In this document: one piece after another, positions 1 through 64,000 of the stretch
How the letters are laid out: each line of letters starts with the position of its first letter
How positions within the stretch are numbered: the first letter of the stretch is position 1
Made by a program: the position numbers and the translations under genes
NCBI RefSeq assembly: GCF_008360935.1
Contig: NZ_SRXO01000024.1
Span: forward strand, 17,322-81,321
Origin: Siccirubricoccus phaeus
GTDB lineage: Bacteria > Pseudomonadota > Alphaproteobacteria > Acetobacterales > Acetobacteraceae
DNA length: 64,000 nt
Reading direction: 5' to 3'
Notes under the pieces: generated by a model
Database searches by the model: none
What the model saw: only the letters and a program-made list of their open reading frames with translations
What the model was told of the DNA's origin: nothing

Positions 1-264
1 CCGGTATCGCCGCTCCGCGGTTGGCCGGTATCGCCGCTCCGCGGTTGGCCGGTATCGCCGCTCCGCGGTTGGCCGGTATCGCCGCTCCGCGGTTGGCCGG
101 TATCGCCGCTCCGCGGTTGGCCGGTATCGCCGCTCCGCGGTTGGCCGGTATTGCCGCTCTGCGGTCGGTCGGTATTGCCGCTCTGCGGTCGGTCGGTATT
201 GCCGCTCTGCGGTCGGTCGGTATTGCCGCTCCGCGGTCGGTCGGTATTGCCGCTCCGCGGCGGG
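1..264. repeat. 24-bp tandem repeat, about 11 copies
   Basis: Eleven head-to-tail copies of a 24-base unit run from the window edge to just before dgt. The first six (1-144) are identical and contain CGCCGCTCCGCGG followed by TTGG. The next five (145-264) are a variant with TTGCCGCTCTGCGG or TTGCCGCTCCGCGG followed by TCGG, and the last copy is degraded. The period is a multiple of 3, so frames stay open across it and spell an eight-residue repeat, but there is no ribosome binding site and no independent reason to call it coding. There are no spacers, so it is not a CRISPR. The array may continue to the left of the window. Confidence 0.95.
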
Positions 265-282
265 GCTGCCAGTCTCCCGCCC

Positions 283-1464
283 ATGCCGGCCGAGTCCCAC
301 GCCCCGGATCGCGCCCAAGATCGTGCCCCCTGGGCCGTCCGCCCCGAAGCTTCCCGTGGACGGCTGCATCCGGAGCCGGGCGGGGATGCGCGTTCGCCCT
401 TCCAGCGGGACCGGGACCGCATCATCCACACCGGCGCCTTCCGCCGGCTGCAATACAAGACCCAGGTCTTCGTCTTCCATGAGGGCGATTATTTCCGCAC
501 CCGCCTGACCCATTCCATCGAGGTGGCGCAGATCGCCCGCGCCCTGGCCCGCCGCCTGCATCTGGACGAGGACCTGGCGGAGGCGCTGGCCCTGGCGCAT
601 GACCTCGGCCACCCCCCCTTCGGCCATGCCGGGGAGGAGGCGTTGGACAGCCAGATGCGCCCCTATGGCGGCTTCGACCATAACGCCCAGTCGCTGAAGG
701 TGGTGACGAAGCTGGAAGCCCGTTACGCCGCCTTCGACGGGCTGAATTTGAGTTGGGAAACGCTGGAGGGCCTGGCCAAGCACAACGGCCCGGTCCGCCG
801 CCCCCCGCCCTATCTGGCGGAATATGACCGGCTGCATCCGCTGGAACTCGGTACCCACGCCTCGGCGGAGGCGCAGGCGGCGGCGCTGGCGGACGACATC
901 GCCTACAACAATCATGACCTGGATGACGGCGTCCGCGCCCGGCTGTTCCGGCTGGAGGAGGCGGCCGCCCTGCCGCTGATCGGCGAGGCCTATGAGGAAG
1001 CCCGCGCCGCCCATGCCGGCATGGCGCATGACCGGCTGGTGACGGAGACGGTGCGCCGCGTCATCAACCGCATGGTGCAGGATGTGGTGCAGGAGACGGA
1101 GCGGCGCATCGCCGCCCTGGCGCCGCGCAGCGCCGAGGATATCCGCGCCGCGGCGGCGCCGGTGGTGGCGTTTTCCGCCCCCATGCAGGCGATGAACCAG
1201 GAGGTACGGGATTTCCTGTTTCAGCGGATGTACCGCCATTGGCGGGTGAACCGGGCAATGCAGAAATCCAAGCGGGTCAGCCAATTGCTGTTCCAGCTCC
1301 TGCATGGCGGGCCGCAGATGCTGCCGCCGGACTGGCAGGCGCGGGCGGGGGAGCCCGGCAGCGCCGAATGTGCCCGGCTGGTCTGCGACTACATCGCCGG
1401 CATGACGGACCGCTTCGCGCTGGAGGAGCACAGAAGGCTGACGGACCCGAATATTCCGGGCTGA
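283..1464 (+). CDS. dgt: deoxyguanosinetriphosphate triphosphohydrolase-like protein
   Basis: HD-superfamily dNTP triphosphohydrolase, expected to cleave dNTPs to deoxynucleoside plus triphosphate in the cytosol. The 393-residue product has the conserved N-terminal RSPFQRDRDRIIHT segment, the metal ligands H77 and the H106-D107 pair in LAHDLGHPPFGH, and the YKTQVF segment typical of the family. ATG 283 was chosen because the frame upstream runs through the 24-bp tandem repeat and would need a TTG start there. The gene is followed by a 330-bp gap and then argS, an order common in alphaproteobacteria. The promoter must lie in or before the tandem repeat if the gene has its own. Confidence 0.93.
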   Translation: MPAESHAPDRAQDRAPWAVRPEASRGRLHPEPGGDARSPFQRDRDRIIHTGAFRRLQYKTQVFVFHEGDYFRTRLTHSIEVAQIARALARRLHLDEDLAEALALAHDLGHPPFGHAGEEALDSQMRPYGGFDHNAQSLKVVTKLEARYAAFDGLNLSWETLEGLAKHNGPVRRPPPYLAEYDRLHPLELGTHASAEAQAAALADDIAYNNHDLDDGVRARLFRLEEAAALPLIGEAYEEARAAHAGMAHDRLVTETVRRVINRMVQDVVQETERRIAALAPRSAEDIRAAAAPVVAFSAPMQAMNQEVRDFLFQRMYRHWRVNRAMQKSKRVSQLLFQLLHGGPQMLPPDWQARAGEPGSAECARLVCDYIAGMTDRFALEEHRRLTDPNIPG

Positions 1465-1555
1465 CGGGGGATCGGGCCTCGCGGCTGGCGAGGAATTCGG
1501 CCGGGCGGAGAAGCGGAATGCCACGCCAGGGGTCTTGTTCGCCGCGCCCCGCGCT

Positions 1556-1673
1556 AGTGTCCTGCCCGCGAAGTTCGCTGGATTTCCGGCGAACGCCGCG
1601 GACAAGCAGGCCACTGAAAACCAAGGCCAGCGGCCCGATTCCGAAGTCCGCAGGACTTCAGAAGCGGGACACT
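1556..1673 (+). repeat. family B interspersed palindromic element, copy 1
   Basis: A 118-bp element with near-inverted ends (AGTGTCC at the left, GGGACACT at the right) and two internal hairpins: TTCGC/GCGAA around 1575, and the perfect GAAGTCC-GCA-GGACTTC around 1644. Close copies lie at 45445-45562 and 48016-48133. The rest of the 1465-1794 gap holds no gene; 1719-1783 resembles a degraded family A element, with GCTCTAG and CTCTA ends. Confidence 0.85.
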
Positions 1674-1794
1674 GGAGCAATATCCGATCGGGTGGAATCA
1701 CCTGATCGGATGTCCTGCTCTAGCCGTTTGATTGCACGCCGGATTCGCCCCCGGACATTGCCGCCCCTCGGCGATCCGCTCTAAACCCCGCCGC

Positions 1795-3606
1795 ATGCCG
1801 AGCCACGACATCTTCGCCGCCCTCCGCACCCGCGTGGTGGACGCCCTCGCCGCCCTGCTGCCCGAGCTGCCGCCGGAGGCCTTCGCCCGCGTCCTGGTGG
1901 AGCCGCCGCGCGACCCCTCCCATGGCGACATGGCGACCAATGGCGCGCTTGTTGTCGGCAAAGCGGCGAAGCAGGCCCCGCCGAAGCTGGCCGCCGCGCT
2001 GGCGGAGAAGCTCGCCGCCCTGCCGGAGGTGGAAAGCGCCACCCCCGCCGGCCCCGGCTTCGTCAACCTCCGCCTGCGCGAGAGCTTCCTCCGCGCCCAG
2101 CTCCCCGTGGTCCTCGCCGCCGCGGAGCATTACGGCGACGGCGCCACCGGCACCGGCCGCCGGATCGATGTGGAATACGTCTCCGCCAACCCCACCGGCC
2201 CCATGCATGTCGGCCATTGCCGCGGCGCGGTGGTGGGGGATGCGCTGGCCAATCTGCTGGCCAAGGCCGGCTATGACGTCACTAAGGAATACTACGTCAA
2301 CGATGCCGGGGCGCAGGTGCAGGCCCTCGGCTATGCCGCCTATTGGCGCTATTTGCAGGCCCTCGGCACGCGGATGACCGAGGAGGAATACGCCCAGCTC
2401 GTCCCCGGCGGCCTGCAATACCGCGGCGAATACCTGATCCCGGTAGGGGAGGCGCTGCGCGAGCGCTTCGGCGACGCCCTCGCGGTCCAGGACCCGGTCC
2501 ATGGCATCGGCATGACCGGCCCCGACCATTGGCTGGCGACGGTGCGGGAATTCACCATCGCCCGCATGATGGAGGCCATCAAGGAAGACCTCGCCGCCCT
2601 CGGCGTGGTGCAGGATGTCTTCATCTCCGAGGCCCAGCTCGTCCGCGAGGGCAAGCTGGAGCAGGCGGAAGCCCTGCTCGCCGCCAAGGATCTCATCTAT
2701 CGCGGCGTCCTCGAACCGCCCAAGGGCAAGACGCCCGAGGATTGGGAGCCGCGTGAGCAGACCCTGTTCCGCGCCACGCAATTCGGCGACGAGGTCGACC
2801 GGCCGCTGCGCAAGTCGGACGGCAGCGGTACCTACTTCGCCAACGACATCGCCAACCACCTGCACAAGCTCGAGCGCGGCTTCGACGAGCTGGTGCATGT
2901 CTGGGGCGCCGATCATGGCGGCTATGTGAAGCGCATGCAGGCGGCCGTCGCCGCCCTCTCGGACAGGCGCGTGCCGCTGGATGTGGTCCTCACCCAGATC
3001 GTGCATGTGGTGAAGGACGGCCAGCCGGTGCGGATGAGCAAGCGCGCCGGCACCTACATCACCCTGCGCGACCTGATCGAGGAGGTGGGCCAGAAGATGG
3101 CCAGCCCGCGCGAAGCGCGGGACGCCGTCCGCTTCACCATGCTGACGCGCAAATCCGATGCGCAGATGGAATTCGACCTCGACAAGGTGGTGGAGCAGTC
3201 CCGCGACAACCCGGTCTTCTACGTGCAGTACGCCCATGCCCGCTGCCGTTCCGTGCTGCGCCAGGCGGAGGACCCTGCGCCGGAGGCCCTGGCCGCCGCG
3301 CCGCTGGACGCGCTGGCCGATGCCGCGGAACTCGCTTTGATCCGCCGCCTGGTGCAATGGCCGCGCACCGTGGAAGCCGCCGCCCTGGCCCGGGAGCCCC
3401 ACCGGATCGCCTTTTTTCTCCATGACTTGGCGAGCGACTTTCATGTACTATGGAACAGGGGTCGGGAGGATGCGACCCTGCGGTTCATCCGGGCGGAGGA
3501 GCCCGGGGCGACCCGCGCCCGCCTCGCCTTGGTCGCGGCGACCGCCATGGTCATCCGCTCCGGCCTCAAGGTGATGGGGGTCACGCCTGTCGAGGAGATG
3601 CGGTGA
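1795..3606 (+). CDS. argS: arginyl-tRNA synthetase
   Basis: Class I aminoacyl-tRNA synthetase charging tRNA-Arg, 603 residues, a normal length. The HIGH signature is seen as HVGH at residues 138-141 after EYVSANPTGP, and the KMSKS-like motif as MSKRAG near residue 414. The C-terminal part has the helical DALR anticodon-binding domain. ATG 1795 was chosen over upstream starts because it gives the normal N-terminus (MPSHDIFAAL...). The stop codon overlaps the GTG start of the SPOR gene by three bases, so the two are probably translationally coupled. Confidence 0.97.
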   Translation: MPSHDIFAALRTRVVDALAALLPELPPEAFARVLVEPPRDPSHGDMATNGALVVGKAAKQAPPKLAAALAEKLAALPEVESATPAGPGFVNLRLRESFLRAQLPVVLAAAEHYGDGATGTGRRIDVEYVSANPTGPMHVGHCRGAVVGDALANLLAKAGYDVTKEYYVNDAGAQVQALGYAAYWRYLQALGTRMTEEEYAQLVPGGLQYRGEYLIPVGEALRERFGDALAVQDPVHGIGMTGPDHWLATVREFTIARMMEAIKEDLAALGVVQDVFISEAQLVREGKLEQAEALLAAKDLIYRGVLEPPKGKTPEDWEPREQTLFRATQFGDEVDRPLRKSDGSGTYFANDIANHLHKLERGFDELVHVWGADHGGYVKRMQAAVAALSDRRVPLDVVLTQIVHVVKDGQPVRMSKRAGTYITLRDLIEEVGQKMASPREARDAVRFTMLTRKSDAQMEFDLDKVVEQSRDNPVFYVQYAHARCRSVLRQAEDPAPEALAAAPLDALADAAELALIRRLVQWPRTVEAAALAREPHRIAFFLHDLASDFHVLWNRGREDATLRFIRAEEPGATRARLALVAATAMVIRSGLKVMGVTPVEEMR

Positions 3607-4457
3607 GCGATCTTGCGGTTCCTTCCTGGCGGGCGCGGCCGGAACGGTCCTCCGGGACGTCCTGGCGGATGCTGGCCTTCGCCGGCGGCGCGCTGGGCGT
3701 GGTGGCGGTGGCCGGGGCCGTGGCCTGGGGCCTCTCCCGCAGCAGCGGGCCGCGGACCATCCCGGTGATCGAGCCGGACAACCGCCCGGTGAAGGTGCGG
3801 CCGGAAAACCCGGGCGGGCTGCAGGTGCCGAATCAGGACCAGCTCGTGCTGGAACCCGCCGCGGTACGCCGCGCCGCGGAACGCAGCACCGGCGCCAATG
3901 CCCGGCTGGCGGAGGGGCCGGAAGCCCCGGCGCTGGACCAGCTCCGCCGCCAGGCGGCGCCGCCCGCGCCGCCTGCCGCCCAGGCGCCGGCCGCCGACTC
4001 TGCATCTGATGCCGCGCCTGGGCCAGCCCCGGGACCGCAGGCCTCCGCCCTGGTGGCGCCCGGCCTGGCACCGCCCGTCGCTGCGCCCGCTACCCCTGCC
4101 GCGCCGGCGCCCATCGCCGCGCCGCCGGTGCCCGCAACGCCAGTGGCCGCACCCCCCGCCGCGCCGGCGCCCGCCGCCGCTCCCGTCGCCATTGCCCCGG
4201 TGGCGCATGGCCGCGCCCAGGTGCAGCTCGGTGCACTGAATTCCGAGGAATCGGCCCGGGCGGAATGGGAGAGGCTGAGCCGCCGCATCCCGGAACTCGC
4301 CGGCTTCCAGCCCCGGGTCACCCGCTTCGACCGCGGGGAGGGCCAGGCGCCGCTCTACCGCCTGCGCGCCGGCAATCTCTCCGATGCCGCCGCCGCCCGC
4401 GCCCTCTGCGATCTGGTCCGCGCCAGGGGTGGCGCCTGCACGCCGATCGGCGGCTGA
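3603..4457 (+). CDS. SPOR-domain inner-membrane protein
   Basis: A 284-residue bitopic membrane protein. A short basic cytoplasmic tail is followed by one membrane segment at about residues 21-42, a long Pro/Ala-rich periplasmic linker (about 110-200), and a C-terminal SPOR domain from about residue 203 (VQLGAL near its start, YRLRAG near its end). SPOR domains bind peptidoglycan lacking stem peptides and recruit proteins to the division septum; this exact protein is uncharacterised. It starts with GTG overlapping the argS stop (GTGA). The next gene, nagZ, also acts on peptidoglycan, which fits an envelope role. The linker is low-complexity and may vary in length between strains. Confidence 0.85.
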   Translation: MSDLAVPSWRARPERSSGTSWRMLAFAGGALGVVAVAGAVAWGLSRSSGPRTIPVIEPDNRPVKVRPENPGGLQVPNQDQLVLEPAAVRRAAERSTGANARLAEGPEAPALDQLRRQAAPPAPPAAQAPAADSASDAAPGPAPGPQASALVAPGLAPPVAAPATPAAPAPIAAPPVPATPVAAPPAAPAPAAAPVAIAPVAHGRAQVQLGALNSEESARAEWERLSRRIPELAGFQPRVTRFDRGEGQAPLYRLRAGNLSDAAAARALCDLVRARGGACTPIGG

Positions 4458-4464
4458 GCCCGGC

Positions 4465-5457
4465 ATGGAACGGCCGCGCGCCGCCATCATCGGCCTGGCC
4501 GGCCCGACCCTGACGGCGGCGGAGGTGGCGCTGCTACGCGCCACCCCGCCCCTCGGCATCATCCTCTTCGCCCGCAACATCCAGGAGCCCGCCCAGCTTC
4601 GGGCCCTCACCGCCAGCATCCGGGAGCTGCTGGGGGAGCAGGCGCCCATCCTGGTGGACCAGGAGGGCGGCCGCGTTGCCCGGCTGCGCCCGCCGCACTG
4701 GCCCGCCTTCCCCCCCGCTGCCAGCTTCGAGGGCGGCCCGGCCGCGGCGGCGGAGGCGAATGCCGCCCTGCTCGGCCTGACCTGTCGGCAGGAGGGGATC
4801 GACGTGGTCTGCGCCCCGGTGCTGGATCTCCGCCTGCCCGGCGCGCATGGCATCATCGGCGACCGCGCCTTCGCCGCCGAGCCGGCGGAGGTCGCCCGCC
4901 TCGGCCGCGCCTTCGTCGAGGGGCTGCAAGCGGCCGGCTGCATCCCCGTCCTCAAGCATGTGCCGGGGCATGGGCGGGCGCTGGCGGACAGCCATCTGGA
5001 ACTGCCCCGGGTCACCGCCAGCCGGCGCGACCTCGCCGAGGATTGCGGCCCCTTCCGGGCGCTCGCCGGCAGCGGCGCCTGGGCGATGACGGCGCATATC
5101 CTCTACCCGGAATTCGACCCCGTCCTGCCCGCCACCCTCTCTCCCACCGTCATTGCCCAGGTGATCCGCGGCGCCATCGGCTTCGGCGGCGTGCTGGTCA
5201 GCGACGATCTCTGCATGCAGGCGCTGAAGGGCGCGCCGGGGCGGCTGGCGCGGCAGGCGATCCAGGCCGGCTGCGACCTGGTGCTGCACTGCAATGGCGA
5301 GATCGGCGAGGCGGCCGAGCTGCTGGCGGAATGCCCGGCGCTGGCGGAACCGGCGCGGCAGCGGCTGGAGCTGGCCCGGGCGCGGATGCAGCATCGCCGC
5401 CGCCCGCTGGACCCGGCCGCGCTGGATGCGGCCCGCAGCGGCCAAGCGGCCGCCTGA
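4465..5457 (+). CDS. nagZ: beta-N-acetylhexosaminidase (GH3)
   Basis: Cytosolic glycoside hydrolase family 3 enzyme of peptidoglycan recycling; it removes GlcNAc from GlcNAc-anhydroMurNAc muropeptides. The 330-residue single-domain length is normal for NagZ. Visible are VDQEGGRVARL, the substrate-binding KHVPGHG loop (K164-H165) with the following DSHLELP, and the nucleophile D247 in SDDLCM. ATG 4465 lies seven bases after the SPOR gene stop. The stop overlaps the start of the M50 gene by one base, so the block is one operon. In some proteobacteria NagZ products feed beta-lactamase induction; no ampR or ampC is seen here. Confidence 0.94.
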   Translation: MERPRAAIIGLAGPTLTAAEVALLRATPPLGIILFARNIQEPAQLRALTASIRELLGEQAPILVDQEGGRVARLRPPHWPAFPPAASFEGGPAAAAEANAALLGLTCRQEGIDVVCAPVLDLRLPGAHGIIGDRAFAAEPAEVARLGRAFVEGLQAAGCIPVLKHVPGHGRALADSHLELPRVTASRRDLAEDCGPFRALAGSGAWAMTAHILYPEFDPVLPATLSPTVIAQVIRGAIGFGGVLVSDDLCMQALKGAPGRLARQAIQAGCDLVLHCNGEIGEAAELLAECPALAEPARQRLELARARMQHRRRPLDPAALDAARSGQAAA

Positions 5458-6161
5458 TGTTCGATCCCGGTTGGCTGCCGGAGCTGCTGGCCGCGGTGCT
5501 GGCCTCCGTCATCGCGATCACCCTGCATGAGGCGGCGCATGGCTATGCCGCCCTCGGCCTGGGCGACCCCACGGCGCGGGAGGCGGGGCGGCTGAGCCTG
5601 AACCCGCTGCGGCATGTGGACAAGGTGGGCACCATCCTGGTGCCGGGGGTGCTGCTGCTGGGGCAGTTGCTGACCCTCGGCCGGGTGGAGTTCATGTTCG
5701 GCTGGGCCAAGCCGGTGCCGGTGGACGTCACCCGCCTGCGCCACCCGCTGCAGGGCATGATGCTGGTGGCCGCCGCCGGGCCGGCGATGAATTTCTTCCT
5801 CGCCTGGCTGGCGGCGCTGCTGCTGCATGCCTCCTGGCTGCTTGGCGATTTCGGTTCGCCCGACTCGGCCGGCTGGGCTTATCGGTTCCTGGCGCTTTCC
5901 ATTCTCGCCAATCTGGTGCTCGGCCTGTTCAACCTGCTGCCCATACCGCCGCTCGATGGCGGCCGGATCCTCGCCGGGCTGCTGCCCCTGCGGCTGGCGC
6001 TGCCTTTCCTGTCGCTGGAACGCTACGGGATCCTCATCGTGCTCTTCGTGGTGTTCCTGCTGCCGCGGCTGGTGCCGGGCTATGACCCGGTGGGCTGGGC
6101 GCTGCGCCTTGTGGTGACGGGGGCCTTCAACCTGGTGCTGCGCTTGGCGGGGCACGGATGA
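5457..6161 (+). CDS. site-2 protease family (M50) membrane metalloprotease
   Basis: A 234-residue multi-pass membrane protein of the short M50B type. The zinc-binding HEAAH motif lies in the first membrane segment (residues 24-28), and the third ligand region NLLPIPPLDGG is near residues 158-168. There are about five to six hydrophobic segments and no PDZ domain, unlike RseP, so it belongs to the compact Rip/SpoIVFB-like group. The substrate is unknown. The start overlaps the nagZ stop and the stop overlaps the scpA start (ATGA), which marks it as part of the operon that links nagZ with scpAB in many alphaproteobacteria. Confidence 0.9.
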   Translation: MFDPGWLPELLAAVLASVIAITLHEAAHGYAALGLGDPTAREAGRLSLNPLRHVDKVGTILVPGVLLLGQLLTLGRVEFMFGWAKPVPVDVTRLRHPLQGMMLVAAAGPAMNFFLAWLAALLLHASWLLGDFGSPDSAGWAYRFLALSILANLVLGLFNLLPIPPLDGGRILAGLLPLRLALPFLSLERYGILIVLFVVFLLPRLVPGYDPVGWALRLVVTGAFNLVLRLAGHG

Positions 6162-6922
6162 CCCAGCCCTCCCTGCATCTCCGGCTGGAGGGCTTCGAGG
6201 GCCCGCTGGACCTGCTGCTGGACCTCGCCCGGGCGCAGAAGGTGGATATCGCGAAGATCTCCATCCTGGCCCTGGTGGACCAGTACCTGGCGGTGGTGGA
6301 GCAGGCCCGGGCGGTGCGGCTGGAGCTGGCCGCCGATTGGCTGGTGATGGCCGCCTGGCTCGCCTGGCTGAAATCCCGCCTGCTGGTGCCGGAGGAGGCG
6401 GTGGAGGGCGAGGACCCCGAAGCCCTGGCCGCCGCCCTGACCGACCGGCTGGCGGAGCTGGAGCGGATGCGCGCCGCCGCCCGCTGGCTGGGGCAGCGGG
6501 TGCAGCTCGGGCAGGAGGTGTTTGCCCGCGGTGCCCCGGAGTCGCTGACGCAGCAGGACCGCAGCGGGATCGCCGCCGATCTGCCGGCGCTGCTGCAGGC
6601 CTATGCCGCGGCGCGGCGCCGGGCCCTGGCGCGGCGGCCCTATACGCCGAAGGCGCGGAAGCTCTGGACGGTGCAGGAGGCGCTGGCGCGGCTTTCCCGG
6701 CTGGTCGGGGCCTTGCCGGGCTGGGCGGTGCTGGCGCAATTCCTGCCGGAGGGGCTGCTGGACCCGGTGGAGCGCCGCGCCGCGCTGGCCAGCACGCTGG
6801 TGGCGGCGCTGGAGACTGCCCGGGGCGGCGGCATCGAGCTGCGGCAGGATCGCGATTTCAGCCCCATCCTGATCCGCCGCCGGGCGGAGAATGAGGCGGA
6901 GCCCCATGAACGAGCTGCCTGA
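6158..6922 (+). CDS. scpA: segregation and condensation protein A
   Basis: Kleisin subunit of the SMC-ScpAB condensin, which organises and segregates the chromosome. The 254-residue protein has the conserved N-terminus FEGPLDLLLDLARAQKVDI, the LVMAAWLAWLKSRLLVP helix that binds the SMC neck, and a C-terminal winged-helix region. It starts at an ATGA overlap with the M50 stop and overlaps the scpB start by 17 bases. No smc gene is in the window. Confidence 0.95.
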   Translation: MTQPSLHLRLEGFEGPLDLLLDLARAQKVDIAKISILALVDQYLAVVEQARAVRLELAADWLVMAAWLAWLKSRLLVPEEAVEGEDPEALAAALTDRLAELERMRAAARWLGQRVQLGQEVFARGAPESLTQQDRSGIAADLPALLQAYAAARRRALARRPYTPKARKLWTVQEALARLSRLVGALPGWAVLAQFLPEGLLDPVERRAALASTLVAALETARGGGIELRQDRDFSPILIRRRAENEAEPHERAA

Positions 6923-8405
6923 CCCCTGCAAGCCGGAGCGCAGCGAGGCCCCGGCCGACGCCGCGCCGGAGGGGGAGGGGACGGCGTTTCCGGCGGTGCC
7001 GGAGCCTGTCGCGCCGGAGAGCATGGCCGATGCGGCGCCGGGCCCTCTGGCGGAGGCCGGCGCCGATTTGCCGCCCGATCCCCTGCTGGACGCGGCTGCC
7101 GATCCGGTGCGCGACGCCCCGGCGGAGGCCGGCGCGGAGGCGCCGGCTGATCCCATGCCGGAAGCGGCGGCTGATCCGGTGTTCGACGCTCTGGCGGAGG
7201 CCGGCCCGGAGGCGCCGGCTGACCCCATGCCGGAAGCGGCGGCTGATCCGGTGCGCGACGCCCCGGCGGAGGCCAGCGCGGAGGCGCCGGCTGACCCCAT
7301 GCCGGAAGCGGCGGCTGATCCGGTGCGCGACGCCCCGGCGGAGGCCAGCGCGGAGGCGCCGGCTGACCCCATGCCGGAAGCGGCGGCTGATCCGGTGCAC
7401 GACGCCCCGGCGGAGGCCGGCGCGGAGGCGCCGGCTGACCCCATGCCGGAAGCGGCGGTTGATCCGGTGCTCGACGCTCTGGCGGAGGCCAGTGCGGAGG
7501 CGCCGGCTGACCCCATGCCGGAAGCGGCGGCTGATCCGGTGCGCGACGCCCCGGCGGAGGCCAGCGCGGAGGCGCCGGCTGACCCCATGCCGGAAGCAGC
7601 CGCTGAGCCGGTGCCCGACGCCTCGGAAGTCGGCGCCGATTTGCCGGCCGAGCCCTTGCTGGACGCGGCTGGCAACCCGATGCCCAGGGCCCAGGCTGAG
7701 GCCAGCGCCGCCTCGCTGCCCGATCCCCGGCCGGAAGCGGTCGCCGACCCGGCTCCTGGCCCCTCGGCGGCGGCCAGCGCCGATCCCCAGCCGGAGACCG
7801 CGGCACCAGCCACCGGGGCGGCGGACCCCGCTGCCGCCGCCCTCGAATCCGCCGACCCGGCGGTGTTCGAACACGCCCTCCGCATCGCCGAGGCACTGAT
7901 CTTCGCCAGCGACCGGCCGGTGGCGCCCGCCCGGCTGCAGCAGGCCCTGCCCCCCGGCATCGCCGCCGGCCCGGTGCTGACCGCGCTCCAGGCCCGTTCC
8001 GCCGACCGTCCGGTGCCGCTGGTGGAGGTGGCGGGCGGCTTCGCCTTCCGCACCGCGCCGGAACTCGCCCCTGCCATCACCCGCGTGGTGGAGGTGCCGC
8101 GCCGCCTGCCCCGGGTGGCGATGGAGACGCTCGCCATCATCGCCTACCACCAGCCGGTGACCCGGGCGGAGGTGGAGGAGATTCGCGGCGCCAGCCTCTC
8201 CCAATCCACCCTCGAATCGCTGCTGGAGATGGGGCTGGTGCAGCCGCGCGGGCGGAAGGAGGTGCCGGGGCGGCCCTCCCTCTGGGGCACCACGCCGCGC
8301 TTCCTGGAGCAATTCGGGCTGAAATCCCTCTCCGACCTGCCGCGGCGGGAGGAGCTGGTGAACGAGCCGGGCGCGCCGTTGCTGGCGGCGGCATCGCCAG
8401 GCTGA
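6906..8405 (+). CDS. scpB: segregation and condensation protein B with long repeat-containing N-terminal extension
   Basis: ScpB partner of ScpA in condensin. At 499 residues it is roughly twice the usual 180-250. The real ScpB core begins near residue 317 (FEHALRIAEALIFASD) and has both winged-helix domains, with TLAIIAYHQPVTRAEVEEIRG and a GRPSLWGTT end. Residues 1-315 are an acidic, Pro/Ala-rich, presumably disordered region. Residues 70-237 consist of seven 24-residue repeats of the type DAPAEASAEAPADPMPEAAA plus DPVR, encoded by a 72-bp minisatellite. ATG 6906 was chosen, but a shorter product starting nearer the core cannot be excluded. Single-base or copy-number changes in the repeat would stay in frame. 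Confidence 0.9.
   Translation: MNELPDPCKPERSEAPADAAPEGEGTAFPAVPEPVAPESMADAAPGPLAEAGADLPPDPLLDAAADPVRDAPAEAGAEAPADPMPEAAADPVFDALAEAGPEAPADPMPEAAADPVRDAPAEASAEAPADPMPEAAADPVRDAPAEASAEAPADPMPEAAADPVHDAPAEAGAEAPADPMPEAAVDPVLDALAEASAEAPADPMPEAAADPVRDAPAEASAEAPADPMPEAAAEPVPDASEVGADLPAEPLLDAAGNPMPRAQAEASAASLPDPRPEAVADPAPGPSAAASADPQPETAAPATGAADPAAAALESADPAVFEHALRIAEALIFASDRPVAPARLQQALPPGIAAGPVLTALQARSADRPVPLVEVAGGFAFRTAPELAPAITRVVEVPRRLPRVAMETLAIIAYHQPVTRAEVEEIRGASLSQSTLESLLEMGLVQPRGRKEVPGRPSLWGTTPRFLEQFGLKSLSDLPRREELVNEPGAPLLAAASPG
7113..7616 (+). repeat. 72-bp in-frame minisatellite inside scpB, seven units
   Basis: Seven consecutive 72-base units begin at 7113, 7185, 7257, 7329, 7401, 7473 and 7545. 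Each contains GCGGAGGCGCCGGCTGA and CCCATGCCGGAAGC and differs from its neighbours at only a few positions. Flanking sequence on both sides (about 7041-7112 and 7617-7690) is a more degraded relative. Unit length is a multiple of 3, so copy-number change would lengthen or shorten ScpB by 24 residues without a frameshift. Confidence 0.95.
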
Positions 8406-8600
8406 GCGGGGGCTTCGCCCCCAAACCCCCAGCAGAGGGCGCCGCCCTCTGCACTCCCCCGGGGGACCACCCCCCCTCGGACCCCGGTGTGAGTTTTGCG
8501 GTTCAACCTGCGGACTCGGACCGGGGTCCGGGGCCAGGTCCTGGCCCCGGCGGGGGTTCGGGGGCAGAGCCCCCGATCGTTGTATGGGGAAGCTCCTAAA
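8406..8600. repeat. family C GC-rich intergenic repeat, copy 1
   Basis: The 285-bp gap after scpB is filled by GC-rich palindromic sequence. It starts with GGGGGCTTCGCCCCC, contains an inverted ACCCCGGT ... ACCGGGGT pair around a TTCAACC centre (8481-8525), then the dyad GGCCAGGTCCTGGCC, and ends with GGGGGCAGAGCCCCC. Related modules are at 27090-27318, 35193-35380, 46620-46725, 51236-51389 and 60137-60229. No gene is visible. The hairpin just after the scpB stop could end transcription. Confidence 0.8.
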
Positions 8601-8690
8601 TTGGCGCCTACGGGGCAGCGCCCCTTGCTCGGGGACAAGGGGCCCCGCTCCACTCCCGCGCGCCGCCGCCGCCGGCTATAGCCCCGCCGC

Positions 8691-9737
8691 ATGAGCCTTC
8701 GTCTGTCCGGCCTCCGCCACGCCTATGGCGGGCGGGAGGTGCTGCGCGGCATCGACCTCGAGGTCGGGCGCGGCGAGATCCTTTGCCTCCTCGGCCCCTC
8801 CGGCGATGGCAAGACCACCTTGCTGCGCCTGGTGGCCGGGCTGGAGCCCCTGCAGGCCGGCCGGATCGAGCTGGGCGGCCAGGTGGTGGCGGAGCCGGGG
8901 CGGGAGGTGCCGCCGGAGCAGCGCCATGTCGGCTTCGTCTTCCAGGATTACGCCCTTTTCCCGCATCTGACGGTCGCCGAGAACATTGCCTTCGGCCTGC
9001 ACCGCACCCCGCGCGGGGAGCGCGCCTGGCAGGTGGCGGAGGCGCTGGCGCGGGTGGGGCTGGAGAGCTACGCCAAGGCCTGGCCGCACATGCTCTCCGG
9101 CGGGCAGCAGCAGCGCGTGGCCCTGGCCCGCGCCTTGGCGCCCCGCCCGCAGGTGGTGCTGCTGGACGAGGCCTTCGCCAGCCTGGATGCCCGCCTGCGC
9201 GAGCAGGTGCGCGACGACACCCTGCATGTGCTGCAAAGCGCCGGCATCCCCGCTTTGATCGTCACCCATGATGCGGAGGAGGCGATGTTTCTCGCCGACC
9301 GCATCGCCCTGATGCGGGCCGGGCAGGTGGTGCAGCTCGGCACGCCGGAGGAGCTGTATCTCCGCCCCGCCGAGCCCTTCGTCGCCACCTTCCTCGGCGA
9401 GGTGAATCGCCTGCCGGCGCGGATCGCCGGCGGGCAGGCGGAGACCCCGCTCGGCCCCCTGCCGGCCCCGCCCCTGCCGGAAGGCCCCGCCCAGCTCCTG
9501 CTGCGGCCGGAAGGCGTGCAGGTATTGCCGGAGGGGGAGGGCGCGCCGGCCGAGGTGGAGGCCTGCCGGCTGCTCGGCGCCACCACCCTGGTGCATCTGG
9601 CGCTGGCGGATGGCGCCGGCGGGGTGCTGCACCTGCATGCCCGGCTGCCGCCCGGGCTGGCGCTGACCCGCGGGCAGAAGGTGCGGGTCCGGATGGATCC
9701 CGAACGCGCCTTCGTATTTCCGCCCCCGGCACCCTAG
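8691..9737 (+). CDS. ABC transporter ATP-binding protein, Fe3+/spermidine (FbpC/PotA-like) type
   Basis: A 348-residue ABC ATPase with a C-terminal TOBE-like domain, the arrangement seen in FbpC and PotA importer subunits. Motifs in order: Walker A GPSGDGKTT at 35-43, Q-loop FQDYALFPHLT, signature LSGGQQQR near 134, Walker B VVLLDEAFASLD near 152-163, and the switch His in VTHDAEEA. Position 4 of the Walker A loop is Asp rather than the usual Cys or Ser. There is no permease or binding-protein gene beside it, so its substrate is unknown. It lies between scpB and tatB, where a tatA gene is often found in related genomes. Confidence 0.88.
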   Translation: MSLRLSGLRHAYGGREVLRGIDLEVGRGEILCLLGPSGDGKTTLLRLVAGLEPLQAGRIELGGQVVAEPGREVPPEQRHVGFVFQDYALFPHLTVAENIAFGLHRTPRGERAWQVAEALARVGLESYAKAWPHMLSGGQQQRVALARALAPRPQVVLLDEAFASLDARLREQVRDDTLHVLQSAGIPALIVTHDAEEAMFLADRIALMRAGQVVQLGTPEELYLRPAEPFVATFLGEVNRLPARIAGGQAETPLGPLPAPPLPEGPAQLLLRPEGVQVLPEGEGAPAEVEACRLLGATTLVHLALADGAGGVLHLHARLPPGLALTRGQKVRVRMDPERAFVFPPPAP

Positions 9738-9824
9738 ATTGGCGGGGCGAGGTGTCTCTGCTACGGGAGGCGGCCCTGCGCTGCATGGGCCCCCGCCGGG
9801 GGCTTTGGCGCGGCCGGAGAGGGT

Positions 9825-10394
9825 ATGTTCGATCTAGCCTGGTCCGAAATTGCGCTGATCGGCGTGGTGGCGCTGGTCGTCATCGGCCCCAAGGATCTGC
9901 CGGAGGCGATCCGCGGCGTGGCGCGCGGCATCGCCAAGCTGCGGCGCATGGCCAGCGAATTCCAGGGCCAGGCCGATGAGCTGGTGCGCGAGGCGAATCT
10001 GGACGAGGTACGGAACTCGATCAACGAGATCCGCAACTTCAACATCCGCGGCGAGATCGAGAAGCATATCGACGCCGACGGCTCGCTGCGGAAGAGCTTC
10101 ACCGAGGATCCGCTGAAGGACAGCTACGGGCCGCCCGCCGCCAGCGCGCCGCCGCCGGCGGGCGAGGCCGCGACGGAAGGGGCGGCAGCCGCGCCGGGCA
10201 GCGCGGATGCGGCGGGCAGCGCCGCCGCGCCGCCCCCGCCGCCCGCCGCGCCGGCCTTCGTCCCCCCGGCCTTCGTGCCCCCTGCCGCGCCGCCCCCAAT
10301 GGCCGCTGCGGAACCGCCCCCGCCGACCGCCACCCCTGCCTTCGTGCCGCCGGCGCCCGCGCCGGAGCCGGCCCCCCATATCCAGAAGACCTGA
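9825..10394 (+). CDS. tatB: twin-arginine translocase subunit TatB
   Basis: TatB forms the Tat signal-peptide receptor with TatC. The 189-residue protein has the short N-terminal membrane helix (WSEIALIGVVALVVIGP, about residues 6-22), the P-K/E-LP hinge with an amphipathic helix, and a long charged region. The C-terminal 60 residues are Pro/Ala-rich. The negatively charged residue near the start of the helix (E8) and the extended amphipathic helix favour TatB over TatA. It is followed after 12 bases by tatC. No tatA is seen in the window. Confidence 0.9.
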   Translation: MFDLAWSEIALIGVVALVVIGPKDLPEAIRGVARGIAKLRRMASEFQGQADELVREANLDEVRNSINEIRNFNIRGEIEKHIDADGSLRKSFTEDPLKDSYGPPAASAPPPAGEAATEGAAAAPGSADAAGSAAAPPPPPAAPAFVPPAFVPPAAPPPMAAAEPPPPTATPAFVPPAPAPEPAPHIQKT

Positions 10395-10406
10395 GCATCC
10401 ACGCCC

Positions 10407-11207
10407 GTGCCGCGCGACCCCGAAGACACCATCGACGACAAGCCGATGCCGCTGCTCGACCACCTGATGGAGCTGCGCACGCGGCTCCTCTGGTCGGTCG
10501 GCGCCTTCGGCATCGCCTTCGCCCTCTGCTACTATTTCTCCGCCCAGATCTACGGCTTCCTGGCGCGGCCGCTGGCGGACATCCTGCAGCAGCAGGGCGG
10601 CGGAGAGCGGCGGATGATCTTCACCGCCCTCTACGAGGCCTTCTTCACCTATCTGAAGGTGGCCTTCTTCGGCGCCGTCTTCTTCAGCTTCCCGATGTGG
10701 GCGACGCAGCTCTGGCTGTTCGTGGCGCCGGGGCTGTACCGCAGCGAGAAGCGGGCGATCTACCCCTTCCTCATCGCCTCGCCCTTCCTGTTCGTGGCGG
10801 GGGCGGCGCTGGCCTATTACTTCATCTTCCCGCTGGCCTGGCGCTTCTTCATCAGCTTCGAGACGCCGCCTGAGGGCGGGGCGCTGCCGATCCAGCTCGA
10901 GGCGAAGGTCAGCGAATACCTGTCGCTGGTCATGCAGATGATCCTGGCCTTCGGCATCGCCTTCCAGCTGCCGGTGCTGCTGACGCTGCTGTGCCGCGTC
11001 GGGATCCTCAGCGTGGAGACGCTGAAGAAGGGGCGGCGCTACGCCATCGTCGGCATGTTCGTGGTGGCGGCGGTGCTGACGCCGCCGGACATCATCAGCC
11101 AGGTCGGGCTGGCGGTGCCGCTGATCGCGCTCTACGAGGTCTCCATCCTGGCGGCGACGCTGATGGCGCGGAACGCGAAAGCAGCAGCCGAGAAGACGAA
11201 GAGCTGA
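10407..11207 (+). CDS. tatC: twin-arginine translocase subunit TatC
   Basis: Polytopic core of the Tat export receptor, which recognises the RR signal peptide. The 266-residue protein has six predicted membrane segments and the conserved MPLLDHLMELRTRLL start, the F-A-P-GLYRSEKR loop, the conserved Glu in FETP-region, and AAVLTPPDIISQ near the end. The start is GTG at 10407, 12 bases after tatB; an in-frame ATG at residue 14 (MPLLDHL) is a possible alternative. The C-terminal 10 residues are a charged cytoplasmic tail. Confidence 0.95.
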   Translation: MPRDPEDTIDDKPMPLLDHLMELRTRLLWSVGAFGIAFALCYYFSAQIYGFLARPLADILQQQGGGERRMIFTALYEAFFTYLKVAFFGAVFFSFPMWATQLWLFVAPGLYRSEKRAIYPFLIASPFLFVAGAALAYYFIFPLAWRFFISFETPPEGGALPIQLEAKVSEYLSLVMQMILAFGIAFQLPVLLTLLCRVGILSVETLKKGRRYAIVGMFVVAAVLTPPDIISQVGLAVPLIALYEVSILAATLMARNAKAAAEKTKS

Positions 11208-11378
11208 AGGGGGCGGGGATGCACGCGACGTCGCTGCCCCTGGCGGCTGGCCAGGACCTTCACCCGGCGCTGCGGCAATTCTGGGGGCATGGCCTCAGTC
11301 GCCGCTGACCGGCGGGGAGCGGGGCATGGGCGGCGTGGCGAAGCTGCCCTCAGGCGGCGAACGGATTGGGTTTCGGCG

Positions 11379-12641
11379 ATGCATGACATTCGGGCGATCC
11401 GGCAGGATCCGGCGGCGTTCGACGCGGCGATGGCGCGGCGGGGGCTGGGGCCGGTCTCGGACCGCGTGCTGGAGCTGGATGCGGCGCGACGGGAGCAGAT
11501 CACCCGGCAGCAGGCCGCTCTGACACGGCGCAACGAGCTGGCGAAGCAGATCGGCATCGCGAAGCGCAAGGGCGAGGACAGCGCCGCGCTGGAAGCCGAG
11601 GCGCGCGCGTTGAAGGAGGCGCTGGACGCCTTCGAGACCGCGGCCGATGAGGTGACGGCGCTGCTCGCCACCTTGCCCAATATCCTCGACCCCGAAGTGC
11701 CGGACGGGCCGGACGAATCCGCCAATGTCGTGCTGCACCAGCATGGCGAGCCGCCGCGGGTGAATTTCACGCCGCTGCAGCATTTCGAGCTGGGCGAGCG
11801 GCTGGGCCAGATGGATTTCGCCAATGCCGCCAAGCTGGCCGGCAGCCGCTTCACCATCCTGCGCGGTCCATTGGCGCGGCTGGAGCGGGCGCTCGGCCAG
11901 TGGATGCTGAACCTGCATACCGAACAGCATGGCTATGCCGAGACCACCGTCCCCTATCTGGTGAATGACGCGACGGTGTACGGCACCGGTCAGTTGCCGA
12001 AATTCAAGGACGACCTCTTCCACACCGATGACGGCCGCTGGCTGATCCCGACCGCCGAGGTGCCGCTGACCAATTTGGTGCGGGAGGAGATCGTGCCCGA
12101 GGCGGCGCTGCCCTTCCGCCTCACCGCGCTGACGCCCTGCTTCCGCTCCGAGGCCGGCAGCGCCGGGCGGGATACCCGCGGCATGCTGCGGCAGCACCAA
12201 TTCCACAAGGTGGAGATGGTCTCCATCACCCGCCCGCAGGACAGCGACGCGGAGCATGAGCGGATGACGCGCTGCGCCGAGCGGGTGCTGACCGAGCTCG
12301 GCCTGGTATGGCGGCGCGTCTTCCTCTGCGCCGGCGATACCGGCTTCGGCGCGGCGCGGACCTACGACCTGGAAGTCTGGCTGCCCGGGCAGCAGGCCTG
12401 GCGGGAGATCTCCTCCTGCTCGAATTGCCGGGATTTCCAGGCGCGGCGGATGAATGCGCGGATGAAGCCCGGCGAGGGCAAGGGCAATGTCTTCCTGCAC
12501 ACGCTGAACGGCAGCGGCGTGGCGGTGGGCCGCGCGCTGATCGCGGTGCTGGAGACGCATCAGCAGGCGGATGGCAGCGTGCTGATCCCCGAGGTGCTGC
12601 TGCCCTATATGGGTGGGCTGGAGCGGATCGCCGCGGCCTGA
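11379..12641 (+). CDS. serS: seryl-tRNA synthetase
   Basis: Class II aminoacyl-tRNA synthetase charging tRNA-Ser (and tRNA-Sec where present), 420 residues, a typical length. The N-terminal coiled-coil arm lies at about residues 30-105 ([23 protein letters not shown]). Motif 2 is [14 protein letters not shown] and motif 3 is [17 protein letters not shown] 11379 gives the standard N-terminus [11 protein letters not shown]; upstream in-frame starts would add about 30 unrelated residues. The tatC-serS order is conserved in many alphaproteobacteria. The 171 bases between tatC and serS hold no recognisable gene. Confidence 0.96.
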
Positions 12642-12651
12642 GGTCAGGCCG

Positions 12652-12678
12652 CCACGACGCCGCGCAGCGGTGTCGTGG
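12652..12678. repeat. family E hairpin, copy 1
   Basis: Palindrome CCACGACgCCGC-GCA-GCGGtGTCGTGG just after the serS stop, with 11 of 12 arm bases paired. It shares arm sequence and the GCA/TGC three-base loop with 36472-36502 and 58054-58084. It lies between the converging 3' ends of serS and the acyl-CoA dehydrogenase remnant, so it may act as a terminator, although it lacks a T-tract. Confidence 0.7.
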
Positions 12679-12686
12679 GGATCACA

Positions 12687-13139
12687 TCAAGAGGATCTGG
12701 GCTGGCCGAGTACCCGCCCCGCGATGAAGGAGAGGATGCGCTGCCCGCATTCCGCCAGCGGGTGCTGGATGGCCTGGTTCTGCCCGATGGGCCGGCCGAA
12801 CATCACGCGTTCCCGGGCATAGCGGGCGGCACGGTCCAGCGCGTCCTGGCCGATGCCGCCGCCATGCCGCGCGACGCCGTGCATGACGAGCGCGGCTGCC
12901 GTGACGCCGAGCCCCGCCCCGCCGAATTCCTGCGGCATGGTAACGCCGAGCCAGCCGCCCTCGGCCATGGCCTGGTGGAATTCGCGCGGGAAGCGCGCTT
13001 CCGCCTCGCAGTCGCGCCAGTACTCGTCGCCGAAGCGCCGCACCGTGCTGGCGACGCCTTCGATGCTGTCGTGCTGTTCCGGCGTCAGGCCGAAATCCGC
13101 GGGTCCTCCTCGGCGCTTTGCGGCAAGGTGCTTCAGCAA
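12687..13139 (-). pseudogene. acyl-CoA dehydrogenase remnant with internal deletion
   Basis: The frame encodes an acyl-CoA dehydrogenase N-terminal domain (FPREFHQAMAEGGWLG and MPQEFGGAGLGV, then MHGVARHGG). At about residue 96 it jumps directly to a C-terminal-domain segment (GQDALDRAARYARERVMFG, then RPIGQNQAIQHPLAEC). The middle beta domain and the first C-terminal helices, well over 100 residues including the FAD-binding region, are absent. After LAEC the sequence stops matching the family. At 150 residues against a usual 380-400, it cannot be a working enzyme. The frame is still open across the junction, so the deletion is in-frame or recent. Confidence 0.8.
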
Positions 13140-13158
13140 CGGGGAAGACTCGAGGGTT

Positions 13159-13215
13159 CCAAGGGCCTTTCGGCCCTTGGCGGGGTGAGTTTGAGAGGGG
13201 CGGCGCCCCTCTCAA
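13159..13215. terminator. family D double hairpin at the end of the amidase operon
   Basis: Two perfect stem-loops: CCAAGGGCC-TTTC-GGCCCTTGG at 13159-13180, and an 11-bp stem TTGAGAGGGGC / GCCCCTCTCAA at 13191-13215. They end three bases before the stop codon of the minus-strand amidase gene, so on that strand they form a strong hairpin at the transcript end. There is no clear T-run. Related double hairpins are at 41806-41965, 54580-54632 and 55829-55884. Confidence 0.5.
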
Positions 13216-13218
13216 GAG

Positions 13219-14607
13219 TCACGCGACGAGTGCTGGCCGCCTCTCCCGCCAGGGCGTCGCCTTCTCATAGGCGTCGCCTGCTTTCAGGACGGTCGCCTCG
13301 TCGAACAGCTTGCCGACGATCTGCAATGAGAAGGGCATCCCCTCCTCGTTGAAGCCCATGCAGAGCGCCAGCGCCGGGTTGCCGCCGACATTGAAGGCCG
13401 TGGTGTAGCCGACCTTGGTGAAGAGGCTTTCCGGCGGCTGCGGTTGCAGCTTCTTCGCCGGCTCACCTGCCGGCAGCATCATCAGGTCCACCTCCGCGAA
13501 GGTGGCCTGCATCGCCCGCGCCAGTTCCGTGCGCAGGCGCATGGCCTGGATATAGTCCTCCGCCCGGATCAGCCCGCCGGCGATGATGCGGTAGCGCAGG
13601 CTGGCGCCGAACAGCTCCGGCCGCTGGCGCAGCTCCGGGCCGTGGATGGTGTAGAGCTCCGCCATGGCGATGATCTTCTTCGCGTCCTCATAGGCGCGCA
13701 GCTTCGGCAGCTCCACCGGGCGGACGCTGGCGCCCATGGCGCGGAAGACGTTCAGCGCGGCGTCCAGCGCTGTGCGGGTGGGGGCGGAGGGCGGCGCCTC
13801 CTCCTCCAGCCAGCGATAGGGCACGCCGATCGTGAGGCCCTTCACCTCGCCGGTCAGGGCGGCGGTGTAGTTAGGCACCGGCAGGTCCACGCTGCCGGGG
13901 TCGCGCGGGTCGAAGCCGGCGACGCAATTCATCAGGATGGCGAGGTCCTCGCTGGTCCAGGCCAGCGGCCCCGCATGGTCGTGGGAGAAGCAATTGGGCA
14001 GCACGCCGCGGCGGGAGACGCGGCCATAGGTTGGCTTGAGGCCGGCGATGCCGTTGGCCGCCGCCGGCCCGCGGATGGAGCCGCCAGTATCCGACCCCAT
14101 CGTCCCCAGCACCATGCCGGCCGCGATGGAGGCGCCGGAGCCGGAGGAGGAGCCGGCCGGGTCCTTGTCCAGGTCCCAGGGGTTGCGGCAGGGCGGGAAC
14201 AGCACGTCCCAGGAGGGGCCGCCATGGGCGAATTCCCAGGTGGCGGACTTGCCCAGCAGCACGCCGCCGGCGGCGGCGAGTCGCTGTTGCGCGTCGCAAT
14301 CCTCGGCCGGGACGTAGTCGGCCAGCGTCTTCGACTGCGCCGTGGTGCGGATGCCCTTGGTCTCGAAAATGTCCTTCAGGTTGTAGGGGATGCCGTGCAG
14401 CTTGCCGCGGTAATTGCCGGCCATGATCTCGGCCTCTGCCGCCTTGGCCTCTTCCAGGGCGCGTTCCCGCGTCAGGGCGACGAAGCTGTTGAGCTCCGCA
14501 TCCACCGCATCGATGCGGGCGAGGCAGGTGTGCAGCAGCTCCACCGGCGAGAGGTCGCGCGTGGCGATGCGCCGCGCGGCCTCGGCGATGGTGAGAAATT
14601 CCGCCAT
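13219..14607 (-). CDS. amidase signature (AS) family protein, AtzE/GatA-like
   Basis: A 462-residue amidase-signature hydrolase. The Ser-cisSer-Lys catalytic triad is visible as K78 in YNLKDIF, the Gly/Ser-rich DPAGSSSGSG run at 149-158, and the nucleophile S177 in GSDTGGSIRG. ATG 14607 was chosen because MAEFLTIAEAARRI is the usual family start. An AtzG-like small gene ends four bases upstream and may be its obligate partner, as AtzG is for AtzE. The substrate is unknown; context with binding proteins and flavin monooxygenases suggests catabolism of an imported amide or amide-containing intermediate. Confidence 0.88.
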   Translation of the reverse strand: MAEFLTIAEAARRIATRDLSPVELLHTCLARIDAVDAELNSFVALTRERALEEAKAAEAEIMAGNYRGKLHGIPYNLKDIFETKGIRTTAQSKTLADYVPAEDCDAQQRLAAAGGVLLGKSATWEFAHGGPSWDVLFPPCRNPWDLDKDPAGSSSGSGASIAAGMVLGTMGSDTGGSIRGPAAANGIAGLKPTYGRVSRRGVLPNCFSHDHAGPLAWTSEDLAILMNCVAGFDPRDPGSVDLPVPNYTAALTGEVKGLTIGVPYRWLEEEAPPSAPTRTALDAALNVFRAMGASVRPVELPKLRAYEDAKKIIAMAELYTIHGPELRQRPELFGASLRYRIIAGGLIRAEDYIQAMRLRTELARAMQATFAEVDLMMLPAGEPAKKLQPQPPESLFTKVGYTTAFNVGGNPALALCMGFNEEGMPFSLQIVGKLFDEATVLKAGDAYEKATPWRERRPALVA

Positions 14608-14611
14608 GACC

Positions 14612-14812
14612 CTATGCCTTTCGCGCAAAGGTGGCGGCGTCGAAGACATGCGCCGGCTCATCCGCCTGCGGGCGGTCGCGGCAGATGCGGGCGATCATCA
14701 CCTCCAGATGGCGATAGGCGGAGAGCAGCTCCGCCTTGTATTCCGCCGGCAGGTCGGAAAGGCCGGCCTTGGCGGCCAGCACCTTCAGCTCTTCCTCCGT
14801 GGTCTCGGCCAT
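14612..14812 (-). CDS. AtzG-like (DUF4089-type) small amidase partner
   Basis: A 66-residue protein that resembles the DUF4089/AtzG small subunits which form GatCAB-like complexes with amidases. Its end, EPAHVFDAATFARKA, matches the conserved acidic-P-x-x-V/F tail of the family by eye. It begins MAETTEEELKVLAAKAGL at 14812 and ends with TAG at 14612, four bases before the amidase start. It lies between two amidase genes, and the one immediately downstream is the likelier partner. The family assignment rests on short length, context and the tail motif, so it is less certain than for the amidases. Confidence 0.75.
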   Translation of the reverse strand: MAETTEEELKVLAAKAGLSDLPAEYKAELLSAYRHLEVMIARICRDRPQADEPAHVFDAATFARKA

Positions 14813-14829
14813 GGCGTCCTTCCTTTCTC

Positions 14830-16158
14830 TCAGGCGAACAGGGTCTTGCGCGCCCAGTCGGGTTCGGTGTCGACCACCGGCGCGCAGGCCTCGGCGATCT
14901 CGATCAGCGCCGCATCGGCGAAGCGCGGGCCGACGAGCTGGATGCCGACCGGCAGGCCACGGGCGCTGCGGATGCAGGGAATGCCGAGGCAGGGCACCTG
15001 CAGCAGCGTCCAGATGCCGTTGAAGATGGCGTCGCCGGTGGTGTGCAGCCCTTCCGGCGCATCGCCGGGGGAGGCCGGGGTGAGCACCGCATCCAGCTTC
15101 GGGCCGAACAGCGCGTCGAAGACCGCGCGGCACTGGTCGGCCAGGGTGTAGGCGGCGCGCAGCTTCCCGGCATCGAATTGCGCGCGGGCCTCGACCCGCG
15201 CCTTGATGTCGGGCGGGGTGATGTGCGGGGCGGCGAGGACTTCCGGCAGGAAGGCGCCGGCGCCCTCATAGGCGGCGATCAGGTCGCGCGCCGCCGCCAT
15301 GCCGTCGAAGGCGAGCGGCAATGTCAGCTCCTCGACGATCGCGCCCGCCGCTTCCAGGCGCTGCGCCGCGGCTTCCAGCGCCGCGACGCCGGCGGGCTCG
15401 ATATGCCGCCAGACGGGGGATTTGCACATTCCGATGCGCAAGCCCTTCACGCTGCGCTTCTTCCCGCCCAGGCCGGGCAGGCGGAAGCATTCCGCCACCA
15501 GCCGCAGATCGGCGACGCAGCGGCCGTACCAGCCGACGGTATCCAGCGTGATGCTGCTCATCCGCGCGCCCTCCCGGCTGACCAGGGACCAGGAGGGTTT
15601 CAGCCCGTAGATGTTGTTGAAGGAGGCCGGGCGGATATGCGAGCCGCCGGTCTGGGTGCCGAAGCCGAGCGGCACCTGGAAGTCGCCCACCGCCGCGCCG
15701 GAGCCGGAGGAGGAGCCGCCCGGCGTGTGCTTCGCATTGAAGGGGTTGGTGCTCAGCGCCTTCCGCCCGCCGGCGGCGAATTCCACCGTATCCGTCTTGC
15801 CCAGGATGAGCGCGCCGGAGGCCCGCACGATGCCGACGCAGGCGGCATCCCGCCCTGGCTGCGAGTCCTCGTAGATGGGCGAGTTGTGCGTCGTCGGCAT
15901 GTCCGCCGTGTCGATCACATCCTTCACGCCGAAGCCCAGGCCATGCAGCCCGCCCATGGGCCAGCCGGCGGCGGCGCGCTTGTCCAGCTCCCGCGCCCGC
16001 TTGAGCGCGAGATCGGGGTCGAGGAAGAGCCAGGCCTTCACCACCGCGTCCCGCGCCGCGATGCGGGCGAGGCAGGAACGGGTCAGCTCCTCCACCGAAA
16101 GCTGGCGGTCGCGGATCAGCGCGGCCGCCTCGGCGGCGGTGAGTTCGCAGGGTTGCAT
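14830..16158 (-). CDS. amidase signature family protein (second amidase)
   Basis: A 442-residue amidase with K79 in GFGVKDVIDTA, the HTPGGSSSGSG run at about 144-154, and nucleophile S173 in QTGGSHIRPASF. The residue after the nucleophile is His instead of the usual Ile/Val, as in a large subgroup of the family with TGGSxIRPA. ATG 16158 overlaps the stop of the upstream binding-protein gene (TGATG). It is more diverged from the neighbouring amidase than expected for a recent duplicate, so the two probably act on different substrates. Confidence 0.87.
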   Translation of the reverse strand: MQPCELTAAEAAALIRDRQLSVEELTRSCLARIAARDAVVKAWLFLDPDLALKRARELDKRAAAGWPMGGLHGLGFGVKDVIDTADMPTTHNSPIYEDSQPGRDAACVGIVRASGALILGKTDTVEFAAGGRKALSTNPFNAKHTPGGSSSGSGAAVGDFQVPLGFGTQTGGSHIRPASFNNIYGLKPSWSLVSREGARMSSITLDTVGWYGRCVADLRLVAECFRLPGLGGKKRSVKGLRIGMCKSPVWRHIEPAGVAALEAAAQRLEAAGAIVEELTLPLAFDGMAAARDLIAAYEGAGAFLPEVLAAPHITPPDIKARVEARAQFDAGKLRAAYTLADQCRAVFDALFGPKLDAVLTPASPGDAPEGLHTTGDAIFNGIWTLLQVPCLGIPCIRSARGLPVGIQLVGPRFADAALIEIAEACAPVVDTEPDWARKTLFA

Positions 16159-17756
16159 CAGGCGATCTCCACGGTGGTCAGATCCTGCTGCCAGCTCTGC
16201 GCCTGCACGAAGCCCTTCACCCGCGGCGACATGGCGCGCGGGTTCAGGTCATGCACGATGAAGGCCCAGAGCGCCTGGTCCACGCAGGCAGCGTGCAGCT
16301 CCGCCAGCAACATGTCCTGCTTCTCCGGGTCGAACTCCACCTCCGCCCGGCTGGCCAGGTCATCCACCTTGGGATCGGCGAAATAGCCCCAATTGGTGCC
16401 GACCGGCGGGTTGCGCCTGGACCAGGTGACGTCGATCAGCGCGGAAGGCTCGGCCGAGCCCAGGGAATTGTTCAGCGCATGCATGCCGCGATTCTCCGGC
16501 GCCGCGGCGCCGCTGCGGCGGCGGCCGCGCAGCGTCTCCCATTCCAGCACTTCCAGCCGGACATTGATGCCGATCTCGGCCAGGCCCTGCTTGATCGCCT
16601 CGTTCATCGGCAAGGGCTGCATCTGGCCGCTGCCGCTGGTGGAGATCAGCACCGTGGCGTTGCAGGGGTTGCGCGGGCCGTAGCCGGCGGCCTGCAACAG
16701 CTTCTTCGCCTCGCGCGGGTCGTGGCGCAGCTCGAAGCCCGGCTTGCCGAACCAAGGGTCGTTCGGCAGCGTCAGCCCCTTGGCCGCCTGCGCCGTGCCG
16801 TCCAGCAGCGCCACCAGCCCGTCGCGGTCCAGGCCGAGATTGATCGCCTGGCGCACCCGCACATCGCGGAAGGGGCTGTCCGGCAGGCAGCTCAGCAGAT
16901 AGGGCCAGATATGCGGGTAGGGGTTGGTGACGATCTTCATGCCGGCATTGCGCAGCCGCGGGATCATGTCCGGCGAAGGCGCCTCGATCCAATCCACCTG
17001 GCCGGAGAGCAGGGCCGCACCGCGGGTCAACGGGTCCGGCATCGGCATGACGATCAGCCGGTCGCATTTCGGGATGCGGGCGCTGTCCCAGTACTCCGCA
17101 TTGCGGACATATTCGATGCGCTCGCGCGGCACCACCTTGTCGAACTTCCAGGGGCCGGTGCCGGAGGGGTTGAGGGCGAAGCGCGCCCAGCTTCCGCCCA
17201 GCTCCTTCCACCGCGCCGGCGAGGAGAAGAACACGCTGACCAGCTTGTAGGGCAGGCTGGCCACCGGATCCTTGGTGATGATCTCCACCGTGCTGCCATC
17301 CACCGCGCGGTAGCTGGCGATGGGGGCGACGAAGGTGGCGGCCTGCGCCGCCTGGGCGCTGTCATATTGCGGCGCTTCCTTCTTCATCACCTTGTCGAGG
17401 TTCCAGACGACCGCCTCGGCGTTGAATTCCGAGCCGTCGTGGAATTTCACCCCCTGGCGCAGCCTGAAGGTCCAGCGGTTGCGGTCGGCAGGATCGGTGG
17501 ACCAGCTTTCGGCGAGGCCGGGGCGGATGCGCGCCTTGCGGTCGCCATGGGAAAGGTCCCAGTTGCTCAGCCCGTCATAGCCGGTGATGCCGCCGAAGCG
17601 GATGCCCTCCGCGCCCTGGCTGGGCTGGCCGGTGGTGGTGGGGATGTCGGCCGCGGTCATGCCGACGCGCAGCACCTTCTCGCCCTGCGCCCTGGCGGGC
17701 AGGGCGGGGATCAGGGCGGTGGCGGTCAGGCCCGCGGTGAAATGGCGTCGCAGCAT
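16158..17756 (-). CDS. ABC transporter substrate-binding protein, family 5 (DppA/OppA-like)
   Basis: A 532-residue secreted periplasmic binding protein. A signal peptide is seen at residues 1-23 (MLRRHFTAGL... ending PARAQ), followed by the SBP_bac_5 fold with WTFRLRQGVKFHDGSEF near 100 and RVRQAINLGLDRDGL in the second half. The family binds peptides, nickel, opines, glycosides and other organics. No cognate permease or ATPase gene is nearby, so it must share a transporter encoded elsewhere or act in sensing. It heads a unit with two amidases and the AtzG-like gene, overlapping the first by one base. Confidence 0.9.
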   Translation of the reverse strand: MLRRHFTAGLTATALIPALPARAQGEKVLRVGMTAADIPTTTGQPSQGAEGIRFGGITGYDGLSNWDLSHGDRKARIRPGLAESWSTDPADRNRWTFRLRQGVKFHDGSEFNAEAVVWNLDKVMKKEAPQYDSAQAAQAATFVAPIASYRAVDGSTVEIITKDPVASLPYKLVSVFFSSPARWKELGGSWARFALNPSGTGPWKFDKVVPRERIEYVRNAEYWDSARIPKCDRLIVMPMPDPLTRGAALLSGQVDWIEAPSPDMIPRLRNAGMKIVTNPYPHIWPYLLSCLPDSPFRDVRVRQAINLGLDRDGLVALLDGTAQAAKGLTLPNDPWFGKPGFELRHDPREAKKLLQAAGYGPRNPCNATVLISTSGSGQMQPLPMNEAIKQGLAEIGINVRLEVLEWETLRGRRRSGAAAPENRGMHALNNSLGSAEPSALIDVTWSRRNPPVGTNWGYFADPKVDDLASRAEVEFDPEKQDMLLAELHAACVDQALWAFIVHDLNPRAMSPRVKGFVQAQSWQQDLTTVEIA

Positions 17757-17810
17757 GTCTCAACCCCCGGCGGTGACGTGGGGCCGTGCGTCGCGCTGGT
17801 GCTCCTCTGC

Positions 17811-17959
17811 CAGAGCGGCGTCCGATCGGGGTGGACCCGCAGCCGCGGGTCCCACCCGATCGGGCACAAGCTGCTCTGTACCTTTGTTGTCTGGGCGATC
17901 CTTGTTCGGGCGAGGCCGCCCGAACGAGGATCGCCCCGCAGCATGGGGGGCCATGCTGC
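17811..17959. repeat. three consecutive long hairpins between a flavin monooxygenase gene and a binding-protein gene
   Basis: The 216-bp gap holds three strong palindromes in a row. The first, 17822-17863, has 19-bp arms with 17 matches (CCGATCGGG ... CCCGATCGG) and an outer CAGAGC/GCTCTG extension. The second, 17893-17936, has 20-bp arms with one mismatch around an AGGC loop (GGGCGATCCT ... AGGATCGCCC). The third, 17938-17959, has perfect 9-bp arms, GCAGCATGG / CCATGCTGC, around GGGG. Both flanking genes are on the minus strand, so the array could uncouple or attenuate their transcription. It could equally be composite mobile repeat DNA. Confidence 0.8.
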
Positions 17960-17972
17960 ACCGCGCAATGGC

Positions 17973-19286
17973 TTATTGAAACAGGCGGCTCTTTGGCCGC
18001 GGCAGGCCGAGATGCTCGCGCAGGGTCCGGCCGGTGTAGTCGGCGCGGTAGAGGCCGCGCTCCTGCAGGATGGGCACGACCATGTCCACGAAATCGTCGA
18101 AGCCGCCGGGGAAATAGGGCGGCAGCACGTTGAAGCCGTCGCAGGCGTAGCTGTCGAACCATTCCTGCATGGTGTCGGCGATCTGCACCGGCGTGCCGCA
18201 GACCACCCAATGGCCGCGCGCGGCGCCGGCCAGGCTGAACATGTCCCGCCATGTCATGTTCTCCCGCCAGGCCTTGGCCAGCATCGCCTTGGCGAAGCCG
18301 TGGGAGGTGTCGGGCAGGGGGAAGTCCTTCGGCACCTTCTCATCCAGCGGGAAGCCGGAGACATCCATGCCCATGCGGGCGGCGAGCATGGAATTGGCAT
18401 TGGCCGGGTTCACGAAGGACTGCAGCAGGTTCAGCTTGTCCCGCGCCTCGCGCTCGGTGCGGCCGATCACCGGCATCATGCCGGGCAGCACGGCGATTTC
18501 CGAGGCGTGGCGGCCATAGGCCGGCATGCGTTCCTTCAGCGCACGGTAGCCGGATTGCGCCTCGCCCATATCCTGCACCACGGCGAAGACCACATCGGCG
18601 GTGCGGGCGGCCAGCTTCAGCCCGGGCTCGGAGGAGCCGGCCTGGAGGATGATGGGCTGGCCCTGCGGCGTGCGGCTGCTGGAAAGCGGTCCCTTCACCT
18701 TGAAGAACTTCCCCACATGGTTCAGCGGCTTCACCTTGGCGGGGTCGATGTACTGGCCGGTTTCCACGTTGCGCACCACCGCGCCGTCATCCCAGCAATC
18801 CCAGAGGCCGCGGACGACATCGACGAATTCCTCCGCCACCTCGTAGCGCGCATCATGCTCCGGGTGGATGCGGCCGAAATTCTCCGCCACCTTGCCGCCC
18901 GAGCTCGTCACCGCGTTCCAGGCCGCGCGGCCGCCGGAAAGATGGTCGAGCGAGGCGAACATCCGCGCCACATTGTAGGGCTCGGCATAGGTGGTGGAGG
19001 CGGTGGCGCCGAGGCCGACATGCGTCGTCGTCGCGGCCAGCGCCGCCAGCATGGTCAGCGGCTCGAAGCGCGCGGCGAAGCTGGGGTGCATGCCCGGTTC
19101 GCTGGCGAGGTTGTCGCCGAGGAAGATGAGGTCGAATTTCCCCCGTTCCGCGATGCGGCCGATCTCCTGGATGACGGAAAGATCCTCGAAGCTCTGCGCC
19201 GCGCCGGGGTAGCGCCAGCCGGCGATGTGGTTGCCGGTGCCGAGGACGAAAACGCCAAGATGCATCTGGCGTGGGGAAGGGGACAT
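17973..19286 (-). CDS. LLM-class flavin-dependent monooxygenase, NtaA/SnaA/DszA type (1)
   Basis: A 437-residue member of the bacterial luciferase-like family that uses FMNH2 from a separate reductase to oxygenate substrates such as nitrilotriacetate, dibenzothiophene sulfone or alkanesulfonates. Visible are the start MHLGVFVLGTGNHIAGWR, the family block LSGGRAAWNAVTS, SRTPQGQPIILQAGSSEPG, and the C-terminal DGFNVLPPYFPGG. ATG 19286 was chosen over upstream starts; ATG 19265 is the alternative. It is divergent from the second monooxygenase gene (start 19439), so 19287-19438 should hold both promoters. No flavin reductase gene is close by. Confidence 0.9.
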   Translation of the reverse strand: MSPSPRQMHLGVFVLGTGNHIAGWRYPGAAQSFEDLSVIQEIGRIAERGKFDLIFLGDNLASEPGMHPSFAARFEPLTMLAALAATTTHVGLGATASTTYAEPYNVARMFASLDHLSGGRAAWNAVTSSGGKVAENFGRIHPEHDARYEVAEEFVDVVRGLWDCWDDGAVVRNVETGQYIDPAKVKPLNHVGKFFKVKGPLSSSRTPQGQPIILQAGSSEPGLKLAARTADVVFAVVQDMGEAQSGYRALKERMPAYGRHASEIAVLPGMMPVIGRTEREARDKLNLLQSFVNPANANSMLAARMGMDVSGFPLDEKVPKDFPLPDTSHGFAKAMLAKAWRENMTWRDMFSLAGAARGHWVVCGTPVQIADTMQEWFDSYACDGFNVLPPYFPGGFDDFVDMVVPILQERGLYRADYTGRTLREHLGLPRPKSRLFQ

Positions 19287-19438
19287 CTTCTCGTTCACTC
19301 CATCGGCCGTCAAGGCGACGGCGCCGATATGACAGGCGGTGGCGCCGGCCTGCGGGGCGCCGCCGCCCGCCAAGCAATTCGCATGCCTCGGCACGCCGAT
19401 TGCATTCCATCCCGGCCTCCGGACCAAGGCAAGACGGT

Positions 19439-20788
19439 ATGGGCGCGCCGCAGCGGCAGATCAGGCTTGGCGTATCGGCGATCGGCATGGGCTACCACAT
19501 TGCCGCCTGGCGGCACCCGGATGCCTCTGCCGGCGGCAATATGGAGCTGGGGCATTTCGTCCGCGCCATCCATGCGGCCGAGCGTGGGCTGTTCGACATG
19601 TTCTTCCTGGCCGATGGCGTCGGCATCAGGATGTATGACGAGCCGCCGGGCGCCCTTTCCCGCTCCTCGAAGAACGTGCAATTCGAGCCGCTGACGCTGC
19701 TTTCGGCGCTGGCGATGGTCACCTCGCGCATCGGGCTGATCGCCACGGCGAGCACCACCTGGAACGAGCCCTATCACATCGCTCGGAAATTCGCCTCGCT
19801 GGACCATATCAGCGGCGGCCGTGCCGGCTGGAATGTGGTGACCAGCGTGACGGCACAGGAAGCCCGCAATTTCGGCCGCGAGGCACCGCCCGACTACGAC
19901 AGCCGCTACGACCGTGCCGCCGAGTTCGTGGAGGTGGTGCGCGGATTGTGGGACACGTGGGAGGACGATGCGTTCGTCCGGGACAAGGCGTCGGGGATCA
20001 ATTTCGACCCCGCCAAGCTGCATGTGCTGAACCACCAGGGGAAGCATTTCACCGTCGCCGGCCCGCTGAACGTGGCGCGCACGCCGCAGGGCGCCCCGGT
20101 GCTGGTGCAGGCCGGCGCCTCCGACCCGGGGCGGGAGCTGGCGGCGGCGACGGCCGATGTGGTCTACGCCGCGGCGCAGAGGCTGGAGGACGCGCAGGCC
20201 TATTACGCCGACGTCAAGCGCCGCATGGCGAAATACGGCCGCCAGCGCGAATCGCTGAAGATCATGCCCGGCCTCATGGCCATCCCCGGCCGCACAAGGC
20301 AGGAGGCGCATGACCGATACGAGATCCTGCAGGAGCTGATCCACCCGGTCGTCGGGCTGGCGGCGATCGCCGGCTCGCTCGGCGACCTCTCCGCCTTCCC
20401 GCTGGACGGGAAGGTGCCGGAGCCGACCAATCCGCGCATGCTGAGCCGGGCGAAGATCCTGCTGGACATGGCGCGGCGGGACAACCTCTCGATCCGCCAG
20501 CTCTACCTCGCCATCGCCGGCGGCAACGGCCACCGCACCATCATCGGCACGCCCGCCGACATCGCCGACGCGATGGAGGAGTGGTTCACCCAGGGGGCCG
20601 CGGATGGCTTCAACATCCTGCCGCCCTGGCTGCCCGGCGGCCTGGAAGAGGTGGTGGACCAGGTGGTGCCGGAGCTGCAGCGCCGCGGCCTCTACCGCAC
20701 CGCATACGAGGGGCACACGCTGCGCGATCTGCTCGGCGCCGACCCCGCCCCCAACCGCTACGCCCAACGCCGGAGTGCCGCCGAATGA
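19439..20788 (+). CDS. LLM-class flavin-dependent monooxygenase, NtaA/SnaA/DszA type (2)
   Basis: A 449-residue FMNH2-dependent monooxygenase, paralogous to its neighbours at 17973 and 22356. It has the ISGGRAGWNVVTS block (about residues 118-130), ARTPQGAPVLVQAGASDPG and the C-terminal DGFNILPPWLPGG. It starts with MGAPQRQIRLGVSAIG and ends in an ATGA overlap with the next binding-protein gene, so translation is likely coupled. The pairing of such enzymes with a family-5 binding protein suggests import of an organic sulfur- or nitrogen-containing compound followed by oxidative cleavage; this is inferred from context. Confidence 0.9.
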   Translation: MGAPQRQIRLGVSAIGMGYHIAAWRHPDASAGGNMELGHFVRAIHAAERGLFDMFFLADGVGIRMYDEPPGALSRSSKNVQFEPLTLLSALAMVTSRIGLIATASTTWNEPYHIARKFASLDHISGGRAGWNVVTSVTAQEARNFGREAPPDYDSRYDRAAEFVEVVRGLWDTWEDDAFVRDKASGINFDPAKLHVLNHQGKHFTVAGPLNVARTPQGAPVLVQAGASDPGRELAAATADVVYAAAQRLEDAQAYYADVKRRMAKYGRQRESLKIMPGLMAIPGRTRQEAHDRYEILQELIHPVVGLAAIAGSLGDLSAFPLDGKVPEPTNPRMLSRAKILLDMARRDNLSIRQLYLAIAGGNGHRTIIGTPADIADAMEEWFTQGAADGFNILPPWLPGGLEEVVDQVVPELQRRGLYRTAYEGHTLRDLLGADPAPNRYAQRRSAAE

Positions 20789-22356
20789 GACCCCTTGCCA
20801 CCATCGCCGCCCTGTTGCTCCTCGCGACACCCGCCGCGGCGCAGGAGCTCCGCATCGGCATGAAGGCGGCGGTGGACAGCGCCGACCCGCACCTCACCTA
20901 CACCCCCAACCGCAATGTCGGGCTGCATGTCTTCGAGACGCTGACCGATCTCGACCCGACCCTGCGGCCGATCCCGAACCTCGCCTCCTCCTGGCGCGCC
21001 ATCGATGAGCTGACCTGGGAATTCAAGCTGGTGCCCAATGCCCGCTTCCATGACGGCACGCCCTTCACCAGCGAGGACGCCGCCTTCTCCATCCGCCGGG
21101 TGCAGAGCGTGCAGGGCGCCCGCACCTATGCCAGCGCGGTGCGCAACGTCATCGGCATCGAGACGCCGGACCCGCACACGCTGATCCTGCGGATGCGCGC
21201 ACCGACGCCGATGCAGCCGCACCACATCGCCAGCGTCGGCATGGTCTCCGCCCGCGCCGCGGCGGAGGCGGCGGAGGGCGATTTCAACGGCGGCCGCGCC
21301 GCCATCGGCACCGGCCCCTATCGCTGGGTGCGCTGGACGCCGGGCGCCGATGTGGTGCTGGAACGTGCGGACACCTGGCGCGGCACGCCGGAGCCCTGGC
21401 AGCGCGTGACCTTCCGCAACATCCCCAACGACAGCGCCCGCGTCGCCGCCCTGCTCGCCGGCGATGTGGATGTGGTGGACACCATTCCCGCCGGCCTCTA
21501 CCAGCGGGTGCGGGAGAGCGACCGCACCCAGCTCATCTCCACCGACAGCATCTTCACCCATTGGCTGTTCATGGACAGCATGTCGCCGCGCATCGCCAAT
21601 GCGCTGGGCGCGGATGGCCAGCCCCTGCCGCAGAACCCGCTGCGGGACCAGCGGGTGCGGCAGGCGATGAGCCTCGCGATCAACCGCACGGCGCTGGCCG
21701 AACGCGCCATGGAAGGCGGTGCCAGCCTGGCCGGGCAGGTGGCCTCGCCGGGGCTGATCGGGCATGATCCCAGCACCCCGCCGCTGCCCTACGACCCCGC
21801 CCGGGCTCGCGCCCTGCTAGCCGAGGCCGGCTATCCGCAGGGCTTCACCCTGAACCTGCAATGCACCGCGGACCGCTTCGCCGGCGATGCCCGCACCTGC
21901 CAGGCGATCGGCCAGATGCTGACCCAGGTGGGCATCCGCGCGAAGATCGAGGCGCTGCCCATGTCCATCTATCTCCGCCGCGGCACGCAATCCGCGCCGG
22001 GCGGGGAGCCGGAGATGTCGGCGCATCTCTCGATGTACGGGTCGAGCCTCGGCATCGCCTCGGAGACGCTCACCAGCCTGATCCGCACCATCAACCGCGA
22101 CCTCGGCCATGGCGGCTGGAACCGCACCCGCTATTCCAACCCGGAGCTGGACCGGCTGCTGACCGTAGCAGACAGCACCTTTGACGACGCGGCGCGGGAG
22201 AAGGCGATCCAGGCCGCCGCCCATTACGCGGTGGGTCAGCAGGCGCTGATCCCGATCTTCTTCGTCCGCATCTCCTGGGGTATCCGCCGCGGCTTGACCA
22301 TGGTGCCGCGAGCGGACAGTTTCACCATGGCGACCACGGTGCGGGTGACCCAGTGA
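20785..22356 (+). CDS. ABC transporter substrate-binding protein, family 5 (second)
   Basis: A 523-residue periplasmic binding protein with a signal peptide (MRPLATIAALLLLATPAAAQ, residues 1-20) and the SBP_bac_5 fold: LASSWRAIDELTWEFKL, NARFHDGTPFTSEDAAFSI and RVRQAMSLAINRTALAERA. It overlaps the upstream monooxygenase (ATGA) and the downstream one (GTGATG), placing it in the middle of a three-gene operon. As with the first binding protein, no permease or ATPase lies nearby. The two binding proteins are too different in sequence to be recent duplicates. Confidence 0.9.
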   Translation: MRPLATIAALLLLATPAAAQELRIGMKAAVDSADPHLTYTPNRNVGLHVFETLTDLDPTLRPIPNLASSWRAIDELTWEFKLVPNARFHDGTPFTSEDAAFSIRRVQSVQGARTYASAVRNVIGIETPDPHTLILRMRAPTPMQPHHIASVGMVSARAAAEAAEGDFNGGRAAIGTGPYRWVRWTPGADVVLERADTWRGTPEPWQRVTFRNIPNDSARVAALLAGDVDVVDTIPAGLYQRVRESDRTQLISTDSIFTHWLFMDSMSPRIANALGADGQPLPQNPLRDQRVRQAMSLAINRTALAERAMEGGASLAGQVASPGLIGHDPSTPPLPYDPARARALLAEAGYPQGFTLNLQCTADRFAGDARTCQAIGQMLTQVGIRAKIEALPMSIYLRRGTQSAPGGEPEMSAHLSMYGSSLGIASETLTSLIRTINRDLGHGGWNRTRYSNPELDRLLTVADSTFDDAAREKAIQAAAHYAVGQQALIPIFFVRISWGIRRGLTMVPRADSFTMATTVRVTQ

Positions 22357-23726
22357 TGCCGAAGGACCTATCCCAGGCCGGCAAGCCGAAGCAGCTTCGC
22401 CTCGGCGTCTTCCTCTACACGCCGGGCAGCCATTCCGCCGGCTGGCGCCACGCCGATGCGGTGCCGGAGACGGACATGCAATTCCCCTGGTACGCCCGCA
22501 TGGCGTGCATGGCAGAGGCGGCGAAGATCGACTGCGTGTTCTTCCAGGACACGGCGGCGGTGAATGGCAGCGCCAACCTGGACGGCGCCGGCGCCAAGCG
22601 GCCGAGGACGGCGCGGCAGGTCTATCTGGAACCCGTCACCCTGCTGGCGGCGCTGGCGGCGGTGACGGAGCGCATCGGGCTGGTCGCCACCGCCACCACC
22701 ACCTATGGCAACCCCTACGATCTCGCCCGCCGCTTCGCCACCATCGACCATATCAGCGGCGGCCGTGCCGGCTGGAACCTCGTCACCTCCCAGGTCGAGG
22801 ACGAGGCCGGCAATTTCGGCTTCGACCGCCATATGGACCACGCGCTCCGCTACGAACGCGCCGGCGAATTCTGGGATGTGGTGACCGCCCTCTGGGATTC
22901 CTGGGAGGACGGCGCGCTGCTGCGCGACAAGGCGAGCGGCCATTACATCGACCCGGACAAGCTGCATTTCCAGTATCACGAGGGCAAGCATTTCCGGGTG
23001 CGCGGCCCGCTGAACCTGCCGCGCACGCCGCAAGGGCGGCCGGTGGTCTCGGAAGCCGGCTCCTCCGAGGCGGGGAAGGAGCTGGCGGCGCGCACCGCCG
23101 ACCTCATCTTCACCGCCCAGACCGTGCTGGAGGAAGGCCGCGCCTTCCGCGAGGATGTCCGCGCCCGCGCCGCGCGCCACGGCCGCGACCCGGACCATGT
23201 GAAGATCCTGCCCGGGCTGATGACCATCGTCGGCCGCACGGAGCAGGAGGCGCAGGACAAGCTTGGCGCCCTGCAGGCGCTGATTTCGGACGATGCGGCG
23301 ATGCGCCTGCTGGCGCGCCTCACTGGCGACCTCGACATCTACCAGTACGATCTCGACGGCCCGCTGCCGCCCCTGCCGCCCAGCAACGCCGCCAAGGCCA
23401 GGCAGCAATTGCTGATGGACCTGGCGCGGAAGGAGAACCTCACCATCCGCCAGGTGGCGCGCTACCTCGGCACTTCGCTCGGCCACCAGCTTCAGGTCGG
23501 CACCCCGGCGACCATCGCCGACCGCATGCAGGAATGGCTGGAGGGCGGGGCCTGCGACGGCTTCAACCTGATGTTCCCGCATTTCCCCGCCCCGCTCGAG
23601 GATTTCTGTACGCTGGTGGTGCCGGAGCTGCAGCGGCGCGGCATCTTCCGCAAGGAATACGAAGGGACGACGCTGCGCGAGCATCTCGGCATTCCGGTGC
23701 CGCCGAACCGCTACGCCATGGCATGA
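22356..23726 (+). CDS. LLM-class flavin-dependent monooxygenase, NtaA/SnaA/DszA type (3)
   Basis: A 456-residue paralogue of the two monooxygenases upstream, with ISGGRAGWNLVTS, PRTPQGRPVVSEAGSSEAG and DGFNLMFPHFPAP. The ATG at 22356 overlaps the binding-protein stop by one base; a GTG one codon earlier (22353) is an equally possible start. Three members of one family within 6 kb, each differing in the variable insert after the flavin site, point to either several substrates or successive oxidations of one compound. Confidence 0.89.
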   Translation: MPKDLSQAGKPKQLRLGVFLYTPGSHSAGWRHADAVPETDMQFPWYARMACMAEAAKIDCVFFQDTAAVNGSANLDGAGAKRPRTARQVYLEPVTLLAALAAVTERIGLVATATTTYGNPYDLARRFATIDHISGGRAGWNLVTSQVEDEAGNFGFDRHMDHALRYERAGEFWDVVTALWDSWEDGALLRDKASGHYIDPDKLHFQYHEGKHFRVRGPLNLPRTPQGRPVVSEAGSSEAGKELAARTADLIFTAQTVLEEGRAFREDVRARAARHGRDPDHVKILPGLMTIVGRTEQEAQDKLGALQALISDDAAMRLLARLTGDLDIYQYDLDGPLPPLPPSNAAKARQQLLMDLARKENLTIRQVARYLGTSLGHQLQVGTPATIADRMQEWLEGGACDGFNLMFPHFPAPLEDFCTLVVPELQRRGIFRKEYEGTTLREHLGIPVPPNRYAMA

Positions 23727-23754
23727 TGCGCGCGCACGCGAAGGGAGCCCCGGG

Positions 23755-24258
23755 ATGAGCGACACCGCGCCGATGGTGGCCGGCCTGTTCCATGTCGCGG
23801 TGAAGACCAACGACTTCGCCGCGACACTCGCCTTCTATGAAGGCATCCTCGGCCTCAGGAACGGCTTCCGGCCGGATTTCGGCTATCCCGGCGCCTGGCT
23901 CTACGTGCCCGTCGCGGGCGGCCCGGCCATATTGCACATCTATGCCGGCGGGCCGGCGCTGCTGCCGGACGGGGTGGCGCCCTCCGGCACCGCCGCCATC
24001 GACCATCTCTCCCTCGCCTGCCGCGGCTTCCATGGCTATGTCGCGCGGTTCCGGGCGGCGGGGCTGGAGTGGCGGGAATTCCTCGTCCCCGGCACCACCC
24101 TCTGGCAGCTCTTCGTCTACGATCCCTCCGGCGTGCAATGCGAGCTGACCTTCGAGGGGGCGGGGGAGGCCGGCCCGCCGCCGGACATGTCCCCCGGCCG
24201 CGCCTATGTTGCCGGCGCCGGCTTCTTCGACGCTGCCACCTACCCGAAACTGTCCTGA
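23755..24258 (+). CDS. VOC (glyoxalase/dioxygenase superfamily) protein
   Basis: A 167-residue protein with two beta-alpha-beta-beta-beta modules. Likely metal ligands are H13 in LFHVAVKT, H84 in AIDHLSLA and a Glu in VQCELTFEG near residue 130, which matches the spacing of the superfamily. The family includes dioxygenases, lyases and binding proteins, so the reaction cannot be named. It follows the last monooxygenase gene by 28 bases with a good AGGGAGCC ribosome binding site, and probably belongs to the same operon. Confidence 0.8.
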   Translation: MSDTAPMVAGLFHVAVKTNDFAATLAFYEGILGLRNGFRPDFGYPGAWLYVPVAGGPAILHIYAGGPALLPDGVAPSGTAAIDHLSLACRGFHGYVARFRAAGLEWREFLVPGTTLWQLFVYDPSGVQCELTFEGAGEAGPPPDMSPGRAYVAGAGFFDAATYPKLS

Positions 24259-24357
24259 ACCCCGCCCGGCGCGCCGCCACACGGGGCGCCGCTTTCCTGT
24301 CATCCTGCCATCATCGTCCGGCTGCTAGAAGCGCAGCCGCACCGACGGAGCGGATAC

Positions 24358-25545
24358 ATGCCGGGCATCATCCTCGTCCTCAATGCGGGGTCCTCCTCGC
24401 TGAAATTCGCCGTCTACGACACCGCCGCCGCCACCGGGCTTGCCGCCCGCTATGCCGGCCAGGTGGAGGGGATCGGCGCCGCGCCGCACATCATCGCCAG
24501 GGACGCCACCGGCCATCCGGTGTTCGAGCAGCGCTGGCAGCAGGGCGAAGGGCCCACCAACCAGGTGGGCGCGCTGGATGCGGTGATGGCCTGGCTGCAC
24601 CAGGTGCTGGACGGGCGGGAAGTGGCCGCCATCGGCCACCGCGTGGTGCATGGCGGCGTGCATTTCCACGCCCCGGTCAGGATCGACCTGCATGTGATGG
24701 CGGAGCTGCAGGCGCTGGTGCCCCTGGCGCCGCTGCATCAGCCGCACAACCTGGCCGGCATCGCCGCCGCCGCAAGGCATTTCCGCGGCGTGCCGCAGGT
24801 GGCCTGCTTCGACACCGCCTTCCACCGCACCCAGCCCTTCTTCGCCGACACTTTCGGCCTGCCGCCGGAATTCCACGCCCGCGGCATCCGCCGCTATGGC
24901 TTCCATGGCCTGTCCTATGAATACATCGCCCGGCAGCTCGCGGCGGAGGACCCGGTGCTCGGCGCCGGGCGGCTGGTGGTGGCGCATCTCGGCAATGGCG
25001 CCTCGCTCTGCGCCATCGCCGATGGCAGGGCGCAGGGCAGCACCATGGGTTTCACCGCCCTGGACGGCGTGCCGATGGGCACCCGCAGCGGCCAGATCGA
25101 CCCCGGCGTGGTCCTGCACATGATCGACACGCTGGGGATGAGCACGGCGGAGGTCTCGCGGCTGCTCTACAACAACAGCGGGCTGAAGGGCATGTCCGGC
25201 GTCTCCCAGGATGTTCGGGAGATCGAGGCGGCGGGGGGCGAGGCGGCGGAGTGGGCGCTCGGCTATTTCGCCTACCGGGTGCGGCGGGAGGTGGCGGCGC
25301 TGGCTGCCGGCATCGGTGGGATCGATGCGCTGGTCTTCACCGCCGGCATCGGCGAGCACGCCGCCGGGGTCCGCGCCCGCATCTGCCAGGGGCTGGGCTT
25401 CCTCGGCATTGCGCTGGACCCGGCGCGCAACACGCATCATGCGGCGGAGATCTCGCCGGCCGGCGCGCCGGTGCGGGTGCTGGTACGGCACACCGATGAG
25501 GAGCGGATGATCGCCGAGCACAGCCTGGAGGTGCTGCGGGGCTGA
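24358..25545 (+). CDS. ackA: acetate kinase
   Basis: Converts acetate and ATP to acetyl phosphate and ADP (reversible), 395 residues, a normal length. The two family signatures are visible: VLNAGSSSLKF near residues 7-17, and the segment MGFTALDGVPMGTRSG. DTAFHRTQP and RRYGFHGLSYEY, with active-site His and Arg residues, are also present, as is FTAGIGEHA. There is no pta next to it, which is unusual since ackA and pta are often paired. The 99-bp upstream gap includes CGGAGCGGATAC just before the ATG. Confidence 0.95.
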   Translation: MPGIILVLNAGSSSLKFAVYDTAAATGLAARYAGQVEGIGAAPHIIARDATGHPVFEQRWQQGEGPTNQVGALDAVMAWLHQVLDGREVAAIGHRVVHGGVHFHAPVRIDLHVMAELQALVPLAPLHQPHNLAGIAAAARHFRGVPQVACFDTAFHRTQPFFADTFGLPPEFHARGIRRYGFHGLSYEYIARQLAAEDPVLGAGRLVVAHLGNGASLCAIADGRAQGSTMGFTALDGVPMGTRSGQIDPGVVLHMIDTLGMSTAEVSRLLYNNSGLKGMSGVSQDVREIEAAGGEAAEWALGYFAYRVRREVAALAAGIGGIDALVFTAGIGEHAAGVRARICQGLGFLGIALDPARNTHHAAEISPAGAPVRVLVRHTDEERMIAEHSLEVLRG

Positions 25546-25651
25546 GGCCGCATGGCCGGCGGTTGCCCGGCTGGGCGCCCCCGGCCGGCACCTCGGACGC
25601 CGTCGCATCCGAGCGCCTCGCGCGCTCGACACCGTCGAGCGCACCTTAACC

Positions 25652-25775
25652 CGCAACCACGGTGCCGATGTCGAGGCAAGGATGCGCCGAAGCCGCACCG
25701 CGCGTCACGTGGAAGGCGTGCCGCTCGCACGACGCGCGGCGTCCTTGCCTCGACATCGGCACCGTGGCCTTTGCG
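25652..25775. repeat. 124-bp palindromic element with perfect 26-bp arms
   Basis: Left arm 25657-25682 begins CCACGGTGCCGATGTCGA; right arm 25742-25767 is its exact 26-base reverse complement and ends CACCGTGG. Outer CGCAA (25652-25656) and TTGCG (25771-25775) extend it, and an inner CGCGCGTC/GACGCGCG pair (25700-25707 and 25731-25738) closes the loop. It sits between the convergent ackA and FAD monooxygenase genes. The remainder of 25546-25817 has another weak dyad (GAGCGCCTCGCGCGCTC near 25611) but no gene. Confidence 0.9.
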
Positions 25776-25817
25776 AATAGGCGCCTTCAGCCGATTGCGA
25801 AGAGACAACCTACGCCG

Positions 25818-26999
25818 TCACCCGCCGGCAAAGGCTTCCGGCCCCGGCACATCGGTGTAGAGCCGCCGCAGCCTGTCGCGGAACGCCCCGGCGGTCTTGG
25901 CAATGCTGCCGGCCACCGGATCGCAGCCGGGAAACAGCGTGTCGGAGGCCTCCAGGCTGAAGCGGCGGACGAAGCCCACCCGCGTATCCCGCCAGGCCGC
26001 CACGTCGGCCGGCCCGCCGCCGCGCCGCAGCACCTGGCCGGCGATCACCGCATCCTCCACCGCCTGGGTGGCGCCCTGGCCCAGCGTCGGCACCATGGCG
26101 TGGGCCGCATCGCCGAGGAACAGCACCCGCCCGTCCAGCGCGCTGCGCAGCAGCGGCGCCTCCTGCAGCCGGGACCAGTGGATCTCCGCCACCTGCTCGG
26201 CCAGCCGCTCGATCATCCAGGCGACGGCAGGGCAGGGGGCGCCCTCCGCCGGGGTATAGAGCAGGCGCTGGAATTCGGCCGTCCTGGCGCTCTCCGCCAC
26301 CTCCGCCTCGGGCGAGGGCAGCACCACGCTGCCGGCGATATAGGCCGCGCCGCCCGGCAGCCGGTAGGAGAGCAGCCGGTGGTTGCCGTTGAACCACTGG
26401 CCGTATTCGTCATAGGGGCACCAGGCGGCGTTGCGCACCAGCAGCCTGGTCATCGCGACGCCGAAGAAGCGCGGCTGCGGCACGCCCGCGGTCAGCGCCC
26501 GCAGCCGGGAATAGCGGCCATCGCAGGCCACCAGCAGGTCATAGGCGGCGGGGCGGACCAGCGCGCCGCTCGGCGTGGTGAAGACCGGGATCAGCCGGCC
26601 GCGCGCATCCTCCTCCACCTCCATGAGCGTCAGCCCGTGCCGCGTCATCCCCGCGACCGGGGCGCGCAGCACGCGGTAGAGCTCCGACCAGCGCAGCCTT
26701 ATGCCGGGCTCCTCCGCCACCTCCTGCAGATCGAGGTCGAAGAGGCGCTGGCCGGTCGCGGTCTCGATGATCCAGCGGCGCCAGGGGTAGGAGGCGCGGC
26801 GCACCGCGGCATGGCGCGCCGGCAGATGCAGGCGCAGCGCCTTCAGCGCGTTGGGGCCGAGATTGAGGCCGGTGCCGGCCTCGGATTCCTCGCCCTCGGC
26901 CAGGCGGTCGAAGGCTTCCACCTGCAGCCCGCGATCGCCGGCGAGAATTTCCGCCAGCAGGCTGCCGGCAACGCCGGTGCCGATGATGCCGATCCTCAT
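25818..26999 (-). CDS. FAD-dependent aromatic-type monooxygenase
   Basis: A 393-residue class A flavoprotein hydroxylase (PHBH/UbiH-like fold). The N-terminal Rossmann motif is GIIGTGVAGSLLAEIL, a middle segment DLLVACDGRYSRLR matches the DG motif, and the GD motif is VLFLGDAAHAMVPTLGQG followed by ATQAVEDA. ATG 26999 gives the standard N-terminus. Substrate is unknown. It is convergent with ackA and separated from the PH-domain gene by a repeat, so its partners are not evident. Confidence 0.86.
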   Translation of the reverse strand: MRIGIIGTGVAGSLLAEILAGDRGLQVEAFDRLAEGEESEAGTGLNLGPNALKALRLHLPARHAAVRRASYPWRRWIIETATGQRLFDLDLQEVAEEPGIRLRWSELYRVLRAPVAGMTRHGLTLMEVEEDARGRLIPVFTTPSGALVRPAAYDLLVACDGRYSRLRALTAGVPQPRFFGVAMTRLLVRNAAWCPYDEYGQWFNGNHRLLSYRLPGGAAYIAGSVVLPSPEAEVAESARTAEFQRLLYTPAEGAPCPAVAWMIERLAEQVAEIHWSRLQEAPLLRSALDGRVLFLGDAAHAMVPTLGQGATQAVEDAVIAGQVLRRGGGPADVAAWRDTRVGFVRRFSLEASDTLFPGCDPVAGSIAKTAGAFRDRLRRLYTDVPGPEAFAGG

Positions 27000-27089
27000 G
27001 CCGCGCGCGCCGCGCGGAAGGCGGGGGAGATGGGCGGGGGCTGGGGCATCCGGACAGTGTAGCAGCCTGTTACAGGCGCTTTGCCAGAG

Positions 27090-27318
27090 GTGATATGGGG
27101 GCTTCGCCCCCTTGCCCCCGCCAGGGGCGCTGCCCCTGGACCCCGCCGGGGGGTGGACCACCCCCCGGACCCCGGTGTGAGTCCGCTGGTTCAACCTGTC
27201 GGGTCTGAAACTCAGACCGGGGTCCGGGGCCAGGTCCTGGCCCCGGCGGGGTTGGCGGCACTGCCGCCAACGAGGCAGCAGCCTCCGCCGGGGGTTCGGG
27301 GGCGAAGCCCCCGCCCGT
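27090..27318. repeat. family C GC-rich intergenic repeat, copy 2
   Basis: The 319-bp gap (27000-27318) between the FAD monooxygenase start and the PH-domain gene stop is mostly the same module set as 8406-8600: GGGGGCTTCGCCCCC, a GGACCCCGGTGTGAG half and ACTCAGACCGGGGTCC half around TTCAACCTG, the GGCCAGGTCCTGGCC dyad and a closing GGGGGCGAAGCCCCC. No gene is seen. The FAD monooxygenase promoter should lie between 27000 and about 27090. Confidence 0.8.
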
Positions 27319-27711
27319 TCAATCCACCGACATCGCCGGCCCCCGCGGCCGCGCGCTGCGGTTCCAGGCCGTCCGGATGGTCTCGCTGACCCCAACCGGG
27401 TCCGGGATGCCCTTCAGCACCACCACCTCCTCCGGCCCCCGCCCCTCCGCCGCCTTCACCACCACGTCGCCAATGCCGAGCAGCCGCTGGAACAGGCTGC
27501 GGCTGGAGACCACGTCGCGGATGCGGAACACTTCGACATCGTCCCGCAGCTTGTTCCAGAAGCCCGACTCCACGATGATCCGCTCATCGGTCAGGGTGAT
27601 GCGCTGCCGCCCGAGAAAGGGCAGCCCAAGCAGCAGCACGCCGAGCAGCATGCCCCCAATCCCGTAGGAGCGCCGGCTTTGCCGGATGGTGAGGATGGTG
27701 GTCTCGGACAT
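27319..27711 (-). CDS. PH-domain (bPH2/YdbS-like) membrane protein
   Basis: A 130-residue protein with a hydrophobic segment at about residues 18-34 (IGGMLLGVLLLGLPFLG), followed by a bacterial PH-like domain: ITLTDERIIVESGFWNK, then VFRIRDVVSSRSLFQRLLGIGDV and VVVLKGIPDP. These domains are beta-sandwich modules of unknown ligand found in YdbS/YdbT-type membrane proteins. ATG 27711 is the only reasonable start. It overlaps at its 5' end the weakly supported divergent gene at 27686. Confidence 0.75.
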   Translation of the reverse strand: MSETTILTIRQSRRSYGIGGMLLGVLLLGLPFLGRQRITLTDERIIVESGFWNKLRDDVEVFRIRDVVSSRSLFQRLLGIGDVVVKAAEGRGPEEVVVLKGIPDPVGVSETIRTAWNRSARPRGPAMSVD

Positions 27712-28096
27712 TCGGGCGGTTCCGCGGCGGTCGGGGGAGGGGGCCTCGTTACGGCGCTGGTGTAGGCTGCTCCGGCAGCCGGCGTCCATCCTGCCCTGCG
27801 CCCTCGCGGCCGGGCTGGCCCTGGCCGGCATCGCCGCCGAGGCCGCCCCCACGCGGCGGGACACCGCGATGGAGGCGGCGCGGCGCTTTCTCTGCCCGCA
27901 TGGCGGGGCGCCGGTGCCCGGCCAGCGCGGCCGCTGCCGCCCCGCCCGGGTGCCGGGCCCGCCGGTGGCCGGCGGCGGGGCGGGCTGGGATGCCGGGCTG
28001 CCGCCGCCCAGCCACCAGCAGGGCGCCTGTCCGGAAGGGACGCGCCCTGCCGCGGTGCTCGGCCAGCCCGGCATGCAGCGCTGCCTGGCCCGCTGA
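27686..28096 (+). CDS. possible small secreted protein, function unknown
   Basis: A 136-residue open frame with a plausible signal-like stretch in the middle (ILPCALAAGLALAGIAAEA), followed by a Pro/Gly-rich tail with several Cys. If the signal is real, translation must start near residue 30, where no ATG is found. Its 5' end also overlaps the divergent PH-domain gene. The codon pattern in this frame looks as coding-like as the alternatives, so the gene is uncertain. If it is not real, 27712-28221 is a 510-bp stretch with no gene. Confidence 0.35.
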   Translation: MVRMVVSDIRAVPRRSGEGASLRRWCRLLRQPASILPCALAAGLALAGIAAEAAPTRRDTAMEAARRFLCPHGGAPVPGQRGRCRPARVPGPPVAGGGAGWDAGLPPPSHQQGACPEGTRPAAVLGQPGMQRCLAR

Positions 28097-28221
28097 CCAT
28101 CGCATCACGTTGACGTGAGCGCGAACTCTGTTGATTGGATGCCGGCGCCTCGAATGGGATCAAGCGGCTTGGTATACATCCCGGCCTGGGAGGCCCATCG
28201 GAGGGCGGAGTTGGAGAGCTG

Positions 28222-31044
28222 ATGCAGCGACCGGGCCTGGAGCCCAGCCCTGACGTGATGGCGCCGCCCTGGCGCATGGGCCCATTGCTGCTCGCGGTGA
28301 TCGTCGCCCTGCCGCTGCTGGTCGCCGCGGCCGGCGCCTGGCGGTCCTGGCAGGGGGTGTGGCGGGAAGCCCGGGTGGAGCTGGAGCGCAGCGCCGACGC
28401 GGCCGCGGAATACGGCATGCGCGTGCTGCTGGCCTATGCCCTGGCGGCACGCCAGATGGACGCGCTGGTCGCCGGCCTGTCCGATGCCGAAATCATCGAC
28501 CGCAGGACGGAGCTGCATGCGGCGCTGCAGCACCTGGTGGACGAACTGCCGCAGGTGGAGAATAGCTTCATCCTGGACCGCCACGGCGTGCCCCTGGTGG
28601 CCGCCGGGGAGGCGGAGGCGACCGAGGACAGCACCGCGGCGGGGCGCGACTTCTTTCAGGAGCTCCAGGCGGCGGACGCGCCGGAGCTCTATGTCAGCCG
28701 CCTGCATGCCGGGCCCTTCGATACCCAGCCCTTCTTCGCCGTCAGCCGGCGACGGACCCAGACCGGCAACCATTTGCCCCCCGGCAGTTTCGACGGCGTC
28801 GTCAACCTCTCCGTCTTCCCCGACCCGCTGGCCGAGGGGCTGCGGCAATTCGAGGCCTCGCCCGGCACCTCCATCGGCCTGCTGCGGGCGGATGGCGGGC
28901 TGCTGGTCCGCAGCGGGGCGCCGCTGCCGCCCGGCACGCTGCTGGCCCGGGCCGCCCCGGGGGAGGGGGAGGCGCGGCGCGTCAGCGCCAGCATCCGCGG
29001 CCCGGCCGGCCCGGGCCATATCGCCGCCACAAGGCTGGAGGGCTTTCCGCTCTTCGCCCTGGCCTATCGCCCGGATGCCGCCATCCTGCCGCTCTGGTGG
29101 CGGGAAGTGCTGCCGCAATTCGGCCTCGGCCTCACCGCCAGCCTCGCCTTGCTCGGCCTCGGCCTGCTGGTCCGCCAGCAGCAGGGGGCGCTGCTGGCGG
29201 CCAATGCCACGCTGGAAGCCAGGGTGGAGGAGCGCACCGCGGCGCTGCGCGAGGTGACCGACGCGCTCGATCTCTCCCCCAGCATGATCGTGGACCTCAA
29301 GGGCCGGGTGCTGCACTGGTCCGCCGGCTGCGAGCGGCTCTATGGCTGGACGCGGGAGGAGATCCTCGGCCGCAGGGCGCAGGACATCCTCGGCACCATC
29401 CTGCCGCCAGGCGGCATCCGCGCCGTCATCGCCGCAGTGCGGCGGGAGGGGAGCTGGCAGGGGGAGCTGCGCCAGCGCCGCAAGGACGGCACCCCCATCA
29501 TCACCGGCAACCATTGGACCTATCGCTACGACCCGCGCACCGGCCGGCCCAACGGCTTCGTCAGCACCCGGACCGACCTGACCGAGCTGCGCCAGGTGGA
29601 GCTGAACGTCGCCCGCAGCGAGGCCAGCCTGCGCCGGGCGCAGGAGGCGAGCGGCGTCGTCGCCTTCGAGATCGACCGGACCGGCTTGGTGGACACCGAC
29701 CCCGCTTTGCCGATGCTCTACGGCCTGCCGCATGGCGCGCCCTTCGACTTCGCCGCCATGCTCACCCGGGTGCATGCGGAGGATGTGATCCGGGTGGTGG
29801 AGGAGCATCGCCGCCTGGCCGTGGAAGGCGGCGCCTTCGCCCTCGAATTCCGCGTGCTCTGGCCGGATGGCTCGGAGCATTGGCTGCTCACCCGGGGCGA
29901 GGCGGAGCGGGATCCCGGCCAGGGCCCGCTGCCGGCCCGCATCCGTGGCGTCTGCCTCGACATCACCGCCCGCCACCGGGCCGAGGCGGCGCTGGCCGAG
30001 AGCGAGGAAAGGCTGCGCCTGGCGCAGGAGGCGGCGCGGCTCGGCACCTATGACTACGACTACCTGACCGGGCGGGTGACCTGGGACGGGCGGATGCGCG
30101 CCCTCTGGTCCCTGCCGGAGGGCGAGGCGGTGACCCGGCGCCGCTTCCTGGAGGCAATTCATCCGGAGGACCGGCCAGGCCGCCGGGCCGCGCTGCGGCG
30201 GGCCATGGCGGCGGGGGGCGACGGCATCTACCAGGTGGAGCTGCGCGTCATCGGCATCGCGGACAAGCGGGAGCGCTGGATCGCCGCCTCCGGCCAGCTC
30301 CGCTTCGTCGGCGACCGGCCGGTGCGGCTGGTCGGCATCGCCATGGACATCACCGCCCGCAAGGCCGCCGAGGCGCGCGGCCAGCTGCTGATGCGGGAGG
30401 TGGACCACCGGGCGAAGAACGCGCTCGCCGTGGTGCAGGCGGCGCTGCGGCTTTCCAAGGCGGAAAGCCCGACGGAGCTGGTGCGGATCGTGGAGGGCCG
30501 GGTGGCGGCCCTGGCCCGGGCACAGACCGCCCTGGCGCAGCGCCGCTGGGAAGGGGCGGAGCTGCGGCGGATGGTGGAGGGGGAGCTGGAGCCCTTCCTC
30601 AGCCCGGAAAGCGTCGGCGCGCCGCGCGCCCTGCTGGTCGGCCCGCCGCTGACCGTGCCGGCCTGGGCGGTGCAGCCGCTTTGCATGACCTTGCATGAGC
30701 TGGCGACCAATGCGGTGAAATACGGCGCGCTCTCGGCGCCGGGCGGGCTGCTGACGGTGAATTGGCGGCTGGACGAGAATGGCCGGGCGCTGACGCTGAT
30801 CTGGCGGGAGACGGGCGGGCCGCTGATCGTGGCGGCGCCGGGGCGGCGGGGCTTCGGTTCGCGCGTCATCCAGCAGACGGTGGAGGGGCAGCTCGGCGGC
30901 TCGCTGGAAAGGCTGTGGCTGGCGGATGGGCTGCGCTGCGAGCTGTGCCTGCCGCTGCGGCGGCAGGAGCCGGTGGAGGGCGGCGCCGCGGCGCGCCAGG
31001 GCGCGCCGGCCTGGCGGCCGCGGGCGGCTGTCGGGGCGCAGTAA
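28222..31044 (+). CDS. HWE-family sensor histidine kinase with extracytoplasmic sensor and three PAS domains
   Basis: A 940-residue membrane kinase. Membrane segments lie at about residues 20-41 and 297-318, bracketing a periplasmic sensor of about 250 residues of dCache type. Three PAS/PAC repeats follow (about 345-455, 465-590, 600-720), with the first and third easiest to see. The HWE core has phospho-acceptor H729 in EVDHRAKNALAVVQ, the N-box H825 in HELATNAVKYGAL and WRE near 862. These are the three diagnostic residues of the HWE family. ATG 28222 is preceded by TTGGAGAGCTG; an ATG 29 codons earlier is possible. No response regulator gene is adjacent. Confidence 0.9.
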   Translation: MQRPGLEPSPDVMAPPWRMGPLLLAVIVALPLLVAAAGAWRSWQGVWREARVELERSADAAAEYGMRVLLAYALAARQMDALVAGLSDAEIIDRRTELHAALQHLVDELPQVENSFILDRHGVPLVAAGEAEATEDSTAAGRDFFQELQAADAPELYVSRLHAGPFDTQPFFAVSRRRTQTGNHLPPGSFDGVVNLSVFPDPLAEGLRQFEASPGTSIGLLRADGGLLVRSGAPLPPGTLLARAAPGEGEARRVSASIRGPAGPGHIAATRLEGFPLFALAYRPDAAILPLWWREVLPQFGLGLTASLALLGLGLLVRQQQGALLAANATLEARVEERTAALREVTDALDLSPSMIVDLKGRVLHWSAGCERLYGWTREEILGRRAQDILGTILPPGGIRAVIAAVRREGSWQGELRQRRKDGTPIITGNHWTYRYDPRTGRPNGFVSTRTDLTELRQVELNVARSEASLRRAQEASGVVAFEIDRTGLVDTDPALPMLYGLPHGAPFDFAAMLTRVHAEDVIRVVEEHRRLAVEGGAFALEFRVLWPDGSEHWLLTRGEAERDPGQGPLPARIRGVCLDITARHRAEAALAESEERLRLAQEAARLGTYDYDYLTGRVTWDGRMRALWSLPEGEAVTRRRFLEAIHPEDRPGRRAALRRAMAAGGDGIYQVELRVIGIADKRERWIAASGQLRFVGDRPVRLVGIAMDITARKAAEARGQLLMREVDHRAKNALAVVQAALRLSKAESPTELVRIVEGRVAALARAQTALAQRRWEGAELRRMVEGELEPFLSPESVGAPRALLVGPPLTVPAWAVQPLCMTLHELATNAVKYGALSAPGGLLTVNWRLDENGRALTLIWRETGGPLIVAAPGRRGFGSRVIQQTVEGQLGGSLERLWLADGLRCELCLPLRRQEPVEGGAAARQGAPAWRPRAAVGAQ

Positions 31045-31089
31045 GGGGGCGAAGCAAAGAACGCCCCTGGAGCCCTGGCGCCGCCTTGC

Positions 31090-31893
31090 TCAATGCCTGG
31101 AGAAGAACTCCAGCACCGCCGCGTTGAAGGCCCCCGGATTGTCGTAGTTCATCGAATGCGCCGCATTCGGAATGCCGACCCGCTCCGCGCCCGCGATGTA
31201 GCGCTGCAGCGCATCCGCATTCGCGACGAAATTCGGCAGCGTCCGCTCCCCCACCACCAGCAGGGTCGGGGTGCGGATCGCCTCCGCCGCGGCGCGGGAA
31301 TAGGGGCGGCGCCGTTCATGCATCTGCCCCAGCATGGTCCGGGCATTGTCGCGCGAGATCACCTTGCGCTCCTCCGGCCGGCGTTCCCAGGCGCCGGGGC
31401 CGCCGGTGTGTTCCGCCACCCGCTTCAGCCCGCCCTCCTCGTCGCCGGCCGCCACCAGGGCGGCGGCCTCGGCGAAGGCGCCGGCCTGCTGCCCGGCGGC
31501 CGGCTTGCCGCCCAGGCTTTCATCCAGCTCTCCGCCCGGCTCGGCCAGCACCAAAGCGCGCAGCAGCGCCGGATGCCGCTCCGCCACCCGGAAGGCGATA
31601 TGCCCGCCGCGGGAATGCCCCACCAGCCGCACCGGCCCGGCATTCAGGCTGCGGATGAAGGCGGCCACATCCGCCACATGCCGGTCGATGGTGAAATCCC
31701 CGCCCTCGGTCCAGCCGCCCGGCCAGCAATGCCGCATGGAGAGCGCCATGACGTGGTAGTACTCGCCGAGCGGCGCCATCTGCCGCGCCCAGCTCCGCTG
31801 GTCGCCCAGCGTGCCATGCACCAGCACCACGGGGTCCCCGGCGCCGGATTCGGCATAGCTCAGCTCATATCCTTCGATGGTCCGGCTCGGCAT
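31090..31893 (-). CDS. alpha/beta hydrolase
   Basis: A 267-residue hydrolase fold protein. The oxyanion-hole segment VVLVHGTLGD is near residue 22, the nucleophile elbow GHSRGG near 97, an acid residue is probably in the LLVVGERTLPNF region, and the catalytic His is in IPNAAHSMNY near 247. There is no signal peptide. Family members include esterases, haloperoxidase-like enzymes and C-C hydrolases, so the substrate is unknown. It is convergent with the histidine kinase and divergent from the DUF1194 gene. Confidence 0.85.
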   Translation of the reverse strand: MPSRTIEGYELSYAESGAGDPVVLVHGTLGDQRSWARQMAPLGEYYHVMALSMRHCWPGGWTEGGDFTIDRHVADVAAFIRSLNAGPVRLVGHSRGGHIAFRVAERHPALLRALVLAEPGGELDESLGGKPAAGQQAGAFAEAAALVAAGDEEGGLKRVAEHTGGPGAWERRPEERKVISRDNARTMLGQMHERRRPYSRAAAEAIRTPTLLVVGERTLPNFVANADALQRYIAGAERVGIPNAAHSMNYDNPGAFNAAVLEFFSRH

Positions 31894-32005
31894 GGCACAT
31901 CCCTTCCCTTGCGGTGGCAGGATGCGCCCGGCCCTGCCGCCCGCCAAGCCTTGGCGCCGGCGCCAGGGCGCCCATCTGGCAATCATTCCCGCCGCGGAGC
32001 CCCCG

Positions 32006-32722
32006 ATGCAGCGTCGCCGCCTCCTCGCCATGCCGGCCGGCATCATCGCCCCTTGCGTCGCTTCCCGGGCTGCCCCGGCGCAGCCCCTCCTCGCCCAGGC
32101 GGCGGAGCTGGACCTGCTGCTGGTGCTGGCAGTGGATGCCTCCGGCTCCATCGATGCCGATGAGTTCCAGCTGCAGCGGGAAGGCTATGCCGAGGCGCTC
32201 TCCCACCCCTCGGTCATCGCGGCCATCCAGTCCCGGCCGCGCGCGGCGATCGGCGTCGCCATGGTGGAATGGGGCGCGCCAGGCGGGGCGGAGACGGTGG
32301 TGGACTGGATGCGCGTCGCCGATGCCGCCTCCGCCCGGGCGCTCGCCGAGGCGGTGCTGGCCGCGCCGCGCAGCCAGCAGAGCTACAACGCCATCGGCGA
32401 CGCGCTGGACCATTGCGCCCGGCTGCTGCAGGCGGCGCCCTTCCCGGCGGCGGAGCGGGTGATCGACCTTTCCGGCGACGGGCCCGACATGCGCTCCCAC
32501 CGCCGCGCGCCGGCGGCGCGGGATGCGGCGGTGGCGGCGGGCATCCAGATCAACGCCCTGGCCGTCAGCGCCAACAGCCAGGTGACGCGCTACGGCGAGC
32601 CCCTGGAGGAGAGCTACCGGCGGGAGGTGATCGGCGGTCCCGGCGCCTTCGTGGTGACGGCGGCGGACCGGCGAGACATCGCCCGCGCCCTGCGCGCCAA
32701 GCTGGTGCGCGAAATCGCATGA
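32006..32722 (+). CDS. DUF1194 VWA-domain secreted protein (1)
   Basis: A 238-residue secreted protein with a signal peptide (MQRRRLLAMPAGIIAPC... to about residue 29), then a von Willebrand A-type domain whose MIDAS motif is DASGS in LAVDASGSID. Conserved family blocks VIDLSGDGPD and EVIGGPGAFVV are present. The function of DUF1194 is unknown. A diverged paralogue is at 48153-48893. ATG 32006 was chosen for the signal peptide. Confidence 0.82.
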   Translation: MQRRRLLAMPAGIIAPCVASRAAPAQPLLAQAAELDLLLVLAVDASGSIDADEFQLQREGYAEALSHPSVIAAIQSRPRAAIGVAMVEWGAPGGAETVVDWMRVADAASARALAEAVLAAPRSQQSYNAIGDALDHCARLLQAAPFPAAERVIDLSGDGPDMRSHRRAPAARDAAVAAGIQINALAVSANSQVTRYGEPLEESYRREVIGGPGAFVVTAADRRDIARALRAKLVREIA

Positions 32723-32825
32723 TGCGAGCCGGACCTCCCCGGAGGAGGATGGCGTGGGTCGCGAGACCCTGACCGGGGCGGCGCTCGCCGCCGGCATCGC
32801 CACCTCCGGGCCAGCCATGGCCGGG

Positions 32826-33195
32826 TGCCGGACAGTTTCCAGCCGCGGCTCCGCCACGCCCCCCCTGGGCTTTCGCCGGCTGCGGGCTGCTGCGGGCCTC
32901 CCTGATGCGGGACCGGGACGCGGGCGGTGCCCTCGACCTCAAGACCAAGGAGCTGATCTTCGCCCTGCTGGACGTGCTGGTGGGGCAGAATCTCGGCGCC
33001 AGGGCGCCTGCCGCCAACGCCATCCGCCTCGACCCGACGCTGGAGGAGCTGGCGGAGGGCCTGGTGCAATGCTGATGGTGGGCGGCATCACCACCTGGAA
33101 CCTGACGAGGCAGGGAAGTGCTGACCCATTGCGAGCGGGTGGCGGCGGAACTGCCGCCCCGCCGACCCGCCCCCACTGAACCCTGGCGGCGCTGA
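32826..33195 (+). pseudogene. carboxymuconolactone decarboxylase (AhpD-like) family remnant with frameshifts
   Basis: Fragments of a CMD-family protein appear in successive frames: VPDSFQPRLRHAP, then LRASLMRDRDAGGALDLKTK with ELIFALLDVLVGQNLGA and LTLEELAEGLVQ-like sequence ending at a stop at 33073. The next frame continues MLMVGGITTWNLTRQ, and then VLTHCERVAAELPPR returns to the previous frame. One base missing near 33068 and one extra base at 33113-33115 explain the last two shifts; at least one more occurs near 32870. The remnant ends at TGA 33193, overlapping the start of the AsmA gene. It is about 120 residues long, close to the full family length. Confidence 0.7.
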
Positions 33196-35192
33196 TGCGC
33201 TTTCCCGGCAGGAGGCCGGGAGCGATGGCGCAACGGCGCGCTTGGTCGAGGAAGGCGAAATGGGGGCTGGGGCTGGGCCTGCCGCTGGCGGCGCTGCTGC
33301 TGCTCGTCCTGCTGTTCCGCTGGGACTGGCTGATCCCCATCGCCGAGGCCCAGGCCAGCGCGGCGCTCGGCCGGCCGGTGACCATCCAGCACCTGCATGT
33401 CGGGCTGGGCCGCACCACCATCGTCACGCTGGAAGGGCTGACCATCGGCAACCCGCCGGGCTTCGAGGCGGACCGGCCGCTGGCCGCGGTGCCGCGGCTG
33501 CGCGTGGCGCTGGACGCCATGGCCTTCCTGCGCGACCGCAGCGTGGTGATCCCCTCGGTGGCGCTGGAACGGCCGGACGTCGCGCTGCGCGCGCAGGAGG
33601 ATGGCAAGAACAATTACAGCTTCAGCTTCCCCGCGGCTGCGGAGGGGGAGCCGGCCGCCAGCCGCCCCCCGCCGCAGATCGGCGCGCTGATCCTGCGCGA
33701 CGCCCGGGTGCATGCGCTGCTCGCCGGGCTGAAGGCGGATTTCACCGTCACCCTCGCCACCGAGGAGCCAGAGGGCGAGCCGCCCCGGCTGTTGGCCCGC
33801 GCCGAAGGCACCTACGCCGCCCAGCCCATCACCGGAGAGCTGCGCGGCGGCGCCATCCTCAACCTGCGCGATCCGAGCCAGCCCTGGCCGGTGGAGCTGC
33901 GCCTGGCCAACGGCCCGACGCGCGTCGCGCTGCAGGGCACGCTGCAGGACCCGCTGGCCTTCGGCGGGGCGAATCTGCGGCTGGAATTCGTCGGGCCGGA
34001 CATGGCGCGGCTGACGCCGCTGCTCGGCCTGCCGCTGCCGCCCACCCCGCCCTTCCGGGTGACCGGCAAGCTGGATTATGCGCATGACGAGGGCGCCTTC
34101 CGCTTCACCGAGGTGGCGGGGCGGATGGGCAACAGTGACCTGAACGGCGCCTTCGCCGTGACCCCGGGCGGGGCGCGGCCGGTGCTGGCGGCCGACCTCA
34201 CCTCCCGCAGCGTCGATCTGGAGGATCTCGGCGGCTTCATCGGCGCCGAGCCGGTGCGGCCCGACACGCCCGGCGCGACGCGGGAGCAGCGGCGGGAGGC
34301 GGCGCGGCAGGAAGCCAGCCCGCGCCTGCTGCCGGACACGCCGGTGAGCGTGCCGCGGCTGCGCTTCGCCGATGTCCACCTCCGCTACCGCGCCGCCCAG
34401 ATCAAGGGCCGCGGCATGCCCTTCGACAGCATGGAGACGCGGCTCGACATCGAGGACGGGGTGATCCGGCTGCGGCCGCTGCGCTTCGGCATCGGCCAGG
34501 GCGGCATCGGCACCACCGCGACGCTGACGCCGCAGGAGAACGGCGCGCTGCGGGCCCAGGCGGAGATCGAGCTGCGGCGCGTCGATATCTCCCGCCTGAT
34601 GCGGGCGGCGGGGGCGGGGGGCGCTGGCTCGCTCGGCGGGGTGGGCCGCATCGATGCCACCGGCCGGTCGCTGGCGGAGCTGCTGGGGCGGGGCGACGGG
34701 GCGCTGACGGTGGTGACGGTGGGCGGCAACCTCTCCTCGCTGCTGGTCGATCTCTCCGGCCTGCAATTCGGCAATGCGCTGCTCTCCGCCCTCGGCATCC
34801 CGGCGCGGACGGAGATCCAGTGCCTGATCGGGGATTTCGGCCTGCGGCGCGGGCAGCTTCAGCTGCGGACCCTGATGCTGGACACCGACAGCTACCTGGT
34901 GAGCGGCGGCGGCGACGCCTCGCTGTCGCGGGAGACGCTGGATATCTGGATGAAGACGGAGAGCAAGCGGTTCTCCATCGGCTCCCTGCCGACGCCGATC
35001 GGCATTACCGGGCGGTTCAAGGAACCCTCCATCCGGCCGGCGGTCGGGGAGCTGGCGGCGCGGGCCGGGGCGGCGGCGGGACTCGGCGTGCTGTTCCCGC
35101 CGCTGGCGCTGCTACCGACCATCCAACTCGGCGTGGGGGAGAATAACCGCTGCGAGGCGCTGACCGAGGCGGGGCGGCGGCGGGGGAGGTGA
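33195..35192 (+). CDS. AsmA-family envelope protein
   Basis: A 665-residue protein with a basic N-terminus, one membrane anchor at about residues 24-43 (LGLGLPLAALLLLVLLF) and a long periplasmic AsmA/TamB-like beta region. It has the family start AALGRPVTIQHLHVGLGRT and LEGLTIGNPPGF, and the C-terminal AsmA block with LSGLQFGNALLSALGIP near 520-540. Relatives are thought to bridge the envelope and move lipids, or affect outer-membrane assembly. ATG 33195 overlaps the stop of the CMD remnant; ATG 33228 is an alternative start. Confidence 0.85.
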   Translation: MRFPGRRPGAMAQRRAWSRKAKWGLGLGLPLAALLLLVLLFRWDWLIPIAEAQASAALGRPVTIQHLHVGLGRTTIVTLEGLTIGNPPGFEADRPLAAVPRLRVALDAMAFLRDRSVVIPSVALERPDVALRAQEDGKNNYSFSFPAAAEGEPAASRPPPQIGALILRDARVHALLAGLKADFTVTLATEEPEGEPPRLLARAEGTYAAQPITGELRGGAILNLRDPSQPWPVELRLANGPTRVALQGTLQDPLAFGGANLRLEFVGPDMARLTPLLGLPLPPTPPFRVTGKLDYAHDEGAFRFTEVAGRMGNSDLNGAFAVTPGGARPVLAADLTSRSVDLEDLGGFIGAEPVRPDTPGATREQRREAARQEASPRLLPDTPVSVPRLRFADVHLRYRAAQIKGRGMPFDSMETRLDIEDGVIRLRPLRFGIGQGGIGTTATLTPQENGALRAQAEIELRRVDISRLMRAAGAGGAGSLGGVGRIDATGRSLAELLGRGDGALTVVTVGGNLSSLLVDLSGLQFGNALLSALGIPARTEIQCLIGDFGLRRGQLQLRTLMLDTDSYLVSGGGDASLSRETLDIWMKTESKRFSIGSLPTPIGITGRFKEPSIRPAVGELAARAGAAAGLGVLFPPLALLPTIQLGVGENNRCEALTEAGRRRGR

Positions 35193-35380
35193 ATGGGGGC
35201 TCCGCCCCCTGCCCCCGCCAGGGGCGCTGCCCCTGGACCCCGCCGGGGAGGGGACCCCTCCCCGGACCCCGGTGAGAGTTCTAGACCCGACAGGTTGAAC
35301 CTGCCGACTCACACCAGGGGCCGGGGAGGAGTATCCTCCCCGGCGGAGGTTGGCGGCCCGCCGCCAACGGGCGGAGCTCC
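35193..35380. repeat. family C GC-rich intergenic repeat, copy 3
   Basis: The gap between the convergent AsmA and Bug-protein genes is filled by palindromic modules: GGGGGCTCCGCCCCCTGCCCC, then GACCCCGCCGGGGAGGGG, GGACCCCGGTGAGAG opposite ACTCACACCAGGGGCC, and GGGGAGGAGTATCCTCCCC. The last module replaces the GGCCAGGTCCTGGCC dyad of copies 1 and 2. No gene is present. Confidence 0.78.
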
Positions 35381-35398
35381 GATCCTAATGAGCGAAGC

Positions 35399-36358
35399 TC
35401 AGTCCGCGCGGATATTCGCCTGCCGGATCACCTCACCCCAGCGCTGCCGGTCCTGGGCGATGGTGGAGGCGAAGCTGTCCGGATCGTCCACGATCACCTC
35501 CATGCCGTTCTCCGCCATGCGGCGCTGGAAGACCGGATCCGCCGCCACCTGGCGCAGCGCCGCCACCCAGCGGTCCAGGATGGGCTTCGGCAGCCGGCCG
35601 GGCCCGGCGATGCCGAACCAATTGCGGATGGCGAAATCCGGCAGCGTCGCCGAGATCAGCGGCACGCCGGGCAGCAGCGGGCTGGCGCGCGGCGCCCCGA
35701 AGGCCACGGCGCGCAGCCCGCCATCGCGGATCTGGCCCATGAACTCGGGCAAATTGCCGAACATCATGTCGGTGCGCCCGGCGACGATATCGACGATGGC
35801 CGGCGCGCCGCCGCGATAAGGGACATGCAGCATCTCGATCCCCGCCCGGCGCAGGAACAGCTCGGCGGCCAGGTGCTGGCTGCTGCCATTGCCGGCGCTG
35901 GCATAGCTCAGCTTGCCGGGGTTGGCCTTGGCATGGGCGATCAGCTCCGGGATGGTGCGGAAGGGGCCGTTCGGGTTGGCGACCAGCACATTGTAGATAT
36001 TCGCCACATTGGCGATGGGCGTCAGGTCGCGATCCACCTCGAAGGGCATGCGGATGCCGGGCATGACCGGCAGGATGGTGTGCATCGCCATGGTGGCGAG
36101 GCCGACCACATGGCCGTCCGGCGCGGATTTCGCCACCGTATCGGCGGCGATCATGCCGGAGGCGCCGGTGCGGTTCTCCGCCACCACATTCACCTTGAAG
36201 ATGGGCGAAAGGTGTTCCGCCAGCAGCCGCGTGAGCAGGTCGCAGGTGCCGCCGGGCGCGAAGCCGCAGAGAATGCGGATGTCGCGGCTGGGGAAATCCT
36301 GCGCCCGCGCCGGCAGCGCGGCGAGCAGCAGCAACAGCGTGAGCAGCAGGCGTCTCAT
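35399..36358 (-). CDS. Bug-family tripartite tricarboxylate transporter substrate-binding protein (TctC-like)
   Basis: A 319-residue periplasmic binding protein with a signal peptide (MRRLLLTLLLLLAALPARAQ, residues 1-20) and the Bug fold: FPSRDIRILCGFAPGG, SGMIAADTVAKSAPDG, LSYASAGNGSSQHLAAE, HVPYRGGAPA. An acidic residue at the ligand-binding loop is often Asp in the family; here the loop reads GGTCDL. No tctA or tctB membrane gene lies nearby, which is common for Bug proteins in this order. It lies downstream of two enolase-superfamily genes and a dehydrogenase, so a sugar acid or related carboxylate is a plausible ligand. Confidence 0.92.
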   Translation of the reverse strand: MRRLLLTLLLLLAALPARAQDFPSRDIRILCGFAPGGTCDLLTRLLAEHLSPIFKVNVVAENRTGASGMIAADTVAKSAPDGHVVGLATMAMHTILPVMPGIRMPFEVDRDLTPIANVANIYNVLVANPNGPFRTIPELIAHAKANPGKLSYASAGNGSSQHLAAELFLRRAGIEMLHVPYRGGAPAIVDIVAGRTDMMFGNLPEFMGQIRDGGLRAVAFGAPRASPLLPGVPLISATLPDFAIRNWFGIAGPGRLPKPILDRWVAALRQVAADPVFQRRMAENGMEVIVDDPDSFASTIAQDRQRWGEVIRQANIRAD

Positions 36359-36409
36359 CCGAAGTATCCTCCCGTCTTGTCGGTTGTTGCCCAGGTCGTT
36401 GCCTGGTGT

Positions 36410-36434
36410 CCTGAAGCGGCTTCGCCGCTTCAGG
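36410..36434. repeat. perfect 11-bp hairpin upstream of the Bug gene
   Basis: CCTGAAGCGGC-TTC-GCCGCTTCAGG, an 11-bp perfect stem with a three-base loop, sits 52 bases before the Bug start on the minus strand and 3' of the enolase-superfamily gene. It may act as a terminator or processing site between them. The surrounding 36359-36506 holds no gene. Confidence 0.6.
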
Positions 36435-36471
36435 CTGTGCGATGCTCAGGGAATACGGCGACCCCCGCGGC

Positions 36472-36502
36472 CCCCATGACGGCGCGCAGCGACGTCATGG
36501 GG
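36472..36502. repeat. family E hairpin, copy 2
   Basis: CCCCATGACG ... CGTCATGGGG with perfect 10-bp outer arms and an inner CGC-GCA-GCG, just beyond the stop codon (36507) of the minus-strand enolase-superfamily gene. Same design as 12652-12678 and 58054-58084. Confidence 0.7.
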
Positions 36503-36506
36503 AATG

Positions 36507-37646
36507 CTATACGTATCCTGGTCCCTCGATCGCCGGATGGGCAACGAGAAACGCCTCATCCACCTCCACGCCGATGCCGGGCGCCTCCAGCGGCAGCACA
36601 TTGCCGTCGGCACCGACGCGCCAGGGCTCGCTGCCGAGCTGGTCGCGGAACAGGTTGTTGCGGGAGACGTCGGCCTCGAAATAGCCGGCATTCTCGATGG
36701 CGGCGAGCAGATGGATGGAGGCCGCCTGGTTCACGCCCGTCATGGAGGAATGCGGGTTCACCGGAATCTTGAAGGCGCTGGCCATGGCCGCGATGCGCAG
36801 CGTCTCCGTGATGCCGCCGCATTTGGACAGGTCGGGCTGCCAGATGGTGATGACCTCATCCTCCAGCACCCGGGTGAATTCGAAGCGGGTGAAGTGGTTC
36901 TCCCCGGCGGCCAGCGGCGTGCGGCCATGCTCGGCCGCCTGGGCGTAGAGATGGTGGTCATGCGCCGGGAAGGGCTCCTCCAGCCAGCCGATATCCAGCT
37001 CATCCATCGCCGGCATGACGCGGCGGACATCGGCGATGCCGTAGCCGGTATTCGCATCGGTCAGGATGGCGAGGCCCTCGCCGAAACCCTGGCGCACCGC
37101 CTCCATCCGGGCGATGTCGTCGGCCACCGTATCGCCGACCCGCAGCTTCACCGCGCGATAGCCGGCCGCGATGAGCGGCGCCGCCTCATCGACGAGCTGC
37201 GCCGGGGGCTGGTAGCCCAGGGCGACGCCGCCGGCATAGGCCGGCACCGGCCGGCGGGCGCCGCCGAGCAGGCGGTAGAGCGGCCAGCCCACCGCCTTCC
37301 CCTTGATGTCCCACAGCGCCATGTCGATGCCGGACATCGCCATGGCGCAGGCCGCGCCCATGCCATGGCTGCCGAGCTGGTATTTGTAGATGCGCGCCCA
37401 GATGCCGGTGGTATCCGCCGCATCCATGCCGAGGATGAGCTGGCTCAGCGTGGTCTCGATGAGCCGGGCGATGGCGGTATGGGCGCGGCCGTGATGGCTC
37501 TCGCCCCAGCCCGTGATGCCATCCTCCGTGGTGACCTTCACCATCACGCAGTCGCGCTTCACCGATTGCCCGATGCCGAGGCGGACGCCGCCCGGCGGGA
37601 CGGGGAAGCTGGTGGGGTAGGCTTTGATCTCGCGGATCTTCATCAT
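36507..37646 (-). CDS. enolase superfamily (mandelate racemase/muconate lactonizing enzyme) protein (1)
   Basis: A 379-residue enzyme with the two-domain MR/MLE fold. Metal ligands are D197 in LTDANTGY, E223 or E224 in WLEEPF and E249 in AAGENHF. The base region is K167-L-R169 (KxR in place of KxK), and H299 in NPHSSM may pair with D271 in QPDL. Members abstract an alpha proton from carboxylates; many are acid-sugar dehydratases. The exact substrate cannot be read from sequence. It overlaps the preceding gene by ATGA and so is co-translated with it. An ATG one codon in (37643) is an alternative start. Confidence 0.88.
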   Translation of the reverse strand: MMKIREIKAYPTSFPVPPGGVRLGIGQSVKRDCVMVKVTTEDGITGWGESHHGRAHTAIARLIETTLSQLILGMDAADTTGIWARIYKYQLGSHGMGAACAMAMSGIDMALWDIKGKAVGWPLYRLLGGARRPVPAYAGGVALGYQPPAQLVDEAAPLIAAGYRAVKLRVGDTVADDIARMEAVRQGFGEGLAILTDANTGYGIADVRRVMPAMDELDIGWLEEPFPAHDHHLYAQAAEHGRTPLAAGENHFTRFEFTRVLEDEVITIWQPDLSKCGGITETLRIAAMASAFKIPVNPHSSMTGVNQAASIHLLAAIENAGYFEADVSRNNLFRDQLGSEPWRVGADGNVLPLEAPGIGVEVDEAFLVAHPAIEGPGYV

Positions 37647-38809
37647 TCCCTCCCGTGCTGAGCGAGGAACGCCTCCTTCACCGTGATGCCGAGGCCGGGG
37701 CGGTCCGGGACGGCGACGAAGCCATCCTCCACCGGGAAGCGCTCCTCGATCAGGTCGTGCAGCATCGGGTTGTGGCCGAGGCTGTATTCCAGGATGAAGC
37801 CGGCGCTCTGGCTGGCCGCGAGATGCAGCCCGGCGGCGAAGGCCGGCGCGCCGGACCAGAGATGCGGCGCCAGGCGCAGGTTGAAGGCGGACGCGATGGC
37901 GCCGATGCGCACGCCTTCCGTGATGCCGCCGGCGATGGCAAGATCCGGCTGCAGCACATCGGCGGCGCGGAGCTCGGCGAGTTCGCGGAAATCGTGGCGG
38001 GTGAACTCGCTCTCGCCGGAGGAGATGGGCACGGCGCTGCTGCGACGGACTTCCGCCTGGCCCTGCTTGTCATCGGCGGTGACGGGTTCCTCGAACCACA
38101 TCAGGTCGCAGTCTTCGACCATGCGGCAGAAGGTCTTCGCCTCGGAGACGGTCCAGGTGCCATGCGCGTCGGCGGCGAGGCCGATTTCCGGGCCGAGGGC
38201 GGCGCGGGCGGCGCGGACCCGGGCGGCGGAGCGGGCGACGGGGCCGTCCATGCTGCCGACGCGCATCTTCACGGCGCGGAAGCCGCCCTGCCTGACGTAG
38301 CCGAGGAGCTGTTCGCCGATGCGCTCCTCCGGCGCCCAGCCGCCCGAGGCATAGGCCGGCATGCGTTCTGCGCGGCGGCCGCCGAGCAGGCGCCAGACCG
38401 GCGCGTTGAGCGACTTGCCGAGGATGTCCCACAGCGCCGTGTCGATGCCGGCAATGGCGCTGATGGACAGGCCGCGGCGGCCGAGGGCAGGGAAGACATG
38501 GCCGCGGTCAAGGGCGAAGCCTTGCCGCGGCGCGTTGTAGAGCACGTCCCAATGACGGGAAATGTCGCGCGGATCCTCGCCCAGCAGCAGCGGCGCCATG
38601 TCCCGGTTGATGATGGCGGCGAGGCCGCCGCAGGCGGCGGTGCTGGCGACGCCGGCCTTGGCCTCGCCCCAGCCGGTGAGGCCGGCATCGGTCTCGATGC
38701 GGATGATGACGCTGTCGAAGCTGGGCTGCTTGCCGTAATCCGAGAGGTGCTGGCGCTCCGGCGGGATGGGGACGCTGACCCAGGTGGCATGGACCCTGGT
38801 GATCTTCAT
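37643..38809 (-). CDS. enolase superfamily (mandelate racemase/muconate lactonizing enzyme) protein (2)
   Basis: A 388-residue paralogue of the previous enzyme. Metal ligands are about D214 in LAADAHGTW, E240/E241 in WFEEPV and E266 in SSGESEF; K181-M-R183 holds the base position and H316 is in LAPHLWSG. The N-terminal capping domain is clearly different from the first paralogue, which suggests a different substrate. ATG 38809 overlaps the stop of the dehydrogenase gene (ATGA), making a three-gene coupled unit: dehydrogenase, this gene, paralogue 1. Confidence 0.88.
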   Translation of the reverse strand: MKITRVHATWVSVPIPPERQHLSDYGKQPSFDSVIIRIETDAGLTGWGEAKAGVASTAACGGLAAIINRDMAPLLLGEDPRDISRHWDVLYNAPRQGFALDRGHVFPALGRRGLSISAIAGIDTALWDILGKSLNAPVWRLLGGRRAERMPAYASGGWAPEERIGEQLLGYVRQGGFRAVKMRVGSMDGPVARSAARVRAARAALGPEIGLAADAHGTWTVSEAKTFCRMVEDCDLMWFEEPVTADDKQGQAEVRRSSAVPISSGESEFTRHDFRELAELRAADVLQPDLAIAGGITEGVRIGAIASAFNLRLAPHLWSGAPAFAAGLHLAASQSAGFILEYSLGHNPMLHDLIEERFPVEDGFVAVPDRPGLGITVKEAFLAQHGRE

Positions 38810-39777
38810 GGCCGGCGCCTCCCGTCCCAGGCTTCGGGGTTGACGAGGTTGCGCGGGCGCTCGCCGCGCAGCACGCGGACCACCTCCTCGGCCGCCACCT
38901 GGCTCATCTTCGCCGCGCTCTCGCGCGAGAGGCCGGCGACATGCGGGGAGAGGATGGCGTTGGGGCATTTCCGCAGCGGGTGCTGTGCGCCGAGCGGCTG
39001 CACCGCATAGACGTCGAGCGCCGCGCCGCCGATGGCGCCTTCGCGCAGCGCGGCGACCAGGGCGTCCTCCTCCACCACGGCGCCGCGGGAGACGTTCAGC
39101 AGCCAGGCGCTGGGCTTCATGCTGCGGATCAGCGCGGCGGAGGCGAGGCCCCTGGTTTCCGGCGTCAGCGGGCAGGCGAGGGCGATATAGTCGCTGCTGG
39201 CGAAGAGGGCGGGCAGGTCGGCGTATTCGACGAAGGGCGGCAGCGCCTCGCGCCGCCGCTGGAAGCCCAGCACCTGCATGCGGAAGCCGTGATGGGCGAT
39301 CTCCGCCAGCCGCGAGCCGATGGCGCCGATTCCGACGATGCCGAGGGTGCGGCCACGCAGCTCGGTGGCGCTGCCGGCGATGGCGCGGCCGGGCTTCCAG
39401 CCCTCCTCCAGATGGACGCGGCTCATGGTCTCGACGCGGCGTGCCGCGGCGAGCATCTGGGCGATGACGAATTCGGCGACGGCATCCGCATTGGCGCCCG
39501 GCACGTTGGTGACGAGGACGCCGTTGGCGGTGCAGTTCTCCACCGGGATGAGGTCCACGCCGACGCCGTGCCGTGCGGCGATGAGCAGCTTCGGGCAGGC
39601 GGAGGCGAGGTCGTCCGGCAGTTTCTGGCGCACGATGACGGCGTGGGCGTCGCGGCAGAGGGTGCGGAGCTGCTCCGGGCTTTGCTCGCCGCCCGGGCCC
39701 TCGACGATGTCGAGCCCCGCGGCGCGGAGGACGGCCATGCCGCCGGGTTCGATGGGTTCCGTCAGGACGACCTGCAT
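38806..39777 (-). CDS. D-isomer 2-hydroxyacid dehydrogenase family protein
   Basis: A 323-residue NAD(P)-dependent dehydrogenase of the SerA/GyaR family. The dinucleotide motif is GIVGIGAIGSRLAE (about 146-159). Catalytic R231 is in LLNVSRGAVV and H279 in ILSPHVAG. The usual catalytic Glu, five residues after the Asp of the DVF/DVY segment, is Gln here (DVYAVQP, Q260), which would be expected to alter activity. It is the first gene of the unit with two enolase-superfamily enzymes, consistent with reduction or oxidation of a 2-oxo/2-hydroxy acid in the same pathway. Confidence 0.87.
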   Translation of the reverse strand: MQVVLTEPIEPGGMAVLRAAGLDIVEGPGGEQSPEQLRTLCRDAHAVIVRQKLPDDLASACPKLLIAARHGVGVDLIPVENCTANGVLVTNVPGANADAVAEFVIAQMLAAARRVETMSRVHLEEGWKPGRAIAGSATELRGRTLGIVGIGAIGSRLAEIAHHGFRMQVLGFQRRREALPPFVEYADLPALFASSDYIALACPLTPETRGLASAALIRSMKPSAWLLNVSRGAVVEEDALVAALREGAIGGAALDVYAVQPLGAQHPLRKCPNAILSPHVAGLSRESAAKMSQVAAEEVVRVLRGERPRNLVNPEAWDGRRRP

Positions 39778-40154
39778 GGGCGGACGAGCTCCGAACTAAA
39801 GGGTTCGACGGGCCTTTCGGCCTTTGCGGATGGCGTTCGAGGCGGGGTTGCGGCAGTGCCGCGGCGCCCTTCTCAAATCCTGTGCGATCCAGATGAGGGG
39901 CAGGGCGTCGCGGCCGATGTCGGCACCCGGGCCCGGCGCGCGGTCGTTCCGACGATGTGGGAGGCGCGGGCGGCAGAGGCCCGCCCGCGGGCCGGGACGA
40001 AGGGCTTTTCCGCCTTCGCCTGCCTGGTGATCCCGGTGACCTCCATGGCCGCGTTTCCCCGTTTGTTGCGCCCAGGCTGCCACGTGGGCACGCGGCTTGC
40101 TACCCCTGGCCGCGAGGCGCTGAATACCGGCGCCATTGCCGAAAGGGGGAGCAG
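39778..40154. other. divergent intergenic region with a degraded family D repeat
   Basis: This 377-bp stretch between the dehydrogenase (minus) and the small amidase-partner gene (plus) contains a degraded family D hairpin near 39798-39830 (GGGCCTTTCGGCC-like) and no convincing gene. Both promoters should lie here. I see no clear operator. The region 40020-40140 contains a purine-rich AAAGGGGGAGCAG just before the 40155 start, a strong ribosome binding site. Confidence 0.5.
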
Positions 40155-40367
40155 ATGCCGGTGGAACCGGAATTCGTGGTGCCGATGATGGAGGCGATCC
40201 GCCGCTGGAGCGGCGTTTCGGTGCCGAATGCCGCGGCCCGGCAGGGCTTGGTGGATTTCGAGGGGCTGATGGCCGAGCTGGCGGCGCTGCGCGGCAGCAT
40301 GGTGTTCGAGGATGAGCCGAGCAGCTTCGAAGCCGCGCTGCGCGAGTGCAAGGAGCCGGGCCAATGA
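40155..40367 (+). CDS. small amidase-partner protein (AtzG/GatC-like by context)
   Basis: A 70-residue acidic protein whose stop overlaps the start of an amidase gene (ATGA), with a strong GGGGGAG ribosome binding site. Its C-terminal DEPSSFEAALRECKE has the D/E-P-hydrophobic character of small amidase partners. There is no sequence resemblance to the 66-residue protein at 14612 beyond length, charge and a similar tail position, so the assignment is by context. It may wrap around or stabilise its amidase as GatC does for GatA. Confidence 0.7.
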   Translation: MPVEPEFVVPMMEAIRRWSGVSVPNAAARQGLVDFEGLMAELAALRGSMVFEDEPSSFEAALRECKEPGQ

Positions 40368-41800
40368 ACGTACCCATCTCTCCCCTTGGCAGCTCCGACC
40401 TCGCCGCGCTGTCCATGACGGAGGCGGCGGATGCCTTCGCCGCCGGCGACATCAAGGCGGAGGCGATGCTGCGCGCCTGCCTTGCCCGCATCGATGCGCA
40501 TGACGGCAAGGTGAATGCCGTGATCCGGCTGGACCGGGAGGCGGCGCTGGAAGCCGCGGCGGCGCAGGACAAGGCGCGGGCGGGCGGCGTGGCGCTCGGC
40601 CCGCTCGCCGGCGCGCCGATGATGCACAAGGACATGTACTACCGCGCCGGCAAGGTCAGCACCTGCGGTTCGAAGATCCGCAAGGATTTCGTGCCGCCGG
40701 TGACGGCGACGGTGCTGCAAAGGCTGGATGCGGCAGGCGCGCTCGACATGGGCACGCTGAACATGGCGGAATTCGCCCAGAACCCCACCGGCCACAACGC
40801 GCATTTCGGGGACTGCCACAATCCGTGGAACCTCGCCTATTGCACGGGCGGATCCTCCTCCGGTTCCGGCGCGGGCGTGGCGGCGCGGTTCTTCACCGCG
40901 GCGCTGGGCAGCGACACGGGCGGCTCCATCCGGCTGCCGGCGACGATCTGTGGCGTGACGGGGCTGAAGGCGACGCAGACGCGGGTTTCGCGGCATGGGG
41001 TGATGCCGCTCTCCTTCTCCTGCGACAATGTCGGGCCGCTGGTGCGCACGGCGCGCGACGCGGCGCGCTTCCTGAAGGTGACGGCCGGCCGGGACCCGAA
41101 GGACCCGACCAGCGCGCCGGAAGCCGTGCCGGATTACGAGGCGGCGCTGACCGGCGACGTCAAGGGCCTGAAGATCGCCGTCTGCGAGAGCTATTTCTTC
41201 GACGGCGCTGATGCCCCGGTGGTCACCGCCTTCGAGGCGGCGCTGCAGGTGCTGGCGGATCGCGGCGCCAGCATCACCCGCGTGAAGGCGCCGAGCATGC
41301 AGGCGGTGGCGGCCTATGTATCGCTGGTCAGCCGCACGGAAAGCCCGGCGATCCATGCGAATTGGATGCGGGAATTCCCGGGCGACTACGCCATCCATCT
41401 CAGCAGCCGGATCTATGGCGGCTTCGCCATCCCCGGCCACCTGTACATCGAGGCGCTGTCGCGGCGCGGGCCGCTGCTTCGCCAATTCGTGGCGGAGACG
41501 CTGACGGGGTTCGACGTGGTGGCGACGCCGACGCTGCGCACCAGGGTGCCGACGCTGGCGGAGACGGATATCGACGCCGATCCGGCGAATTGGTCGCGCT
41601 TCATGGCGGTCTCGGCGAATACCCGACCCTTCAACTATCTCGGGCTGCCGACGCTGAGCGTGCCTTGCGGCTTCGACGACCGCGGGCTGCCGGTGGGGCT
41701 GCAACTGGCGGCGCGGCCCTTTGCCGAAGCCACGGTGCTGCGGGCGGGGGATGCGTTCCAGCTTGTGACCGACTGGCATAAGAAGTCGCCACTGCTGTGA
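40364..41800 (+). CDS. amidase signature family protein (third amidase)
   Basis: A 478-residue amidase with K89 in MMHKDMYY, the TGGSSSGSG run at 161-169 and nucleophile S188 in GSDTGGSIRLP. It has conserved GLKATQTRVSRHGVMPL and NYLGLPTLSVPCG segments. It is coupled to the upstream 70-residue gene. The nearest functional clue is the adjacent sugar-acid-type operon on the other strand. It is the third AS-family enzyme in 28 kb. Confidence 0.88.
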   Translation: MNVPISPLGSSDLAALSMTEAADAFAAGDIKAEAMLRACLARIDAHDGKVNAVIRLDREAALEAAAAQDKARAGGVALGPLAGAPMMHKDMYYRAGKVSTCGSKIRKDFVPPVTATVLQRLDAAGALDMGTLNMAEFAQNPTGHNAHFGDCHNPWNLAYCTGGSSSGSGAGVAARFFTAALGSDTGGSIRLPATICGVTGLKATQTRVSRHGVMPLSFSCDNVGPLVRTARDAARFLKVTAGRDPKDPTSAPEAVPDYEAALTGDVKGLKIAVCESYFFDGADAPVVTAFEAALQVLADRGASITRVKAPSMQAVAAYVSLVSRTESPAIHANWMREFPGDYAIHLSSRIYGGFAIPGHLYIEALSRRGPLLRQFVAETLTGFDVVATPTLRTRVPTLAETDIDADPANWSRFMAVSANTRPFNYLGLPTLSVPCGFDDRGLPVGLQLAARPFAEATVLRAGDAFQLVTDWHKKSPLL

Positions 41801-41805
41801 CCGCT

Positions 41806-41965
41806 TGAAAGGGGCGCTGCCCCTCTCAAACTCTCCCCGCCAAAGGTCGAAGGGCCTTTGGAAACCTATAGGTTTGCGCTTCGACCGACGGGTCCAAGAC
41901 TCAAAGGTTCCAAGGGCCCTTCGGCCCTTGGCGGGTGGGAGTTTGAGGGAGGGCAGAGCCCTCCC
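41806..41965. terminator. family D composite hairpin array between convergent amidase and truA genes
   Basis: Two family D units in inverted order. The first has GAAAGGGGC-GCT-GCCCCTCTC (about 41808-41829) and a CCAAAGG/CCTTTGG stem. The second has CCAAGGGCC-CTTC-GGCCCTTGG at 41910-41931 and GGGAGGGC-AGA-GCCCTCCC at 41947-41965. It lies between two converging genes, as expected of a bidirectional terminator, though without T-tracts. The truA stop codon begins at 41968, immediately after. Confidence 0.55.
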
Positions 41966-42730
41966 TCAATCACACCACGCCGGTTCCGGCTCATAGCGCA
42001 CGAACGCGAATACCAAGGCCTCCGCCGGCGCCGTTTGCCCCGCCTTGGTCCGGTCCCGCCCGTCCAGCACCTGCCGCGGCCACGCCTCGCCGCGCCGTCC
42101 CATCCCCACCTCGAACAGCGTCCCCGCCAGGTTGCGGATCTGGTGATGCAGGAAGCTGCGCGCCTCCGCGGTGATCACCACCTCATCGCCCTGCCGCGCC
42201 ACATCCAGCCTCTCCAGCGTCCGCAGCGGCGATTTCGCCTGGCAAGCCGCCGCGCGGAAGGCCGAGAAATCATGCTTCCCCAGCAGCCTCTGCGCCGCCG
42301 CATGCATCGCCGCCACGTCCAGCCGCTGCTGCACATGCCACACCCGCCCTGCCTCCAGCGCCGGCCGGGCGCGGCGGTTGAGGATGCGGTAGCGATAGCC
42401 GCGCCGCACGGCGGAGAACCGCGCATTCCACCCCTCCGGCGCCAGCGCCGCGCGCAGCACGGAGACGGGATGGGGCCGGGTGTGGAAATTCAGCGCCTCC
42501 CGCAGCCGGTCCGGCGGCAGCTCGCGGGTCAGCGCGATCTGCGCCACCTGGCCCTCGGCATGTACGCCGGCATCGGTGCGGCCGGCGGCGACGGCGAGGG
42601 GCAGCTCCCCGCCATTCAGCTTCGCTGCCGCCTCCTCCAGCACCTGCTGGACGGAGAGTCCGTTCTCCTGCCGCTGCCAGCCGACGAAGGGGGCGCCGTC
42701 ATATTCCAGCGTCAGGGCATAGAGGGGCAT
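41966..42730 (-). CDS. truA: tRNA pseudouridine synthase A
   Basis: Makes pseudouridine at positions 38-40 of tRNAs. The 254-residue protein has the catalytic Asp in AAGRTDAGVHAEGQVA near residue 52, the start ALTLEYDGAPFVGWQRQ, and SFLHHQIRNLAGTL. ATG 42730 gives the standard N-terminus. It lies downstream of fmt on the same strand with a 40-bp gap, and the def-fmt-truA order is common in alphaproteobacteria. Confidence 0.95.
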   Translation of the reverse strand: MPLYALTLEYDGAPFVGWQRQENGLSVQQVLEEAAAKLNGGELPLAVAAGRTDAGVHAEGQVAQIALTRELPPDRLREALNFHTRPHPVSVLRAALAPEGWNARFSAVRRGYRYRILNRRARPALEAGRVWHVQQRLDVAAMHAAAQRLLGKHDFSAFRAAACQAKSPLRTLERLDVARQGDEVVITAEARSFLHHQIRNLAGTLFEVGMGRRGEAWPRQVLDGRDRTKAGQTAPAEALVFAFVRYEPEPAWCD

Positions 42731-42770
42731 CGGCCACCCCCAGGCGTAACCCGGCGCGGCCCGGGCGGGC

Positions 42771-43676
42771 TCATCCCAGCACCATGCCCGGCGGCAGCGG
42801 GCAGCCGCGCAGGAACTCCCCCACCGCCAGCGGCCCACGCCCTGGGCGCTGCAGCCGCTGCAGCCGCAGCACGCCCTCGCCGCAGGCGACCAGCCCGGCC
42901 GCATCCAGCACCATGCCGGGCGGGCCGGCGCCCGCGGCGGGTTCGGCTGCCAGCAGGCGGATCGCCTCGCTTTGGTGCTGGAAGAAGGTGCCGGGCCAGG
43001 GGTTCAGCGCCCGCACCCTGGCATCCAGGGCGGTAGCGGGCAGGGACCAGTCCAGCCTGCCATCCGCCTTGGTCAGCTTCGGCGCGTAGGTCACGCCCGC
43101 CTCCGGCTGCGGCACCGGCGGCGGGTTCTCCGCCAGGGCGCGCAGCACCAGCCGGGCGCCCATCTCCGCCAGCGCATCGTGCAACGCCGGCGTCGTCATC
43201 CGGGGGCCGAGCGGCACCGCCTCCCGCAGCAGCATCGGGCCGGTGTCCAGCCCTTCTTCCATGCGCATGATGGTGACGCCGCTTTCGGCGTCTCCGGCCA
43301 GGATGGCGGCCTGGATCGGTGCCGCCCCGCGCCAGCGCGGCAGCAGCGAGGCATGGATGTTCAGGCAGCCGCGCCGCGGCGCCTCCAGCATCGCCGGCGG
43401 CAGGATCAGGCCGTAGGCGGCCACCACCGCCACCTCCAGCCCCAGCGCGGCGAAGACCGCGTGTTCGGCGGCATCGCGTTTCAGGCGGGTGGGCGTGCGC
43501 ACCGGCAGCCCCAGCGCCAGGGCGGCGCGATGGACCGGGCAGGGCTGCTCCTTCTGCCCGCGGCCAGCCGGGCGCGGCGGCTGGCAATAGACCGCGGCGA
43601 CCTCATGCCCTGCCGCATGCAGGGCGCGCAGCGCCGGCACGGCGAAATCCGGGCTGCCCATGAAGGCGAGCCTCAT
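42771..43676 (-). CDS. fmt: methionyl-tRNA formyltransferase
   Basis: Transfers formyl from 10-formyltetrahydrofolate to Met-tRNAi. The 301-residue protein starts [16 protein letters not shown] and has the catalytic segment [19 protein letters not shown] (Asn and His) with the Asp in [10 protein letters not shown]. The C-terminal tRNA-binding domain follows from about residue 205. It sits between def and truA on the same strand. Confidence 0.96.
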
Positions 43677-43818
43677 CGGGCACCTCCCTCTCCTGCAAGG
43701 CTGGGGAGGGCTGGCGTGGGGGCGTGGCTGGAGCCGGACACGGTTATCATGGCGGCACCAAGCACCCCCAACCCCGGCCCTCCCCCGCCTGGCGGGGGAG
43801 GGGACGCGCCCCCGCCCA
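43677..43818. repeat. CCCTCCCCCGC-type REP-like palindromes between def and fmt
   Basis: The 142-bp gap between two minus-strand genes contains CCCTCCCCCGCC-TG-GCGGGGGAGGGG (about 43780-43805) preceded by a looser partner, GGCTGGGGAGGGCTGGCGTGGGGGC. The same motif (CCCTCCCCCGC-TT-GCGGGGGAGGG) occurs at 45679-45702. It is a REP-like inverted pair of the kind dispersed in alphaproteobacterial genomes. It is transcribed if def and fmt share an operon. Confidence 0.6.
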
Positions 43819-44358
43819 TCATCCCCGCGCCTTCGCCTTCAGCTCCTTCGCCAGCTTGCGCAGCAGCATGTTCCGCTTCAGCGGGCTGAGATGGTCCACG
43901 AACAGCATGCCGTTCAGATGGTCGATCTCATGCTGCAGGCAGGTGGCCAGAAGCCCCTCCGCCTCCACCTCCCGCTTCGACCCGTCCAGCTCCTGCCACC
44001 GCACCTTCACCCGGGCGGGGCGAGTCACCTCGGCATACTGGCCGGGCAGGGAGAGGCAGCCCTCCTCCCTCGTCGCCAGCTCCTCGGACGCGGCGACGAT
44101 CTCCGGATTCACCAGCACCAGCGGCGCCGGCTTCTCCTCCTTCTGCAGGTCGATGACGACCAGCCGCAACCCTACCCCCACCTGCGGCGCCGCCAGGCCG
44201 ATTCCCGGCGCCTTGTACATCGCATCCAGCATGCGCGGCGCCAGCAGCCGCACCTGGTCGGCATCGCCCGCGCCGACCGCCCGCGCCTTGGCGCGCAGCC
44301 GCGGGTCGGGAACCAGCAGGATGGGGATGGTGTTGGTGGCGGCAGCGGCGTCGGACAT
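43819..44358 (-). CDS. def: peptide deformylase
   Basis: Removes the formyl group from nascent N-terminal formyl-Met. The 179-residue protein has the three deformylase motifs: [10 protein letters not shown] near 53, EEGCLSLPG with metal ligand C101, and QHEIDHLNG with H143, E144 and H147. ATG 44358 gives the normal N-terminus. It is divergent from hsp20, and the 126-bp gap between them should hold both promoters. Confidence 0.96.
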
Positions 44359-44466
44359 GGCGGGGAGATAGACCCCGCCCTCGACCCCTTGCAACCGATC
44401 CCCGGGCTGACAACATTCCCAGCCGTGACGGGGTGCTTCGGGCTCCTTCACACCGCTTCGCTCTGG

Positions 44467-44486
44467 ATGAGGAGGCCCCTCCGCAT
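44467..44486 (+). promoter_or_regulatory. hairpin sequestering the hsp20 ribosome binding site and start codon
   Basis: ATGAGGAG (44467-44474), loop GCCC (44475-44478), CTCCGCAT (44479-44486): seven of eight pairs with one mismatch. The left arm contains the GAGGAG Shine-Dalgarno and the right arm covers the first two bases of the hsp20 start codon at 44485. Such an arrangement is what an RNA thermometer needs, and alphaproteobacterial hsp20 genes are often controlled by ROSE or fourU-type thermometers. It has no U(U/C)GCU ROSE motif. A fold prediction is needed, and ATG 44467 is an alternative in-frame start that would change the interpretation. Confidence 0.45.
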
Positions 44487-44970
44487 GTCGCGTCCATCGG
44501 TTTTCGGCTCGCCGCTTTTCCTCGGCTTCGACCATCTGGAACAGATGCTCGACCGGGTGGCGAAAAGCGCCGATGGCTACCCGCCCTACAATATCGAGCA
44601 GACGGCCGAGAACCGGCTGCGCATCACCCTGGCCGTGGCCGGCTTCGCCATGGAGGACCTGCAGATCACGCAGGAGGACAACCAGCTGGTGATCCGCGGC
44701 CGGCAGAAGGATGATTCGGAAGGCCGGATCTTCCTGCATCGCGGCATCGCTGCCCGGCAATTCCAGCGTGCCTTCGTGCTCGCGGAAGGGATCGAGGTGG
44801 AGGGCGCCTGGCTCGACAACGGGCTGCTGCACGTGGATTTGCGCCGGCCGCAGCCGGAAGTGCGGGTGCGGACCATCCAGATCAATGGCGGCAGCCAGCA
44901 GGCGCCGCTGAACACCAGGGTCAACGGGGCGGCGAAGCCCGTTGTCGAAGGGCGTGCCAACCGGGGCTGA
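44485..44970 (+). CDS. Hsp20/IbpA-family small heat-shock protein
   Basis: A 161-residue ATP-independent holdase with an alpha-crystallin domain at about residues 35-130: NIEQTAENRLRITLAVAGF, then ITQEDNQLVIRGRQ and the GLLHVDLRRPQPE beta strand. The family works with ClpB and DnaK on aggregated proteins. ATG 44485 was chosen because a GAGGAGG ribosome binding site lies nine bases upstream; ATG 44467 would add MRRPLR. It is followed by the DUF1150 gene, a linkage seen widely in alphaproteobacteria. Confidence 0.9.
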   Translation: MSRPSVFGSPLFLGFDHLEQMLDRVAKSADGYPPYNIEQTAENRLRITLAVAGFAMEDLQITQEDNQLVIRGRQKDDSEGRIFLHRGIAARQFQRAFVLAEGIEVEGAWLDNGLLHVDLRRPQPEVRVRTIQINGGSQQAPLNTRVNGAAKPVVEGRANRG

Positions 44971-45088
44971 GCCCCCGCGGGCGCCGGCGCGCGATCGCTT
45001 GCGGGCAAGGCCCGAAGGCGTGAATCGCGCGACCAAACAATGACCTTGCCGGGGGCCCATTCGGGACCCGTGAAACGGAGAGTAAGAG

Positions 45089-45343
45089 ATGAACCGCAGT
45101 GACAGCACGGATGGCAGCAACGCCCCGGTGGGCGCGGCCATCGCTCTCAAACAGCTTTCCCCCGCCGATTGGGCGCGTTTCGGCACCGGCGAGATCGCCT
45201 ATCTCCGCCCCGTCATGGTGAATGGCGTGCGGGCGGTGGCGATCCATGGCGCGGACGGCCAGCCGATCGGCGCGGCGCCGAACGCTGAACTGGCCGTGGC
45301 GGCTATCCTGCAGCACGAAATGGCGCCGGTGCTGCTGCACTAG
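45089..45343 (+). CDS. DUF1150 family small protein
   Basis: An 84-residue protein matching the DUF1150 family, found next to hsp20 genes in alphaproteobacteria. Recognisable blocks are LSPADWARFGTGEIAYLRP and AIHGADGQPIGAAP. A GGAGAGTAAGAG ribosome binding site precedes the ATG. Its TAG stop codon (45341-45343) is contributed by the CTAGAGC end of the family A repeat, so the element abuts the last codon. Function is unknown; the context suggests heat-stress expression with hsp20. Confidence 0.88.
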   Translation: MNRSDSTDGSNAPVGAAIALKQLSPADWARFGTGEIAYLRPVMVNGVRAVAIHGADGQPIGAAPNAELAVAAILQHEMAPVLLH

Positions 45344-45446
45344 AGCGGTTTCACGCTGACTGTGCAGCGCGAAACCGCTCTAGCTTATGGATTGTAGAGC
45401 AGCTTCACGCCTCCGGGCGACGCCGCCCTCCGGCGATCTGCTCTAG
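45340..45446. repeat. family A CTAGAGC-bounded element, copy 1
   Basis: A 107-bp element, 104 of 107 bases identical to 51493-51599. It consists of two hairpins: CTAGAGCGGTTTC / GAAACCGCTCTAG, with 13-bp perfect arms, then AGAGCAG ... CTGCTCT. The left end supplies the DUF1150 stop codon. The right end overlaps the start of a family B element by two bases. Confidence 0.92.
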
Positions 45447-45562
45447 CGTCCTGCCCGCGAAGTTCGCCGGTTTTCCAGCGAACGCAGCGGGCAGGCAGGC
45501 CGCCGAAAACACAAGCTAGCAGCCCGAGAACGAAGTCCGCGGGACTTCGGAATCGGGATACT
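45445..45562. repeat. family B interspersed palindromic element, copy 2
   Basis: Same layout as 1556-1673: a GCGTCCTGCCCGCGAAG left part, TTCGC/GCGAA hairpin, and the perfect GAAGTCC-GCG-GGACTTC hairpin near 45533, with a GGGATACT right end. It directly follows a family A copy, so the two families combine into a composite. The rest of 45563-45784 has the REP-like hairpin at 45679-45702 and no gene. Confidence 0.85.
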
Positions 45563-45678
45563 GAAGCGGTTTCATCTCGCCTGTGCTCGGCGGACCCGCT
45601 CCGGCCCTTTGTTCGATTGGATTTTCCAAGGCGTCCGGCGATTCCGCCGACTTGAAGATGTCCTAGCCGCCGCCCTTT

Positions 45679-45702
45679 CCCTCCCCCGCTTGCGGGGGAG
45701 GG
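45679..45702. repeat. REP-like perfect hairpin
   Basis: CCCTCCCCCGC-TT-GCGGGGGAGGG with 11-bp perfect arms, then TCGAGGTGGGGGCG. Another copy of the palindrome core is at about 43780-43805. It sits in the gene-free 45344-45784 stretch, convergent between DUF1150 and DUF1499. Confidence 0.75.
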
Positions 45703-45784
45703 TCGAGGTGGGGGCGTCGGTGCGGGGCGCCGGAGGAAGGCGCCGCCACCGTATCGGTGCCATGTCCAGCCCGGCTGCGGCCCC

Positions 45785-46231
45785 TCAGCCCTGCCCGAAT
45801 TCAGCCTCCAGCGCCGCCAGCCAGGCCTGCACCCGGCGCCGGTTCACCCCGAAATCCGAATAGCCGAACAGGCTGCGGGAATAGAGGAAAAGCCCGGTGC
45901 CGGCAGGGCCGGAGCCCAGCTCGGCAGCGATGATGTCCGGGAAATTCAGCACCGCCGTGCGCTGCACCCATTGCGCCTGGAAACGCTCCGGCCAGTTCGC
46001 CAGCAGCGTCGTGCGGGGGAAGCGGGCGGCCACGGCCAGCAGCCGCGGCCAGGCCTGCTCCACCGGCAGCCCGAGCGGCGGGGTGGCGAGATGCGCCTGG
46101 GGATGCGCCCCTGGCGGCGTGGCCAGGCAGGTATTGGGGGAGGCGGGGAGCTTCAGCCCGAAGAACTCCACCGGCTCGGCCGGCGGCAGCCCCGCCGCGC
46201 CGCGGCCGAGCAGGGCGGCGAGGCTGGTCAT
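45785..46231 (-). CDS. DUF1499 family protein
   Basis: A 148-residue protein of the DUF1499 family, function unknown. Family features seen are the Cys in ASPNTCLATPPGAHP, the PVEQAWPRLLAVAARFPRT segment and the closing LFLYSRSLFGYSDFGVNRRR, which is the most conserved block. ATG 46231 overlaps the DUF3253 stop (ATGA), so the two are coupled. There is no signal peptide, which some homologues have. Confidence 0.85.
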   Translation of the reverse strand: MTSLAALLGRGAAGLPPAEPVEFFGLKLPASPNTCLATPPGAHPQAHLATPPLGLPVEQAWPRLLAVAARFPRTTLLANWPERFQAQWVQRTAVLNFPDIIAAELGSGPAGTGLFLYSRSLFGYSDFGVNRRRVQAWLAALEAEFGQG

Positions 46232-46503
46232 GCCGCCGCTTCCGCCCGCCGGCGCAGGCGGATGACGCCGCGGACCTCCGCCGCCGGCACCGGCCTGCCC
46301 TTGCGCAGAATTTCGATGGCGCCCGCCGCCTGCAGCGCCAGCGCCGCCTGCCGTACGGGGGTGAGGAGCGGACGCCAGGCGGTCTCCTCCCCGCCCGCCA
46401 GGGCCTGCGCGACCTGGCTGGGGGAGATGGAGGCCCCGGGGCCGCAGGCACCGGTCTGGGCGAGGATCTCGGCCGCGATGGCCTCCTGGCTCGGCTGGGT
46501 CAT
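46228..46503 (-). CDS. DUF3253 family protein
   Basis: A 91-residue protein resembling the DUF3253 family: AIAAEILAQTG at the start, SISPSQVAQALAGG in the middle and the helix-turn-like WRPLLTPVRQAALALQ, then AGAIEILRKGRPV. The pattern suggests a compact winged-helix-like fold. ATG 46503 is preceded by the 3' side of a GC-rich repeat. It is translationally coupled to DUF1499 and the two probably work together. Confidence 0.8.
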   Translation of the reverse strand: MTQPSQEAIAAEILAQTGACGPGASISPSQVAQALAGGEETAWRPLLTPVRQAALALQAAGAIEILRKGRPVPAAEVRGVIRLRRRAEAAA

Positions 46504-46619
46504 GGCAGCAGCATAGGCCGGGGCGGCGTCCGGGGGGACTAGTATCGGGGTTCGGGATGGGGCTTGGGCCGGCATTGATGGCACGGCCGCCGCTGCGAGG
46601 GCGGAGGGCCCATAAGCGC

Positions 46620-46725
46620 CAGCCGGATCGGGGGCGCTGCCCCCGAACCCCCGCCGGGGCCAGGACCTGGCCCCGGACCCCGGTGGGAGTTTTGGACCCG
46701 ACGGCTCAACCCGCCGACTCAGGAA
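46620..46725. repeat. family C GC-rich intergenic repeat, copy 4
   Basis: The gap between the EAL gene stop and DUF3253 (46504-46739) holds the reverse-oriented family C modules: GGGGGCGCTGCCCCCGAACCCC, the GGCCAGGACCTGGCC dyad and GGACCCCGGTGGGAG, followed by a TCAACCCGCC centre. No gene is present in the gap. Confidence 0.75.
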
Positions 46726-46739
46726 GCAGAGCGGTCCTT

Positions 46740-47627
46740 TCAGCAGGGCAGCGCGGCGGCCAGGCTCGGCGCCGGCCGCGCCGCGGCGGCGGGCAGGGCC
46801 GCGCGCCGCCAATAGTCCCGCAGCGCGCCCGCCGGCATGGCCCGGGCGAAGAGCCAGCCCTGGGCCTCCTCGCAGCCGATCTCAGTGAGGAAATCCCGCT
46901 GCTCCGGCTGTTCCACCCCTTCCGCCACCAGCTTCAGCCGCAGCGCGCTGGCAATCTGCCGCACCGCGCGGAGGATGGCGGCATTCTCCGCATCCTGCGG
47001 CAAATTGCCGAGGAAAAGGCGGTCCAGCTTCACCGAGGAGAAGGGCAGGCGGCGCAGCCGGGCCAGCGAGGCATGGCCGGTGCCGAAATCATCCAGCGCC
47101 AGGCCGACGCCGCGCTGCCGCAGCCGGGCCAGGCTGCTGCGGATTTCCGCGGTATCGGGCAGGGCGAGGGTCTCGGTCAGCTCCAGCTCCAGCCGCTCCG
47201 GCGGCAGGCCGCTTTCCGCCAGGGCCCGGTCAAGCTGGGCTTCCAGCACCCCGGCCTCCACCTGGCGCGGCGAGACATTGACCGAGAGTATGCCGCCCCC
47301 CGGCCAGGTGGCGGCCTCCTTCGCCGCTTCCCGCAGCACCCAGCCGCCGAGCGGCAGGATAAGGCCGGAGGCCTCCGCCAGGGGGATGAAGCGCAGCGGC
47401 GAGACCTCGCCATAGACGGGGTTGGTCCAGCGCAGCAGGGCTTCCGCCCCGCGCGGCGAGCCATCCGGCAGGGCAACCCGGGGCTGGTAGTGCAGGGAGA
47501 GCTCGCCGCGCTGGCAGGCGCCGCGCAACTCGCTCAGCAGGCTGCGGCGCAGGCTGTGGGCGAAATCTCCGGCCGCCGCATTCAATGCGCGGCTCATGCT
47601 TGCGCGGCCCATGCTGCTGAGCGGCAT
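46740..47627 (-). CDS. EAL-domain cyclic-di-GMP phosphodiesterase
   Basis: A 295-residue stand-alone EAL domain. Signature residues for activity are in place: the EAL motif as GAEALLRW near residue 62, NVSPRQ, LELELTET, LDDFGTGHASLARL (DDFGTG), VKLDRLFL and LVAEGVEQPEQ. It should hydrolyse c-di-GMP to pGpG. It lacks GGDEF, PAS or membrane segments, so it depends on partners for control. The start codon follows a clear AGGAGG ribosome binding site. No diguanylate cyclase gene is in the window. Confidence 0.93.
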   Translation of the reverse strand: MPLSSMGRASMSRALNAAAGDFAHSLRRSLLSELRGACQRGELSLHYQPRVALPDGSPRGAEALLRWTNPVYGEVSPLRFIPLAEASGLILPLGGWVLREAAKEAATWPGGGILSVNVSPRQVEAGVLEAQLDRALAESGLPPERLELELTETLALPDTAEIRSSLARLRQRGVGLALDDFGTGHASLARLRRLPFSSVKLDRLFLGNLPQDAENAAILRAVRQIASALRLKLVAEGVEQPEQRDFLTEIGCEEAQGWLFARAMPAGALRDYWRRAALPAAAARPAPSLAAALPC

Positions 47628-48015
47628 CCTGCCTGCCTCCTGACCTTGCCTGCAGCAGAGCGGGTAGGAATGAAGAAAGAACGAAAATGCCGAGGAATTT
47701 GCAGGTGGACCTACGAAATTCGCGGTCGGGCCCGATATCCCCTTGAGTTCAGAAGGGTCGACGCCCGGCCTGAAGATCGGGCTCCCCGAATGTCTTGAGA
47801 ATTACACGGAAGCCGAAACGGAATATTCCGGGAACAGGCGGCCTGCTGCCGCGGTCCGTCGCCAGGGCGCCCCCTGTGGCGCTTCGCGGCTGCTGCGGCG
47901 CCCCGCCCCAGGCCTGCGGCAATGCGCCAGGCCCATGCCCCGGGCCGGCGGCGCCATCCGCTGACGGCAGTTCGGCCCGCTCCCCGCGCCCGCCCCGCTT
48001 GGCCTGACGACCCGC
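47628..48015. other. gene-free region upstream of the EAL gene
   Basis: This stretch has visibly lower GC from 47660 to 47840 than its surroundings (for example GAAAGAACGAAAATGCC and GAATTACACGGAAGCCG). It should contain the promoter of the minus-strand EAL gene. I found no convincing coding frame and no clear operator. The family B copy 3 follows at 48016. Confidence 0.5.
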
Positions 48016-48133
48016 TGGTGTCCTGCCCGCGAATTCGCTGGATTTCCAGCGAAGGCAGCGGACAAGCAGGCCACTGAAACAAAAGCTGGTGGCCCGAGAA
48101 CGAAGTCCGCAGGACTTCGGAGGCGGGACAGTG
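48016..48133. repeat. family B interspersed palindromic element, copy 3
   Basis: The same 118-bp element as 1556-1673 and 45445-45562: left GTGTCCTGCCCGC, a TTCGCTGGATTTCCAGCGAA stem, and the perfect GAAGTCC-GCA-GGACTTC near 48105, closing with GGGACAGTG. It lies 20 bases 3' of the minus-strand DUF1194 gene stop. Confidence 0.85.
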
Positions 48134-48152
48134 GCGCCGAGGCCGTCCGGCC

Positions 48153-48893
48153 TCAGGCGAAGCGCTCGATCTCCGGCCCCGCTTCCGGCACCGCGGCGAT
48201 CTCGCGGATGATCTTGCGGCGCACCGCCGCCTCGAAGGCCTCGAAGCCTTCCGCCACCACCAGGAAGGCGCCGGGGCCGCCGATCACCTCGTTGCGGTAG
48301 TAATCATCCAGCGGCGGCAGGGCGGCGGCCAGCGAGAGCGGCGTCGGCGTCTTGTCCAGCACGGCAAGGCCGTTCAGCACGATGCCCTGGGCCAGCGCCT
48401 CCGCCCGCGCCTCGGCGAGCGGCCGGCCGGAATTGTTCACCCCGTCGCCGGAGATGTCGACGACCTTGCGGGTGCCCTCGAAGCCCTGGCCGAACAGCTT
48501 GGCGGCATGGTCCATGGCGCCGGAGATGGAGGTGTAGAGCCAGGTCCGCCGCGGCGCATTGGCGACGGCATCGGCGAAGCGGTTGGCCGCCGCAGGGCTG
48601 TCCAGATGCATCCAGGGCACGACGGTGTTCTGGATATGCCAGTCGGACCAGGTGAACATGGTGCAGGCGATGGAGCCGAGCGGCCCGCCCATGATGCCCT
48701 CGATCAGGCGCGGGTCGCGGAAGGCGGCCTCATAGCCCGAGAATTGCAATTCCTGCTCTTCCGGATCCACCGAGCGGCTGACATCCACCGCGAGGATCAG
48801 CTCCACATCCACCGGCGTTGTGGCCTTCGCGGCGGTGGTGCGGAACAGGGCGGGCGCCGCCAGCGCGGCGCCCAGGAACAACCTACGATTCAT
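48153..48893 (-). CDS. DUF1194 VWA-domain secreted protein (2)
   Basis: A 246-residue secreted protein, paralogous to 32006-32722. The signal peptide spans about residues 1-24 (MNRRLFLGAALAAPALF...). The MIDAS-like motif is DVSRS in LAVDVSRSVD, a D-x-S-x-S pattern. VVDISGDGVNNSG and EVIGGPGAFLVV match the family blocks. Codon use and GC look native. It is divergent from the Fe-S oxidoreductase at 49254, with a 360-bp gap between them. Confidence 0.85.
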   Translation of the reverse strand: MNRRLFLGAALAAPALFRTTAAKATTPVDVELILAVDVSRSVDPEEQELQFSGYEAAFRDPRLIEGIMGGPLGSIACTMFTWSDWHIQNTVVPWMHLDSPAAANRFADAVANAPRRTWLYTSISGAMDHAAKLFGQGFEGTRKVVDISGDGVNNSGRPLAEARAEALAQGIVLNGLAVLDKTPTPLSLAAALPPLDDYYRNEVIGGPGAFLVVAEGFEAFEAAVRRKIIREIAAVPEAGPEIERFA

Positions 48894-48988
48894 GCGACCC
48901 TCTCTGTGCCGGGCCGGGAGGCCGGGCGGTCTCAGGTAAGGGCCGTGGCGGCACAATCTCCCGTACTCCGTACTGACATAGAACTGCC

Positions 48989-49026
48989 TATGCTGCACTG
49001 CAAGATGGATGGTGCGTTGCAGCATA
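48989..49026. promoter_or_regulatory. inverted repeat in the divergent DUF1194 / oxidoreductase promoter region
   Basis: TATGCTGCA (48989-48997) and TGCAGCATA (49018-49026) form a perfect 9-bp inverted repeat with centre-to-centre spacing of 29 bases, about three helix turns. The region 48894-49253 lies between two divergent genes and contains no other clear structure. It could be an operator for a dimeric regulator, but it might also be chance in this size of region. No regulator gene is adjacent. Confidence 0.35.
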
Positions 49027-49253
49027 TCGTGATCGCGCCGGCGCTTGCCTGGGCTGGGGGCCGCCGGGGGGTTGGGCCGGCAGGGAAGATCGTTCGACCA
49101 GGAGCGACGGTCCGTTCCGGATATCGCGCGTCCTGGGCAGCGTCGTGCCGGCGGCTCCGGCCGGCCTGGAACCCCCCCCGGGGTCGGCCGGGCGGCTTGC
49201 GACGGCGGCCCCCGCCGCCTTCAATGCCACGGCGCCGTTACGGGGGATGGGGC

Positions 49254-51215
49254 ATGGCGAGGCCGCTGGAGATGCTGTTTTCCCCGTTGCGGCTCAAGGG
49301 GCTGGAGATCCGCAACCGCATCCTCTCCACCGGCCACCAGACCTTCCTGGCGGAAGGAGGCGCGCCGGGGGAGGCGCTGATCGCCTACCACGCCGCCAGG
49401 GCGCGGGGCGGGGCGGGGCTCATCATCGTGGAATCGGCGCGCTTCCACCCCTCCGCCTTCAGCGATTCGCCTGAGCTGATCGTCTGCGACGATCGCTGCA
49501 TCCCGGGCTACCGGGCGCTGGCGGCGGCGGTGCATGCCGAGGGCGCGCGCCTCTTCGGCCAGCTCTCCCATGCCGGGCGGGTGAGCAAGCGGCTGCGCGG
49601 CGGGCTGCGGGAGGTGGCCTTTGCCGCCTCCGCCGTGCCGGACCACCGCTTCCAGACCATGCCGCGGGAAATGCCGACGGAAATGGTGGAGGAGCTGGTG
49701 GCGGCCGCCGCCGCCGGCGCCGCCCGCATGGCGGAGGCCGGGCTGGACGGGGTGGAGCTGCTGGCGAGCCATGGGCTGCTCTACGCGCAATTCCTCAACC
49801 CGCGGACCAACCTTCGCACGGACCGCTATGGCGGCTCGGCCGAGGGGCGGCTGCGCTTCCTGGCGGAGAGCCTCGCCGCGGTGCGCCGGGCGGTGGGCGA
49901 CGGCAGGCTGGTGGGCCTGCGCATCTCCATCGAGGAGCGGGAGCCGGACGGGCTGGAGGCGGCGGAGGCGATCGAGGCCTGCCGGGCCCTGGCCGCGCTG
50001 GGGGCGGTGGACTACGTGAACGTCACCCTGGGCTCCATGGCCGGGCAGGCGGGTTCGGTGCATGTGGTGCCGCCCATGGACATCCCGCCCGCCTATATCG
50101 CGCCGCTGGCCGGGCGGATGCGGGCGGCGACCGGGCTGCCGGTCTTCACCGCCGGGCGGATCAACCAGCCGCAGGTGGCGGAGCAGGTGCTGCGCGCCGG
50201 CCAGGCCGATATGGTCGGGATGACGCGGGCGCTGATCTCGGACCCCGAGATGCCGCGGAAGGCGGCGGCCGGGCGGCTGGAGGACATCCGCGCCTGCATC
50301 GCCTGCAACCAGGCCTGCATCGGGCATTTCCATACCGGCCATGCGCTGTCCTGCATCCAGAATCCGGTGAGCGGGCGGGAGGCGAAGCTTGGGGCGGCGC
50401 GTCCCGCCGCGGCGCCCCGCCGCGTGCTGGTGGCGGGCGGCGGGCCGGCCGGGATGAAGGCGGCGGTGGTGGCCGCGGAGCGGGGGCATCGCGTGACGCT
50501 GTGCGAGGCGGGGCCACGGCTCGGCGGCCAGGCGCGGTTGGCGGAGCTGTTGCCGGAGCGGGCGGAATTCGGCGGCCTCGTCACCAATCTGGAGCGGGAG
50601 CTGGCCCTGGCCGGCGTCGAGATCCGGCTGCGCACGAAGGTGGACCGGGCGCTGGTGGCGGCGCTGGCGCCGGATGCGGTGGTGGTCGCCACCGGCGCCA
50701 CGCCCTATGAGCCGGCGATCGAGGGGCGGGAGGAAGGGCATGTGCTCTCCGCCTGGGCGGTGCTGCAGGGCGGCGCCAACCCGGGCGCCAGCGTGCTGGT
50801 CGCCGATTGGCGCGCCGATTGGGTGGGGATGGGGCTGGCGGAGAAGCTGGCGCGGGAAGGGCACCGCGTGGTGCTGGCCGTGGACGCCCCGCATGCCGGC
50901 TTCAATTTGCAGATGTATCTGCGTACCACTTGGCTGGCGCGGCTGCACCGGCTGGGGGTGGAGATCCTGCCGGACATGCGGCTGTTCGGCGTGGGCGACG
51001 GCGAGGCCTATCTGCAGCACGCGGCGTCGGGTGAGGCGGTGATCCGCGAGGGCATCGAGACGGTGGTGCTCGCCACCGGCCACGCTTCCCAGACCACGCT
51101 GGAGCGGGAGCTGGCCGGGCTGGGCCTGGAGCTGCATCTGGCCGGCGACTGCCTGGCGCCGCGCAGCGCGGAGGAGGCGGTGTATGAGGGCTTCCTGGCG
51201 GGGTGGGCGGTGTAG
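49254..51215 (+). CDS. old-yellow-enzyme / 2,4-dienoyl-CoA-reductase-like Fe-S flavoprotein
   Basis: A 653-residue oxidoreductase of the FadH/trimethylamine-dehydrogenase family. The N-terminal TIM barrel binds FMN, with LSHAGRV and ASHGLLYAQFLNPRTNLRTD carrying the active-site residues. A [4Fe-4S] cluster is likely from C-x2-C-x3-C and a fourth Cys in CIACNQACIG then SCIQNPV. The C-terminal FAD/NAD domain has VLVAGGGPAGMKAA and CEAGPRLGGQAR. The substrate may be an enoyl-CoA, amine or other electrophile. ATG 49254 follows GGGGGATGGGG; an ATG at 49224 is an alternative. Confidence 0.88.
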   Translation: MARPLEMLFSPLRLKGLEIRNRILSTGHQTFLAEGGAPGEALIAYHAARARGGAGLIIVESARFHPSAFSDSPELIVCDDRCIPGYRALAAAVHAEGARLFGQLSHAGRVSKRLRGGLREVAFAASAVPDHRFQTMPREMPTEMVEELVAAAAAGAARMAEAGLDGVELLASHGLLYAQFLNPRTNLRTDRYGGSAEGRLRFLAESLAAVRRAVGDGRLVGLRISIEEREPDGLEAAEAIEACRALAALGAVDYVNVTLGSMAGQAGSVHVVPPMDIPPAYIAPLAGRMRAATGLPVFTAGRINQPQVAEQVLRAGQADMVGMTRALISDPEMPRKAAAGRLEDIRACIACNQACIGHFHTGHALSCIQNPVSGREAKLGAARPAAAPRRVLVAGGGPAGMKAAVVAAERGHRVTLCEAGPRLGGQARLAELLPERAEFGGLVTNLERELALAGVEIRLRTKVDRALVAALAPDAVVVATGATPYEPAIEGREEGHVLSAWAVLQGGANPGASVLVADWRADWVGMGLAEKLAREGHRVVLAVDAPHAGFNLQMYLRTTWLARLHRLGVEILPDMRLFGVGDGEAYLQHAASGEAVIREGIETVVLATGHASQTTLERELAGLGLELHLAGDCLAPRSAEEAVYEGFLAGWAV

Positions 51216-51235
51216 CGGCAGCAGGACGCTGTCTC

Positions 51236-51389
51236 GGGGGGCTTCGCCCGTGGCGGCAATGCCCCCAAACCCCCGGGCAGAGGGCTCTGCCCTCTCCACT
51301 CCCGTCGGCGACCCGGACCGGTCGCCGGACCCCGGTGGGAGTTTCAGACCCGACGGCTCAGCCGCAAAACCCAGACCGGGGTCAGGACA
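51236..51389. repeat. family C GC-rich intergenic repeat, copy 5
   Basis: A reduced family C module follows the oxidoreductase stop: GGGGGCTTCGCCCGTG, then CAGAGGGCTCTGCCCTCTCC, then GGACCCCGGTGGGAG opposite CCAGACCGGGGTC. It is immediately followed by the family A composite at 51390. Nothing coding is seen. Confidence 0.75.
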
Positions 51390-51496
51390 CTAGAGCGTGA
51401 TCGGTTGAGCTGCGCTCACCCGCCCCGCTCTAGCTCATTGTTCGGTCGCGTGATTCGCGGTTTCGGTCGATTCGACCTCAACCGATCAAGCTCTAG
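51390..51496. repeat. family A-related 107-bp palindrome
   Basis: CTAGAGCGTGATCGGTTGAG at the left and CTCAACCGATCAAGCTCTAG at the right pair at 19 of 20 positions, giving one long hairpin with an internal GCTCTAGCTC. It is the same length as the neighbouring family A element at 51493-51599 and shares the CTAG with it, so the two form a 210-bp composite. Confidence 0.88.
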
Positions 51497-51599
51497 AGCG
51501 GTTTCACGCTGACTGTGCAGCGCGAAACCGCTCTAGCTTATGGATTGTAGAGCAGATTCACGCCTCCGAGCGATGCCGCCCTCCGGCGATCTGCTCTAG
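51493..51599. repeat. family A CTAGAGC-bounded element, copy 2
   Basis: 104 of 107 bases match copy 1 at 45340-45446: the CTAGAGCGGTTTC / GAAACCGCTCTAG stem, ATTGTAGAGCAG, and the GGCGATCTGCTCTAG end. The three differences all lie in the second hairpin. High identity at separate loci implies recent spread or gene conversion. Confidence 0.92.
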
Positions 51600-51641
51600 C
51601 GACTATGCCGACAGCGGCGTGTCGAGAAATCGGCGGAACCG

Positions 51642-52042
51642 TCAGAATATTCCGTGCGGGTTCGCGGCGTTCTGCGGAATCACCTGCAGCACGTCCCAAT
51701 GCTCGACTAGCCTGCCAGCGCGTCGAGCCTGAAGATGTCGATCCCCGCATAGTCGTGATCGCCCTGCCAGTGCTGGCGGCAGTGCACCACGACGAAATCG
51801 CCCTCGGCGATCACCCGCCTGATCTCAACCCGCTTGCTAGGCCACTCGCGGGCCATCCGGTCGAAGTAGTCGACGAACGCGTCCGTTCCCGTGTCGACCT
51901 GCGGATTGTGCTGGATGTAGTCGTCGCCGGCGTAGCGCGCGATCGCCTCCGCCGGGCGGCACGCGTTGAACATCAGCTCGTAGAAGGCGATCACGTTCGC
52001 CTTGTTGCGTTCCAGGTCCGCCGCGCCATCGCCACCCCCCGT
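51642..52042 (-). pseudogene. SnoaL-like polyketide cyclase family gene with C-terminal frameshift
   Basis: The minus strand reads [20 protein letters not shown], then [18 protein letters not shown] and [21 protein letters not shown] up to FRLDALAG and a stop at 51707. In the next frame the expected tail continues as [14 protein letters not shown] and ends at 51642. One base lost near 51720 explains it. At the 5' end no ATG lies in frame before a stop at 52043; GTG 51994 is the only start, within the conserved first helix. The family has a cystatin/NTF2-like fold with varied functions. Confidence 0.78.
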
Positions 52043-52059
52043 TCACGCCAGTGCCCGCT

Positions 52060-52461
52060 TCAGAGGAGGATCGCGGTGGCCCTGATCTCGATGCGCATCC
52101 TGGGGTGGCCGAGCGACTGCACGCCGACCTCCGTCCAGATCGGAGGATTGTCCGGCATGTAATGCCGGTTGAGCCTTCCCATCGTCTCGTTCACCTCGGG
52201 CGGGAAGCCGCCCACATGGTAGGTGTTGATGTGCACCACATGGCGCCAGCTCGCCCCGGCCGCCGCAAGCGCCCGTTCCACGTTCCGGAACGCCTGCTCG
52301 ATCTCCTCCTCGAGCGCGTCAGGGAAGTTCAGATCGTCGTCCCAGCCGCCCTGGCCCGAGATCTCGACGCGGTTGCCAACCTTCACGGCCTGCGAATAGT
52401 GCAGCGTCTCCCGCGCGCGCTCCCCGAAGCCCGGGTAGGTGAAGAACTCCGGCTTGCTCAT
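52060..52461 (-). CDS. RidA/YjgF-YER057c-UK114 family protein
   Basis: A 133-residue RidA-family protein, which deaminates reactive enamine/imine intermediates or acts in specific catabolic pathways. Family features are VKVGNRVEISGQGGWDD, the conserved Arg and Glu (RIEIRATAIL) near the end, and HVVHINTYHVGGF. ATG 52461 gives a normal start; 5' extension would add unrelated residues. It ends 15 bases before the frameshifted SnoaL-like gene and follows the small DUF4177-like gene, so the unit may be one transcript. Confidence 0.85.
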   Translation of the reverse strand: MSKPEFFTYPGFGERARETLHYSQAVKVGNRVEISGQGGWDDDLNFPDALEEEIEQAFRNVERALAAAGASWRHVVHINTYHVGGFPPEVNETMGRLNRHYMPDNPPIWTEVGVQSLGHPRMRIEIRATAILL

Positions 52462-52498
52462 GACGTCGTCCCTTCGACTGGGCTGTCGCATCGTGAAA

Positions 52499-52645
52499 TC
52501 ACGCGGCAACCTGCCGCTTGAAGAAGTAGTGCAGGATGAAGTGCCCCGGGGACACGACCGCGACGAGTTCCCACCCGTCCGCGCCCAGCCTGCTGAGCTC
52601 CTCGGAGTTCATGGTCTCCTCGATGACGAGGTGTTCCCATTTCAT
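52499..52645 (-). CDS. small DUF4177-like protein
   Basis: A 48-residue protein, read directly from the minus strand: it begins MKWEHLVIEETMNSEELSRL and contains GADGWELVAVV and a FFKR end. The W-E-hydrophobic start, LGADGWELV core and F-K-R end are the hallmarks of DUF4177, whose members are around 50-70 residues. GGGAGC lies seven bases before the ATG. It ends 37 bases before the RidA start. Confidence 0.7.
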   Translation of the reverse strand: MKWEHLVIEETMNSEELSRLGADGWELVAVVSPGHFILHYFFKRQVAA

Positions 52646-52671
52646 GCTCGTTGCTCCCGAAGGTGCCGGCT

Positions 52672-52815
52672 TCACGCCGGTGCGTCCTCACGCTGCAGAA
52701 CGGCGTCGACCGCGTCGGCAGGCTCCGGCCCATATTGGTGGTCGGCGATCGGCGCGCCATCCGCCCCGGTCGCTCGCGTCCGCACCAGCCGCCAGCAGCC
52801 GATGATGTCGATCAC
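52672..52815 (-). pseudogene. N-terminal fragment of a lipocalin-like domain protein
   Basis: A 47-codon frame from GTG 52815: VIDIIGCWRLVRTRATGADG then APIADHQYGPEPADAV, ending at TGA 52672. The start resembles the lipocalin-like (PF13924-type) N-terminus, which has L-x-G-x-W-x-L and a YGPxP motif, but the family is about 130-150 residues. It therefore looks like a truncated remnant, lying directly upstream of the DUF4177-like gene on the same strand. The match is by eye on a short segment. Confidence 0.5.
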
Positions 52816-52830
52816 GCCTGTTCGCCCCGC

Positions 52831-53205
52831 TTATGGACGCCGCAGCAGCGTATAGCAGAGGGCGCAAGCGCCAAGGCCCAGCACCAGGGTAAGCCCGACA
52901 TAGGCCGCCGCCAGGAAGGGTGCGCGCTGCGCCAGCAGCTCTGTCTCCAGGCTGAAGGCGCTGAAGGTGGTGAAGCCGCCGAGGATGCCGGTGATGAGGA
53001 ACAGCCGCGCCTCCTGCGGCAAAGCCAGGGCGCCCAGCACGCCGATCAGCGCGCTGCCGATGACGTTCACCGCCAGCGTCCCCCAGGGGAAATGCGTGCC
53101 GAAGCGCAGCACCCCCTGCACCGAGACGACATAGCGCGCCACCGAGCCGATGGCCCCGCCCAGCGCCACCAGCGCCAGGGAGAGCGGTGTGAAGGCCGGG
53201 TTCAC
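52831..53205 (-). CDS. crcB: fluoride ion channel CrcB/FluC
   Basis: A 124-residue four-helix membrane protein that exports fluoride as a dual-topology dimer. Conserved GGAIGSVARY is near the start, NVIGSALIG follows, and GILGGFTTFSAFS carries the polar Phe-Thr track. The start is GTG 53205, overlapping the rarA stop by four bases; the upstream ATG 53238 would add 11 residues. The rarA-crcB pairing is conserved in many alphaproteobacteria. No fluoride riboswitch was recognised upstream of rarA. Confidence 0.93.
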   Translation of the reverse strand: MNPAFTPLSLALVALGGAIGSVARYVVSVQGVLRFGTHFPWGTLAVNVIGSALIGVLGALALPQEARLFLITGILGGFTTFSAFSLETELLAQRAPFLAAAYVGLTLVLGLGACALCYTLLRRP

Positions 53206-54557
53206 GCCCCGCCCTTCCGGGCGCGGAGCTTCGCCCATTCCGCCATGCGTTCCTGCACCGCCGCTTCCGCCCCGCGGCCGGTCGGGCGGTAGAAGCTCTG
53301 CCGCCGCATGCCGTCCGGGAAGTAATTCTGGCCCGAGAAGGCGTCCTCCGCCTCATGGTCGTATTCATAGCCGGAGCCGTAGCCCAGCTCCTGCATCAGC
53401 TTGGTCGGCGCGTTCAGGATGTGCATGGGCGGCATCAGGCTGCCGGTCTCCTTCGCGGCCCGGCGGGCGGCGCCCCAGGCGGCATAGACGGCGTTGGATT
53501 TCGGCGCGGTGCCGAGATGCACCACAAGCTGCGCCAGCGCCAGCTCGCCTTCCGGGGAGCCAAGGCGCTCATAGGTCTCCCAGGCGGCGATGGCCAGCGG
53601 CAGGGCGCGCGGGTCGGCCATGCCGACATCCTCCGCCGCGAAGCGGGTGAGGCGGCGGGCGATGTAGCGCGGATCCTCGCCGCCCTGGAGCATGCGGGCG
53701 AACCAGTAGAGCGCCGCATCCGGGTCAGAGCCACGCAGCGACTTATGCAGGGCGGAGATGAGGTTGTAATGCTCTTCCCGGTCCTTGTCGTAGAGCGCGG
53801 CGCGGCGGGAAAGCAGCTCGGCCAGACCCTCCGGCGTGAGGGGCTGCGTGCCCTCCGGCAGGGCGAGAAGCTGTTCCGCGAGGTTCAGCAGATAGCGCCC
53901 ATCACCATCCGCCATGGCGCGCAGCGTGGCGCGGGCAGCTTCATCCAGGGGCAGGGGGTGGCCGCCTTCTTCCTCGGCGCGGGTCAGCAGCTTCTCCAGC
54001 GCCGCATCGTCCAGCCGGCGCAGCACCAGCACCTGGCAGCGGGAGAGCAGGGCGCCATTCAGGACGAAGGAAGGGTTCTCGGTGGTGGCGCCGACCAGCG
54101 TCACCGTGCCGTCCTCCACCACCGGCAGGAAGCCATCCTGCTGGGCGCGGTTGAAGCGGTGGATCTCATCGACGAAGAGCAGCGTGCCGCGGCCGGCACG
54201 GCGACGGGCCCGGGCCTCGTCGAAGGCGCGCTTGAGGTCGGCGACGCCGGAAAACACCGCGGAGAGGGAGACGAAATCGAGGCCGGCCCGCTCCGCCAGC
54301 AGCCGGGCAATGGTGGTCTTGCCGACGCCGGGCGGGCCCCAGAGGATCAGCGAAGCCAGGCTGCCACGGGCGAGCATGCCGGTGAGCGCACCCTCGGGGC
54401 CTACCAGGTGATCCTGGCCAACCACCTCCTCCAACACCTGGGGGCGCAAGCGATCGGCCAGCGGGCGAGGGCCGGGCGGGGTCTCAGGGCGGCGCGGGGG
54501 CGGGGCACCGAACAAATCCGCATCGGGTTCGGGGACAGGAGGGCGGCGAGGGGCCAT
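53202..54557 (-). CDS. rarA: replication-associated recombination protein A (AAA+ ATPase)
   Basis: AAA+ clamp-loader-like ATPase (RarA/MgsA) that acts at stalled replication forks. The 451-residue protein has Walker A GPPGVGKTT near residue 75, Walker B LLFVDEIHRFN near 125, sensor 1 ATTENPSF and C-terminal sections ALHKSLRGSDPDAALYW and YGYEYDHE-like sequence. ATG 54557 is the first good start. Its product length is normal. A Pro-rich N-terminal 25 residues precede the first conserved block. Confidence 0.95.
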   Translation of the reverse strand: MAPRRPPVPEPDADLFGAPPPRRPETPPGPRPLADRLRPQVLEEVVGQDHLVGPEGALTGMLARGSLASLILWGPPGVGKTTIARLLAERAGLDFVSLSAVFSGVADLKRAFDEARARRRAGRGTLLFVDEIHRFNRAQQDGFLPVVEDGTVTLVGATTENPSFVLNGALLSRCQVLVLRRLDDAALEKLLTRAEEEGGHPLPLDEAARATLRAMADGDGRYLLNLAEQLLALPEGTQPLTPEGLAELLSRRAALYDKDREEHYNLISALHKSLRGSDPDAALYWFARMLQGGEDPRYIARRLTRFAAEDVGMADPRALPLAIAAWETYERLGSPEGELALAQLVVHLGTAPKSNAVYAAWGAARRAAKETGSLMPPMHILNAPTKLMQELGYGSGYEYDHEAEDAFSGQNYFPDGMRRQSFYRPTGRGAEAAVQERMAEWAKLRARKGGA

Positions 54558-54579
54558 ACCCCAATATAGGGCAAGATGA

Positions 54580-54632
54580 GAGGGGCTTCGCCCCCCTCAA
54601 ACTCCCCCCACCAAAGGCCGAAAGGCCTTTGG
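54580..54632. repeat. family D double hairpin between rarA and the PLP-enzyme gene
   Basis: GAGAGGGGC-TTC-GCCCCCCTC near 54578-54598, then CCAAAGGCC-GAAA-GGCCTTTGG at 54611-54632 with perfect 9-bp arms and a GNRA-type loop on the plus strand. It lies in a divergent region, so a terminator role is unlikely here; the family may simply be dispersed repeat DNA. Confidence 0.65.
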
Positions 54633-54710
54633 AAACCTTGAGTCTGGCAGCCGATCGAGACGAACGCCCATCTCCATCCTAAGCTGTCCGCCAGCCCAGC
54701 GGAGAGTCCC

Positions 54711-55817
54711 ATGCTGCAACCACCACCCGCCGAGCCCGGCATGCGCGAGGAAGAGGTCGATACGCCGGCCCTGATCCTCGACCTGGACGCCTTCGAAGCG
54801 AATCTCGACGCCATGGCAGCGTTGCTGGCGCCGACCGGGACGAAGCTGCGGGCGCATGCCAAGACGCATAAATCGGCGGTGATCGCAAAGCTGCAAATGG
54901 CGCGCGGCGCGGTGGGGCAATGCGTGCAGAAGGTGGCAGAGGCCGAGGCGCTGGCCTGGGGCGGCATCCCCAACATCCTCGTCAGCAACCAGGTGGTCGG
55001 CGCGCGCAAGCTGAACCGGCTGATGGCGCTGGCGCGCATCGCCGATGTGGCGGTCTGCGCCGATGACGCGGAGCAGGTGGCGGCCATCGCGGCCGCCGCC
55101 GAGGCCGCGGGCGTTCGAATCCCCGTGCTGGTCGAGATCGACTGCGGCGCTGCCCGCTGCGGCGTGGCGCCCGGGCCGGCGGCGGTGGCGCTGGCGGAGA
55201 TGATTGCCGGCAGCCGGCATCTGCGCTTCGGCGGATTGCAGAGCTACCAGGGCAGCGCCCAGCACAAGCGCACGGCGGAGGAGCGCGAGGCCGCCATCGG
55301 CCATGCCGCCGAGGTGACGCGCCGCACCGTGGAACAGTTGCGCCAGCGCGGGCTGGACTGCCCGATCGTCGGCGGCGGCGGCACCGGCACTTTCACGCTG
55401 GAGGCGGCGAGCGGCGTCTATACCGAGATCCAGGCCGGCTCCTACGCCTTCATGGATGTGGATTACGCCCGCAACCAGGTGCCGCCGCCCTTCCGCCACA
55501 GCCTTTTCGTCCTGGCCACGGTGATGAGCCGCGCCATTCCCGGCGTCGCCGTGGTGGATGCCGGCCACAAGGCGGTGTCGATCGACAGCGGCCTGCCCTT
55601 GGTCTGGCAGCGCCCCGGCCTGCGCTATGCCGGCGCCTCCGACGAACATGGCAAGCTGCTGGTGGAGGACGGCACGGCCCCCGCCCTGGGCGAGAAGCTG
55701 CGCCTGGTCCCCGGCCATTGCGACCCGACCGTCGATCGCTACGATTGGTATGTCGGCGTGCGGAAGGGCCGCGTGGAGTGCCTGTGGCCCATCGCCGCGC
55801 GCGGGGGCATGGCCTAA
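54711..55817 (+). CDS. DSD1-family PLP enzyme (D-threonine aldolase / 3-hydroxy-D-aspartate aldolase-like)
   Basis: A 368-residue fold-type III PLP enzyme. The Schiff-base Lys is in RAHAKTHKS near residue 51, and the PLP-binding strand end reads IVGGGGTGTF. A C-terminal PGHCDPTV motif supplies the His and Cys/Asp metal ligands found in D-threonine aldolase and D-serine dehydratase relatives. It is likely to cleave or dehydrate a D-3-hydroxy amino acid with PLP and a divalent metal. It is convergent with the CoA-transferase gene at 55885. Confidence 0.87.
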   Translation: MLQPPPAEPGMREEEVDTPALILDLDAFEANLDAMAALLAPTGTKLRAHAKTHKSAVIAKLQMARGAVGQCVQKVAEAEALAWGGIPNILVSNQVVGARKLNRLMALARIADVAVCADDAEQVAAIAAAAEAAGVRIPVLVEIDCGAARCGVAPGPAAVALAEMIAGSRHLRFGGLQSYQGSAQHKRTAEEREAAIGHAAEVTRRTVEQLRQRGLDCPIVGGGGTGTFTLEAASGVYTEIQAGSYAFMDVDYARNQVPPPFRHSLFVLATVMSRAIPGVAVVDAGHKAVSIDSGLPLVWQRPGLRYAGASDEHGKLLVEDGTAPALGEKLRLVPGHCDPTVDRYDWYVGVRKGRVECLWPIAARGGMA

Positions 55818-55828
55818 ACTATTGGGTT

Positions 55829-55884
55829 CAAAGGGCCTTTCGGCCCTTTGCGGGTGGGGGTTTGGGGGAGGGCAGAGCCCTCCC
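55829..55884. terminator. family D double hairpin between convergent genes
   Basis: CAAAGGGCC-TTTC-GGCCCTTTG at 55829-55850 and GGGAGGGC-AGA-GCCCTCCC at 55866-55884, both perfect. They fill the 67-bp gap between the PLP-enzyme gene (plus) and the CoA transferase (minus), so they are placed as a bidirectional terminator; the second hairpin's last bases abut the CoA-transferase stop at 55887. No T-run is present. Confidence 0.55.
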
Positions 55885-57105
55885 TCAAATCACGCCGTTG
55901 TCCCGGAGCGCTTGGATTTCTGCGGGGCCAAATCCCGCCTGCGCCAGCACCTCGTCGGTGTGTGCGCCGAGTGCCGGCGCCGGCCTATCGATATGCGCAT
56001 CGCCATGCGCCAGGGTGAAGCCGTTGGTGGCGAAGCGCAGTCTGCCCCAGGGTGTGTCCACCTCCTGCAGCTTGCCGCGGGCCTTCACCTGGCGGTGCTC
56101 GATCACCTCATCCACCCGGTAGATGCGGGCGCAGGGGGCGCCGGCCCGGTTCAGCCGCTCCTCCCAATTCTCCGCGCTGTCGGCGGCCAGGGCGCGTTCC
56201 AGCACCTCGCGCAGCGCCTCGGTATTCTCCAGCCGCAGGAACCAGTCGGCGAAGCGCGGGTCGGCCTCCAGCTCCGCCTTGATGCCGAGCGTCGTCACCA
56301 GCGCCTCGTATTGCCGGTCATTGTTCACCGCCAGCAGCAGGTGGCCGTCCTTGGCCTTGAACAGGTTGGCCGTGGCGCGGCGGCTGACCGCCTGGTTGCC
56401 GAATTGCCGCTGCTGGTGGCCGCCCACCGTCCAATCCGCCACCTGGCCGCCGAGGAAGGCCAGGGTGGAGTCCAGCATGGACACATCCACCTTCTGCCCG
56501 CGGCCCGTATGCGTCCGCTGGAACAGCGCGCTGGCGACACCATAGGCCGCCGTCATGCCCGCCAGCGTGTCGCAGATGGCGAAGCCGGCGCGCAGCGGGT
56601 CCTGGCCGGGGTGGCCGGTCATCGCCATGATGCCGGACATGGCCTGGATGCGGCCGTCATAGCCCGCCTCGTTGCGGTCCGGCCCGGTATGGCCGAAGCC
56701 GGAGACGGAGGCGTAGATCAGCCGCGGATTGATGGCGGAGAGCGCCTGGTAGCCGATACCCAGCCGGTCCATGACGCCGGGGCGGAAATTCTCCATCACC
56801 ACATCGGCCTCGGCGGCGAGGCGCTTCACGATCTCCACCGCCTCGGGCTTCTGCAGATCCAGCGTCAGGCTGCGCTTGCCGGCATTGACCGCCTGCCAGG
56901 AGGGCGCCATGCCGCGCGCCGCCCATTCGCGGGAGAGCGGGTTGCGCCGCGCATCCTCGCCTTCCCGCCGCTCCACCTTCACCACATCGGCGCCGAGGAT
57001 GGCGAGCTGGTAGCTGGCGAAAGGCCCCGCCAGCACCTGGGTGAAGTCGAGGATGCGGATGCCCTCGAAGGGGCGCGCGCCGCCCACGGGTCCGCCGTTG
57101 CTCAC
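55885..57105 (-). CDS. CaiB/BaiF class III CoA-transferase
   Basis: A 406-residue family III CoA-transferase that moves CoA between carboxylates through an aspartyl-CoA intermediate. The start GIRILDFTQVLAGPFASYQ, VENFRPGV-type MENFRPGVMDRLGIGY, and SGFGHTGPDRNEAGYDGRIQAMSG with the nucleophile Asp in AGYDGR are visible. RTGRGQKVDVSMLDS-like GRGQKVDVSMLD follows. ATG 57105 overlaps the stop of the GrdB-like gene. The substrate is unknown, and it is coupled to a protein family better known from anaerobic amino-acid reduction. Confidence 0.9.
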   Translation of the reverse strand: MSNGGPVGGARPFEGIRILDFTQVLAGPFASYQLAILGADVVKVERREGEDARRNPLSREWAARGMAPSWQAVNAGKRSLTLDLQKPEAVEIVKRLAAEADVVMENFRPGVMDRLGIGYQALSAINPRLIYASVSGFGHTGPDRNEAGYDGRIQAMSGIMAMTGHPGQDPLRAGFAICDTLAGMTAAYGVASALFQRTHTGRGQKVDVSMLDSTLAFLGGQVADWTVGGHQQRQFGNQAVSRRATANLFKAKDGHLLLAVNNDRQYEALVTTLGIKAELEADPRFADWFLRLENTEALREVLERALAADSAENWEERLNRAGAPCARIYRVDEVIEHRQVKARGKLQEVDTPWGRLRFATNGFTLAHGDAHIDRPAPALGAHTDEVLAQAGFGPAEIQALRDNGVI

Positions 57106-58037
57106 GCCGCCTTCTCGCGGATGGAGCGGGCGATTTCCTTCTGGCGGTTGAACTCGTCGCGGCGGCGCTGCAGCTCCGCCTCGCCGATCGCCTCCAGATC
57201 GTAATAGTCCTTCTTCCAGAGGCCGTCGGCATTCCAGCGCTGCGGGCTCTGCACCGTGGTGCGCGGACCGATGGCGGATTCCAGCACTTTCAGGGCGAGC
57301 TCCAGCGTCGCGTCCTGACTCGCCTGGTCATGCGGCTTGCCGGCGGAATTGCCCAGCGGGAAGTCGCTGAACAGGAAGCGCGGCACGCCGCAATGCTCGA
57401 CGATGTCCTTGGCGCAGCCCATCACCACGGTCGGGATGCCGGCGGCTTCCAGATGGCGCGCGACCAGGCTGCAGGTCTGGTGGCAGACCGGGCAGTTGGG
57501 CACCAGCAGCACCGCATCCACCTCATCCTCCTGCACCCGCTTCAGCAGCTCGGGGCAGTCGGTGGTGACGGTGTGGCGATGGCTGCGATTGGTCGGCGCG
57601 CCATGGAAGCGCGGCGCGATCTCCTTGATCCGTCCCGCGGCGACGGCGCGGCGCAGTGCGTGCAGGGGGAACCAGCTATGGCTGTCCGTCGCCGTGGTGT
57701 GCTTGCGGTCATAGCCGATATGGGAGATGCGGAGATCGTGCTCGGCGGAGGTGTCGCCGGAATAGACCTCGTAGAATTTCGCGGCGGAATTGTAGGGCGC
57801 GCCGGGGCCCTGGTCGCCCTTGGCGGGGTCGTAGGGGGCGGCGGTGGTGATCAGGCCGATGCGCGCCTCGCTGAGCGTCCTGGTCATCGGGGCGAAGGGC
57901 ACCTCGATGTAGTGGGCCCAGCGATAGGGGTCGTAGCCGATCGCCTTGTAGTAGTCCCGGGTGCGCTGCATGTAGGGCACCGGGCTGTCATAGTCCGGGG
58001 CGAAGCCCATTGCCGCGTCGATCGCATCCGTCGCCAT
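57102..58037 (-). CDS. glycine/sarcosine/betaine reductase component B (GrdB)-like protein, Cys variant
   Basis: A 311-residue protein resembling the GrdB family, shorter than true GrdB (about 430). Blocks seen are ARIGLITTAAPYDPAKGDQG, RRAVAAGRIKEIAPRFHG, DAVLLVPNCPVCHQT and GIPTVVMGCAKDIVEHCGVPR. There is no in-frame UGA and no selenocysteine evidence; C182, C185 and C189 form a C-x2-C-x3-C cluster, with C208 and C216 nearby. A strong GAGGAGGAAACC site precedes ATG 58037. Coupling with a CoA transferase in a presumably aerobic organism suggests a thiol-based reaction unlike classical glycine reductase; the function is not established. Confidence 0.75.
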   Translation of the reverse strand: MATDAIDAAMGFAPDYDSPVPYMQRTRDYYKAIGYDPYRWAHYIEVPFAPMTRTLSEARIGLITTAAPYDPAKGDQGPGAPYNSAAKFYEVYSGDTSAEHDLRISHIGYDRKHTTATDSHSWFPLHALRRAVAAGRIKEIAPRFHGAPTNRSHRHTVTTDCPELLKRVQEDEVDAVLLVPNCPVCHQTCSLVARHLEAAGIPTVVMGCAKDIVEHCGVPRFLFSDFPLGNSAGKPHDQASQDATLELALKVLESAIGPRTTVQSPQRWNADGLWKKDYYDLEAIGEAELQRRRDEFNRQKEIARSIREKAA

Positions 58038-58053
58038 GGTTTCCTCCTCATTT

Positions 58054-58084
58054 CCCCACGACACCGCTGCGCGGCGTCGTGGGG
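58054..58084. repeat. family E hairpin, copy 3
   Basis: CCCCACGACaCCGC-TGC-GCGGcGTCGTGGGG with 13 of 14 arm bases paired, 16 bases upstream of the GrdB-like start on the minus strand. Same design as 12652-12678 and 36472-36502. Position just ahead of the coding region means it will form in the 5' leader if the gene shares a transcript with the aminotransferase gene. Confidence 0.75.
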
Positions 58085-58215
58085 GCCCCGGGGTCGCTCC
58101 CGATCAAGGCTTCGGCGCAGCCTGTCGCGGCAAGGCCGCGCCAGGGCACCAGGCGGCGACCGGGACCGGCGGGGCGCCTGGTGAAGAGGCTAGACTCCGC
58201 CGTGCCGGGCCGCAA

Positions 58216-59553
58216 TCAGGCGCGGATCTCGGCCAGCACCGTGTCGATGGCCTCGCCGAAAATTTCGACGATGGTGTCGATCTGCTCCGGCGTCGTGATA
58301 TAGGGCGGGGCGAGGATGGCGTGGTCGCCCTGCCTGCCGTCGATGGTGCCGCCCATCGGGTAGCAGGCGAGGCCGCGGCGGAAGGCTTCCTGCTTCACCC
58401 GCTCATTCACCTTCAGCGCCGGGTCGAAGACCTGCTTCGTCGCGCGGTCCGTCACGAACTCCACCGCCCAAAACAGGCCGCGGCCGCGGATATCGCCGAT
58501 ATGGCGGTGATTGCCGAAGCGCTCGGTCAGGCGCTGCTCCAGGCGGGCGCCCATGGCCTGGACATTCTCCAGCAGCTTCTCCTCCGCCATCACCTGCTGC
58601 ACCGCCAGCGCGGCGGCGCAGGCGACGGGGTGCGCCTGGTAGGTATGGCCATGCATGAAGGCGCCTGTGCCGCGGGAGAGCCCCTCGATCACCCGCCCAT
58701 GCACCAATATGCCGCCGATCGGCTGGTAGCCGCCGCCGAGCCCCTTGGCGACGATCTGGATATCGGGCGAGACCCCCTCCGCCTCCCAGGCATGCAGGGT
58801 GCCGCAGCGGCCCATGCCGCTCATCACCTCATCGAGGATCAGCAGCGCGCCATGCCGGTCGCAGACCGCCTTCACCCCCTCGAAATAGCCGGGCAGGGCG
58901 GTGGCGCAGCCAAGCGTCGCGCCCACCACCGTCTCCGCCATGAAACCGATGACGGTGTCGGGGCCGAGGCGCTGGAACTCCGCCTCCAGCTCCGCCACCA
59001 GCCGGGCGACGTATTGGGCATCGCTCTCATCGTCCCGCCGGTCCCGGTAGGGGTAGCAGGGCGCGACATGGTGGAAGGCCTTGGAGAGGATCGGCTGATA
59101 GGGCGCGCGGCGCATCGCATTGCCGCCGGCGGAGAGCGCCCCCAGCGTGTTGCCGTGATAGCTCTGCCGCCGGGCGATGAAATTCACCCGCTGGGGCTGG
59201 CCGATCTCGAGGAAATACTGCCGCGCCATCTTGATGGCGGCCTCGTTGCCCTCGGAGCCGGAGGAGCAGAAATAGGCATGGGTCAGCCCGCCCGGGGCAC
59301 GGCCCACCAGGGTATCCGCCAGCGCCTCCGCGCTCTCGCAGGAAAACAGGGCGGTATGGGCATAGGCCAGCTTGTCGAGCTGCGCCTTGATGGCGGCGAT
59401 GACCTTGGGATGGCCATGGCCGAGGCAGGCGACGGCCGCGCCGCCCGAGCCGTCGATGATCTGCCGCCCCTCCGCGTCATAGAGGTAGATGCCGTCGCCG
59501 CGCACCGCGAGGGGCGGGTCGCTGCGCAGGCTGCGGTGGACGAGATGGCTCAT
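58216..59553 (-). CDS. class III aminotransferase (omega-amino acid:pyruvate type)
   Basis: A 445-residue fold-type I PLP enzyme. Conserved features are FCSSGSEGNEAAIKMAR, YHGNTLGALS, LILDEVMSGMGRCG with the PLP-binding Asp, and the Schiff-base Lys in IVAKGLGGGYQPIGG. Members transfer the amino group of beta- or omega-amino acids, diamines or taurine to a 2-oxo acid. It is the third gene upstream in the CoA-transferase/GrdB-like group (gap 178 bp) and probably belongs to it, though the hairpin at 58054 may separate them. Confidence 0.9.
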   Translation of the reverse strand: MSHLVHRSLRSDPPLAVRGDGIYLYDAEGRQIIDGSGGAAVACLGHGHPKVIAAIKAQLDKLAYAHTALFSCESAEALADTLVGRAPGGLTHAYFCSSGSEGNEAAIKMARQYFLEIGQPQRVNFIARRQSYHGNTLGALSAGGNAMRRAPYQPILSKAFHHVAPCYPYRDRRDDESDAQYVARLVAELEAEFQRLGPDTVIGFMAETVVGATLGCATALPGYFEGVKAVCDRHGALLILDEVMSGMGRCGTLHAWEAEGVSPDIQIVAKGLGGGYQPIGGILVHGRVIEGLSRGTGAFMHGHTYQAHPVACAAALAVQQVMAEEKLLENVQAMGARLEQRLTERFGNHRHIGDIRGRGLFWAVEFVTDRATKQVFDPALKVNERVKQEAFRRGLACYPMGGTIDGRQGDHAILAPPYITTPEQIDTIVEIFGEAIDTVLAEIRA

Positions 59554-59625
59554 CGGGGCAGGGTCCTTCCGGCGGCGGTGCCAGGAGTCATGGACCCGGT
59601 GCGCAGGCGCCGCAAGCAGCGGCGG

Positions 59626-60051
59626 TCAGGCCGCCATCACCGGCACCAGCCCGTAGCGGCGCATCACCTCCGCCATCGCCGCCCGGTCCGGCGGCTGTTC
59701 CGCCAGCAGCGCCGCGATTTCGCGGAAATAGGCGGGGCCCAGCGCGCCGGGGCTCAGCAGGCAGAGGCAGCCTGCGGCGCCCGGCCCGTCATTGCGGAAG
59801 CCGTGCACCACCCCGCGGCGGATGAAGAGGCTTTCGCCCGGGCCGAGCGGCACCTCCGTGCCGTCCACCGTCCAGGTGGTGGTGCCGGAGAGGCCGTAGA
59901 CCGTCTCGTCCCAGCTTTCGTGGTAGTGCGGCACCGGCATGCAGGCCTGGGGCTGCACCTGCATCTCGAACAGGTCGATCTCTGCCCCGGTGCTTTCGCG
60001 GCTTTGCAGGAAATGCAATTCCAGCCCGCCCATGCGGATGATCTCGACCAT
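59626..60051 (-). CDS. cupin-domain protein
   Basis: A 141-residue single-cupin protein. Motif 1 is PVPHYHESWDETVYGLSG with H42, H44 and E49 as likely metal ligands, and motif 2 is RRGVVHGFRNDGP with H83. The two-motif spacing is the canonical one. It could be a small dioxygenase, isomerase or regulator-like cupin. ATG 60051 was chosen for a normal cupin start. It lies 72 bases upstream of the aminotransferase gene on the same strand. Confidence 0.8.
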   Translation of the reverse strand: MVEIIRMGGLELHFLQSRESTGAEIDLFEMQVQPQACMPVPHYHESWDETVYGLSGTTTWTVDGTEVPLGPGESLFIRRGVVHGFRNDGPGAAGCLCLLSPGALGPAYFREIAALLAEQPPDRAAMAEVMRRYGLVPVMAA

Positions 60052-60136
60052 TTTCCGGCCTCCCAGCTTCTTGCGCGAGTGTGCGCGGCCTGGCCGGGCG
60101 AAGGGAAGCAATTGCAGGGGTCACGCTTGCGCGGCC

Positions 60137-60229
60137 CGGGAGGCGGGGGCTCCGCCCGTTGGCGGCAGAGCCGCCAACCCCCAGCAGGGGGCAGAGCCCC
60201 TGCCGGGGTTGGGGGCAGAGCCCCCATCG
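60137..60229. repeat. family C-like GC-rich repeat, copy 6
   Basis: The 178-bp gap 60052-60229 contains GGGGGCTCCGCCCG, TTGGCGGCAGAGCCGCCAA, CAGGGGGCAGAGCCCCTG and GGGGGCAGAGCCCCC hairpins, without the central ACCCCGGT module of other copies. There is no gene. It sits between DUF4336 (stop 60230) and the cupin (start 60051), both minus strand. Confidence 0.72.
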
Positions 60230-60982
60230 TCACCTCCCCCGCAGCAGCCACCGCCAGGAGTTTCGCAGCCTTTCCGCCCCATCCTCCGCGAAGAAGGCGC
60301 CATGGGCGAAGATCACCCGTTCCGGCGCCAGCGCCAGCAGCCGCGCCGCCGCTTCCCGGTTCGCCGCCGCGTGCCGCCGCATCAGCAGCCGCACCGGCCT
60401 CGGCGCGCCGCCCACCGGCGCCGCCGTTCCCATCGCCCGGGCATAGAGCGCCGCGGCCAGCGGCAGGCGGTGCGTTTCCATCGCCTGCACGGTATCGGTC
60501 AGCACCAGCGTGCCGCTCGGCGCATGGTGGAAGGCGATCTCGACGAAGCCCCAGCCCCGCAGCATGTCCTGCGCGATCTGCCCGGCCCAGGCCGCCGGCG
60601 CCGCCGCCCCCAGCCGGCCATGCGGCCCCAGCAGCAGCCCCGCCGCCGCCGCCCGTTCGGAAACGCCATCCGGCGCCCAGACCCGCGCCTCCGGGAAATG
60701 CCGCTGCCAGGAAGGCAAATGCACCCAATGCCCGGTGCCCGGCGAGACCAGGTGCCGCACCGGCCCCAGCGCCCGGATCGCCTCGCCCAGCGGCCCGGTA
60801 TAGCGCGTCGGCGAATGCAGCCAGAGCCCGCCATCCCCCAGCCGCAGCACCGTCATCCGCACCGGGAAGGGCAGGCCCAGCAGCATCTGCGGGCCGCTAT
60901 CCACCACCCAGACGCCCTCGGCGACCGGCTTCGGCACATCCAGCGGCGGGTAGGTGCCGTTGCGCGGCGCGGCGTCGCTCAT
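60230..60982 (-). CDS. DUF4336 family protein (metallo-beta-lactamase-like fold by resemblance)
   Basis: A 250-residue protein resembling DUF4336. It begins YPPLDVPKPVAEGVWVVDSG, has MTVLRLGDGGLWLHSP and LVSPGTGHWVHLPSWQ. The residues GTGHWVH lie where related hydrolases have HxHxD, so metal binding may be altered or lost. HGAFFAEDG near the C-terminus is also typical. ATG 60982 is clear and overlaps the transporter stop (ATGA), so the two are coupled. Function is unknown. Confidence 0.72.
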   Translation of the reverse strand: MSDAAPRNGTYPPLDVPKPVAEGVWVVDSGPQMLLGLPFPVRMTVLRLGDGGLWLHSPTRYTGPLGEAIRALGPVRHLVSPGTGHWVHLPSWQRHFPEARVWAPDGVSERAAAAGLLLGPHGRLGAAAPAAWAGQIAQDMLRGWGFVEIAFHHAPSGTLVLTDTVQAMETHRLPLAAALYARAMGTAAPVGGAPRPVRLLMRRHAAANREAAARLLALAPERVIFAHGAFFAEDGAERLRNSWRWLLRGR

Positions 60983-62226
60983 GGCGCGGTCAGCACCCCC
61001 ACCGTGGCGCCGGCCATGCAGCAGGCGATGCTGGCGGCGACCAGGCTCGGCAGGCCGAGCCGGACGATCTCCGCCCGCCGTCCCGGGCACATGGCGGACA
61101 TGCCGGTGACCATGATCCCGACCGAGGCGAAATTGGTGAAGCCGCAGAGCGCATAGGTCAGGATCACCCGGCTGCGTTCGGCGAGGCCGGCGCCGCCGGT
61201 GCTCGCCAACTCCAGATAGCTGACGAATTCGTTCACCACCACCTTCACGCCGAGCAGCCGGGCCACGGTGCCGGCCTCCTCCGCCGGGACGCCCATGGCG
61301 AAGGCCAGCGGCCAGAACACCCAGCCGCCGATCTGCTGCAGGGTGACGCCCGCCAGCGGTTCCAGCATCCCGTTCACCAACGCCACCAGGGCGACGAAGA
61401 CCACCAGCGAGGCCATGATGCCGAGGAGCAATTGCAGCCCCTCCGCCGTGCCCTGCACCAGCGCGTCCATGGTGCTGTCATAGAGGCGGGGGGGCGGGCC
61501 TTCCGGCGCGGCCGCGCCCGGGGTTTCGGTCTCCGGCAGCATCAGCAGGGCGGCGAGGACGGAGCCGGGGGCGGCGACCAGGCTGGCGGTGAGGAGCTGC
61601 CCCGCCGCATCCGGCACCACCGGCGCGATCATGGTGGCATAGACCACCAGCATATTGCCGCTGATGGTGGCGAGGCCGGCCACCATGACGACGAAGAGCT
61701 CGGCGCGGGTCAGCGTCATCAGCCAGGGGCGGATGAGCAGCGGCGCCTCCACCATGCCGACGAAGACATTGGCGGCGACGGAGAGGTTGCAGGCGCCGGA
61801 CAGGCCGAAGAGCCGCTTCAGCCCGGCCGCCAGCACATCCACCACCAGCGGCAGTACACGCCAATGATAGAGGGCGGCGGAGAGGGCGCCGACCACCAGG
61901 ATCAGGGGCAGGGCCTGGAAGAACAGGATGAAGCTGCCGCCCGGGATGGTCTCGGCATAGGGCAAGGGGGCGCCGCCGAGATAGCCGAAGACCAGGGTCG
62001 TGCCGGCCCGCGTCGCCCGCGCCAGCGCGTCCACCACATCGCCCAGCGCCGCGAAGCCGGCCCGCAGCAGCGGCACATGCAGCAGCAGCGCGGCGACCAG
62101 CATCTGGCCGCCCAGCCCCGCCACCACCACCCTGGCCCGCACGCCGCGGCGGCAACCGCCACAGGCCCAGGCCAGCAGGCAGAGCGCGACCAGCCCGGCC
62201 AGGGCCTGGAATTGCAGCAGGCTCAT
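60979..62226 (-). CDS. concentrative nucleoside transporter (CNT/NupC family)
   Basis: A 415-residue inner-membrane protein with about ten hydrophobic segments, matching cation-coupled nucleoside symporters of the CNT family. Conserved segments include GNMLVVYATMIAPVVPDAAG, NVFVGMVEAPLLIRP and LTYALCGFTNFASVGI, the last being the family's GFxNxxSxGI signature. It probably imports pyrimidine or purine nucleosides. Its stop overlaps the DUF4336 start, and its start overlaps the rmuC stop. Confidence 0.9.
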   Translation of the reverse strand: MSLLQFQALAGLVALCLLAWACGGCRRGVRARVVVAGLGGQMLVAALLLHVPLLRAGFAALGDVVDALARATRAGTTLVFGYLGGAPLPYAETIPGGSFILFFQALPLILVVGALSAALYHWRVLPLVVDVLAAGLKRLFGLSGACNLSVAANVFVGMVEAPLLIRPWLMTLTRAELFVVMVAGLATISGNMLVVYATMIAPVVPDAAGQLLTASLVAAPGSVLAALLMLPETETPGAAAPEGPPPRLYDSTMDALVQGTAEGLQLLLGIMASLVVFVALVALVNGMLEPLAGVTLQQIGGWVFWPLAFAMGVPAEEAGTVARLLGVKVVVNEFVSYLELASTGGAGLAERSRVILTYALCGFTNFASVGIMVTGMSAMCPGRRAEIVRLGLPSLVAASIACCMAGATVGVLTAP

Positions 62227-63245
62227 TCCGCCGCGCGCGGCCCAGCGGCAGAGGCGGCGGCGGGCGGCTCCATCTCCACCGCCTCGATGCGGGCGGCGGC
62301 GCCGAGGATCTTCTGGGTGGTCAGCAGGATCTGGTCCATGTCGGATTGCGACTCGGCATGGTGGCGCCTGAGGTTGGCAACCCGGCGGTCCAGCCGCAAC
62401 GTTTCCTCCGCCAGCCTCGCCACTTCCCGCCGCAGGGCGGCGGCCTCGGCCTTCAGCCGGACGTCGCGCATCAGGGCGCGCATGGCGCCGAGCACCGCCC
62501 AGAGCGTGCCGGGCGAGACGAGATAGACGCCGCGCCGGGCAGCTTCGGCCACCAGCCCGGGATGCAGCGCGTGGAGGTCGGCATGCAGCGCCTCGGAGGG
62601 GAGGAAGAGCAGCGCGCCCTCCGCCGTCTCCCCCGGGCAGATGTACTTGCTGGCGACGTCATCGACATGGCGGCGGATATCGGCGGCGAGGCGCTTCCGG
62701 GCCGCCTCGCGGGCGGAATCGTCCGGGGCGGTGCGCAGCGCCTGCCAGGCCTCCAGGGGGAATTTGCTGTCGATCGCGATGGGGCCGGGCGGGAAGGGCA
62801 GGCGGATCAGCGCGTCGCAGCGCGTGCCATTGGCCAATGTGTGCTGCCAGGCCCAGCCTTCCGCCGGCAGGCGGTCAGCGAGCATGTCGCGGAGCTGCAC
62901 CTCACCGAAGGCGCCGCGGGCCTGCTTGTTGCCGAGCAGGGCGGCAAGGGTGGTCACCTGGCCGCCCAGCGCCTCGATATTGGCGCGGGCGGCGTCGATC
63001 ACCGCCAGCCGCTCATGCAGGCGGCGGGCGCTGTCCTGGGCGCGCTCGGCAGTCTCGGCCAGCGTCCGGTGCAGCCGGTCCTGCTGGGCGGCGGCGGACG
63101 CGTCCATGCGGGCGGCCAGGGCATCCAGGCGCTCCGCCAGCCGCGCGTCGCCGCGGGGGCGGAACGCCAGCACGAGGAGCGCGCCGGCCAGCGCGGCCGC
63201 CAGCGGCACCAGGACTGCAAACACCCAATCCGGAACGCCGTCCAC
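62223..63245 (-). CDS. rmuC: DNA recombination protein RmuC family
   Basis: RmuC limits rearrangements at inverted repeats and has a nuclease-like fold. The 340-residue protein has an N-terminal membrane anchor (WVFAVLVPLAAALAGALLVL, about residues 7-26), a coiled-coil region, and the C-terminal block with RGAFGEVQLRDMLADRL, IAIDSKFPLEAWQAL and FLPSEALHADL. The start is GTG 63245 with GGAGG just upstream; an ATG at 63249 is out of frame. The ATGA overlap ties it to the nucleoside transporter. Confidence 0.9.
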   Translation of the reverse strand: MDGVPDWVFAVLVPLAAALAGALLVLAFRPRGDARLAERLDALAARMDASAAAQQDRLHRTLAETAERAQDSARRLHERLAVIDAARANIEALGGQVTTLAALLGNKQARGAFGEVQLRDMLADRLPAEGWAWQHTLANGTRCDALIRLPFPPGPIAIDSKFPLEAWQALRTAPDDSAREAARKRLAADIRRHVDDVASKYICPGETAEGALLFLPSEALHADLHALHPGLVAEAARRGVYLVSPGTLWAVLGAMRALMRDVRLKAEAAALRREVARLAEETLRLDRRVANLRRHHAESQSDMDQILLTTQKILGAAARIEAVEMEPPAAASAAGPRAAE

Positions 63246-63342
63246 ACATCCTCCGAGAGGGGCCTTGCCGCGGCGCGCGCCCTGTGGCGCGCGACGTCCC
63301 CTCCGGCTCTCCACCAGGGCCGAAGGCCCTGCTACCCCTGCG

Positions 63343-63948
63343 TTAAACCACGACGAAGCCGCCGGAGGAATCCATCTGCAACAGCCGGCCGGTGGCCACG
63401 CCGAAATGCATGCCATGCAGGGTCAGCCGGCCTTCGGCGACGGCCTGGGCGACCCAGGGGAAGGTCATCAGGTTCTCCAGGGTCAGGCGAATCGCCTCGC
63501 GCTCGCATTCCTCCTGCCGCTCGGCCGGGTCGCAGCGCAGCACGCGCTCCCGCGCCCGGGCGGCAATCTGGATCCAGCCGGCGACGAAATCCTTGGCCTC
63601 GGGCGGGGCGCCTTCCAGCAGCGCGCGGATGCCGCCGCATTGCGCATGGCCCATCACCACCACCCGCTTCACCTGCAGCACCCGCACCGCGAATTCCAGC
63701 GCGGCCGAGGTGCCGTGGAAGGCGGCATCCGGCATGTAGGGCGGCACGAGGTTGGCGACGTTGCGCACCACGAACAGCTCGCCCGGCGCGGCGGAGAAGA
63801 TCACCGCCGGATCCACCCGGCTATCCGAGCAGGCGATCACCAGCGTCTCCGGCGCCTGCCCGGCCGCGGCCAGCGCCTCGTACCGCGCCCGCTGCTGCGG
63901 CCAGGTCTCCTCACGGAAACGGCGATAGCCTTCGATCAAGCGTTGCAT
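63343..63948 (-). CDS. beta-carbonic anhydrase
   Basis: Reversibly hydrates CO2 to bicarbonate. The 201-residue protein has zinc ligands C40 in IACSDSRVDP and H101 and C104 in MGHAQCGG, and the Asp-Arg pair D42-R44. Segment FVVRNVANLVPPY is conserved. It resembles beta-class plant-type enzymes of cyanobacteria and proteobacteria. It lies 97 bases upstream of rmuC on the same strand. The last 52 bases of the window (63949-64000) hold no gene start I can define. Confidence 0.92.
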   Translation of the reverse strand: MQRLIEGYRRFREETWPQQRARYEALAAAGQAPETLVIACSDSRVDPAVIFSAAPGELFVVRNVANLVPPYMPDAAFHGTSAALEFAVRVLQVKRVVVMGHAQCGGIRALLEGAPPEAKDFVAGWIQIAARARERVLRCDPAERQEECEREAIRLTLENLMTFPWVAQAVAEGRLTLHGMHFGVATGRLLQMDSSGGFVVV

Positions 63949-64000
63949 CGCGCCCCCTCATGCCAATTGCGCCAGCCACACGGTATGTCCGGCGCAGTCC

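Follow-up and report, generated by a model that had tools for sequence, protein, structure and literature searches.

The window, that is, the whole stretch of 64,000 nucleotides of Siccirubricoccus phaeus DNA analysed here, contains at 13219-24258 an island in which Pfam recognizes three Bac_luciferase proteins (LLM1 to LLM3), two SBP_bac_5 solute-binding proteins (SBP-A and SBP-B), two amidases of the AS family and one VOC protein. Open frames are intact in all nine island genes (9/9). The listed 5' ends were overlong for four genes, whose probable starts are 19286 (LLM1), 19439 (LLM2), 20785 (SBP-B) and 14607 (amidase 1). The features are as follows.

13219..14661 (likely start 14607), minus strand: amidase 1, an AtzE/GatA-like AS-family amidase (Pfam Amidase, 323 bits)
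14612..14812, minus strand: small AtzG/GatC-like partner ORF, 66 codons and a stop (position and conservation)
14830..16158, minus strand: amidase 2, an AS-family amidase (Pfam Amidase, 238 bits)
16158..17756, minus strand: SBP-A, a family-5 solute-binding protein (PF00496, 261 bits; Tat-like signal peptide by eye)
17757..17972, minus strand: strong hairpin array in the LLM1/SBP-A interval (fold z-score -7.41)
17973..19286, minus strand: LLM1, an NtaA/DmoA-family flavin monooxygenase (TIGR03860, 524.5 bits)
19287..19438, no strand: intergenic region flanked by the divergently oriented LLM1 and LLM2
19439..20788, plus strand: LLM2, an NtaA/DmoA-family flavin monooxygenase (TIGR03860, 554.7 bits)
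20785..22356, plus strand: SBP-B, a family-5 solute-binding protein (PF00496, 251 bits; Sec-type signal peptide by eye)
22353..23726, plus strand: LLM3, an NtaA/DmoA-family flavin monooxygenase (TIGR03860, 551.5 bits)
23755..24258, plus strand: VOC/glyoxalase-like protein outside the conserved core (weak match to PF00903, 28.9 bits, cut-off 20.6)

After revision of the starts, the gap between the divergent LLM1 and LLM2 is about 150 bp, and close couplings are found at LLM2/SBP-B, SBP-B/LLM3 and SBP-A/amidase 2. The initial annotation, made from the sequence alone, had described overlapping starts in divergent operons; several of the starts it was given were too long. Its gene classes are confirmed by Pfam and TIGR03860 for the monooxygenases, binding proteins and amidases, the VOC assignment being marginal.

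All three monooxygenases far exceed the TIGR03860 (NtaA/DmoA) cut-off of 279.7 bits. YtnJ, which we take to be the same protein as CmoJ, is among their closest solved relatives (334-345 bits in a comparison with the PDB). The CmoJ/YtnJ operon holds an acetyltransferase and a family-3 SBP, a context not seen in the island. In Bacillus subtilis, CmoJ has a part in S-alkyl cysteine dealkylation, according to the available excerpt of PMC10863075. LLM1-3 score lower against the EDTA monooxygenase than against other PDB members, and each carries a Thr, an Asn and a Ser spaced like T106/N135/S139 of DszA (PMC11134501), the residues being mapped by spacing and not by the DszA sequence. The genome encodes 25 NtaA/DmoA monooxygenases against six candidate flavin reductases (three PF01613 and three PF03358), all on contigs other than that of the island. 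Seven of the 25 have a family-5 SBP gene no more than 3 kb away, measured between starts, against 1.1 expected, and three of these seven are those of the window. No near copy of LLM1 was found on plasmids: matches occur in 1153 plasmid records, all of them below 60% identity.

Amidase 1 is 34% identical to AtzE of pADP-1, with which its Lys/Ser/Ser positions, presumably the catalytic positions of the amidase signature, are invariant in the alignment. It remains below the AtzE cut-offs (NF006631, 265.7 bits against 461; TIGR02715, 256.4 against 425.75). The small ORF in front of it is real, that is, substitutions relative to two relatives fall mostly at third positions and the ORF is also kept in relatives; it stands immediately upstream of amidase 1 in 6/6 SBP-A orthologue loci. 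Among 29 class-wide loci of amidase-1 homologues, 12 with the amidase on the minus strand, a similar small ORF directly before the amidase was found in 13 by the seed profile and in 23 by the iterated profile. PF13318, the AtzG model, does not match the window's ORF at E 10 or those of five relatives at E 1, yet in the same search as the latter it does match AtzG of pADP-1 (36.2 bits). The first small-ORF profile, built from plus-strand loci only, gave 5.4 bits (E 1.8) against AtzG; the corrected one reached a marginal 11.6 bits (E 0.019), which became 13.2 bits (E 0.0059) for the open frame of AtzG. The identification of the ORF as AtzG itself was rejected for lack of a PF13318 match; judged from these profiles, it is likely to be a distant relative. 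The AtzG-like partner of the initial annotation thus stands as a real ORF in the right position, but not by the AtzG model.

The island consists of two separately conserved modules. Module A comprises SBP-A, amidase 2 in some loci, the AtzG-like ORF and the AtzE-like amidase, and module M comprises LLM1 divergent from LLM2/SBP-B/LLM3. SBP-A, the AtzG-like ORF and amidase 1 occur together in 6/6 loci with an SBP-A of at least 78% identity, the window included, and amidase 2 is found in four of these and missing from two. The full LLM1 and LLM2-SBPB-LLM3 set recurs in Siccirubricoccus deserti, Belnapia mucosa and Humitalea rosea, so that the co-occurrence of monooxygenase and SBP genes proposed initially as a check proved to be a conserved linkage. 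A monooxygenase gene lies next door in 8/12 SBP-B-like loci of at least 50% identity and in 0/7 loci of about 42%; thirteen of the 15 rows at or above 50% were fetched, the other two being the own locus and that of S. deserti, seen separately, and without locus L065, whose stretch was too short, 12 with usable flanks remained. Conversely, a family-5 SBP lies within 2.2 kb of an LLM2 homologue (at least 76% identity) in 11/11 loci, and no farther than about 200 bp in 10 of them.

The two modules are joined in the window and in S. deserti, as the initial annotation of a single island implied, but amidases and monooxygenases are separable elsewhere. The B. mucosa locus (L059) has module M and no match to SBP-A or the amidases, and three other loci (G112, G024 and G090) have module A and no monooxygenase match in the stretches read, which counts against one joint pathway. 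A further genome of the same genus (G063) is without LLM2-SBPB-LLM3 at the site and keeps only a monooxygenase fragment (128 aa, 49% to LLM3). The G063 and S. deserti copies are 83-95% identical, except for the small partner ORF, which is 74% identical in S. deserti. The tblastn queries for these relatives were the proteins of the window plus one of the genome's own transporters, matches of at least a quarter of the query being kept, and diverged genes can escape such scans. In H. rosea, an SBP-A-like gene, DppBC, two ATPases, an isochorismatase, an AtzG-like ORF and amidase 1 lie beside LLM1 and LLM2-SBPB-LLM3, so that the Dpp-type ABC transporter is complete at this locus. Its SBP-A and amidase 1 share only 50 and 47% identity with the window's proteins, of which they may be paralogues. 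The presence of an amidase-1 homologue, the small ORF, an isochorismatase-family hydrolase and the monooxygenase module at this one locus supports the combined oxidative and hydrolytic breakdown that had been suggested.

The island itself has no permease, ATPase or flavin reductase, as initially noted. However, the undescribed uptake route read from this absence is not upheld, for DppBCDF-type genes stand beside related modules elsewhere. Genome-wide, 56 family-5 SBP matches face 12 OppC-type permeases, all 12 on contigs other than that of the island, and only 13/56 SBP genes lie within 5 kb of such a permease. A family-5 SBP gene without a nearby permease is therefore the rule in this genome, and the missing permeases of the island are no sign of an undescribed route. 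A permease-free route was accordingly rejected, both on this surplus and on the permeases carried by relatives.

A single FastTree run, midpoint-rooted, covered 55/56 SBPs, the partial match C1:500819 being left out. In this tree 43/55 proteins fall into three groups of 9, 10 and 24 members, and every group contains one, and no more than one, permease system linked to an SBP (0/500 permutations as extreme). SBP-A groups with the SBP linked to the C53 permeases (support 1.0) and SBP-B with those linked to the C7 permeases (0.985 to 0.989), and these are candidates for the matching permease pair that the initial annotation had proposed to look for elsewhere in the genome; the C5 group has a modest support of 0.781. 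On the own contig C1, too, a homologue of amidase 1 (43%) has a member of the SBP-A group as its neighbour. Two permease pairs, at 159 kb of C52 and 146 kb of C51, have no family-5 SBP within 5 kb, hence are absent from the tree, and could be hubs as well. No ATPase gene was found in 9.5 kb around the C53 pair with DppD/DppF queries and Pfam, so that it would need a further partner in trans. By eye, the alignment of SBP-A with DppA gave no clear sign of the dipeptide alpha-amine contact.

Permease similarity across relatives mostly agrees with the pairing of the tree. DppB and DppC of H. rosea best match those of the own C53 (56 and 64%; next best 42 and 37%). In G006, the DppB/DppC beside SBP-A and amidase 2 best match C53 (80 and 77%), and those beside SBP-B and LLM2 best match C7 (71 and 74%). 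By contrast, a Rhodospirillales MAG and the genomes G028 and G103 have permeases near the monooxygenases that resemble the own C52 (172.5-181 kb), not C7 or C53. In a family-wide survey of 100 genomes for first-look candidates, the 53 with fewer than 20 family-5 SBPs were left out of the SBP5:OppC ratio; SBP numbers are those of the candidates, of which at most 17 matches were scored, and in some genomes OppC candidates were scored up to 59.

Several of these elements are already in print: SBP-monooxygenase operons for EDTA, linkage of AtzGE with monooxygenases, and shared Dpp permeases. EppA of the EDTA system is a family-5 SBP. The EDTA operon of Chelativorans sp. BNC1, in the part of PMC7312458 available, co-encodes an FMNH2-dependent monooxygenase with a periplasmic binding protein; with its EppA ABC transporter and EmoA/EmoB it resembles the island in combining an NtaA/DmoA-type monooxygenase and an SBP for a small N-containing compound, whereas the island has no permease, ATPase or reductase and does have amidases. 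The island was rejected as an EDTA/NTA operon, since reductase and transporter are absent and its monooxygenases are not closest to the EDTA monooxygenase. Like atzG-atzE-atzH, which includes the 1-carboxybiuret hydrolase AtzG-AtzE, it has a small ORF directly before an AS-family amidase, and a monooxygenase with an FMN reductase is found in some atzGE clusters, ABC transporters in others, according to the excerpt of PMC6219798. Unlike that system, amidase 1 is under the AtzE cut-off, the partner fails PF13318 and the island holds no AtzD/AtzF-type gene.

In Pseudomonas aeruginosa, as the accessible part of PMC4206461 describes, one permease, DppBCDF, is served by several SBPs, DppA1-A5. SBP-A and SBP-B fit this pattern, being away from permease genes and related to a permease-linked SBP. 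There, however, the SBPs are five, one of them non-complementing, while here groups of 9, 10 and 24 are proposed, some members standing beside catabolic genes. A large surplus of SBPs without nearby membrane partners, for which sharing was proposed, is likewise described for the orphan TctC (Bug) receptors of Bordetella (PMC11452294, in excerpt); those belong to the TTT family and not to ABC systems, and for the present SBPs the tree and the relatives allow a likely partner to be named. In the open-access literature, no paper was found on ABC transporters and genome of Siccirubricoccus, and a single one, on fluorinated sulfonates in Gordonia, brought together at least three of NTA monooxygenase, luciferase-like monooxygenase, SBP and amidase. 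The scale of transporter sharing and the SBP-permease pairing seem to be the new detail.

The reading preferred here, with a probability of roughly 55%, is that the island is a catabolic satellite, namely two separately inherited modules relying on shared transporters and on reduced flavin supplied in trans. SBP-A and SBP-B would be secreted, capture small solutes and deliver them to ABC transporters of the Dpp/Opp type whose genes lie elsewhere; the most likely partner of SBP-A is the C53 permease pair, that of SBP-B the C7 system. Within the cytoplasm, a C-N or C-S bond would be broken oxidatively by the three monooxygenases, for which the few reductases of the genome would provide diffusible reduced FMN, and amidase 2 and the pair of AtzG/GatC-like protein and AtzE-like amidase would hydrolyse amide bonds to give ammonia or a carboxylate. 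Gene content, linkage, the transporter-bearing versions of relatives and the SBP and permease groupings are observed; we infer the transporter sharing, the order of reactions, the FMN supply in trans and complex formation. On this reading the substrate would be a small N/S-containing amide-type compound.

It is less probable, yet to be taken seriously, that two unrelated catabolic units merely stand side by side, one for amide uptake and hydrolysis and the other a flavin monooxygenase unit acting on another, e.g. organosulfur, substrate. The separate occurrence of the modules in B. mucosa and the three module-A loci fits this, as does the hairpin array that divides LLM1 from SBP-A in the window. 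On the other hand, the window and S. deserti have both modules together, module M of H. rosea has a diverged set of SBP-A, AtzG-like ORF and amidase 1 beside it, and in the Rhodospirillales MAG LLM2 is accompanied by an isochorismatase, an amidase and SBP5-DppBCDF.

A degenerating island, in which transporter genes once present as in H. rosea were lost and the SBPs and enzymes are partly non-functional, is improbable: the frames are intact, the G063 and S. deserti copies are highly similar apart from the small ORF of the latter, and permease-distant SBP genes are normal in the genome, even if the remnant in G063, the loss of amidase 2 from two of six loci and an acyl-CoA dehydrogenase fragment beside the island would suit it. 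Still harder to credit is that the orphan SBPs are sensors or periplasmic signalling carriers and not importer partners. Membrane genes are indeed absent nearby, and the excerpt of PMC11452294 reports orphan SBPs of the Bug family whose membrane partners are not known, but both SBPs group with permease-linked ones, the setting is one of catabolic gene clusters and no sensor gene is seen inside the island.

Beyond the satellite reading, a wider proposal is put forward tentatively, at rather less than even odds: three ABC transporters may each serve many scattered family-5 SBPs (the 9, 10 and 24 of the tree), the spokes being inherited with their own degradation enzymes, and the island would be one such plug-in with a new oxidative-hydrolytic route. 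If so, a new nutrient could be gained through a binding protein and enzymes, without a transporter. For dozens of family-5 orphan SBPs in this genome, and perhaps family-wide, the transporter partner could then be predicted from the SBP groupings, and the gene neighbours of an SBP would hint at the imported compound. An operon without a transporter is turned into a testable rule of which transporter serves which orphan SBP, and the monooxygenase/SBP-B module and the AtzG-like/amidase pair become defined targets for a new degradation route of N- or S-containing amides.

The VOC protein was dropped as a pathway member, since the related loci scanned with the VOC query gave no tblastn homologue. 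The hairpin array stands out against the same interval in two relatives (fold z-scores 0.48 and -0.57), where the alignment shows the LLM1/SBP-A interval to be about 120 bp shorter. As a dispersed repeat it was rejected, with one match in the genome and, in the window, none besides itself. Around the island, Tat genes and, next to them, a gene for an ABC ATPase with TOBE domains (8691-9737) are located upstream, the acyl-CoA dehydrogenase fragment flanks it, and a PAS/HWE histidine kinase is encoded about 4 kb outside it (28135-31044).

The island at 13219-24258 lies in a window (G000:C17:17322-81321) of 71% GC from a genome of 6.55 Mb, and it is flanked by genes for seryl-tRNA synthetase, an acyl-CoA dehydrogenase fragment and acetate kinase, with an ABC ATPase gene and Tat genes further upstream. 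The gene cluster described in the initial annotation is real, and its enzymes belong to ordinary classes, as had been read there.

Gene content of the island (13219-24258) by strand
Minus strand: LLM1 (NtaA/DmoA-family flavin monooxygenase)
Minus strand: SBP-A (family-5 solute-binding protein, SBP5)
Minus strand: amidase 2 (AS family)
Minus strand: 66-codon AtzG-like ORF
Minus strand: amidase 1 (AtzE/GatA-like, AS family)
Plus strand: LLM2 (flavin monooxygenase)
Plus strand: SBP-B (family-5 solute-binding protein)
Plus strand: LLM3 (flavin monooxygenase)
Plus strand: VOC protein

The acyl-CoA dehydrogenase fragment (12687-13139) is a 150-aa N-terminal piece; a 397-aa ORF of S. deserti matches 83 of its residues at 81% identity, so the copy in the window seems to be a remnant. 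In addition, an array of strong hairpins (17757-17972, z-score -7.41) lies between LLM1 and SBP-A, has one match across the genome and is about 120 bp longer than its counterpart in S. deserti and in G063, a genome of the same genus.

The island is made of two modules, that is, module A (SBP-A, the AtzG-like ORF and amidase 1) and module M (LLM1 divergent from LLM2-SBPB-LLM3). When 150 genomes of the family were searched with SBP-A and with SBP-B and the neighbourhoods of the matches were read, module A was present in all six loci with SBP-A of at least 78% identity, counting the window, and amidase 2 accompanied it in four of them and an adjoining LLM1 in three. Module M is complete in S. deserti, Belnapia mucosa and Humitalea rosea as well as in the window. 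An LLM adjoins SBP-B in 8 of 12 further SBP-B-like loci (at least 50% identity, usable flanks, Belnapia and Humitalea counted); among the other four, one has a neighbouring LLM fragment and another an LLM some 6 kb away, and the seven SBP-B-like loci of about 42% identity gave no LLM match. Named genomes scanned with LLM2 yielded 79 loci, some identical with records from the family searches. The linkage of LLM with SBP5 genes is conserved in the 11 loci with LLM2 of at least 76%: all 11 have some family-5 SBP within 2.2 kb (10 within about 200 bp), and in eight it is SBP-B that is adjacent. SBP5 queries matched in 5 of the other 68 loci (44-60%), at 1.1 to 5.8 kb, several of the 68 being short and a diverged SBP5 being able to escape the queries. 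Within the genus, G138 has the island layout of S. deserti scaffold 8, and G063 keeps module A and LLM1, LLM2-SBPB-LLM3 being absent at that place. There G063 carries a 128-aa LLM fragment (L039, G063:C308, 7360-7740), which at 49% to LLM3 is too diverged for a simple stub of LLM3. The VOC gene had no match in the related loci scanned with it.

In relatives such modules accompany Dpp-type ABC transporters, as three genomes show. A single stretch of Humitalea rosea carries an SBP-A-like gene (50%), DppB, DppC, two ATPases and an isochorismatase-family hydrolase, followed by an AtzG-like ORF (34%) and amidase 1 (47%), and after these LLM1 (77%) divergent from LLM2 (81%), SBP-B (65%) and LLM3 (70%). 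In a Rhodospirillales MAG, LLM2 (79%) occurs together with a second LLM, an isochorismatase, SBP5-DppBCDF and an amidase. In the relative G006, SBP-A (58%) and amidase 2 (61%) lie beside DppFDBC and another amidase, the latter truncated where the stretch ends; at a separate place, SBP-B (57%)-LLM2 (74%) stands divergent from an LLM and DppBCDF.

The transporter missing from the island is probably explained by a genome-wide pattern, which is of greater interest than the island itself. The genome has 56 SBP_bac_5 matches (one partial) versus 12 OppC-type permeases, and such a permease lies within 5 kb of 13 of the 56; NtaA/DmoA LLMs above cut-off number 25, and flavin-reductase matches three in each of two families. 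The surplus is family-wide, with a median of 2.8 SBP5 candidates per OppC-type permease over the 47 of 100 genomes that reach 20 candidates or more, and the present genome ranks fifth highest at 4.9, these ratios using candidate numbers rather than scored matches. In a tree of 55 of its SBPs (one FastTree run, midpoint rooting, tandem duplicates in contig C5), SBP-A clusters with nine others, of which one is permease-linked, to the system on contig C53 (support 1.0); SBP-B clusters with the C7 pair (0.985) in a nine-member group (0.989); and a third group of 24 has C5 as its only system (0.781). Together the three groups hold 43 of the 55 SBPs; 500 permutations, in which each of 11 SBP-linked systems had a single representative, averaged 20.6 and reached at most 37. 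No SBP5 lies within 5 kb of the permease pairs on C52 at 159 kb and on C51 at 146 kb, so these pairs are off the tree; the C51 pair is DppB/DppC-like, and SBP5 and ATPase queries matched nothing in the 8.5 kb around it (L100, G000:C51:143500-152000).

It had been suggested to look for a matching permease pair elsewhere in the genome, and the tree and the relatives' permeases give C53 for SBP-A and C7 for SBP-B as the best candidates. For the permeases beside the SBP-A-like gene, C53 is the best match in both Humitalea (56 and 64%) and G006 (80 and 77%); the G006 permeases that neighbour SBP-B are closest to C7 (71 and 74%); permeases near LLMs in G028, G103 and the MAG resemble another system, C52 at 172.5-181 kb. 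We infer that the C53 pair is a hub permease for SBP-A. It is followed by a GH15 enzyme and a regulator, and its 9.5-kb surroundings yielded no Dpp-type ATPase gene (L092, G000:C53:73000-82500). A surplus of SBPs over permeases is at its most extreme in the C5 array, where nine family-5 binding-protein genes in tandem precede one DppBCDF-type transporter (G000:C5:27059-43471; L055, L095). One permease served by five DppA proteins is known (PMC4206461), and shared partners have been proposed for orphan Bug receptors (PMC11452294). The association of an NtaA-type monooxygenase with an ABC transporter has been described for EDTA (PMC7312458), and AtzGE clusters with monooxygenase and FMN reductase, and others with ABC transporters, are also in print (PMC6219798).

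Amidase 1 shares 34% identity with AtzE and scores under the AtzE cut-offs. The AtzG-like partner named earlier stands as an ORF directly before the amidase, but it fails to match PF13318, a model that AtzG itself matches. With a profile of the small ORFs run on 29 amidase-1 homologue loci from a class-wide search (L187-L215), a match directly precedes the amidase in 13 loci uniterated and in 23 after two iterations; in three more (L188-L190), and likewise in L187, a matching stretch continues the reading frame behind the amidase, apparently as a C-terminal fusion, and the last three loci match nothing. The iterated profile scores AtzG only marginally (11.6 to 13.2 bits); apart from that, the small ORF itself is its sole match at E <0.01 in the frames of the window and the pADP-1 stretches. 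The small ORF is best called a GatC/AtzG-like partner from a separate branch. Such ORFs precede most of the 29 alphaproteobacterial AS-family amidases, and since the tested ones from the window's lineage escape PF13318, they may form an uncurated family.

LLM1-3 are 45-49% identical to each other; their nearest solved structures are 7e36, YtnJ, 3sdo and BdsA, with EDTA monooxygenase behind these. Each carries Thr, Asn and Ser at the spacing of DszA T106, N135 and S139, a mapping by spacing only; these DszA residues have been described in connection with the O2 pocket and with flavin contact, and the mechanism proposed for DszA proceeds through an N5-hydroperoxide (PMC11134501).

Elsewhere in the window, a 902-aa protein (48507-51215) has old-yellow-enzyme and pyridine-redox domains starting only near residue 257, its first 250 residues giving no Pfam match. 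Moreover, a second catabolic-looking cluster (35399-41800) contains a TctC receptor, two enolase-superfamily enzymes, a 2-hydroxyacid dehydrogenase and a third AS-family amidase (40346-41800), which the initial annotation of the island does not mention.
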